Source: a virus. Taken from it: 31,077 nt of DNA. Shown here one piece after another: positions 1 to 31,077 of the stretch. Both the position numbers and the translations under genes were made by a program. The notes beneath the pieces were generated by a model. That model did not search any database. It was not told where the DNA came from and worked only from the letters and a program-made list of their open reading frames with translations. Where the stretch lies: IMG/VR virus record IMGVR_UViG_3300046171_000051, positions 1 through 31,077 of that record; one strand, written 5' to 3'. Position 1 is the first letter of the stretch. The number at the start of each line of letters is the position of its first letter.

Positions 1-112
1 TGTTATAGCAGGACAATCCCAACAACCACTCAGAGCCTTTGTAGTCTCTAATGATGTAAGCACAGCACAAGAGTTAGACAGAAATATTGTAGAGGGAGCA
101 AGTATAGGATAA
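1..112 (+). CDS. Tail tape measure protein, C-terminal end (gene starts at 29624)
   Basis: The frame beginning at base 2 encodes VIAGQSQQPLRAFVVSNDVS and runs on to TAA at 110-112. PLRAFVVSNDVSTAQELDRN is the usual C-terminus of tape measure proteins in Bacteroidota phages. The preceding codon is split across the window ends: the last two bases (GA) plus base 1 (T) make GAT. The gene therefore continues directly from 29624-31077 if the sequence is circular. The ACGTTATA box and the protease gene follow. The frame continuity is seen directly; the family is recognised from the motif. Confidence 0.85.
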   Translation, partial: VIAGQSQQPLRAFVVSNDVSTAQELDRNIVEGASIG

Positions 113-130
113 ACAAAATAATAAATAAAT

Positions 131-138
131 ACGTTATA
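131..138 (+). promoter_or_regulatory. ACGTTATA box, copy 1, before the protease gene
   Basis: ACGTTATA begins exactly 13 nt before the ATG at 144. The same box at the same distance precedes ATGs at 2075, 4279 and 24810. The CGTT core recalls the -10 element of ECF-type sigma factors, and its position would put transcription start at or next to the ATG, giving a leaderless mRNA. The repeat and spacing are seen; the promoter role is inference. No clear -35 element is visible, only A-rich DNA upstream. Confidence 0.6.
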
Positions 139-143
139 CATAT

Positions 144-1328
144 ATGAGAATCGTTGAACTTATTTTAGGAGATGATGAGCTTACAGGAATAGAAGCTATA
201 TCAGTAGTAGAGAATCCTGCAATAGAAGAAGACTTTATTGCACTTAAAAGCGAAGAAATAAAACTTGCTGAGGTTGACAAAGAAAAACGTATTTTAATGG
301 GTGCATTACTTATTCCTAACAAACCTATCTATCGTAAAAAAGGAGAAGAAGAATATTATATATATTTCTCAAGAGATACAGTAGCTAAAGCATCACAGTT
401 ATACTTGATGAATGGTAACCAATCTAAAGCTACTTTAGAACACCAACACACGATCAACGGATTAACATTAGTAGAATCTTGGTTAGTAGAAGATGATGTA
501 CACGACAAATCTCGTAAGTATGGATTGAATGTACCTGTAGGTACTTGGATGGGTGCAGTCAAAGTAAACAACGATGACATATGGAATAACTTTGTCAAAA
601 CAGGCAAGGTCAAAGGTTTCTCAATAGAGGGTTACTTTGCTGACAAGATGGAAAGACCTAAAGAACCTGTAAATGACTTTGAGGAAGAAGAAGCAGAGGA
701 AATGCTATCTTACATTAAATCAATAGTGAGAGAGGACAAGCGTTTAAAGGGTGGTAAGAGGCGAGAACTCGAAGCATATAGCGATTATCCTGAAGGAGTA
801 AAAAACAACGCTAAGAGAGGCATAGAACTAAACAAAAAAGTAAATAACAAATGTGCTACACAAGTAGGCAAGATAAGAGCTAAACAACTTGCACAAGGAA
901 AACCTATCTCCAAAGAAACAATTAAAAGAATGTACTCTTTCTTAAGCAGAGCAGAAGAATACTACGATGAAGGCGATTCTAAGGCTTGTGGTACTATCTC
1001 ATATTTACTTTGGGGTGGTAAAGCAGGGTTAAGATGGTCAGAATCTAAACTAAAAGAATTAGGCGAGATAGAATTAGCAAGTGTGATTGTTAGTGATGAT
1101 CTTGCTATAATAGATGATAGGTTGGCATACTCTACAAAAGAGTTAGCAATTAAAGCAGCAGAAGATATTGGTTGTGATAAATATCACGAACACGAGTTTG
1201 AGGGTAAGACTTGGTTTATGCCTTGTGAGGAGCATAATCTAAAAGCACCTTGTCAAGCAGGATACGAGCAATACGGAATGAAAATGAAAAACGGAAGATT
1301 AGTTCCTAATTGTGTACCTATTAAGTAA
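144..1328 (+). CDS. XkdF-like prohead protease with extra C-terminal domains
   Basis: The first ~175 residues resemble the phage XkdF-type putative serine protease. Candidate catalytic residues are His100/His102 (LEHQH) and Ser160 (KGFSIEGYF). Such enzymes trim scaffold and capsid during head maturation. A Glu-rich linker (~178-200) leads to a second region (~205-308) with AYSDYPEGVKNNAKRGIELN and SYLLWGGKAGLRWSESKLKE, a block I associate with Bacteroidota phage structural proteins. A third, short Cys-containing tail ends in KMKNGRLVPNCVPIK. At 394 aa it is long for a protease alone, so it is probably a multidomain fusion. It is the first gene of the head module, follows an ACGTTATA box, and overlaps the next start (TAATG). 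The protease call is well supported; the function of the added domains is unknown. Confidence 0.75.
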   Translation: MRIVELILGDDELTGIEAISVVENPAIEEDFIALKSEEIKLAEVDKEKRILMGALLIPNKPIYRKKGEEEYYIYFSRDTVAKASQLYLMNGNQSKATLEHQHTINGLTLVESWLVEDDVHDKSRKYGLNVPVGTWMGAVKVNNDDIWNNFVKTGKVKGFSIEGYFADKMERPKEPVNDFEEEEAEEMLSYIKSIVREDKRLKGGKRRELEAYSDYPEGVKNNAKRGIELNKKVNNKCATQVGKIRAKQLAQGKPISKETIKRMYSFLSRAEEYYDEGDSKACGTISYLLWGGKAGLRWSESKLKELGEIELASVIVSDDLAIIDDRLAYSTKELAIKAAEDIGCDKYHEHEFEGKTWFMPCEEHNLKAPCQAGYEQYGMKMKNGRLVPNCVPIK

Positions 1329-1447
1329 TGGCAAGAAAACTCGTTACTATATATAAAAAGAGTAAACGTAAATCACACCCTCATAGCAAAAATGCGAGTG
1401 TAGGACAAACAGGATATAAAAAAAAATATAAAGGTCAGGGTAGATGA
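1328..1447 (+). CDS. Small very basic protein (39 aa)
   Basis: ATG overlaps the protease stop as TAATG, and the gene ends in an ATGA overlap with the next one. The product is rich in Lys, Arg and His (KKSKRKSHPHSKN, GYKKKYKGQG), with no membrane segment. Its place inside the head operon and its charge suggest nucleic-acid binding or a minor head role, but I do not recognise a family. Tight translational coupling is the main evidence that it is real. Confidence 0.5.
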   Translation: MARKLVTIYKKSKRKSHPHSKNASVGQTGYKKKYKGQGR

Positions 1448-1575
1448 AAAAATTTGAAACACCAAGCAAGACAAGTCCTAAAGGAGGACGTAGAGGTTGT
1501 TTATGTAAAGATGAAACCTATTCAGTAAAGTGCTGTAAGGGTAATATAATAAATCAAGGAATCGGTAAAATATAA
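1444..1575 (+). CDS. Small cysteine-rich protein (43 aa) of Bacteroidota phages
   Basis: Starts in an ATGA overlap with the preceding small gene and ends just before the ATG at 1579. It has four cysteines in the pattern RRGCLCKDETYSVKCCKGN, then a QGIG motif near the end. I recall similar short proteins with GCxCKD...TYS...CC.G...QGIG next to head genes in Bacteroidota phages, so it is likely conserved. The Cys pairs could bind a metal or form a disulfide-held knot. Function unknown. Confidence 0.55.
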   Translation: MKKFETPSKTSPKGGRRGCLCKDETYSVKCCKGNIINQGIGKI

Positions 1576-1578
1576 GTT

Positions 1579-2034
1579 ATGAGTAAAAAAGCAATGGCTA
1601 AGATAGTCCAAATAAGTAAACAAGAATTATCTACAGAAAGAGTAGAGTTATCTGCTGCAGGAGATATGAAAAAAATTGCAGGTAAGATGGAGCCTTTAAT
1701 GAAAAAAGGACAAACACATATACAAAAGATAGAAGCAGTTGGCAAAGAAATACAAAAAAACATTTCTGTTGCTAAAACTATTTTAGTACAAGCAGAAAAA
1801 ATACAACAAGAGGGTTATACACTATTAGATGATACCGATGAAGTTTTAGCTAAAGTAGAAAGTGCAGTAAAAGAATTAGGTGTAAAACCTGAAAGTATCG
1901 AGGGTTATGCTGAACTTAAAAAATTAAGATCAACTGCTTATTATGATTTTAAAGGATTAGCAGATGCTTATTGGGAAAATATAAATGGTATGGATGGTGA
2001 TTTGGCTGCATTAAAAAACATTTCACCCTTATAA
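1579..2034 (+). CDS. Helical, coiled-coil-rich head-module protein (151 aa)
   Basis: Starts 3 nt after the previous stop. The sequence is almost entirely predicted helix, Lys/Glu-rich with heptad-like spacing (residues ~30-105), and has no signal peptide or membrane segment. It ends in a less charged part (YYDFKGLADAYWENINGMDG). I do not recognise the family. Its position between the protease and the scaffold-like gene suggests a minor head or assembly protein. Helical tail-type proteins are an alternative. Confidence 0.6.
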   Translation: MSKKAMAKIVQISKQELSTERVELSAAGDMKKIAGKMEPLMKKGQTHIQKIEAVGKEIQKNISVAKTILVQAEKIQQEGYTLLDDTDEVLAKVESAVKELGVKPESIEGYAELKKLRSTAYYDFKGLADAYWENINGMDGDLAALKNISPL

Positions 2035-2061
2035 TATAAAAATGCAAATATAAATTTTAAC

Positions 2062-2069
2062 ACGTTATA
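2062..2069 (+). promoter_or_regulatory. ACGTTATA box, copy 2, before the scaffold gene
   Basis: Identical 8-mer starting 13 nt before the ATG at 2075, in a 40-nt A/T-rich gap after the helical gene. It could give a second late transcript for the scaffold and capsid genes, which are needed in large amounts. Promoter role inferred from repetition and fixed spacing. Confidence 0.6.
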
Positions 2070-2074
2070 ATAAT

Positions 2075-2626
2075 ATGAAATCAACAGAAATCTTAAACAA
2101 AATCAAGACTTACTTAGGAGAAGAAGTAAAAGAAGAATCTCCAAAGGAAGCATTAGAGTTAGCACAGCTTAAACTCGAAAACGGAACAGTATTAGAAGCA
2201 GATGCTTTTGAATCAGGAAACGAAATCTTTATTCTTACAGAAGATGACAAGGTAGCCGTACCACAAGGTGAATACCTAATGGAAGATGGAAGAATGTTAG
2301 TTGTAGAAGAAGAAGGAGTTATTGCAGAGATCAAAGCTGCACAAGAAGAAGAAGTAGAGCAGGAAGAAGAAGAGAAAGAAGAAATGCAATATGTTTCAAA
2401 AGAAGAATTTAACTCTGCCGTTGAGGAAATCAAAGGTATGATTAAAGAGCTTAAGGATCATAAAGAAGAAATGGCAGAGGAAGTTAAGGAAGAACTTAGC
2501 AAAACTCCTGCTGTTGAGCCAATTGCTCACAATCCTGAAGCACAAGAGAAATTTAAAGTAAGATTCGGAAACAATAGAAAAGAGACTGCTTTAGATAGAG
2601 TAATGAAAAGATTAACCAATAATTAA
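2075..2626 (+). CDS. Scaffold-like acidic head protein (183 aa)
   Basis: Sits immediately upstream of the major capsid gene (11-nt gap) and downstream of the protease, the classic scaffold position. The N-terminal ~90 residues look beta-rich (LKLENGTVLEADAFESGNEI and following). A strongly acidic stretch comes next (~90-105, runs of Glu), then a helical coiled-coil segment (~108-145). The C-terminus is basic (RFGNNRKETALDRVMKRLTN), as expected of scaffold tails that touch the capsid protein. Similar proteins lie upstream of capsid genes in Bacteroides and flavobacterial phages. Scaffold is an inference from position and composition; a decoration-type head protein is possible. Confidence 0.6.
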   Translation: MKSTEILNKIKTYLGEEVKEESPKEALELAQLKLENGTVLEADAFESGNEIFILTEDDKVAVPQGEYLMEDGRMLVVEEEGVIAEIKAAQEEEVEQEEEEKEEMQYVSKEEFNSAVEEIKGMIKELKDHKEEMAEEVKEELSKTPAVEPIAHNPEAQEKFKVRFGNNRKETALDRVMKRLTNN

Positions 2627-2637
2627 AATTAAATAAA

Positions 2638-3564
2638 ATGCCAAATCCAACAATTACAAGTAGTAGTTATGCAGGAGAATTTGCAGGTAAGTATATTGCT
2701 GCATCTTTATTAACAGCAAAGACCTTAGATGATGCTGCGATAACTATACTACCAAACATCAAGTACAAAGCTGCTATGAAAGTAGGAGCATTTTCAAACT
2801 TAGTAAGAAGTGCTGACTGTGATTTTGATTCATCAACTTCAGGTCTTACACTTACTGAAAAAGTATTAACACCTGCTGAGTTACAGGTAAACTTACAAAT
2901 CTGTAAGAAAGAATTACACGCTGATTGGGAAGCTGCACAAATGGGATTCTCTGCGTTTGACAACTTACCTCCTCTATTCTCTGATTTCGTTATCGCAAGA
3001 GTAGCTGCTGAGGTTGCAAGTGCAACTGAAACTTCTATTTGGAGTGGTGCATCAGGAGAGGGTAACTTTGATGGCTTCATCACACTTGCAAATGCAGGAG
3101 GCTCAGGAGTCGTCTCTGTAACAGCAGGAACAGTAACTTCAGCTAACGTGGTCGCAGAATTAGGTAAAATCGTTGATGCAATTCCATCAGGAGTTTACGG
3201 AGCTGATGATCTTATTATCTATGTATCACAAAATATGTACAGAGCTTACATTAGAGCTTTGGGTGGTTTTGGTGCATCAGGTTTAGGAGCAGCAGGTTAC
3301 GATAATAAAGGTAACAACCAATCATTAGATAACTTATTCTTTGATGGTGTTAAAATTTATCCATCTTCAGGTTTTGGAGATAACCAAGCTATCGCAGCAA
3401 GAAGCTCTAACTTATTTTTCGGAACAGGTCTATTAAACGACAGAAACGAAGTAAAAGTTATTGATATGTCTGATATCGATGGATCACAGAACGTAAGAGT
3501 AGTAATGAGATATACAGCAGGTTGCCAAATCGGTGTAGGTGCTGACGTAGTTCTTTACGACTAA
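2638..3564 (+). CDS. Major capsid protein
   Basis: 308 aa, a usual size for an HK97-fold capsid protein. It follows protease and scaffold and is followed by a strong terminator, as expected for the most abundant late product. The N-terminus is Ser/Thr/Ala-rich (MPNPTITSSSYAGEFAGKY). The middle contains the motif LQICKKELHADWEAAQMGFS. The second half has the beta-rich pattern ending DMSDIDGSQNVRVVMRYTAG and GVGADVVLY typical of Bacteroidota phage capsid proteins. It has no signal peptide. The protein may be trimmed by the upstream protease, but no cut site is obvious. The call rests on family resemblance plus gene order. Confidence 0.8.
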   Translation: MPNPTITSSSYAGEFAGKYIAASLLTAKTLDDAAITILPNIKYKAAMKVGAFSNLVRSADCDFDSSTSGLTLTEKVLTPAELQVNLQICKKELHADWEAAQMGFSAFDNLPPLFSDFVIARVAAEVASATETSIWSGASGEGNFDGFITLANAGGSGVVSVTAGTVTSANVVAELGKIVDAIPSGVYGADDLIIYVSQNMYRAYIRALGGFGASGLGAAGYDNKGNNQSLDNLFFDGVKIYPSSGFGDNQAIAARSSNLFFGTGLLNDRNEVKVIDMSDIDGSQNVRVVMRYTAGCQIGVGADVVLYD

Positions 3565-3590
3565 TAAATTAAATTAATTAACATATAAAA

Positions 3591-3620
3591 GGGTGGGTAG
3601 TATTCTGCCTACCCTTTTTT
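3591..3620 (+). terminator. Rho-independent terminator after the capsid gene
   Basis: GGGTGGGTAG (3591-3600) pairs with CTGCCTACCC (3605-3614) through 10 pairs including two G-T wobbles around a TATT loop, followed by six Ts. It lies 26 nt after the capsid stop and probably separates capsid-level expression from the genes downstream. Confidence 0.9.
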
Positions 3621-3634
3621 AATAAATAATAATT

Positions 3635-4159
3635 ATGGCTTGTACACTAACAACAGGAAGAAAGTTACCTTGTAAATCAGGGGTAGGTGGTTTAAAAACT
3701 GTTTACTTTGCTGACTACGGAACTCTTGGTGTTGCTACGATTGTAGGAGGAGAAGTTACTGCTTTAGCAGGTAGTCCTGCTTTATTTCAGTTTGATATAA
3801 AGGGTAACTCATCTTTAGAAACTGCAATCAATAGCTCAAGAGAAAATGGTACTACTTTCTATGAAACCACATTAAACTTAACACTTACGTTTCTTGAAAA
3901 AGCTACACAAGAAGAACTTAAATTAATTGCACACGCAAGACCTCACGTTTTTGTAGAGGACTATAATGGCAATTACTTTGTCATTGGCTTAGAACACGGA
4001 GCTGAGGTAACAGGTGGATCGATTGTAAGTGGAGCTGCTATGGGAGACCTTAGTGGTTTTACTTTAACTATGGTAGCACAAGAGACTGCACCACCTTACT
4101 TTATTACAGGAACTGTAGTAACAGGAGATGCAAGTGCAACTCAAATAACACCTAACTAA
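3635..4159 (+). CDS. Probable major tail (tube) protein
   Basis: 174 aa with no signal peptide. It contains GLKTVYFADYGTLGVATIVG, then FDIKGNSSLETAINSSRENG, HVFVEDYNGNYFVIGLEHGA and MGDLSGFTLTMVAQE. This order of a beta-sandwich core with a closing 'GFTLT' strand matches tail-tube-like structural proteins that I recall next to capsid genes in Bacteroides phages. It is bracketed by two intrinsic terminators, consistent with separate, high-level expression. The structural-protein call is firm; tube rather than head decoration is less so. Confidence 0.6.
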   Translation: MACTLTTGRKLPCKSGVGGLKTVYFADYGTLGVATIVGGEVTALAGSPALFQFDIKGNSSLETAINSSRENGTTFYETTLNLTLTFLEKATQEELKLIAHARPHVFVEDYNGNYFVIGLEHGAEVTGGSIVSGAAMGDLSGFTLTMVAQETAPPYFITGTVVTGDASATQITPN

Positions 4160-4218
4160 AATTAATTTCTTATATTTATAGGAGTTTTCATTAATTTTTA
4201 GTTTAATTTAATAAGAAA

Positions 4219-4243
4219 GGGGAGTTTTAACTCCTCTTTTTTT
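4219..4243 (+). terminator. Rho-independent terminator after the tail-tube-like gene
   Basis: GGGGAGT (4219-4225) pairs with ACTCCTC (4230-4236), with one G-T wobble and a TTTA loop, followed by seven Ts. It lies 60 nt after the stop at 4159 and directly upstream of an ACGTTATA box, so transcription ends and restarts here. Confidence 0.85.
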
Positions 4244-4265
4244 ATACACAAAATCTAAAGTTATT

Positions 4266-4273
4266 ACGTTATA
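4266..4273 (+). promoter_or_regulatory. ACGTTATA box, copy 3, before the portal operon
   Basis: ACGTTATA begins 13 nt before the ATG at 4279, just after a terminator. The terminator-then-box arrangement is the best single argument that the box is a promoter, because the downstream genes otherwise have no visible start of transcription. Confidence 0.65.
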
Positions 4274-4278
4274 TAAGT

Positions 4279-4626
4279 ATGATACACTTAACAACATCTG
4301 CATCAGCACAAACTTTAAAAGTTATACCAAGAAGTTATGCAAGTTCTGTAAGTATGATACTAAGAGACGATTCAACAAACACCTCAACAACATATTCAGT
4401 AAGCACAACAACAGATAAAAATTATTTAGTGTTATCACAAGCATTAAGTCCTGTACTTGTAGAGGGTAGATTTTATGACCTTACTATTAAAGAGGGTGGT
4501 AATGTAATATACAAAGACAAAGTTTTCTGTACTGATCAAGCAGTATCTTCTTATTCTGTAAATAACAACGAATACACAGTCCCAACAGGCAACGATGTCT
4601 ACGATAATGATTATATTGTAATATGA
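4279..4626 (+). CDS. Small structural protein with Ig-like features (115 aa)
   Basis: The sequence alternates polar and hydrophobic residues, suggesting a beta sandwich: VSMILRDDSTNTSTTYSVST, VLVEGRFYDLTIKEGGN and DKVFCTDQ. It overlaps the portal start as ATGA. I recall comparable ~115-aa proteins with the same RFYDLTVKxG and FCTDQ motifs in flavobacterial phages, with no assigned role. It is most likely a minor head, decoration or adaptor protein. No signal peptide or membrane segment. Confidence 0.6.
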   Translation: MIHLTTSASAQTLKVIPRSYASSVSMILRDDSTNTSTTYSVSTTTDKNYLVLSQALSPVLVEGRFYDLTIKEGGNVIYKDKVFCTDQAVSSYSVNNNEYTVPTGNDVYDNDYIVI

Positions 4627-5567
4627 AAAATAAATCAGATTTAAGTATTGTAAATTTAAGCACCTATACTTCTCCACAAGTTAAAGAAGTAAGAGGCAAA
4701 GACTTTATAGAATACGGAGAAGATAACAACTACTTCCAATATCTTATAGACAGATACAATGGTAGTCCTACCAATAACGCTATTATAAATGGTGTTAGCG
4801 AGATGATCTACGGAAAAGGGTTAGATGCTACCAATTCAAATAAAAAGCCTAATGAGTACGCACAAATGAAGTCGTTGTTTAATAATGACTGTGTAAGAAA
4901 GCTATGCTATGATCTAAAACTTATGGGTCAATGTGCTGTGCAGGTTATTTACTCAAAAGACAGAAGTAAGATTGTACAGTTAGAACATATGCCAATCGAG
5001 ACCTTGAGAGCTGAGAAGTGCAACGAAAAAGGAAAAATAGAGGGTTACTATTATTTTAGTGATTGGTCAAAGTACAAGCGAGGAAACGAATTAAAAAGAA
5101 TACCTGCATTTGGAACTTCTAAAGAGGGATTAGAGATAATGTACATAAAGCCTTATAGAGCAGGTTTTAAGTATTATAGTCCTGTAGATTATCAAGGGGG
5201 AACACAATACGCAGAATTAGAGGAGGAGATATCTAACTTCCATTTAAACAACATACTAAACGGACTTGCACCAAGTATGTTAATTAACTTCAACAATGGA
5301 ACTCCTGATCCTGAGCAAAGGGAAATGATAGAAAGAAGAATCTACGAAAAGTTTAGTGGCTCAAGTAATGCAGGTAAATTTATTTTAGCATTTAACGACA
5401 ATCCTGAAACTGCTGCAAGTATAGAGCCTGTGCAGTTAAGTGATGCACACCAACAATACGAGTTTCTAAGCAACGAAAGTTCTAAAAAGATTATGGTAGC
5501 ACACAGAATTGTAAGTCCTATGTTATTTGGTATAAAGGATGATACAGGGTCTTGGAAACAACGCTGA
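4623..5567 (+). CDS. Portal protein, N-terminal part (frame broken at ~5544-5550)
   Basis: Encodes the first ~308 residues of a phage portal (head-tail connector ring and DNA channel), including IEYGEDNNYFQYLIDRYNGS, NNAIINGVSEMIYGKGLD and the late motif HRIVSPMLFGIKDD. Immediately after this the frame gives SWKQR and TGA at 5565-5567. The next frame continues the expected GLGNNADELKTA without a gap. One base too many between 5544 and 5550 explains this: GAT-A-CAG, or ACA-G-GGT. Joined, the gene spans 4623-6420 and encodes 598 aa, a normal portal length with a C-terminal extension. It is either a sequencing error, a real mutation, or +1 recoding. Confidence 0.8.
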   Translation: MKNKSDLSIVNLSTYTSPQVKEVRGKDFIEYGEDNNYFQYLIDRYNGSPTNNAIINGVSEMIYGKGLDATNSNKKPNEYAQMKSLFNNDCVRKLCYDLKLMGQCAVQVIYSKDRSKIVQLEHMPIETLRAEKCNEKGKIEGYYYFSDWSKYKRGNELKRIPAFGTSKEGLEIMYIKPYRAGFKYYSPVDYQGGTQYAELEEEISNFHLNNILNGLAPSMLINFNNGTPDPEQREMIERRIYEKFSGSSNAGKFILAFNDNPETAASIEPVQLSDAHQQYEFLSNESSKKIMVAHRIVSPMLFGIKDDTGSWKQR

Positions 5568-6420
5568 TGAGTTAAAGACAGCATCTATACTATTTGACAA
5601 TCTCGTAATTAAGAGCTTTCAAGGGCTTTTAATAGATGCCTTTGACCAAATACTTGCTTACAACGATATTGCTCTTAATTTATACTTTAAAACGCTTCAG
5701 CCACTTGAATTTGTAGATATGGAGAATATCGAAGATGAAGAAACTAAAGAAGAAGAAACAGGAGTTAAGTTAAGCAAAGAAGATGACTTTAGGGATTCTA
5801 TAGCACAAGACCTTATAGACTTAGGAGAAGATGAGGAAGAACTACTTAAAGATTTTGATTTAGTAGATGAATCAGAAGTTGATTATGAGTTTGACGATGA
5901 AATGGATGAGTTGATAGAACAAACTAATGACGAAGTTAAATTAGCAAGAGTAGGAAAGGCTACACCATATAGAGAAAGCGAACAAGACGGAAAAACACCT
6001 GCAAGTAAATTATTAGGATATACATTCTTAGTGAGATACTATTATAGTCCTAATAGAGTTAAAAGAACTTCAAGAGAGTTTTGTAAAAAAATGGTAAGAG
6101 CTAAAAAGGTGTATCGTAAAGAAGATATAAAAGCTATGGATCAAATAGCAGTCAATGCAGGATTTGGTAAGAGTGGATCAGACACTTACTCTATATGGTT
6201 ATATAAAGGTGGTGCAAGATGTGAGCATTATTGGTCTCGTAGAACTTATCTTAGAAAAGACGGCAATAAGAGTTTAGGTAAAAAGCTATATGATAGTGAG
6301 GCTAAGAGAAGAGGTTTTACACCTCCTAAAAACGCAAAGAAAGTAGCTATGAAGCCAAAGGATATGCCTTATAGTGGATATACAGCAGCATACGCAAAGA
6401 AAATAGGAATAAGTAGATAA
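5539..6420 (+). CDS. Portal protein, C-terminal part plus cargo-like domain
   Basis: Continues the portal in the +1 frame. The true junction is about 5545-5551, so the nominal ATG at 5539 is unlikely to be a start. GLGNNADELKTASILFDNLV and the helix NLVIKSFQGLLIDAFDQIL finish the portal fold. An acidic linker follows, and then a separate C-terminal domain: FLVRYYYSPNRVKRTSREFC, NAGFGKSGSDTYSIWLYKGG, CEHYWSRRTYLRKDG and a PYSGYTAAYAKKIGI end. The F-C-K-x-M, K-G-G-x-x-C-x-H-x-W pattern resembles MuF-like or metal-binding domains fused to portals in Bacteroidota phages. That domain's function is not established. Confidence 0.75.
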   Translation: MIQGLGNNADELKTASILFDNLVIKSFQGLLIDAFDQILAYNDIALNLYFKTLQPLEFVDMENIEDEETKEEETGVKLSKEDDFRDSIAQDLIDLGEDEEELLKDFDLVDESEVDYEFDDEMDELIEQTNDEVKLARVGKATPYRESEQDGKTPASKLLGYTFLVRYYYSPNRVKRTSREFCKKMVRAKKVYRKEDIKAMDQIAVNAGFGKSGSDTYSIWLYKGGARCEHYWSRRTYLRKDGNKSLGKKLYDSEAKRRGFTPPKNAKKVAMKPKDMPYSGYTAAYAKKIGISR

Positions 6421-6422
6421 TT

Positions 6423-6923
6423 ATGGCAACAGCATTATTCATATCGAGAACAGATTTAGTCAAGAATAGTATCATTGACGGAAATACCGACACGGACAAG
6501 TATATTCAATTTATAAAATTAGCGCAGGAAATCGAAATAAGAAACTACTTAGGAACTAAACTATACGATAAATTACAAGCTGACATAGCAGGATCAGGTG
6601 TTACAGGAAACTATCAAATCTTACTAAACAAATATGTACAGCCTATGTTAATTTGGTATGCACAAGCAGAGTATATACCTTATGCAGCTTATCAAATAAA
6701 AAACGGAGGAGTGTTTAAGCATACAAGCGAGAACTCAGAAACAGTTTCAAGAAGCGAAGTAGACTATTTAGTCAACAAAGCAAGAAACACAGCAGAGTAT
6801 TACACTCAGAGATTTTTAGATTACATAAACAACAACAGTAATTTATTTCCTGAGTATAATCAAAATCAGGGTGGAGATGTTTATCCTGATAGCGATGGAT
6901 TATTTAACGGATGGGTATTGTGA
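6423..6923 (+). CDS. DUF6712-like head-tail connector protein
   Basis: 166 aa, helical, starting 3 nt after the portal stop. Motifs are DTDKYIQFIKLAQEIEIRNY, LGTKLYDKL, LLNKYVQPMLIWYAQAEYIP and YYTQRFLDYI. These match the DUF6712 family of small Bacteroidota phage structural proteins. Position directly after the portal supports a connector or adaptor ring at the portal. No membrane segment. Family assignment is from memory of the motifs. Confidence 0.65.
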   Translation: MATALFISRTDLVKNSIIDGNTDTDKYIQFIKLAQEIEIRNYLGTKLYDKLQADIAGSGVTGNYQILLNKYVQPMLIWYAQAEYIPYAAYQIKNGGVFKHTSENSETVSRSEVDYLVNKARNTAEYYTQRFLDYINNNSNLFPEYNQNQGGDVYPDSDGLFNGWVL

Positions 6924-7042
6924 GATACAAACCGAAAGAAAAAAATATAATTAAATTAAAACAGTATTTAAATGGCAAATACGATAAATTGGGGAATAGC
7001 GTACAGCTATGGTTATTGGGGAAACGCAACAACAACCAATAG
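6920..7042 (+). CDS. Tiny basic protein (40 aa), GTG start
   Basis: GTG at 6920 overlaps the preceding stop by four bases (GTGA). The product is Lys-rich: MRYKPKEKNIIKLKQYLNGK. It overlaps the following ATG (6972) in another frame. The charge pattern and coupling suggest a real micro-gene, but support is only positional. Confidence 0.35.
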   Translation: MRYKPKEKNIIKLKQYLNGKYDKLGNSVQLWLLGKRNNNQ

Positions 7043-7127
7043 TTGGGGAGATGATTATATAGTAGAGTATCTAACTTCTGATCTTAGGAGGAAGAGTGCA
7101 GATATACGAAAACAACGAAATGACTAA
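6972..7127 (+). CDS. Tiny Trp/Tyr-rich protein (51 aa)
   Basis: MANTINWGIAYSYGYWGNAT is typical of very short proteins found before tail-fibre genes in Bacteroidota phages. The rest is charged (YLTSDLRRKSADIRKQRND). An 18-codon reading frame with GTG in an AGGAGGAAGAGTG context follows and ends at the ATGA of 7149, but it is too short to call. Function unknown; possibly a structural adaptor. Confidence 0.5.
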   Translation: MANTINWGIAYSYGYWGNATTTNSWGDDYIVEYLTSDLRRKSADIRKQRND

Positions 7128-7148
7128 TCAACTATTAGAGAATATACA

Positions 7149-9290
7149 ATGAGTTTACTACAAAAAGCATCCATAATAACTACACCTACAGCTTATGCTG
7201 AAGATTACTTATATTCTATAAAACCTGCTTTTAAATTAGGCGACAATTTAAATACAGATTTTTCGTACACAGGATTCGCTCCTAATTCAGGAGTAAAAAC
7301 TGTCTCAAATGGTGTTGTTAATTTAAGCTCAACAGGTGCTAACACATATGCAATATTAGCTTATCAAAATCAAGGTCTTATAGCTAAAGGGTATCAACAA
7401 AGATTTCAAATTAGTGGTTTTTACAGAAATATATCTGCAACAAATGTTTATGTAGCTTTTTTTAATGGTAGTTCACAAAGTACCATTGTTCCAAATTATA
7501 GTGGTACAACTTTTAAATATTTTAATGTAACAATTACAACAGGGGCAAGTAATACACAAGAGTTAAAATTTAATTCAGGCGTAACAGGTGCAAATCAAGA
7601 AGTAGAATTCAAAGATATTACAATACAACATTTAGAAGATGCCGACTTTGACTTTGACAGAAACTCAACAGGAACAAGAGTAAACGAAGATTATCTTATA
7701 GAAGATGTGCCTTATAATTTATTGACTTATAGCGAAGAAATAACATCAGGTAATGGTTGGATAATACAATCAGGAGTTACTGTAACTAACAATGATGTAT
7801 TAGCACCTAATGGCACTCTTACTGCTGATAAACTTGTAGGTAATGGAACTGTAGGTGTTTACAAACAAGTTGCTGTAACAGGGGTTGTTACTCGTTCTGT
7901 ATATTTAAAAAGTGTTACAGGAAATGTAAACGTAGTCATTAAAGACCCTATGTTAACTGTAACAACAAAAACATTATCTGTTACTCAAGAATGGCAAAGA
8001 TTTCAATTATCTGAAAGTAACGGACACGCTTCATTTTCAGGTATATGGATAGATGATATACCTGCAAGTGGTATTTATATGTGGGGTGCACAATTAGTAA
8101 AAGGCGACCAACCAAAAGACTATCTAAAAACAACAGACAGATTAGACATACCAAGAATAGATTACACAAACGGAGAGCCGAGTATCTTGCTTGAGCCAAG
8201 CAGAACAAACGATATATTAAATAATACTAATTTAAGTCAATGGCTTATTGGTGCAGGTATAACTGTAACTTCTAATGCGGTTAATTCTCCTGAGGGAATA
8301 CAAAATGCAGATAAAATAGAAAAAACTTCTCAAAGTTTTACCTATGTTAGGCAAAGTCTTGGAACAGGTTATGTAAGTGTTTTTAGTATTTTTGTAAAGC
8401 AAGGAAATTATAGATATATAGGAATTAGAAATAATGATTCAGGCCATAGTGTTTTTGACTTTGAAACTAAAAGTTTTGTAACATCATTATCAGACCACAA
8501 TTTAAGTGTACAACAGTTTCCAAATGGTTGGTTTAGATTAATAGATGAAAGAACTATATCAACAAATACAAATGGTTTAAGAGGTATAGCTTTAACACTT
8601 GCAAATGGAGCAGAATTTGATGCAGGTATACCTTTAAATGCTTTTGCTTATGCTTGGGGTGGGCAATTAGAAAACAATCAAACATACGAAACATCTCTAA
8701 TACACACTTCAGGAAGTGCAGTTACTCGTAGTGCAGATGCAGCAAACAATGCAGGAAACAGCGACTTAATAAACTCTACAGAGGGAGTGCTATATTTAGA
8801 AATAGCAGCCCTTGCTGTCGAATCAAGTGTAAGACAATTAGCAATTTCAGATGGAACTGCTAATGAAGCAGTAAAAATATTATATCTAAATTCTACACAA
8901 ATAAGAATAGAATTAAAAACAGCATCAGGAACTGATTTTGTGAAAGATGTTACTGTAACAACAAACGAGTTTCAAAAAATAGCATTACAATATAAAGCAT
9001 CTAATTATAAAGTATTTCTTAATGGTGTAGCACAAAGTGTAACACAGACATCTGCTGTTGCAAGTGGTTTAGATAGGTTTAATTTTGACAGAGGAGATGG
9101 AGCTGATGATTGGTATGGAAAAGTAAAAAGCCTTATGATATTTAAAGAAGCACTTACTGACTTAAAATTAGCAAAACTAACAGGCTACAACAACCACGAA
9201 CTATATATGAATTATTACAATAGATTAAGCTATTTAGGTTTAGTAGAAGAATACAATGTAGAATCCGATATAAACAATTATATATTATGA
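7149..9290 (+). CDS. LamG-type tail fibre / adhesin 1 (713 aa)
   Basis: First of three tandem paralogs. It has its own N-terminal ~160 residues with a carbohydrate-binding-module look. A shared block begins DADFDFDRNSTGTRVNEDYL (~164-185). It continues through a PRIDYTNGEPSILLEPSRTN motif (~345-365), which introduces another jelly-roll domain. The C-terminus is a LamG/concanavalin-like domain: GVLYLEIAALAVESSVRQLA, FQKIALQYKASNYKVFLNGV, then WYGKVKSLMIFKEAL. Such domains bind surface glycans, so host recognition is the likely role. Its stop overlaps the next gene by ATGA. Fibre versus baseplate-associated adhesin cannot be decided here. Confidence 0.7.
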   Translation: MSLLQKASIITTPTAYAEDYLYSIKPAFKLGDNLNTDFSYTGFAPNSGVKTVSNGVVNLSSTGANTYAILAYQNQGLIAKGYQQRFQISGFYRNISATNVYVAFFNGSSQSTIVPNYSGTTFKYFNVTITTGASNTQELKFNSGVTGANQEVEFKDITIQHLEDADFDFDRNSTGTRVNEDYLIEDVPYNLLTYSEEITSGNGWIIQSGVTVTNNDVLAPNGTLTADKLVGNGTVGVYKQVAVTGVVTRSVYLKSVTGNVNVVIKDPMLTVTTKTLSVTQEWQRFQLSESNGHASFSGIWIDDIPASGIYMWGAQLVKGDQPKDYLKTTDRLDIPRIDYTNGEPSILLEPSRTNDILNNTNLSQWLIGAGITVTSNAVNSPEGIQNADKIEKTSQSFTYVRQSLGTGYVSVFSIFVKQGNYRYIGIRNNDSGHSVFDFETKSFVTSLSDHNLSVQQFPNGWFRLIDERTISTNTNGLRGIALTLANGAEFDAGIPLNAFAYAWGGQLENNQTYETSLIHTSGSAVTRSADAANNAGNSDLINSTEGVLYLEIAALAVESSVRQLAISDGTANEAVKILYLNSTQIRIELKTASGTDFVKDVTVTTNEFQKIALQYKASNYKVFLNGVAQSVTQTSAVASGLDRFNFDRGDGADDWYGKVKSLMIFKEALTDLKLAKLTGYNNHELYMNYYNRLSYLGLVEEYNVESDINNYIL

Positions 9291-11269
9291 TACCAAGTTT
9301 ATTACAAATACCAAGTGCTGTAAGCGATTCTAAGCTACATTCAGTTTTACCTAATAATGGTAAAGGCGATTTCCAATTCGATAGATCAACAGGCGCAACA
9401 AGAATCAACCGAGAAGGCTTAATAGAAGAAGTAGGATATTTCTCAAGTGAGTTAGTACAAAACGGAAACTTTAGTGAATTAGGAAGCGAGTTAGTAACTA
9501 ACGGAAATTATGATGATAATAGTGCTTGGACTATAAGCGGTGGTAATGCTGAAATATTAAATGGAAAATTAAACTTTGACAATGCTGCTAATTATGGCAC
9601 AAGTGTTTCCAATTCAGCATCTGTTGTTTCAGGCAAAACATATTTGGTAAAATTTACTATTTCTAATTATTCTTCAGGTGCTGCACAAATAAGACTTGGT
9701 AGTCAATTTGGAACATCAAGAAACGCTAATGGTACTTATACAGAATATATAGTAGCTAATGCAACTTTAATTAGATTATATTCATCAAGCAACAACACGA
9801 CTTTATCAATAGACAACGTATCAGTAAAACAAGTAGACCCTAATGATAGATGGAATTTAGGTGGATGTTGGAGTTTCGGAGACAGTGTAACTTTAAGTGA
9901 TGGAACAGGAAATGATAGTATAACTCAAGCTATTTCTCTACCAACAGGTAAATTAAGAATAAAATTTGATATTATTACGAGAACACAGGGAAGTGTAAGA
10001 TTATTTATAAATAAACCTGCTTTTACGGAATTACTTAACGTAAGCGAAATTGGTAGTTATGAAATTAATGTAGACACAACATCAGGAGCAAATAATATAT
10101 ATTTTTATGCAACAAATCTTTTTATTGGTTCAATATCAAACATAAGCGTAGTAGAAGTACAAGGCGATAGACCAAGATTAAGTTACGATATAACAAATGG
10201 AGTAGTAGAAGATAAACCACATTTACTTTTAGAGCCGAGTTCTACGAATCTTGTTACGTTTAGTAATGATTACACACAAAGCACTTGGAGTAAATTAAAT
10301 TTTACAGCTAATTCAGAAACAAGTTTAGCTCCTGATGGTACAACAATTAATGGTTACAATTTTGGAGATGGTTATCTTTTTATGGATTTGGCTACTATGG
10401 TAAATGGTGCTTCTTATACAAGCTCTGTGTATATAAAAGCAAACAAAAACGGAACGATAGGGTTGAGGAAGGGTGGAGCAGGTAGTGCTGTTGAATATAC
10501 TAATATAAATTTAACTACTTCTTGGCAAAGGTTTACATCTACATCAACAGCAACAGTTGCTAATAGCGGAAGATTTTTATTAGATAATAGAACAGTAAAT
10601 GGTTTTGGTGTAAGCGACCTTAAAGTTTTTGTATATGGCGCACAAAACGAACAACAATCATTTGCTACAAGTTTTATACCCACAGCAGGAACAACTATCA
10701 CAAGAGCTGCTGAAACTTGTAACAATTCTAAACCAAGTGTAAATAGTACAGAGGGTGTTTTATATGCAGAGATAGCTGCACTTGCAAATGATAGCACAGA
10801 TAGAAGAATTACTATATCTGATGGAACAACTAATAATAGAATGTTAATTGGTTTTGATGACGCATCTAATAAAATTAAATATGTTTTATTATCATCAAAC
10901 AGTATACAAGTAAATGAAGATGTAAGTGTTAGTGATATAACACAGTTTAATAAAATAGCATTTAAATTTAAAGCTAACGATTTTGAATTATATATGAATG
11001 GTAGTGTAATTGCATCAGATACAAGTGGCAGCACTTTTTCAGCAGGAACTTTAAATGTTGTGAAGTTTGCAGGTTTTTCAGGCACAGCACAAGAGTTCTA
11101 CGGAAAAGTAAAAGCTTTAGCAGTATATAACGAAGCATTAAGCGAATCACAACTTATGCAACTAACAGGCGTAACAGCATCATCAATATATAACAACTTT
11201 GTAACAAGAACAGCATCCTTTACAGTAGAAGCATTAAACGAAGTTAAAAAAGTAATAGATAATTTATAA
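9287..11269 (+). CDS. LamG-type tail fibre / adhesin 2 (660 aa)
   Basis: Starts IPSLLQIPSAVSDSKLHSVL, then FQFDRSTGATRINREGLIEE (~27-46), the same entry motif as its neighbours. Two jelly-roll-like segments follow (each with the pattern 'W.ISGG..', 'SIDNVSVKQV'). The hinge RPRLSYDITNGVVEDKPHLL and the motif LEPSSTNLVTFSND (~300-330) come next. The C-terminal LamG domain has GVLYAEIAALANDSTDRRIT, FNKIAFKFKANDFELYMNGS and FYGKVKALAVYNEAL. It ends with a short helical tail (VEALNEVKKVIDNL) lacking in the third copy. Likely glycan-binding receptor protein; ATGA-coupled to gene 1. Confidence 0.7.
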   Translation: MIPSLLQIPSAVSDSKLHSVLPNNGKGDFQFDRSTGATRINREGLIEEVGYFSSELVQNGNFSELGSELVTNGNYDDNSAWTISGGNAEILNGKLNFDNAANYGTSVSNSASVVSGKTYLVKFTISNYSSGAAQIRLGSQFGTSRNANGTYTEYIVANATLIRLYSSSNNTTLSIDNVSVKQVDPNDRWNLGGCWSFGDSVTLSDGTGNDSITQAISLPTGKLRIKFDIITRTQGSVRLFINKPAFTELLNVSEIGSYEINVDTTSGANNIYFYATNLFIGSISNISVVEVQGDRPRLSYDITNGVVEDKPHLLLEPSSTNLVTFSNDYTQSTWSKLNFTANSETSLAPDGTTINGYNFGDGYLFMDLATMVNGASYTSSVYIKANKNGTIGLRKGGAGSAVEYTNINLTTSWQRFTSTSTATVANSGRFLLDNRTVNGFGVSDLKVFVYGAQNEQQSFATSFIPTAGTTITRAAETCNNSKPSVNSTEGVLYAEIAALANDSTDRRITISDGTTNNRMLIGFDDASNKIKYVLLSSNSIQVNEDVSVSDITQFNKIAFKFKANDFELYMNGSVIASDTSGSTFSAGTLNVVKFAGFSGTAQEFYGKVKALAVYNEALSESQLMQLTGVTASSIYNNFVTRTASFTVEALNEVKKVIDNL

Positions 11270-11272
11270 GAT

Positions 11273-12850
11273 ATGGATATACCAAGTTTATTTATGATTC
11301 CCTCAGCAGTTAGTTCAGGCAAAGTACATTCTGTATTTCCTAACTCAACGGATGCTGATTTTGACTTTAATAGAGATTCAGATGCTACTCGTGTGAATAG
11401 TGAGGGTTTAATAGAAAGAGTAGGTTATTATGGTAGTGAGTTAATTACTAATGGTGGTTTTGCTACTAATAGTGATTGGGTAGTACCTACAGGTTGGAGT
11501 ATAAACAATGGAAAAGCAATAGCTAATTTTAGTGGTGGTGCAACAGGTAGATTATCACAAACAGGTATTTCTTTTGTACAAAATAAAACATATAAAGTTG
11601 TATTTACTATATCTGATTACGAACAAGGTAGTATAAGAATAGAGTTTAGACAAGGTGGAGGTAATACAGTATCAGCAAATTATTCAGGTAATGGAACATA
11701 TACATTATACCAAGTTGCTGCACAAAATCACACACAATTAAGCATTAGAGGTTTAGGAGATGCAGTTTTAAAAGTAGACAACGTATCTGTTAAAGAACTG
11801 ATAGGCGACAGAGCAAGATTAAATTATGAAATAGAGGGAGGTTTAGTAAACACAAAGCCATCACTTTTATTAGAGCCACAAAGCACAAACCTTATAACAT
11901 ATAGTGAAGATTATAGTCAAAGTGATTGGGTAAAAAGTAAAAGTGGCTCAAATTCTTCTATACCTATTGTAACAGATAATTATGCTATTTCCCCTGATGG
12001 CACTACTAATGCAAGTAGAATACAATTTGACTGTGGTAGCACAAGTTCTTCAGATTATGTAATGATAAATCAAAACATATCATTAGATGGAAGTAGCACT
12101 TACGCTTTAAGTTTTTATATAAAAAGCAATAGTTCTGAAAATCAAAGTTTGTTGTTTTTTACACAAAGTTCTTTTGGCGCTTCTATTACTGCAACTTCAG
12201 AATGGCAAAGGGTAGAAACTACTTTAACATCAAACACAACTAATGCTCGAGGTTTTGGACTTGTAGCAAGAGGCTCAATACAACAAGAAGTTGATATATT
12301 AATATATGGAGGTCAATTAGAGCAACAAAGCTACAGTACAAGCCTAATACCAACAAACGGAAGCTCACAAACAAGAGCAGCAGAAACCTGTAATGGTGCA
12401 GGTACATCTTCTATCTTTGAAAGTTCAGAGGGAATATTATATGCTGAAATAGCAGCATTAGCTAATGATTTGTCTTTTAGAGTTTTATCAATTAATGATG
12501 GCTCAACATCAAACAATGTAGGAATCGGATATAGAAATAACTCAAATGTTATTTATACGTTTGTGCAAAGTGTTATTAATTCATCATCTGCTGTTTCTGT
12601 ATCAGACATTAAACAATACAACAAAGTTGCAGTAAGGTTTAAAAGTGGTGATTTTTCTATGTATGTAAACGGAACTGAGGTTTATACAAGTTCATCATCA
12701 TTTACTTTAAGTGGTATAAACACATTAGCATTTGATAATGGTGCAGGAGCAGCAGACTTTTATGGCAAGATACGAGATATAAGAGTATATAACACTAAAG
12801 AGATGACAGATTCAGAAGTAGATATATTATTAACTAAAATAACAAGTTAA
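11273..12850 (+). CDS. LamG-type tail fibre / adhesin 3 (525 aa)
   Basis: Third and shortest paralog, starting 3 nt after the second. It has the N-terminal IPSLFMIPSAVSSGKVHSVF, entry motif DFDFNRDSDATRVNSEGLIE, one jelly-roll ending VDNVSVKELIGDRARLNYEI, and the LLLEPQSTNLITYSEDYSQS motif. The second jelly-roll and C-terminal LamG domain include GILYAEIAALANDLSFRVLS, VAVRFKSGDFSMYVNGTEVY and FYGKIRDIRVYNTKE. Compared with gene 2 it lacks one inserted jelly-roll. Successive duplication and domain loss explain the set. Confidence 0.7.
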   Translation: MDIPSLFMIPSAVSSGKVHSVFPNSTDADFDFNRDSDATRVNSEGLIERVGYYGSELITNGGFATNSDWVVPTGWSINNGKAIANFSGGATGRLSQTGISFVQNKTYKVVFTISDYEQGSIRIEFRQGGGNTVSANYSGNGTYTLYQVAAQNHTQLSIRGLGDAVLKVDNVSVKELIGDRARLNYEIEGGLVNTKPSLLLEPQSTNLITYSEDYSQSDWVKSKSGSNSSIPIVTDNYAISPDGTTNASRIQFDCGSTSSSDYVMINQNISLDGSSTYALSFYIKSNSSENQSLLFFTQSSFGASITATSEWQRVETTLTSNTTNARGFGLVARGSIQQEVDILIYGGQLEQQSYSTSLIPTNGSSQTRAAETCNGAGTSSIFESSEGILYAEIAALANDLSFRVLSINDGSTSNNVGIGYRNNSNVIYTFVQSVINSSSAVSVSDIKQYNKVAVRFKSGDFSMYVNGTEVYTSSSSFTLSGINTLAFDNGAGAADFYGKIRDIRVYNTKEMTDSEVDILLTKITS

Positions 12851-12851
12851 G

Positions 12852-13028
12852 ATGAAATATAAATTTAATAACAGAAAAGAAGCTCTACAAAAAGTAGATG
12901 CCTTACCTACACCTCACTCACATACGATCAAACACTATGCTGAGGATGATAAATACATTGTAGAGGTAGAATGGAAAGGTGAACAATTATGGACAAATAA
13001 AAAAAAGAAAAATGATAAAAGTAAGTAA
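12852..13028 (+). CDS. Small protein (58 aa), shortened relative of the next gene
   Basis: MKYKFNNRKEALQKVDALPT, then PHSHTIKHY and IVEVEWKGEQLW, ending in a Lys-rich tail. The same order (beta strand, K.NALP, H.HTI, VxVxW) appears in the gene at 13012, so the two look paralogous. It overlaps that gene by 17 nt. Cytoplasmic, no signal peptide. Function unknown; similar short proteins follow fibre genes in Bacteroidota phages. Confidence 0.6.
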   Translation: MKYKFNNRKEALQKVDALPTPHSHTIKHYAEDDKYIVEVEWKGEQLWTNKKKKNDKSK

Positions 13029-13379
13029 ATACGAGTTCGATTCAGAGGAACAAGCGTTAGGCAAAATAAACGCTTTACCAAGTGTAAAGGATGAAGATGG
13101 TAAAGATGTACCTTCTCATAAGCATACTATCGTAAAGCTTAGGTAACATTGTAATTGAGCAAGGCGAGTACGATGATAGATGGAGATGAAACAAAAGCAC
13201 CTGTACTTTCCGACAAAGTATCACGTTGACGTTCTTTGGAAAGACATTGAAGAAACTGATGAAGACGGGAAACGTAACTATAGACCACCCTTACGGATGG
13301 AAGTCTTACGCTATAGATTTAGATAGACGAGGGTATGCACGGATTTATGGGAGTGTCTTACGTAGAAAACAAGATGTAA
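13012..13379 (+). pseudogene. Conserved phage protein broken by five +1 frame changes
   Basis: Read straight, ATG at 13012 stops at 13144-13146 after 44 residues. Removing one base at each of five places restores a 121-codon frame ending at TAA 13377-13379, which overlaps the next ATG (TAATG). The places fit CTT-A-GGT (A 13141), GAT-A-GAT (13178), GAC-A-AAG (13215), TAT-A-GAC (13282) and GAT-A-GAC (13325). Restored segments are VKLGNIVIEQGEYDD, GDETKAPVLSD, KYHVDVLWKDIEETDEDGK, DHPYGWKSYAIDLD and DEGMHGFMGVSYVENKM. I recognise this 'HPYGWKxYAIDL...G.SY..NK' end from intact Bacteroidota phage proteins. All five changes have the same sign and no stop falls inside a segment. Pseudogene, poor local sequence, or recoding; the sequence alone cannot choose. 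Confidence 0.7.
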
Positions 13380-13681
13380 TGGCAAAGATAAGCGAAGATA
13401 CTAATGTAACGTTAGACCTTAAAACAATAGGTATTATAGTGGGTGGTGCTATTAGTTTAGCAAGTATGTATTTTGCTCTGAAATCTGACATAGCTATTGC
13501 AAAAGAATTGCCTGAGCCTGAGGTTTCTAAGATTGAGTGGTCTTATAAAGATGAATTAGTAAGATCAGAAATTAGCAACACTAATGAAAAAGTAGAGGGA
13601 TTAGAAAAGTCTGTAGGTGAAATTAAAGAACAGCTTAATAAGATAGATGAAAGATTATATCAAATTAGTAAACAAAATTAG
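13379..13681 (+). CDS. One-TM plus coiled-coil protein (100 aa), lysis-region
   Basis: Start chosen at ATG 13379, which overlaps the restored stop of the preceding gene; an earlier start at 13226 would translate that gene in the wrong frame. Residues ~8-31 (LKTIGIIVGGAISLASMYFA) form one membrane segment. A Glu/Lys-rich coiled coil of ~60 residues follows, ending KIDERLYQISKQN. This TM-then-coil design, with KELPEPEV between, is common beside lysis genes of Bacteroidota phages and could be a holin accessory or spanin-like protein. It overlaps the next gene by 35 nt. Confidence 0.65.
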   Translation: MAKISEDTNVTLDLKTIGIIVGGAISLASMYFALKSDIAIAKELPEPEVSKIEWSYKDELVRSEISNTNEKVEGLEKSVGEIKEQLNKIDERLYQISKQN

Positions 13682-14000
13682 ATTATGTGTAACGATTGCT
13701 TTTTTGTGGGTATGTGCGATATCTGCACAGGTTGAAGTAATTCAGTATAGTGCTGAGTTTGTAAAAGACAATGAGGTTTCTTTAAAACCTTTTAAGGCGT
13801 ATGATGCTAAAACATTGTATATGTCAAAGGAGAGTAGTGCCTTTAAAAAACACAATATAAAATATATTCCTACAATTATATTGTTTTATAACGATGAGGA
13901 AGTAATGCGAGTAGAATCAGGTATATCTCTTAAACTTCCTGATAATGCGATACAAAGAATCGAAGAAGAAATTGAAGAAATAATAGACAGTAAATTTTAA
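13647..14000 (+). CDS. Exported thioredoxin-like protein (117 aa)
   Basis: The N-terminus has a basic region (KLVNKIRL) and a hydrophobic core (CVTIAFLWVCAISAQ), ending in an AxA-like ISAQ site: a probable signal peptide of ~28 residues. The mature part resembles a minimal thioredoxin fold, with FKKHNIKYIPTIILFYNDEE carrying the cis-Pro (IPTI) and the strand after it. No CxxC redox pair is present, so it is unlikely to be a normal oxidoreductase. Similar proteins occur in marine flavophages. It may act in the periplasm on receptor or lysis proteins; that is conjecture. Confidence 0.55.
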   Translation: MKDYIKLVNKIRLCVTIAFLWVCAISAQVEVIQYSAEFVKDNEVSLKPFKAYDAKTLYMSKESSAFKKHNIKYIPTIILFYNDEEVMRVESGISLKLPDNAIQRIEEEIEEIIDSKF

Positions 14001-14002
14001 TT

Positions 14003-15172
14003 ATGAGAACACTTATTACATTTATTATGTTTTTTGTAGTTACACAAACTACATCACAAAACCTGTTTGAGAAAATATACAAAGACTTATTTAAGTACAG
14101 TACTGTTTATGTAGCAGGTAACATTGACAATCCTAAAGAACAACCCAAAGATTATTTTGTAAGAACAAATCCTGATGGTAACATATACGCACCTCCTGTT
14201 GTTGTTGATGGTACAGATTACTATGACTTTGACTACAGGTATGGTTTTGGTATTCGTAAGATAGCAAGATTTGATTACGAAATAAAAGGAAAACATTACT
14301 ACGATGGCACAGAAAACAATATTGGACTATCAGCAAGTAGCTCTCCTGTAAGCGGTTTAGAATACACCTTTCACTTTGAGAAAGAAAGATCAAGAGACGA
14401 AATATATAAAAACCACAGATACTTCATAAAGCATAGTGGCAAATACCATATGGTAAAAGTAGAAAGTAGAAAGCAAGGTAGAGTAGATTTTAACTATCAA
14501 TCAGCAGAAGCAAGAGCTAAACTACCTATTGGAAAGAAGTTTAGTTTAAATGCAGGATTAATTTATAGAACACACGAAAGACCTTATGGCTACAACCCAA
14601 TAGAGATATGGCTAAACGAAACAAACGAAGATGGTTTTCCTGTAAATTATTGGTTTCAGCTTGGTTATAATTATGGCTTTACTGACCAATGGGTTACAAT
14701 AGATATTGACGGAGAACAAGTGTATGATTACTATTGGTATGATCCACAAGGAAACGTTGTTGCATACACAGACTTGCAATTTCGAGATACGATATTTGAG
14801 TCCCTAATTAACCGATTTAATAATGAGGTGTGGGATCAATTAGATTACTTTGGTGTATTAAGTCCTGTAGTAGGTTTTGACTTTTATCATTATAAGAAAA
14901 ACTTTTGGCTACACGCACACGGATCATACCTGCTTCCGTATCACAAATACGTACAAGGAGATATTGACTTTAGTTACCTCAACAGAAATAATTGGGGATT
15001 AGGTGGACTAAGACACGGTGCAGAGGGAGAGCAATGGGAGGATTACCAATTTGGAACTTCTTTTGGATGGATAATATCAAAAAAAATTGGGGTTTTCGTA
15101 GAGGGAGAATACACTAAGTTTTGGGATTCCAAGATATATAATTCAAGCATAGGTTTAAATTTTAGATTATGA
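14003..15172 (+). CDS. Exported beta-barrel-like outer-membrane protein (389 aa)
   Basis: Starts with a signal peptide (MRTLITFIMFFVVTQTTSQN, cut probably after TSQ). The body alternates aromatic and polar strands (YRYGFGIRKIARFDYEIKGK, FSLNAGLIYRTHERPYGY, GTSFGWIISKKIGVFVEGEY) and ends in SIGLNFRL with an aromatic residue near the C-terminus, a beta-barrel signature recognised by the BAM machinery. Phage-encoded barrel proteins are known in flavophages without a settled role. Options are altering the host surface to block later infection, or weakening the outer membrane at lysis. It overlaps the amidase by ATGA, so it is made with the lysis genes. Confidence 0.65.
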   Translation: MRTLITFIMFFVVTQTTSQNLFEKIYKDLFKYSTVYVAGNIDNPKEQPKDYFVRTNPDGNIYAPPVVVDGTDYYDFDYRYGFGIRKIARFDYEIKGKHYYDGTENNIGLSASSSPVSGLEYTFHFEKERSRDEIYKNHRYFIKHSGKYHMVKVESRKQGRVDFNYQSAEARAKLPIGKKFSLNAGLIYRTHERPYGYNPIEIWLNETNEDGFPVNYWFQLGYNYGFTDQWVTIDIDGEQVYDYYWYDPQGNVVAYTDLQFRDTIFESLINRFNNEVWDQLDYFGVLSPVVGFDFYHYKKNFWLHAHGSYLLPYHKYVQGDIDFSYLNRNNWGLGGLRHGAEGEQWEDYQFGTSFGWIISKKIGVFVEGEYTKFWDSKIYNSSIGLNFRL

Positions 15173-15597
15173 GACAAATAACAAAAATCATAGTACATTG
15201 TACAGCTACACCTGAGGGTAGAGAAGTTAACGTTGATGAAATAAGAAAGTGGCATACTGATCCTCCACGTAATTGGTCAGACATAGGTTATCATTTTCAT
15301 ATTAAGTTAGACGGAGAACTACAAGAGGGTAGACCAATAGAAAGGACAGGCGCACATTGTTCAGGACAAAACTATTGTAGTATAGGAATAAGTTATGCAG
15401 GTGGTATGACTAAAGATATGAAAGAGCCTAAAGATACACGTACACAAGCACAAAGAGAAACTTTAGTAGACCTACTACACGAACTAAAAGAGCAATACCC
15501 AAAAGCAAAGATATATGGTCATTCAGACTTCTCAACAAAAAGCTGTCCAAATTTTGATGCAAAAATGGAGTTTAGTTATATAAGTGATATGTGCTAA
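15169..15597 (+). CDS. N-acetylmuramoyl-L-alanine amidase, endolysin
   Basis: 142-aa single-domain Amidase_2 enzyme of the T7 lysozyme type. It cleaves the bond between N-acetylmuramic acid and L-alanine of peptidoglycan at the end of infection. Zinc ligands line up as His10 (IIVHCTA), His118 (YGHSD) and Cys126 (KSCPNFD). Tyr41 (GYHFHI) and Lys124 match the T7 catalytic Tyr46 and Lys128 in spacing. There is no signal peptide, so it needs a holin, supplied by the gene at 15733. TAATG overlap with the next small gene. Confidence 0.9.
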   Translation: MRQITKIIVHCTATPEGREVNVDEIRKWHTDPPRNWSDIGYHFHIKLDGELQEGRPIERTGAHCSGQNYCSIGISYAGGMTKDMKEPKDTRTQAQRETLVDLLHELKEQYPKAKIYGHSDFSTKSCPNFDAKMEFSYISDMC

Positions 15598-15740
15598 TGG
15601 ATTTTTCTGTAATACTTTTACTTCCTAATGGTTTAAATCTTGGGTTTAACTATTACCCCTCTGATGATACTTATGAATACGAGGAAATGAATATATACTT
15701 ATTAGTTGTACAACTTAAATGGAGATTTTATTATGAGTAA
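15597..15740 (+). CDS. Small lysis-region protein (47 aa)
   Basis: Begins MDFSVILLLPNGLNLGFNYY in a TAATG overlap with the endolysin and runs 8 nt into the holin gene. It is half hydrophobic (VILLLPNGL, YLLVVQLKW) with an acidic middle (DDTYEYEEMN). I recall similar short proteins with LPNGL..GF.YYP between endolysin and holin in Bacteroidota phages. It could modulate the holin; no direct evidence. Confidence 0.6.
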   Translation: MDFSVILLLPNGLNLGFNYYPSDDTYEYEEMNIYLLVVQLKWRFYYE

Positions 15741-16155
15741 GAAAAAATTTAAAGACACAAAGGTAGGACAATTTCTATTGTCTAAAGGCAGTAACATAGC
15801 AGACTTTGTTGGCGATGCTTTACCCTCAGAGGGATTATTAGGCATTGTAAAGAACGTTATTAGTAAAGATGAGGCTTTACCACCACAAGACAAAGAGGAA
15901 GCATTAAAACGCTTAGAATTTGATTTAATAGAAATGCAAGAGGTTACTAAAAGGTGGGTAGCAGATTCTCAAGGCTCAAGGCTTACACAAAACGTAAGAC
16001 CTCTAACTTTAATTTTTTTGACTGTTGCTTTTGTGATTGGTTGGTTCTTACAAATAGAAGAACTTGAAGTTGTAAAAGAATTACTTACGATTGTTTTCTT
16101 GGCTTACTTTGGCGGAAGATCAGTTGAGAAATTTCAGAAAATTAAAAACCCCTAA
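15733..16155 (+). CDS. Holin of the 3TM (GTA-type) family
   Basis: Start set at ATG 15733 (MSKKKFKDTKVGQFLLSKGS); an earlier ATG at 15706 lies inside the preceding gene. 140 aa. The N-terminal ~75 residues are soluble and contain LGIVKNVISKDEALPPQDKE, then the motif SRLTQNVRPLTLIFLTVAFV with a membrane helix (~91-106). A second helix (~115-130, LLTIVFLAYFGGRSVEK) follows. This pattern matches the '3TM holin' family first described in gene transfer agents. It forms the inner-membrane lesion that lets the amidase reach the wall. Last gene of the late region before an AT-rich gap. Confidence 0.8.
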   Translation: MSKKKFKDTKVGQFLLSKGSNIADFVGDALPSEGLLGIVKNVISKDEALPPQDKEEALKRLEFDLIEMQEVTKRWVADSQGSRLTQNVRPLTLIFLTVAFVIGWFLQIEELEVVKELLTIVFLAYFGGRSVEKFQKIKNP

Positions 16156-16262
16156 TATAGTATTAATATATAGTATTTACAGAGTAGGTTGTTTAAGGGA
16201 TCAATATATATTATATATATAATAGGCAAGTTATACTTTTTTTTTGTAACTTTAAAATAAAA
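16156..16262 (+). promoter_or_regulatory. AT-rich gap with a host-type -7 element
   Basis: About 107 nt that are almost all A/T, with TATA-rich runs around 16203-16223. TAACTTTA at 16247-16254, nine nt before the ATG at 16263, fits the Bacteroidota TAnnTTTG -7 element. No good TTG lies 19 nt upstream, so the -33 part is weak. The same TAACTTTAA string occurs at 16897. No coding sequence seen. Such an AT-rich late/early border is also a reasonable place for an origin, but no repeats mark one. Confidence 0.45.
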
Positions 16263-16412
16263 ATGAATATTTCTGTCAAAATAAAAAACTTAGGTGAGAA
16301 AAATGAGAGATACGATCTATCTCTTAAAACCTACAAAGATAGCATTACAGGCACTTTTAACAAAGAAGATTTACGATACCTCATCGAGAAAATAGACAAT
16401 GCAATAGTTTGA
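16263..16412 (+). CDS. Small protein (49 aa) leading the early operon
   Basis: MNISVKIKNLGEKNERYDLS, then KTYKDSITGTFNKEDLRYLI and EKIDNAIV. A mixed alpha/beta small soluble protein. Its TGA overlaps the TTG start of ninG. No family recognised. Position downstream of a host-type -7 element suggests early expression. Confidence 0.55.
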   Translation: MNISVKIKNLGEKNERYDLSLKTYKDSITGTFNKEDLRYLIEKIDNAIV

Positions 16413-16804
16413 GAAAACCAAAACGTAAAACCCTTATAAAAAAACTTGATAAGGTTTTCAGCGAATACATAAGACGTAAATATGCAGACAAGAACGGCAT
16501 AGTATCTTGTTATACTTGTGGTAAGAAAGCATATTGGAAAGGAGAGGGTATGCAGAACGGACACTTTATATCTCGAAGATCAAGAATACTTAGATGGGAT
16601 GAAAGAAATTGTAAAGTTCAATGTTACAGCTGTAATGTGATGCGATATGGAGAATCCTATATCTTTGGGGTTAAGCTTAATCAAGAGTATGGTTACAACA
16701 TAGCTGACGAACTTTTGATAGAAAGTAAAAAAATTATAAAACAAAGCGATGAGGATTTAAAAAATTTGATTAAATTGTATGAAGATAAAATAAAAGAGAC
16801 ATAG
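16409..16804 (+). CDS. ninG: NinG-like recombination protein
   Basis: 131 aa, TTG start overlapping the previous stop. It carries the NinG/Rap hallmarks: a first Cys pair CYTC (34-37), the HNH-like core MQNGHFISRRS (48-58), then a second cluster NCKVQCYSC (67-75). Lambda NinG (Rap) is a structure-specific endonuclease acting on recombination intermediates such as Holliday junctions. Shorter than lambda NinG (~200 aa), but the zinc-binding and HNH elements are present. A strong terminator follows, so this short unit is separate from the genes beyond 16919. Confidence 0.8.
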   Translation: MRKPKRKTLIKKLDKVFSEYIRRKYADKNGIVSCYTCGKKAYWKGEGMQNGHFISRRSRILRWDERNCKVQCYSCNVMRYGESYIFGVKLNQEYGYNIADELLIESKKIIKQSDEDLKNLIKLYEDKIKET

Positions 16805-16833
16805 TTTTTCATTTAATTTGTTTTTTATTTAGG

Positions 16834-16863
16834 GAGCTTTACTTCGGTAAGGCTCTTTTTTTT
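16834..16863 (+). terminator. Rho-independent terminator after ninG
   Basis: GAGCTTTAC (16834-16842) pairs with GTAAGGCTC (16847-16855), nine pairs including one wobble, capped by a TTCG tetraloop and followed by eight Ts. One of the strongest hairpins in the window. Confidence 0.9.
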
Positions 16864-16874
16864 ATTAACAATAG

Positions 16875-16904
16875 TTGGTATTTGAAATATTTTTTATAAC
16901 TTTA
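16875..16904 (+). promoter_or_regulatory. Host-type Bacteroidota promoter
   Basis: TTG at 16875-16877, a 19-nt spacer, then TAACTTTA at 16897-16904, close to the Bacteroidota TTG / TAnnTTTG pair. It lies right after the ninG terminator and 15 nt before the ATG at 16919, so it probably drives the ssDNA-binding and replication genes early in infection. Confidence 0.6.
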
Positions 16905-16918
16905 AGAAAAAATAAATT

Positions 16919-17029
16919 ATGGAAAGTCCAAAAGATCAGTTAATAGAATTGTATTATAGAAGGATACAAGCTATGACTTTTAAAATAGAACAATTAGAAA
17001 AACAATTAAATTATGAAAGGAAAAATTAA
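16919..17029 (+). CDS. Tiny coiled-coil protein (36 aa)
   Basis: MESPKDQLIELYYRRIQAMT followed by IEQLEKQLNYERKN, one amphipathic helix. First ORF after the host-type promoter; its end overlaps the start at 17013 by 17 nt. It may be a real micro-protein or only a translated leader. Confidence 0.4.
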   Translation: MESPKDQLIELYYRRIQAMTFKIEQLEKQLNYERKN

Positions 17030-17363
17030 GTTTATACAAGAAAAAGGAGAATGGTCAAATAGTTCAGGCACATTCAATAAGTATCAAGTCCACTTTGACG
17101 ATGGTCAAAGCTATCAGTTTTTAGCTAAAGGAGATTTTAAACGAAATGTTGGAGATGAGTGTGAGTATGAAATCACAAACAAACAATACGGAACTGCTAA
17201 GTTAATTTACACACCTCCTCAAGCTGCACCTAATAAAGATGTAACAATATCTAAGTTAGCGTGTTTAAAGGCTGCTGCTGAGTTTAATGCAGGTAGACCT
17301 CAGTCAGACAGAGTAAGTGTCGTAGAAGATGCTAAACACTTCTATAGTTGGATAATAAGTTAA
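17013..17363 (+). CDS. Beta-rich early protein, possible ssDNA-binding protein (116 aa)
   Basis: The N-terminal ~70 residues are strand-rich (MKGKIKFIQEKGEWSNSSGT, YQVHFDDGQSYQFLAKGDF), suggesting an OB-like fold. A proline linker (TPPQAAPNKD) leads to a helical end (LACLKAAAEF). Similar proteins occur next to the DUF3127-like gene in flavobacterial phages. A role in ssDNA binding or recombination is plausible from the fold and neighbour. No enzyme motif. Confidence 0.5.
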   Translation: MKGKIKFIQEKGEWSNSSGTFNKYQVHFDDGQSYQFLAKGDFKRNVGDECEYEITNKQYGTAKLIYTPPQAAPNKDVTISKLACLKAAAEFNAGRPQSDRVSVVEDAKHFYSWIIS

Positions 17364-17366
17364 GTT

Positions 17367-17786
17367 ATGGTAATAAGCAACGAAATATTTGAAACTTATA
17401 GAATTAGAGAAAAAGCAAGAAATATATTTAAACAACAATTAATAATGAATAAAATGTCAATAACAGGAAAAATAAAAACAATTTTAGAAACAGAAGAAAA
17501 AGGAAACTTTAGAGTAAGAAAGTTAATCGTAGAAACAAACGAGAAATATCCTCAAGTTGTAGCACTTGATTTTACACAAAATAATGTCGGACTTTTGGAT
17601 GATCCTATTTGTAAAGTAGGAAACAATGTAGAAGTATTTTACAACGTAAGAGGTAGAGCTTGGGAAAACAGAGAGGGTAAGACTTTATACTTCACATCCC
17701 TGCAAGGTTGGAGAGTTAGAGAGTATAAAGAAGAAGTAACTACTAAAGATCAAGCTCCTGACAGAGAAGATGACTTACCATTTTAA
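17367..17786 (+). CDS. DUF3127-like ssDNA-binding protein
   Basis: The conserved part starts at MSITGKIKTILETEEKGNFR and continues with RKLIVETNEKYPQVVALDFT and GNNVEVFYNVRGRAWENREG. It ends in an acidic tip, DREDDLPF, like the C-terminal tip of SSB that recruits repair proteins. DUF3127 proteins are OB-fold candidates in Bacteroidota. The first 26-29 residues from ATG 17367 do not look conserved, so ATG 17445 or 17454 may be the true start, giving ~110 aa. Expected to coat ssDNA during replication. A strong terminator follows directly. Confidence 0.7.
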   Translation: MVISNEIFETYRIREKARNIFKQQLIMNKMSITGKIKTILETEEKGNFRVRKLIVETNEKYPQVVALDFTQNNVGLLDDPICKVGNNVEVFYNVRGRAWENREGKTLYFTSLQGWRVREYKEEVTTKDQAPDREDDLPF

Positions 17787-17792
17787 TATTGA

Positions 17793-17817
17793 GGGGGTTT
17801 AGCGACCCCCTTTTTTT
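17793..17817 (+). terminator. Rho-independent terminator touching the helicase start
   Basis: GGGGGT (17793-17798) pairs with ACCCCC (17805-17810) around a TTAGCG loop, followed by seven Ts (17811-17817). The next base, 17818, is the A of the helicase ATG. Helicase expression must therefore come from readthrough past a hairpin that would also cover its ribosome-binding region. Confidence 0.85.
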
Positions 17818-18753
17818 ATGCTTATAAACTATTCAGAACATATAAACCGACTAAACGACTTTCGTAAAGGCAAAGTAAAAGAATCCCTTACATTAGGTAT
17901 CAAAGAAATAGACTCACACTTTAGGTTTGTGCATAGCAATTTGGTAATGTGGTTAGGATTTCCAAATATAGGTAAGACACATTTTGTTATATATATAATG
18001 ATGTTGTATGCCATTAAGCATAACTTAAGGTTTTTAATTTTTTCGAGCGAAAATGACCCTGTCAGTTTAATCCGTAAAAAAATAGAGTTCTATTATGGAT
18101 TGCCAATAAATAAAATAGAAGAAGCTGATTATAAAAAGGGTGTCGAGTTTGTAGATAAACATTTTAAATATGTAGATTGCTCTAAACAATATACTTATAT
18201 GAGTTTGTTATCCTTAGCAACAAATATTAAGAATGCTTGGGATTACGATTGTTTAATGGTTGATCCTATAAACTCTTTAAAGAAAGAAATAAAAGTAGGT
18301 AGCAATTCGTTTGAGTATGGCTATGAGCAGCTTACAGAGCTAAGGATATTCTCTAAGAAGTATAACGTAGCAACGTGGGTCTGTCTACATACAAACACAG
18401 AGGCTCTAAGAAAGGTGCATCCTAAAGGACACGACTTTGAGGGACAACCTGCTGTTCCAAATTATGCCTCAGCAGAGAATGGACAGATGAACGCCTCGAG
18501 ATCTTGTGATTTTGTAACACTTCACCGTTATATATACGACAAAAGAGATTGGATGTACACAAGGATGTTTGTTAGTAAGGTCAAAAATCAAGAACTCGGT
18601 TATCGTCCAAATTCGATGAACGACCCCATAATGTGGAAAAGTATTATTAATAATGTAGGATTTGAAATAGCAGGTCAGAATCCTGTACCATATCCAACAA
18701 AAAAACAACTAACCATTGAAAACAACACTACAAAAAATAGCAGAGAAGCATAG
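17818..18753 (+). CDS. RecA-fold (DnaB-like) replicative helicase
   Basis: 311 aa, RecA-like ATPase. The Walker A variant is GFPNIGKTH (47-55). A DnaB-like SSEND motif follows (76-80). Walker B is DCLMVDP with Asp149. A later loop has CLHTNTEALRKVHPKGHDFE and GQPAVPNYASAENGQMNASR, like the H3/arginine-finger region of DnaB/gp4 helicases. The N-terminal primase-binding domain of DnaB is absent, so this is a core helicase as in many small phages, likely moving on ssDNA 5'-3' at the fork. Its 3' end overlaps the sigma-like gene by 38 nt. Confidence 0.75.
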   Translation: MLINYSEHINRLNDFRKGKVKESLTLGIKEIDSHFRFVHSNLVMWLGFPNIGKTHFVIYIMMLYAIKHNLRFLIFSSENDPVSLIRKKIEFYYGLPINKIEEADYKKGVEFVDKHFKYVDCSKQYTYMSLLSLATNIKNAWDYDCLMVDPINSLKKEIKVGSNSFEYGYEQLTELRIFSKKYNVATWVCLHTNTEALRKVHPKGHDFEGQPAVPNYASAENGQMNASRSCDFVTLHRYIYDKRDWMYTRMFVSKVKNQELGYRPNSMNDPIMWKSIINNVGFEIAGQNPVPYPTKKQLTIENNTTKNSREA

Positions 18754-19213
18754 CGATTGGTTACGCATAGTAAAGAGCTTTGGATGCAAAAATGAATATT
18801 GCGAAGATATTGTTCAGACTATGTATATAAAAGCACACACTCTTATAAGTAATGGCACAGATATAAGTTACGGAGATGATATAAACCACTTTTATATTTA
18901 TAGAATCTTACGTAGTTTGTTTATTGATTTATGTCGCAAAGAAGCGAAAGTAACAAAAGTAAACTTAGAACACTTAGAGAGATTTATACAGGAAGAAGAA
19001 GTACAAGAATACAAAGATATAGAGGGTAAAATGAAACAATTAGACAGCTTGTTAGATAAGGTGTATTGGTATGACAGAAAAGTATTTGATCTTATCAGCG
19101 AGGGAATGAGTATAGCAGAATTATCAAAGAGGTCAGGTATAAGTTATTACTCTTTATACAACACATACAAAAACGTAAAATCATTAATTAAAAATAACAT
19201 ACAATGGGATTAG
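18716..19213 (+). CDS. ECF-like RNA polymerase sigma factor (phage-encoded)
   Basis: 165 aa. Residues ~10-77 fit sigma region 2: the helix YCEDIVQTMYIKAH (28-41) and RILRSLFIDLCRKEAK. An acidic linker follows. Residues ~121-160 fit region 4 with a helix-turn-helix: DRKVFDLISEGMSIAELSKR then SGISYYSLYNTYKNVKSLI. The size is that of an ECF sigma factor. Such proteins direct host RNA polymerase to phage promoters. The obvious candidate target is the ACGTTATA box before the late genes, whose CGTT core suits an ECF -10 element. Sigma-like fold is well supported; target assignment is inference. Confidence 0.65.
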   Translation: MKTTLQKIAEKHSDWLRIVKSFGCKNEYCEDIVQTMYIKAHTLISNGTDISYGDDINHFYIYRILRSLFIDLCRKEAKVTKVNLEHLERFIQEEEVQEYKDIEGKMKQLDSLLDKVYWYDRKVFDLISEGMSIAELSKRSGISYYSLYNTYKNVKSLIKNNIQWD

Positions 19214-19335
19214 GAGATTTAATAGAAAAGATTACAACATACACAGGTATCAAGTGGTTAGTAAAAAAGATATGGGGAGATGATTGTGGTTGCGACAAGC
19301 GAAAAGATAAAGCAAACAAAGTAAAGCTATGGTAG
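19204..19335 (+). CDS. Small conserved protein with CGC motif (43 aa)
   Basis: MGLGDLIEKITTYTGIKWLV, then KKIWGDDCGCDKRKDKANKV. The opening MGLGDxIEKxTxxTGIK and the CGCDKRK cluster are familiar from many Bacteroidota phages and prophages, where the protein has no assigned role. It overlaps the sigma gene end by 10 nt and the next start by ATGGTAG. Confidence 0.7.
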   Translation: MGLGDLIEKITTYTGIKWLVKKIWGDDCGCDKRKDKANKVKLW

Positions 19336-19523
19336 AAAAAGACTTAGATAGGTGGTTAAAGTTTATTAGCAGACCAAAACAAAACGAACTGAATCGAGAG
19401 GAAATAAAATTAGTATGTGAACTTCATTCTAAATATTATCATCCAAAAAAGTATTACGAGCCGTGTTCCTGTAATGGCTCTATATATCGAAGATGGATTC
19501 AAGACCTTAACAGACTTTTATAA
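19329..19523 (+). CDS. Conserved small protein (64 aa) with PCxC motif
   Basis: DLDRWLKFISRPKQNELNRE, then KLVCELHSKYYHPKKYYEPC and CNGSIYRRWIQDLNRLL. The pattern ELxxxYYxHxxxEPCxCN...RWIxDLN is one I know from Bacteroidota phages, always short and near the MGLGD-type gene. The Cys/His residues could bind a metal. Function unknown. Its last base overlaps the ATG of the endonuclease gene. Confidence 0.65.
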   Translation: MVEKDLDRWLKFISRPKQNELNREEIKLVCELHSKYYHPKKYYEPCSCNGSIYRRWIQDLNRLL

Positions 19524-20164
19524 TGGAAGATTACTATTATACATTATCTATACCTACTGCTGTTTATAGAAAGTTAAACAAGAAACAATCGATAAATAAG
19601 TATTTCAAAACAGATTATGTAGGTAACTGTATGGAATTGATCACAGACTTCTACAAAACAACATCCGACTATACACACAAATCTTGGGAAGATTATTACA
19701 AAGAGATAGTAGGCTTTACACAATTAGAGCTTGTTTACGAAAAGATTAAAGAACTATCTGACCAAAAAGAAAGTTATCTTAAAAGATATGTTTGGCACAG
19801 AGTAATAGGTCAAACTTGGAATGGATTTAGAAACGAGATAAGAATAATAGAAGAACTACAAGCAGAGTTTAAAAACGTTAAGATATATAAAACATCATTT
19901 GAAAAGGATCACGAATATTGTATAGATGCTGAAATGTACAACAACAACATTTTATTACTTGGCATACAAATAAAACCTATCAGCTACAAATTAATGAATA
20001 GTCCTTATCAACTTAAGGCAAAAGAAAACCACAAAGCGAAGAACGAAAAGTATAAATCTAAGTATGCACCCTATATTTATGTGTATCATAAGAATCATAA
20101 GATTTATAAAAAATCAGATATAGTAAACCAAATAAATACTATTTTTCACTTAAATACATATTAA
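19523..20164 (+). CDS. MjaI-family-like restriction endonuclease
   Basis: 213 aa. The N-terminal part (LSIPTAVYRKLNKKQSINKY, KTDYVGNCMELITDFY) and the helix RVIGQTWNGFRNEIRIIEEL match my memory of MjaI-type enzymes of Bacteroidota. The catalytic core fits a PD-(D/E)xK variant: Glu110, then Asp135 (YCIDAEMY), then Gln149-Ile-Lys151 in LLLGIQIKPISY. MjaI itself cuts CTAG, and I find no CTAG in this genome. The enzyme could destroy host or rival DNA while the phage lacks the site. The cognate methylase would be the gene at 22573, or none is needed. Family call is moderate; CTAG specificity is inference. Confidence 0.6.
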   Translation: MEDYYYTLSIPTAVYRKLNKKQSINKYFKTDYVGNCMELITDFYKTTSDYTHKSWEDYYKEIVGFTQLELVYEKIKELSDQKESYLKRYVWHRVIGQTWNGFRNEIRIIEELQAEFKNVKIYKTSFEKDHEYCIDAEMYNNNILLLGIQIKPISYKLMNSPYQLKAKENHKAKNEKYKSKYAPYIYVYHKNHKIYKKSDIVNQINTIFHLNTY

Positions 20165-20166
20165 CA

Positions 20167-20196
20167 TTTGTTTATATAATATTTTTTTGTATATTG
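20167..20196 (+). promoter_or_regulatory. Host-type Bacteroidota promoter
   Basis: TTTG at 20167-20170, a 19-nt spacer, then TATATTG at 20190-20196, very close to the Bacteroidota TTTG / TAnnTTTG consensus. It sits in the 48-nt gap after the endonuclease gene, 16 nt before the ATG at 20213, and probably starts the second early transcript. Confidence 0.65.
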
Positions 20197-20212
20197 CAGT
20201 AAATTAATAATT

Positions 20213-20359
20213 ATGAAAACACTTATAGACGAATTAGTAATATTAGAAGATTATGCAGTAACAGGCACATTTGCTTGGAGATCAGACATTGATCCTAATT
20301 GGAAGCCGATGGTATGGAACGAGACTTTTGAATGTTGGACAAAGAACTACTGTGGATAA
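20213..20359 (+). CDS. Small protein (48 aa), first gene after the promoter
   Basis: MKTLIDELVILEDYAVTGTF, then AWRSDIDPNWKPMVWNETFE and CWTKNYCG. Soluble and acidic with several Trp. It overlaps the next gene (GTG 20352) by 8 nt. The next gene is in the +1 frame, so a single fused protein interrupted by one extra base cannot be excluded. No family recognised. Confidence 0.5.
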   Translation: MKTLIDELVILEDYAVTGTFAWRSDIDPNWKPMVWNETFECWTKNYCG

Positions 20360-20645
20360 AAAGATAGACAATCTTAAAGACTTAGAAATTTGGTCAGACC
20401 TAAACTTTTTGACTTCTATTGTTCAGAAACAACTAAACAAGAAAAAGTCAGAGAACTTAGAGAAGATGTCAGAATCTTTAATAAGGATTGTCTTTTACTT
20501 TCAAGAATATTCCAACAACATACGATTATATAAAAAAGCATTATCAGAATATAAACAAACTAAAAACCGAGCCATTGAAAGAGCAAGAAGATCAGAACAA
20601 GAAAATGAAAAACTAATAAAAAATTATGGAACACGAATTAGTTAA
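20352..20645 (+). CDS. Helical coiled-coil protein (97 aa)
   Basis: GTG at 20352 is preferred. Upstream codons in this frame back to 20271 overlap the preceding gene and do not look conserved. The product is nearly all helix: WSDLNFLTSIVQKQLNKKKS, NLEKMSESLIRIVFYFQEYS, KALSEYKQTKNRAIERARRS. The MSESLxxIVFYFQEYSNNxR and Arg-rich RAIERARRSEQENEKL parts look like short coiled-coil proteins of other flavophages. Function unknown; it overlaps the next gene by 20 nt. Confidence 0.55.
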   Translation: MDKKIDNLKDLEIWSDLNFLTSIVQKQLNKKKSENLEKMSESLIRIVFYFQEYSNNIRLYKKALSEYKQTKNRAIERARRSEQENEKLIKNYGTRIS

Positions 20646-20973
20646 AACGACATACAAACAAATTAATCTATGTACCGATTTAGATAAATGGATAGATAAA
20701 GACTGTATGCTTATAAAGACCAAATATCTAAAATATTTTGATGATGAATATAAAATAATGGAAAGTATCTCAAGCGTATTTGTAGATGATGCTTGTGATC
20801 CCATTAATATAGATTATGTAGAGGGGGGTATTAGAATAAACACTAAAAGTTTTGTACATATAGATTTAGATGAAAATCACATATTGTTCTTATTAAAATT
20901 TTTAAGGTATGCCAAAAAAATAGATGATAAGTGTTTTAATATGACACCTAAACAAATTGAAAAATTTAAATGA
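20626..20973 (+). CDS. Hypothetical early protein (115 aa)
   Basis: MEHELVKTTYKQINLCTDLD, later DCMLIKTKYLKYFDDEYKIM, GGIRINTKSFVHIDLDENHI and LFLLKFLRYAKKIDDKCFN. Acidic, mixed alpha/beta, no signal peptide or known motif. I do not recognise it. It is packed between a coiled-coil protein and a membrane peptide in the promoter-20167 operon and ends with ATGA. Confidence 0.5.
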   Translation: MEHELVKTTYKQINLCTDLDKWIDKDCMLIKTKYLKYFDDEYKIMESISSVFVDDACDPINIDYVEGGIRINTKSFVHIDLDENHILFLLKFLRYAKKIDDKCFNMTPKQIEKFK

Positions 20974-21059
20974 AAAAATACGAAAACAAAATAAAAGCCG
21001 TAGCATTTAGCTACTTAGGAATTATACTTACTTTACTATGGATTATATTCAGCTCTTAG
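20970..21059 (+). CDS. Single-TM micro-protein (29 aa)
   Basis: MKKYENKIKAVAFSYLGIIL followed by TLLWIIFSS: a basic cytoplasmic start and one membrane helix of ~17 residues. ATGA overlap with the gene before; its end overlaps the nuclease start at 21038 by 22 nt. Such peptides may target host membrane processes, but no function can be assigned. Confidence 0.5.
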   Translation: MKKYENKIKAVAFSYLGIILTLLWIIFSS

Positions 21060-21811
21060 ACGAAGAACGATTTAAAAAGGAGGAGATATTAGAACTTATG
21101 AAAGATGATGAGTTTTACTATGGTTACTTAGGAAAGGCAGCTTTAAGTTCCTCATCAATCAAACTACTACTTGATAGTCCAAAGAAATACAAATACGTTA
21201 CCGAGTATGGATCACAAGAATCAAATGCTTTAGATGCAGGATGGTTATTTCATACCTGTATCTTAGAGCCTGATGTATTTGAGAAACAAATCTTTGTAGA
21301 CGTACAATCTAAAAACACAAAGGCATATAAGTTAGCTAAAGAAGAACACGGCAGGGTGTTTACAAGAAAACAAAAAAACGATGCAGAAAGATTAGCTGAT
21401 GCTTTCTTTAGAAATGAACACGCTCTCAAACTAATAACTAAATGTGAGTTCGAAGTACCTGCAATAGGTATGGTGCAAGGTTATCCTTTTAGGGGTAAAG
21501 CAGATGTCCTTGATTCTTATAGAGTGGTTGATCTTAAAACAACAAGCGACTTAAAAGCATTCCCCTACGCAGCAAGAAAATACGGATATGATGTACAAGT
21601 GTATATCTATTCAGAGCTATTCAATAAACCTTACGAGGAGTTTAAATTTGTAGCTATTGACAAAGGATCATTAGATATAGGTATCTATGATGTAAGTAAA
21701 GAGTTCTACGAATCAGGAAAGGCTAAAGTAACCAAAGCATTAGAGACATATCAGGCTTTCTTTATAGATGGTGCTGATATAGATAGTTATTGTATAAAAG
21801 GAACATTATGA
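21038..21811 (+). CDS. RecE-like PD-(D/E)xK exonuclease
   Basis: 257 aa. Resembles the phage 'exodeoxyribonuclease VIII' family (PDDEXK_12-like). GWLFHTCILEP supplies the conserved His72. RGKADVLD gives Asp156. VVDLKTTSD gives Asp165-x-Lys167. YDVQVYIYSELF carries the QxxxY motif typical of lambda-Exo/RecB-type nucleases. It would resect 5' ends to make ssDNA for annealing, working with the ssDNA-binding protein(s) and NinG upstream. No RecT/Beta annealase was recognised. ATGA overlap to the next gene. Confidence 0.8.
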   Translation: MDYIQLLDEERFKKEEILELMKDDEFYYGYLGKAALSSSSIKLLLDSPKKYKYVTEYGSQESNALDAGWLFHTCILEPDVFEKQIFVDVQSKNTKAYKLAKEEHGRVFTRKQKNDAERLADAFFRNEHALKLITKCEFEVPAIGMVQGYPFRGKADVLDSYRVVDLKTTSDLKAFPYAARKYGYDVQVYIYSELFNKPYEEFKFVAIDKGSLDIGIYDVSKEFYESGKAKVTKALETYQAFFIDGADIDSYCIKGTL

Positions 21812-22251
21812 ATAGAGAAGCAAAGAGGGTAGCAAGTTATTTATATGACATATCAGGAGTAGATGTGTTTGAAAACAACAGAAGAAGATATACTATAGAA
21901 GCAAGATCATTATTAACTTTTGTATTAAGAAACCATTTTGATATGACTTTTCATCAAATAAAAGAGTTTTATCAAGCCAATGGTAAAAATTATGATCACG
22001 CAACAGCATTACATAGTTTAAGGTCTTTTGAGGTGCATAGAAGATACTCAAAGTTTTTAGATAAATGGTTAGTACAGATACAACGTTTATTAGTAAACAA
22101 ACAAGATATTAAAAAGGCTTTGTTAAAACATAGAATAGAATATTTGTATTCATATGACGTAGACAAACTTCTTAGAATAACAAACGATATGAAATTAAAA
22201 AAAATAGATGGAAAAGAACAAACAAAAGAGAAAACAGATACCACTTTATAG
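21808..22251 (+). CDS. DnaA-like helix-turn-helix protein (147 aa)
   Basis: Start taken at ATG 21808 (ATGA overlap); a TTG 18 nt upstream is unlikely. Residues ~30-75 resemble the DnaA domain IV DNA-binding unit. ARSLLTFVLRNHFDMTFHQI is followed by NYDHATALHSLRSFEVHRRY, where DHATALHS parallels the DnaA signature DHSTVLHA. No ATPase domain is present. It may bind an origin and load the helicase, or interfere with host DnaA. The C-terminal half is basic and helical. Overlaps the next gene by 44 nt. Confidence 0.65.
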   Translation: MNREAKRVASYLYDISGVDVFENNRRRYTIEARSLLTFVLRNHFDMTFHQIKEFYQANGKNYDHATALHSLRSFEVHRRYSKFLDKWLVQIQRLLVNKQDIKKALLKHRIEYLYSYDVDKLLRITNDMKLKKIDGKEQTKEKTDTTL

Positions 22252-22576
22252 TGGCTTAGTAAAATACTTTCCTGATGCACTATGCGAGGTAGCAAGAGTT
22301 AGCTACATAGGAAGTAAACAACACCACCCTGACAAAGAGATACATTGGGATAGAGAAAAGAGTAGTGATGACTTAGATGCACTTATGCGACACCTAATGG
22401 AGAATGGTATGTATGATATTGATGGAGTAAGACACACAGCAAAAATAGCTTGGAGAGCATTAGCACACTTACAAAAAGAAATAGAGGAGGACAATGTAAG
22501 AGACGAGCAATGGCACATAGACCAATACAATCGCAATAGACATCCATCAGACCACATCATAGCAGGTACAGAATGA
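22208..22576 (+). CDS. dATP/dGTP diphosphohydrolase N-terminal-domain-like protein
   Basis: 122 aa. The sequence YSGLVKYFPDALCEVARVSY, HHPDKEIHWDREKSSDDLDA, LMRHLMENGMYDIDGVRHTA and AWRALAHLQKE matches the small all-alpha domain annotated in phages as dGTP/dATP diphosphohydrolase, N-terminal (DUF5664-like). The conserved His and Glu/Asp could hold metal. In phages that use modified bases the full enzyme shapes the nucleotide pool; here only the one domain is present, so activity is uncertain. Directly coupled (ATGA) to the methyltransferase. Confidence 0.65.
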   Translation: MEKNKQKRKQIPLYSGLVKYFPDALCEVARVSYIGSKQHHPDKEIHWDREKSSDDLDALMRHLMENGMYDIDGVRHTAKIAWRALAHLQKEIEEDNVRDEQWHIDQYNRNRHPSDHIIAGTE

Positions 22577-23217
22577 TTTACAACCAAGATTGTATGGAAG
22601 CAATGAAAGAGATGTCAGACAATCAGTTTGACTTAGCTATTGTTGATCCTCCCTATGGTATTGGCGAGGATGGTAAAAAAAATCATAGTAGGGGTGGTAA
22701 AGCAAAACCTACATTATATACGCCAAAAAATTGGGATAGTAAATCGCCTGACAAAGACTTTTTTATACAAGTTAAAAGAGTAAGTAAAAATCAAATAATA
22801 TTTGGTGCAAATCATTTTGTAGAAAACATACCTTATCCAAACAGTTCTTGTTGGATAGTATGGGATAAATTAAATGGCAACAATGACTTTGCTGATTGTG
22901 AATTAGCTTATACGAGCTTTAAAACATCGGTAAGAAAATATAACTTTAGATGGGCAGGTATGTTACAAGGAGATATGAAAAATAAAGAAATAAGAATACA
23001 TCCTACACAAAAACCTGTAAAACTTTATGAGTGGTTGTTAATTAAATATGCAAAAGAGGGAGATACAATACTTGATACACATTTAGGTAGTGGCTCAATA
23101 GCTATAGCTTGTCATAACTTAGGGTTTGAGCTAACAGGATACGAAATAGACAAAGAATACTTTGAAGCAGCAAAGAAACGAATAGAACAACATAAACAAC
23201 AAGGCAGACTATGGTAA
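22573..23217 (+). CDS. Type II DNA methyltransferase (N6-adenine or N4-cytosine, beta order)
   Basis: 214 aa. Motif IV VDPPYGIG is near the start (24-31), followed by a target-recognition region. Motif X-like HPTQKPVKLYEWLL comes next, then motif I DTHLGSGSIAIAC and GYEIDKEYFEAA near the C-terminus. This order is beta-class, amino-methyltransferase. It would methylate phage DNA against host restriction or partner the MjaI-like nuclease 2.4 kb upstream. Target sequence cannot be read from the protein. CATG and CTAG are both absent here, so the enzyme is not needed to protect those sites on its own genome. Confidence 0.85.
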   Translation: MIYNQDCMEAMKEMSDNQFDLAIVDPPYGIGEDGKKNHSRGGKAKPTLYTPKNWDSKSPDKDFFIQVKRVSKNQIIFGANHFVENIPYPNSSCWIVWDKLNGNNDFADCELAYTSFKTSVRKYNFRWAGMLQGDMKNKEIRIHPTQKPVKLYEWLLIKYAKEGDTILDTHLGSGSIAIACHNLGFELTGYEIDKEYFEAAKKRIEQHKQQGRLW

Positions 23218-23330
23218 ACAAAAAATACACCACAATACAAAGAATAAAAAGATTAGAGAATATAGTAAGCCAAATCTACTTGAGTGTTGAGGTAATTAAA
23301 AAGCAGCTTGACAAAAAAGAAGAAAAGTAA
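23211..23330 (+). CDS. Small coiled-coil protein (39 aa)
   Basis: MVNKKYTTIQRIKRLENIVS, then QIYLSVEVIKKQLDKKEEK. Basic helix with heptads, overlapping the methyltransferase stop. The stop (TAA 23328-23330) is the first base of an ACGTTATA box. Similar short helical proteins precede terminase genes in flavophages. Role unknown. Confidence 0.5.
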   Translation: MVNKKYTTIQRIKRLENIVSQIYLSVEVIKKQLDKKEEK

Positions 23331-23337
23331 CGTTATA
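23330..23337 (+). promoter_or_regulatory. ACGTTATA box, copy 4, before the terminase genes
   Basis: Same 8-mer as at 131, 2062, 4266 and 24797, but 35 nt rather than 13 nt before the ATG (23365), with a small hairpin between. If it is a promoter it marks the border from early to late genes and gives the terminase mRNA a ~20-nt leader. Confidence 0.5.
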
Positions 23338-23338
23338 T

Positions 23339-23360
23339 ACTTGAATAATCAAGTTTTTTT
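23339..23360 (+). other. Small hairpin plus T-run in the terminase leader
   Basis: ACTTGA (23339-23344) pairs with TCAAGT (23349-23354) around ATAA, followed by six further Ts. The stem is only six A/T-rich pairs, so it is a weak terminator, an operator, or a leader structure. It lies between the ACGTTATA box and the small terminase start. Confidence 0.4.
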
Positions 23361-23364
23361 CAAG

Positions 23365-23604
23365 ATGAGTAAACACGGAGGTAAAAGAGAGGGCGCAGGT
23401 AGAAAGCCTAAACAACAAGAACAAGACCTAATAGACAAGCTCGATACTATTATAAACAAAGAAGAAGTAATTAAAAAGTTAGGAGAAAAAGCTCTTAGTG
23501 GAGATATGAGAGCTATGGGTTTATATATGGGTTATAGATATGGTAAACCAAAAGAAACAAAGGATATACACATAAACGAAGATGTTCCTTTATTTATTGA
23601 TTAA
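23365..23604 (+). CDS. Small terminase subunit-like protein (79 aa)
   Basis: Start at ATG 23365, since upstream codons (from 23308) cross the preceding gene. MSKHGGKREGAGRKPKQQEQ is the GG(K/R)xGAGRKP motif that opens many phage small terminases and related DNA-binding proteins. A helix-loop region (LGEKALSGDMRAMGLYMGYR, YGKPKETKDI) follows. At 79 aa it is short for a TerS, but its place one base before terL supports DNA recognition for packaging. Overlap with terL is a single base. Confidence 0.6.
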   Translation: MSKHGGKREGAGRKPKQQEQDLIDKLDTIINKEEVIKKLGEKALSGDMRAMGLYMGYRYGKPKETKDIHINEDVPLFID

Positions 23605-24050
23605 TGCAAGTAACAAAAACTGAAGCACTACTTAAACTCAGAGAACTTAACAAAAGAGTTCGTATCATAAGAGGGGGATCATCAGCAGGTAAAACAATAG
23701 CTATTATAGCAATTCTTATTGATTATGCAATTAGAGAAAAGGGAAAAGAAATAAGCATAGTAGCTGAATCTGTACCACACTTACGTAGAGGCGCTTTAAA
23801 AGACTTTCTAAACATCTTAAAGGCATTGAATAGGTATGATGACAGAAAGTTTAACAAGAGTACCTTAAAATACGAATTTAGTAGTGGTAGCTATATAGAG
23901 TTCTTTAGCACAGATCAGCCTGACAAACTAAGAGGAGCAAGAAGAACAGACTTATTTATAAACGAGTGTAACAATGTTAGCTTTGATTCCTACCAACAAT
24001 TAGCAGTTAGAACATCAGGTAACATTTGGCTTAGACTACAATCCTGCTAA
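23604..24050 (+). CDS. Large terminase, N-terminal ATPase part (frame broken at ~24030-24033)
   Basis: Encodes the packaging ATPase: Walker A RIIRGGSSAGKT (~20-31), then IVAESVPHLRRGALKDFLNI. The adenine/C motifs and the Walker-B-like DLFINECNNVSF with its catalytic Glu follow. After GNIWL the frame reads RLQSC and stops at 24048-24050. The next frame gives the expected LDYNPANLFWVDKEL. One surplus base in TGG-CTT-A-GAC (A at 24033, or C at 24030) explains it. With a second change near 24220-24232, the full gene is 23604-24775 and encodes 389 aa, a normal TerL length. Confidence 0.8.
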   Translation: MQVTKTEALLKLRELNKRVRIIRGGSSAGKTIAIIAILIDYAIREKGKEISIVAESVPHLRRGALKDFLNILKALNRYDDRKFNKSTLKYEFSSGSYIEFFSTDQPDKLRGARRTDLFINECNNVSFDSYQQLAVRTSGNIWLRLQSC

Positions 24051-24051
24051 T

Positions 24052-24261
24052 TTGTTTTGGGTAGACAAAGAACTAATAGGACAGCAAGATGCGAACTTCA
24101 TAACACTTACTTATAAAGACAACAACAGCCTACCTGAAACAATAGTAAAAGAAATAGAGAAAGCTAAAGAGAAAGGCAAGACCTCAACCTATTGGGCAAA
24201 TTGGTGGAAGGTGTACGGACTTGGGACAGATAGGAAGTTTAGAGGGTGTATGTATTCCTGA
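24052..24261 (+). CDS. Large terminase, middle part (between two frame changes)
   Basis: Continuation of TerL in the second frame from about 24034: DYNPANLFWVDKEL, QQDANFITLTYKDNNSLPET, STYWANWWKVYGLG. It then runs off frame (TDRKFRGCMYS) to a stop at 24259-24261. The expected continuation GQIGSLEGVCIPDW is in the next frame. The extra base lies somewhere in 24220-24232, where GGG-A-CAG and CTT-G-GGA are both possible. The nominal start at 24052 is only the first ATG-like codon of the track and is not a real start. Confidence 0.7.
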   Translation: MFWVDKELIGQQDANFITLTYKDNNSLPETIVKEIEKAKEKGKTSTYWANWWKVYGLGTDRKFRGCMYS

Positions 24262-24775
24262 TTGGAAACCTATTGATAGAATACCTGTTGAGGCACGATT
24301 ATTGTGTTCAGGGTTAGACTTTGGCTATTCGGTTGATCCCTCAACAATTATCAGGCTTTATAAATGGAATGATGCTTATATCTTTGATGAGGTGTTGTAT
24401 CGTAAAGGAATGTTAAATAGAGACCTCAGCTACTTCATTAAACAAAACGAGATACGAGAAAACATATACGCAGATAGTGCAGAGCCTAAATCAATACAAG
24501 AGTTGAGAAACTACGGACACAAAGTATTTCCTGTAACAAAGGGTAGAGACTCTATAGTCTATGGTATCAACCTAATCAACCAAAACGAAATCTACATTAC
24601 AAGCCATTCTAAGAATCTAATCAGAGAGTTACAGGGTTATGTATGGGATAAAGACAAAGAGGGAAACAATCTACAAAAACCTACAGGTACACATCCTGAT
24701 TGTATTGATGCAGCACGATACGCACTAATGATGCAACTAAAGAATCCTAATAGGGGTCAGTATGCAATTAGATAG
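24221..24775 (+). CDS. Large terminase, C-terminal nuclease part
   Basis: Third segment of TerL. GSLEGVCIPDWKPIDRIPVE is the linker. The RNase-H-like nuclease follows: LDFGYSVDPSTIIRLY with the first Asp, NIYADSAEPKSIQELRNYGH with the second, and THPDCIDAARYALMMQL with the third acidic cluster. It cuts concatemeric DNA at the start and end of packaging. Intact from about 24233 to TAG at 24773-24775. The three segments read as one enzyme with no residue missing. Confidence 0.8.
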   Translation: MGQIGSLEGVCIPDWKPIDRIPVEARLLCSGLDFGYSVDPSTIIRLYKWNDAYIFDEVLYRKGMLNRDLSYFIKQNEIRENIYADSAEPKSIQELRNYGHKVFPVTKGRDSIVYGINLINQNEIYITSHSKNLIRELQGYVWDKDKEGNNLQKPTGTHPDCIDAARYALMMQLKNPNRGQYAIR

Positions 24776-24796
24776 TTTCTAAAACTTTTTTTTATT

Positions 24797-24804
24797 ACGT
24801 TATA
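24797..24804 (+). promoter_or_regulatory. ACGTTATA box, copy 5, before the tail module
   Basis: ACGTTATA starts 13 nt before the ATG at 24810, in the short gap after the terminase. It follows a T8 run without a hairpin. Same box and spacing as at 131, 2062 and 4266, so the tail genes probably share their control with the head genes. Confidence 0.6.
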
Positions 24805-24809
24805 TATAT

Positions 24810-25457
24810 ATGAAAGTAGAGGTTTATATTCCTGACACTTTGAGTGAAATAACTTTAGGTCAATATCAAAAGTATCTAAAGATACAATCTGAGAATGAAG
24901 ATGAGAACTTCTTAGCTATAAAAATGATAGAAATATTTTGTGGACTAAGAGGCGATACGATATTATCGATGAAAGCTAAAAGCATAAGAGACATAACAAC
25001 TATTTTAAGTAATATGTTTAACGAGAAGCCTCAACTTGTTAAAGAGTTTAAAATGGGTAAAAAGACTTATGGTTTTATTCCTAAGTTAGAAGATATGACT
25101 TTTGGAGAGTATGTTGATCTTGATACCTACATAGGAGATATTCCAAACTTACATAGAGCTATGGCTGTTTTGTACAGACCAATAAAACTAAAAGATAAAC
25201 AAAAATATCTCATAGAAGATTACAAAGGAGAAGAATCTGACAAAATGAAAGATATGCCGATGGATGCTGTATTAAGTTCTATGATTTTTTTTTACAATTT
25301 AGGGATGGACTTGTCGAAAGCTATGCTGAACTTTTTGGAGGAGGAGGAGATGGACTTAGTGCAACAGCAAATTTTGGAAGAAAGTGGGGATGGTATCAAT
25401 CGCTTTTCGGACTCTCTCAAGGAGATATTAGAAGATTTGAAGATATCACTAAATTAA
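24810..25457 (+). CDS. Tail assembly chaperone, short form (lambda gpG-like role)
   Basis: 215 aa, helical, soluble: VYIPDTLSEITLGQYQKYLK, EDMTFGEYVDLDTYIGDI and LSSMIFFYNLGMDLSKAM, then an acidic EEEE stretch and NRFSDSLKEILEDLKISLN. I recognise this pattern from flavophage genes placed ahead of the tail proteins and tape measure. A second frame begins at the T9 tract (25285-25293) and runs past this stop, as in lambda G/GT. The short form would coat the tape measure protein before tube assembly. Confidence 0.65.
   Translation: MKVEVYIPDTLSEITLGQYQKYLKIQSENEDENFLAIKMIEIFCGLRGDTILSMKAKSIRDITTILSNMFNEKPQLVKEFKMGKKTYGFIPKLEDMTFGEYVDLDTYIGDIPNLHRAMAVLYRPIKLKDKQKYLIEDYKGEESDKMKDMPMDAVLSSMIFFYNLGMDLSKAMLNFLEEEEMDLVQQQILEESGDGINRFSDSLKEILEDLKISLN
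25285..25293 (+). promoter_or_regulatory. T9 slippery tract, probable -1 programmed frameshift site
   Basis: ATG ATT TTT TTT TAC in the chaperone frame contains nine Ts, allowing tandem -1 slippage on U-UUU-UUU. After slippage the frame reads LQFRDGLVESYAELFGG and stays open for 84 codons to 25546. No ATG, GTG or TTG start lies near the beginning of that frame, so slippage is the simplest way to express it. Confidence 0.7.
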
Positions 25458-25546
25458 ACATACACACCTGTCTTTATGCTTTGACATTTATGAAAGAAAA
25501 AGCAGAGGTAGAATCAAAGAATATAAAAAGTAAATTTAATCGATGA
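25292..25546 (+). CDS. Tail assembly chaperone, -1 frame extension (long form, gpGT-like)
   Basis: Reached by -1 slippage at 25285-25293; the fusion would be 161 residues of the short form plus 84 new ones, 245 aa in all. The extension contains DGLVESYAELFGGGGDGLSA, FGRKWGWYQSLFGLSQGDI and RRFEDITKLNIHTCLYALTF, ending with a Lys-rich tail. 'NFGKKWGWYxxxxxLxxGDxxRFxxxTKL' is a motif I know from tail-module proteins of Bacteroidota phages. It ends with ATGA on the next gene. In lambda the equivalent T domain recruits the tube protein. Confidence 0.7.
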   Translation, partial: LQFRDGLVESYAELFGGGGDGLSATANFGRKWGWYQSLFGLSQGDIRRFEDITKLNIHTCLYALTFMKEKAEVESKNIKSKFNR

Positions 25547-26013
25547 ATCAAGGAGTAAGAGGCTATTACCAAATCACAGATACTATCAAGACAAATCTTT
25601 TATTAGATGAGAATGTCAATACTGTAACAACAGGCGATATATTTGATATCGACCTATCTAAGCAAACAATCTTTCCTTTAAGTCATATAGTAATAAACTC
25701 TGTAGAGATACAAGAACAAGTCCTCAACTTCAACATAACTGTAATGGCTATGGATGTTGTAGATCAGTCTAAGGATGAAACAACAGACGTATTTAGAGGC
25801 AACAACAACGAGCAAGATATTATAAACACACAGTTAGCTGTAGTAAACAAATTAGTAGGTCTACTTAGTAAAGGCACACTATATCAAGATAAATATCAGT
25901 TAGAGGGCACAGCTTCTTGTGAGTTTTTTTATGAAAGGTTTGAGAATCAAATGGCAGGTATAGCTTGTACGTTTAATGTATTAATTGCTAATGATATAAA
26001 CGTATGCAGCTAA
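25543..26013 (+). CDS. Tail completion/terminator-like protein (156 aa)
   Basis: Starts MNQGVRGYYQITDTIKTNLL, then VNTVTTGDIFDIDLSKQTIF, VLNFNITVMAMDVVDQSKDE and CEFFYERFENQMAGIACTFN. The alternating helix/strand plan, size and place before a gp10-like gene fit tail terminator or head-tail joining proteins of flavophages. No signal peptide. Exact ring position in the virion cannot be told. Overlaps the next gene by 10 nt. Confidence 0.55.
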   Translation: MNQGVRGYYQITDTIKTNLLLDENVNTVTTGDIFDIDLSKQTIFPLSHIVINSVEIQEQVLNFNITVMAMDVVDQSKDETTDVFRGNNNEQDIINTQLAVVNKLVGLLSKGTLYQDKYQLEGTASCEFFYERFENQMAGIACTFNVLIANDINVCS

Positions 26014-26492
26014 AAGAAGTACAAAAAGAATTAAATAAGTTTGCTAAGTATGTTATTAAACAAGCAAGAACTAATCTTACTAAAAGCAAAAAAAATAGTT
26101 CTAAAAAACTATACGATAGTTTAGACTATAATATAAATGTAAGTAAAGATTCTATAAGTGTAATCTTTGAAATGGAAGACTATGGTCAGTTTCAAGATCA
26201 GGGTGTTAGTGGTAAAAAAACAAAATACAACACACCTTTTAGCTATAAGTCTAAGATGCCACCTGCTAAGTCTTTTAGCCAATGGGTTATTCGTAAAGGG
26301 TTCAAAGGTGTAAGAGACAAACAAGGAAGATTCATACCAAGAAAGAGTTTACAGTATCTTATAGCAAGAAGCGTATTTACAAAAGGTATAAAACCAAGTA
26401 TGTTTTTTACGAAACCTTTTAACGTAGGTTTTGAAAGACTACCTAAGGAACTACAAAGAAAATTTGGAATAGATATAGAAAACTCGATATAA
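26004..26492 (+). CDS. HK97-gp10-like tail/neck protein (162 aa)
   Basis: Basic protein with VQKELNKFAKYVIKQARTNL, then SSKKLYDSLDYNINVSKDSI, MEDYGQFQDQGVSGKKTKYN and an Arg/Lys-rich end (KPFNVGFERLPKELQRKFGI). The helix, then YGxFxDxGVxG loop, then conserved FF.KPF region resembles HK97 gp10-type proteins that complete the tail or neck. The last base overlaps the next ATG. Confidence 0.6.
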   Translation: MQLKEVQKELNKFAKYVIKQARTNLTKSKKNSSKKLYDSLDYNINVSKDSISVIFEMEDYGQFQDQGVSGKKTKYNTPFSYKSKMPPAKSFSQWVIRKGFKGVRDKQGRFIPRKSLQYLIARSVFTKGIKPSMFFTKPFNVGFERLPKELQRKFGIDIENSI

Positions 26493-27436
26493 TGGCAAAT
26501 ATATTTTTAAGAAGTCCGTTTTTTGTTACAGTAACCACAACAAGTCATTTGTCTGCACAATTAGCTTTGACAATAGATGGCACATTACGTTATACCATAC
26601 TTAAAAACGCTACATCAAACAGGACAGTTTTTGAAATAGCAACCTTAGCTAAAGATTACTACGAGGCAGATTATGGTGGAGCTACAGGCTCTAATTTTGA
26701 TACAGTAGCTATATCTTATGTAATAACAACCTTTACAGCAGTAGATGGTGGGGGTACAGGCACAGCTCAAAGTGCAGTAACACATACAGGCTTTTATGGA
26801 TATTCACAGTTTTGGGGTGGTGTAAACCAAGATATTGATCCTGATGATTTTGAATTAACAAATACAGGTGGTAGCATACAATTATATTTACCTGACAACA
26901 CAGCAGGGTTTGCTTGGGATATGAACTCAGGTACTAAAGACAAATCTACCATAGGTGCTTCAGATATTGCTAAACAATCTGCAAGTGGTAATTATCGTTG
27001 GTTTATTAATAGGATATGTAGTTCTAAATATAGTCCTATACAAATGAGGTTTATAAATAAAAATGGCGCACCTCAAGACCATTATTTCTTTTTAAAAAAT
27101 GTAGAGAACATAAATACTAAAAGCGAAACATTTAAAAGAAATATATTTACTTATTCCTCATCTAATTATGATGCAAAAGACCATCAAATTCAAACGTTTA
27201 ATAAAACAGGTAAGAAACGATTTACACTCAACACTAACTATATGATAGAGGCTTACAATGCAGTAATGGAAGATATACTGCTTAGTGAGTATGTGTGGAT
27301 ATACTTTGATTCTAATTGGCATCCTGTTGTTGTGGTAACAAGCTCTTTCACTAAAAAGACATCAGTAAACGACAGATTAATACAATATACCTTAGAGGTA
27401 GAAGATGCAAACGACATCATCAATAACATAGTATAA
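26492..27436 (+). CDS. Tail structural protein (314 aa)
   Basis: MANIFLRSPFFVTVTTTSHL, then beta-rich segments with Gly/Thr (AVDGGGTGTAQSAVTHTGFY), a middle FINRICSSKYSPIQMRFINK, and a last part SEYVWIYFDSNWHPVVVVTS, YTLEVEDANDIINNIV. I recognise the opening 'IFLRSPFFV' and 'VWI..D' parts from flavophage virion proteins between the chaperone and tape measure. It could be a tail-tip or baseplate-type protein. No enzyme motif. One-base overlap with the next gene. Confidence 0.55.
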   Translation: MANIFLRSPFFVTVTTTSHLSAQLALTIDGTLRYTILKNATSNRTVFEIATLAKDYYEADYGGATGSNFDTVAISYVITTFTAVDGGGTGTAQSAVTHTGFYGYSQFWGGVNQDIDPDDFELTNTGGSIQLYLPDNTAGFAWDMNSGTKDKSTIGASDIAKQSASGNYRWFINRICSSKYSPIQMRFINKNGAPQDHYFFLKNVENINTKSETFKRNIFTYSSSNYDAKDHQIQTFNKTGKKRFTLNTNYMIEAYNAVMEDILLSEYVWIYFDSNWHPVVVVTSSFTKKTSVNDRLIQYTLEVEDANDIINNIV

Positions 27437-29499
27437 TGAAACGTGAGTTACAATTATACATACAAGATACAAGAGTAGACTTATTCAAAGACGAAACAGT
27501 AAGTCTGACTGATACTATACAGAACGTAAAAGATATAGCTAAAATCTTTACAACTTTTACAAAGACTTTTACATTACCTGCTTCCGCTGTAAACAACAAA
27601 CTATTTAAGCATTACTACAACTTTGACATTTTAGATACTACACTTACTAAGAGTGCATTTGATGCTCGTAAAAAAGTAATAGCAAGAATTGAACTAAACC
27701 ACATACCATTTAAAGAGGGTAAAATAAAATTAGAGGGCGTAGATATGAAAAACAATCAACCCTCAGCATATAGAGTTACATTCTTTGGCAATACAGTAGA
27801 TATTAAAGACATAATAGGAGAAGATAAGCTCAACGTACTAACATCTTTAAATTCACTTAACAAAGACTTTAATTCAAGCAACATAAAAACATACTTAGAA
27901 AGCAATCCTGCATCTAACGATATTATAGTACCACTTATAACACATACACAAAGACTATATTATGATAGTGGAGATACTGCACATAACACAGGTAACTTAG
28001 ACCCATCAAGTAACAAACACGGCGTGAGATGGGATAACTTAAAATACGCTATAAGAGTACACAACATCATAGAAGCTATACAAACACAATACAGTCTTAC
28101 ATTCTCAAGTGATTTTTTTACAGAAACAAGTAACGACCAATATTCTAAGTTGTTTATGTGGCTACACAGAAAAAAGGGTGTAGTAGAAACAGGCGACCAA
28201 ATTACAAATTTTCCAAGTTTGGTAGATGGTTGGAGTGTTGCAGGGGGTGCATCAGGATATACTTCAATGATAAACACTTCTACTTTAAGAATTTCAGAAG
28301 ATGCTGCAACACACGGAACAGCCTTTACATTACAGCTGTTAAGTCCAACAGGAACTTATGATTTATTAATTGAAAAAGATGGTGTAAGTTTCTATTCTGA
28401 AAATGGTATATCAGCTTCTAAAACTATAAATATATATGCACAAGGAGGCTCAACAGTCTCAGAGGGAGACTATACTGTAACTATAACAGTAACCTCAGCA
28501 GTTACATTTAGTAACATAGGATGGGAAATAGATATAGAAGAATCAGACAGTCCTTTAATAATTGACCAATTCAATACAGGTAGTTACACAGCAGCGGCAA
28601 CTTTTGAATTTGTAATAACAAGTCAAATACCTGAAATGAAAGTTATAGACTTTTTATCAGGAATATTTAAAATGTTTAATCTAACAGCTTTTGTAAACAA
28701 TTCAGGAACTATAGTAGTTAAGACTTTGGATAGTTATTACTCAGGTGGAACAACATACGATATAACAGAATATGTAGATGTAGATTCAAGTCAAGTTAAT
28801 ATAGCTTTACCTTTTAAAGAAATACAATTTGGTTATGCAGACACCGATAGTTTTTTTGCAGCAATACACAATCAACTATTCAACAAAGAATGGGGTACAT
28901 CTGACTACAATAACAATGAATCCTTAGATGGTAGCTTGTATAAATTAAAATTACCATTTGGACATATGAAGTTTGAAAAGCTTGTTGATATACACGATTC
29001 AAGCCCTACAGCTACACAATGGGGTTGGAGTGTAGATGATAATCAAGATTCATATATAGGAAAGCCTGTTTTGTTTTATCCTGTATATACTTCTGTTGGA
29101 AGTAAAACTATAAGTTTTGTTACTATAATTAATGAGGATGGTACGTTTCATACAGACGTAGAGATTACAGGCTCTATAAATATGCCAAGCAATTCTGTGG
29201 CATTTGCATCAGCTACAAGTACAGCAAACATAAACTTTTTTCAGGAGTTTAATGAGTACACAGGCGATGAAACATTTACAGGCACATTGTTTCAAAATTT
29301 CTATTCTACTTATATAGGTCAAGTATTTGATAGTAAGAATCGACTAAGCAAAATAAAAGCAAGACTACCTATGAATATATTACTTAATTATTCATTAGCT
29401 GATAAGTTTAGAATATCAGGCACAGAGTATAGAATAAACAGCATAACAACAAACCTAACAACAGGCGAAGCAGATATAGAACTATTAAACGTATTATGA
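27436..29499 (+). CDS. Large tail/baseplate structural protein (687 aa)
   Basis: Opens MKRELQLYIQDTRVDLFKDE, then AKIFTTFTKTFTLPASAVNN and KLFKHYYNFDI, a signature of big virion proteins in Bacteroidota phages. The middle (~265-375) is a beta-sandwich-like insert. Residues ~390-450 (EMKVIDFLSGIFKMFNLTAF) recall baseplate hub folds. The C-terminus is strand-rich and ends NLTTGEADIELLNVL. It lies just before the tape measure. Hub or distal-tail role is inferred from order and size. ATGA overlap with the next small gene. Confidence 0.6.
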   Translation: MKRELQLYIQDTRVDLFKDETVSLTDTIQNVKDIAKIFTTFTKTFTLPASAVNNKLFKHYYNFDILDTTLTKSAFDARKKVIARIELNHIPFKEGKIKLEGVDMKNNQPSAYRVTFFGNTVDIKDIIGEDKLNVLTSLNSLNKDFNSSNIKTYLESNPASNDIIVPLITHTQRLYYDSGDTAHNTGNLDPSSNKHGVRWDNLKYAIRVHNIIEAIQTQYSLTFSSDFFTETSNDQYSKLFMWLHRKKGVVETGDQITNFPSLVDGWSVAGGASGYTSMINTSTLRISEDAATHGTAFTLQLLSPTGTYDLLIEKDGVSFYSENGISASKTINIYAQGGSTVSEGDYTVTITVTSAVTFSNIGWEIDIEESDSPLIIDQFNTGSYTAAATFEFVITSQIPEMKVIDFLSGIFKMFNLTAFVNNSGTIVVKTLDSYYSGGTTYDITEYVDVDSSQVNIALPFKEIQFGYADTDSFFAAIHNQLFNKEWGTSDYNNNESLDGSLYKLKLPFGHMKFEKLVDIHDSSPTATQWGWSVDDNQDSYIGKPVLFYPVYTSVGSKTISFVTIINEDGTFHTDVEITGSINMPSNSVAFASATSTANINFFQEFNEYTGDETFTGTLFQNFYSTYIGQVFDSKNRLSKIKARLPMNILLNYSLADKFRISGTEYRINSITTNLTTGEADIELLNVL

Positions 29500-29636
29500 T
29501 AAAAAACATTTTAGAGATGCTACCCTATGTAGAGGGAGGATCAGAACTAATAGACATAGCAAAGGGTAAATACAAGTTTCCTGAAACAGTAAAGGAAGCG
29601 TTTAACAATTTTAAAAAGCAATTATGGGACAAGTAA
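29496..29636 (+). CDS. Small protein (46 aa) before the tape measure gene
   Basis: MIKNILEMLPYVEGGSELID, then AKGKYKFPETVKEAFNNFKK and QLWDK. Helical, soluble. ATGA overlap with the preceding gene and a 13-nt overlap with the tape measure start. Short proteins with this K.PETVKEAF pattern precede tape measure genes in flavophages. Function unknown. Confidence 0.55.
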   Translation: MIKNILEMLPYVEGGSELIDIAKGKYKFPETVKEAFNNFKKQLWDK

Positions 29637-31077
29637 TCGAAGCAGAACTAAAACTAAAATACGGCAATGCTATAAAAGAGGTAGAGGAATTAAAAAACGA
29701 ACTACAAGAGGTTAAACAGTCTTTTGAAGCGAGTGATAAAGCAGCTAAAGATTCTGCTAAAAGCTCTAAAGGTTTCGGTAAGGCATTAGGTGCTATTGGT
29801 AAAGCAGGTGGTGTTATATTTTTGCTTGAAAAAGCTTTTGGATTATTTCAAGAGACGTTAGGCAAAAATCAAACAATTATTGATGCTACTGCTACAGCAA
29901 CAGAGTTTTTATCTATTGCCTTTAATGATTTGTTTAGCTTTATACAAAACAATGTTGGCTCAGTTACAGGCTTCTTTAAATCTATATTTGATGATCCTAA
30001 ACAATCTTTAATAGATTTTGCTAATGCGTTCAAAAGAAACATACAAGAAAGGTTTGAATCATATTTAGATACATTAGGTTTTTTAGCAAGTGCAGTCAAG
30101 AAAGTATTTAGTGGCGACTTTGCAGGTGCTATGGAAGATGTTAAAAATGCAGGTAAAGAATCTTTAGATGTGCTTACAGGAGTAGATGGTACTTTTGAGA
30201 AATCTGTTGAAACTGTCGGTAAGGTAACAAAAGCAGTTACAGAATACACTAAGTCAACTTACGAATCAGCAAAAGCAACAGTAGATTTAAATAAAGAAGT
30301 ACAAATTGCTGATGCGTTACAACAAGGCTTAGTAGAGAAATACGACTTACAAGCAGAACAACAAAGACAAATAAGGGATGACGAAAGCAAGACTATTGAA
30401 GAAAGAATAAAAGCTAACGAAAAGTTAGGAAAGATACTTGACAAGCAAGAGGAAGAAATGATGAAGAATGTGAAACTTCGTGTAGAAGCAGCACAAATAG
30501 AGTTTGATAAAAATCAAGATAACATAGAGGCTAAGGTAGCATTAATAGAGGCAGAAAATGAATTAGCAGCAGTACAAGCACAAGTTACAGGTTTTAGATC
30601 AGAACAACTAACAAATATAAATTCTTTATTAAGAGAAAGTGTTGAGATAGAACAAGAAGTAGCAGATGCAAAAGCAGCAATACAAGATGCAGCTATGAAT
30701 AATGCTATAAGTGGATTTCAGTTGCTTGGTAAATTAGCAGGTAAAAATAGAGGCTTACAAGCAGCAGCAATCATTGGAGAAAATGCAGCAGGTATAGCAC
30801 GACAAGTCATTAACACAAGAGCAGCTAACGCAAAGGTAACAGCTAAATATGCACTATTGCCGGGAGGAGCAGCTTTAGCAGCAGCAGAAAAGGCAATAAA
30901 TAACGTATCTTTAGGTATTGGTGTAGCGTCATCTGTTTTAGCCACAAGTCAAGCCTTAAAAGCACTTAAAGTAGGTGGTAGTGCGTCAAAGCCAAGTGTT
31001 GGTGGAAATGAACCTACACCTGCACAAGCTCCTGCATTTAACATAGTAGGTCAAAGCACGACAGACCAATTAGCTGA
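29624..31077 (+). CDS. Tail tape measure protein, residues 1-484 (continues at base 1)
   Basis: Start ATG 29624. The first ~55 residues are helical (LKLKYGNAIKEVEELKNELQ). A hydrophobic patch follows (GGVIFLLEKAFGLF), then repeated helical segments and a long charged coiled coil (~230-340). A glycine/alanine-rich hydrophobic region (~370-440, NAAGIARQVINTRAANAKVT) and a flexible end (GGNEPTPAQAPAFNIVGQST) complete it. With bases 1-112 it totals 521 aa, short for a siphophage; tape length usually tracks tail length, so the tail should be short. The frame is open to the window end and completes at base 1. Confidence 0.85.
   Translation, partial: MGQVIEAELKLKYGNAIKEVEELKNELQEVKQSFEASDKAAKDSAKSSKGFGKALGAIGKAGGVIFLLEKAFGLFQETLGKNQTIIDATATATEFLSIAFNDLFSFIQNNVGSVTGFFKSIFDDPKQSLIDFANAFKRNIQERFESYLDTLGFLASAVKKVFSGDFAGAMEDVKNAGKESLDVLTGVDGTFEKSVETVGKVTKAVTEYTKSTYESAKATVDLNKEVQIADALQQGLVEKYDLQAEQQRQIRDDESKTIEERIKANEKLGKILDKQEEEMMKNVKLRVEAAQIEFDKNQDNIEAKVALIEAENELAAVQAQVTGFRSEQLTNINSLLRESVEIEQEVADAKAAIQDAAMNNAISGFQLLGKLAGKNRGLQAAAIIGENAAGIARQVINTRAANAKVTAKYALLPGGAALAAAEKAINNVSLGIGVASSVLATSQALKALKVGGSASKPSVGGNEPTPAQAPAFNIVGQSTTDQLA

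Follow-up and report, generated by a model that had tools for sequence, protein, structure and literature searches.

The marine phage DNA analysed here (the window, an entire IMG/VR virus record, 31,077 bases long and with a GC content of 33%) encodes a putative nuclease, A, and lacks the four-letter words that A is inferred to recognise. We consider it very probable that A is an orphan nuclease of the RE_MjaI family directed against CTRG, that the phage is immune to it through genome-wide loss of the sites, and that its gene occupies a slot in which such purging nucleases are swapped. Without a cognate methylase, the phage would escape its own enzyme because no CTRG site is left in its genome, and in the infected cell A would cut any DNA still bearing sites, be it the host chromosome, plasmids or co-infecting phages. 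Computation established family membership, a predicted fold, the absence of the sites, the co-occurrence of this absence with the gene across several lineages, the lack of a detected paired methylase, the turnover of the slot and snapshots of the swap; the catalytic activity and exact specificity of A are inferred, with no biochemistry, and so is its use against host or competing DNA.

19523..20164, plus strand: nuclease A, an orphan restriction endonuclease of the RE_MjaI family, 213 aa (open reading frame, RE_MjaI matches of relatives, PADLOC profile and structural model).
19811..19825, plus strand: conserved Q97-T-W-N-G101 motif of A (invariant in ten members).
19925..19975, plus strand: predicted catalytic core of A, D135 to Q149-I-K151 (invariance in ten members; residue roles inferred).
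1..31077, no strand: the whole genome as putative immunity element, without CTAG and CCAG/CTGG (word counts and codon shuffle).

An exact count yielded no CTAG in the 31,077 bp, where a maximal-order Markov model predicts 94 sites and base composition predicts 90. This agrees with the preliminary description, which had reported a genome free of CTAG in which GATC, AGCT and GTAC are common (56, 144 and 75 occurrences, respectively). Synonymous-codon shuffling of the coding part (500 rounds, with protein sequences and codon usage held constant) gave 75 ± 7 CTAG sites, with a minimum of 53, so the absence is not explained by composition, codon usage or protein content. A scan of all words of four to six letters identified three complete four-letter absences: CTAG, CCAG/CTGG (95 expected; 90 ± 8 after shuffling) and CATG (69 expected; 44 ± 5 after shuffling). 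The last two had been overlooked in the preliminary description, and that of CATG proved not to be linked to A. Elsewhere in the window, the large terminase subunit is split over three ORFs that overlap or abut (23604-24775) and a portal-like gene over two (4623-6420), reflecting either sequencing errors or real frameshifts.

MjaI cuts CTAG, and the protein had initially been likened to the MjaI family on the strength of a QTWNGFRNE helix, Asp135 and the QIK at 149-151. In an alignment of ten family members sharing 48-92% identity with the window protein, the Q97-T-W-N-G101 motif was kept in all ten and D135, E137, Q149, I150 and K151 were invariant. The predicted active site corresponds to a QxK variant of the acidic-x-K arrangement, formed by D135 and Q149-x-K151, the catalytic role of which is inferred. 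The family assignment itself held only through the relatives. The window protein alone did not match RE_MjaI, even at an E value of 10, and with it as the query no match came from Pfam, NCBIfam or PDB sequences. PF09568 was matched by eight of the ten aligned members (best E value 1e-8), was above its curated cut-off in 11 contigs of relatives, and is carried as a group by alignment members 48-62% identical to the window protein, which itself matched a PADLOC type II restriction endonuclease profile (E = 1.3e-5). A is thus, as judged from sequence comparison through its relatives, a member of RE_MjaI (PF09568). An AlphaFold model of the protein had a pLDDT of 90.5, and the best structural matches to residues 97-213 were the PD-(D/E)XK nucleases Hjc, I-Bth0305I, BsaWI and VRR_NUC (Z 7-8). 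Such Z values are middling when taken alone, the tool warning that this level can reflect a common arrangement, and a Foldseek search of the model against the PDB returned nothing below E 0.06. The modelled core fold, at this middling level, and the invariant residues together place A in the PD-(D/E)XK nuclease superfamily.

The gene lies in a slot delimited by ORFs that recur in related phages, and its start codon overlaps the stop codon of the preceding ORF by one base (TAATG).

19329..19523, plus strand: anchor ORF of 64 aa, upstream edge of the swap slot (ORF list and relatives).
20271..20645, plus strand: ORF marking the slot's downstream flank (in many relatives, related ORFs come after the slot gene).
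21038..21811, plus strand: exonuclease VIII-like gene 3' of the slot (phrog_412, E = 2.6e-36), a landmark and the gene used for the tree, not a part of the nuclease.

The second of these ORFs gave a weak RE_HindVP match (E = 0.014), below the cut-off and probably due to chance.

Relatives were gathered with the nuclease (23) and with the capsid and terminase (about 160 loci), and later sets with the genes replacing A in the slot and with a divergent capsid. Most of the contigs are metagenomic and partial, the nearest isolate found being Nonlabens phage P12024S (capsid 29%), and sampling by gene enriches for carriers, so the counts below are associations rather than frequencies. The test set comprised 75 dereplicated phage loci, each covering the slot, 16 with A and 59 without; a word was scored as lacking at no more than 5% of its expectation. 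CTAG was lacking in 16/16 loci with A and in 7/59 without (Fisher's exact test, 3e-11), and CCAG/CTGG in 16/16 and 2/59, respectively (2e-14). The original claim that CTAG is the missing site thus stood insofar as CTAG tracks the gene, but CCAG/CTGG tracks it as well. That claim would have been refuted by CTAG at near-expected numbers or by the same absence in relatives lacking the nuclease; CTAG is far from its expected number, and such relatives are not as a rule free of it, CTAG being present in 52 of the 59 loci without A and in none of the 16 with it. GATC had no positive association with A in these loci, and the weak association of CATG disappeared in phylogenetically independent pairs. 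When protein clusters were screened without supervision for links to four-letter words, the A family emerged as the best predictor of the absence of both CTAG and CCAG/CTGG.

The association was also evident at short evolutionary distances. Sister phages with capsids and terminases 95-97% identical differ in their sites along with the A gene: L120 (capsid 96%, terminase 97% identical to those of the window) has 41 CTAG and 30 CCAG/CTGG sites in 20.5 kb, and both words are present in L164 and L133. At positions at which relatives without A have a site, the window retains 0/304 CTAG and 0/238 CCAG/CTGG, as compared with 35-71% of the control words AGCT, GTAC and CAGG at homologous positions. In the phylogeny of the neighbouring exonuclease, A is gained or lost nine times, at least six of them on firm branches, and independent pairs agreed with the expected relationship in 5.2 of 6 cases for CTAG and 5.8 of 6 for CCAG, with no opposite case; such pairs are few, and p is about 0.03-0.06. 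Two site-free phages were found to carry A after all, L070 elsewhere on its full contig and L491 at the very start of its contig. Several other site-free contigs have no A, many of which may end before the slot and are therefore uninformative. Some loci are nearly site-free despite a covered slot without A, namely G011 (carrying D), G017 (H) and G024 (B and D); they may represent scars or other causes, neither of which is proved.

The same slot is present in a divergent lineage of about 47% GC, the capsid of which is about 52% identical to that of the window. Its contigs with A (G003, G007, G009 and G462) contain no CCAG/CTGG, with 103-145 sites expected, versus 10-149 sites in nine contigs without A; CTAG is low in this lineage even without A, so only CCAG/CTGG is discriminating there. 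As the absences tracking A are those of CTAG and CCAG/CTGG, we infer that its target is CTAG plus CTGG/CCAG, that is, CTRG read on either strand; this absence is a shadow of specificity, with no assay behind it. Against this reading, an asymmetric site would be unusual for a presumed dimer. The symmetric CYRG was rejected as a strict target, because CCGG is present in two contigs with A (25/60 in G009 and 7/30 in G010) and most A-less contigs of that lineage avoid it; it is not, therefore, tied to A. CATG was also rejected (0.9 same and 1.0 opposite of 6 independent pairs), and loci with A may contain it (18 sites in L004 and 33 in L070).

In related phages, an ORF of the anchor family lies ahead of A, B, C, D or H, and these and other genes occupy the slot after it; slot labels changed 18 times on a 62-row tree. 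The best explanation is that the slot is a swap site for unrelated orphan nucleases. These nucleases would replace each other as cassettes, each occupant that stays imposing its own purge (CTRG for A, GATC for B, CATG for C and CTAG for D). B is a protein of 130 aa with an H-P-x-D-I-D...E-x-K motif, the model of which (pLDDT 79) resembles Hjc (Z 7). Among slot-covered dereplicated loci, GATC was absent from 34/35 with B and from 6/40 without it, and seven sites were seen over 74 loci, against 1499 expected. A B homolog (41%) is also encoded by an unrelated jumbo phage of Tenacibaculum, pT24 (L294, NC_049383.1), in which GATC was absent (0/111 in 40 kb) and CATG, CTAG and TCGA were near normal. 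C is a protein of 137 aa with a D...E-x-K motif; CATG was absent from 19/21 loci with C and from 21/54 without it (slot-covered dereplicated loci). The link between C and CATG is weaker, failing for divergent C proteins (about 50%). H (155 aa) was found at only three loci. Further occupants have PD-(D/E)XK-like motifs, identified by eye, and belong to no Pfam family (L503:3114-3581, L505:7438-7962, L512:10835-11227 and L307:10373-10840).

D is a protein of 107 aa without a PD-(D/E)XK motif (e.g. L107:5206-5529, L326-L405 and L409); database searches gave no match for it and its fold is not recognisable. A link with CTAG was first suspected from five loci and then tested on 54 newly fetched ones from very different phages (29-57% GC), in all of which CTAG was absent. 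Over 36 dereplicated D loci, CTAG was found 0 times against 1150 expected, CCAG 1777 times against 2185, and AGCT and GTAC were near normal. CTAG is likewise absent from a 56-kb contig bearing D in a metagenome-assembled genome of Cytophagales. D appears to be strict for CTAG and is a candidate CTAG nuclease of unknown fold. One D-bearing contig of 57% GC (L334) also lacks GTAC (0/26).

Several contigs may have been sampled shortly after a replacement. In G429, the slot is taken by another gene, which encodes a PD-(D/E)XK-like motif (3114-3581). Six CCAG/CTGG sites lie inside this gene (3164-3568), four at the contig tip (97-265) and none in the remaining 19 kb, in which 96 are expected; this is most naturally read as a replacement of A so recent that the sites are still mainly those brought by the incoming gene. 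In G018, four CTAG sites lie beside the C gene (26842-27528) and none in the other 26.8 kb (85 expected), and all seven exceptional sites of L017 are clustered in a single 750-bp patch over a helicase. After replacement, the earlier purge would remain visible for some time, as a scar. The window lacks CATG (0/69) although it encodes no C-type nuclease, and its nearest neighbours on the tree carry H and C, from which we guess that this absence is a scar of a former C; host restriction would be as good an explanation. Other missing words were also recorded: CTCC/GGAG, a non-palindromic four-letter word, in L312-L313 (contig G015; 0/75), and CTCAG, CTAAG, GGACC, CGCCG, CCAAGG, CGCG and TCGA in L316-L319 (G007, G003) and L321-L322 (G024). 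The absences in G007, G003 and G024 are likely to be due to host restriction or further nucleases.

The use to which A is put is less clear than its association with the missing words. The nuclease could be as described here and nonetheless serve to break down the host chromosome for nucleotides, or to shut off the host, rather than to exclude rivals, a possibility that we regard as somewhat doubtful but that remains a serious alternative or a joint role, as breakdown and exclusion can coexist. An enzyme that cuts often, at four-base sites, would break up any host genome, immunity by absence would serve this role equally well, and an exonuclease gene lies nearby. Host breakdown alone, however, provides no obvious reason for the repeated replacement of specificities reflected in the label changes on the tree. 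We favour the exclusion of rival phages over host breakdown alone, as an inference, because specificity turns over so fast.

It is unlikely that the sites are avoided merely because host restriction-modification systems cut them, with the nuclease being incidental or captured later by phages already free of sites. RE_MjaI is common in Bacteroidota: the profile was above the cut-off in 60 of 395 sampled genomes, and a methylase with an SPPY motif was adjacent in all ten of the best-scoring chromosomal loci; a direct scan of genome contigs for chromosomal relatives of A found none, these genes being detected by the profile search instead. These phages also avoid many other words not tied to A (CATG, CGCG, GGACC and more), and the seven A-less loci lacking CTAG are consistent with avoidance of another origin. 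Against this reading stand the almost exclusive restriction of CCAG/CTGG loss to loci with A, the differences between sister phages, and the confinement of sites in G429 to the replacing gene and the contig tip. Host restriction may instead have prepared the genome for the capture of A, which would be easiest for a phage already stripped of most sites by MjaI-type restriction in its host; this would also explain some of the site-free phages without A.

We see very little to recommend the notion of A as a homing-type endonuclease that propagates its own gene by way of the slot: the slot is indeed fixed and its content swapped by replacement, but the word linked to A has four bases and is absent genome-wide, unlike a single long homing site, and the family is RE_MjaI. 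A second, long target cannot be excluded without a cleavage assay.

No methylase gene adjoining A was found in the phage. The window does encode an N6/N4 DNA methylase (PF01555, DPPY motif) at 22573-23217, but this enzyme was rejected as a partner of A: it is present, 85-90% identical, in L149 and L161, which lack A and have ordinary CTAG counts, and neither of the methylase families searched for was matched in G007 and G009, which carry A and may be incomplete contigs. The idea that A forms one half of a restriction-modification pair carried by the phage, with the genome protected by this methylase or by DNA modification, has the least to commend it, as protected sites need not vanish, yet all have gone. 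Since no cognate partner was found, we conclude that A works like a type II restriction endonuclease (cleavage being inferred) and not as a restriction-modification system, in line with the earlier suggestion that no methylase would be required.

The usual assumption is that a restriction enzyme spares its carrier only when a methylase or modified DNA is present. The restriction-modification enzymes of chloroviruses and endonuclease II of phage T4 are viral nucleases that attack host DNA and spare their own, through methylation or base modification rather than site loss. A shares its endonuclease family and an overlapping inferred target, CTAG, with the MjaI-family type II restriction-modification systems (PF09568), but it has no adjacent methylase, lies in a swap slot, has a wider inferred target (CTGG/CCAG) and would be protected by the absence of sites. 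Prokaryotic viruses are known to lose restriction sites from their genomes (PMC6286503); in those cases the enzyme belongs to the host, whereas in the present one the missing sites go with a nuclease gene of the phage itself. Solitary restriction endonucleases without a neighbouring methylase occur on prokaryotic chromosomes (PMC3488263), in a paper that gives no site-purging account (the word "avoid" is absent), whereas the carrier here is a site-free phage. The restriction endonuclease HHPV4I, encoded by the archaeal virus HHPV4, has likewise been proposed to exclude other viruses (PMC10101028), but it has an SRA-wH-HNH architecture and cuts only methylated Gm6ATC DNA, and is not a site-purge mechanism. 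No account of a phage-encoded orphan restriction enzyme combined with site purging was found in the open-access PubMed Central literature.

These nucleases probably represent a general, so far unrecognised kind of phage weapon, in which site-specific endonucleases of at least four seemingly unrelated families are each encoded by one gene, without a methylase, and exchanged through a slot, with immunity conferred by the genome-wide loss of a word. If this is correct, a third route to self-protection, the loss of every site, appears to have been used repeatedly, in step with gene replacement. As immunity would be the loss of a four-letter word, specificity could be read off the genome without biochemistry, and sequence data alone could lead to sequence-specific nucleases and to what they cut; family D, which would be a nuclease of unknown fold, is an immediate case. 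Old purges would be scars of past slot occupants, and some of the missing words of phage genomes would have an explanation other than host restriction. This interpretation also predicts exclusion among co-infecting phages, in which the words missing from a genome would be its immunities.
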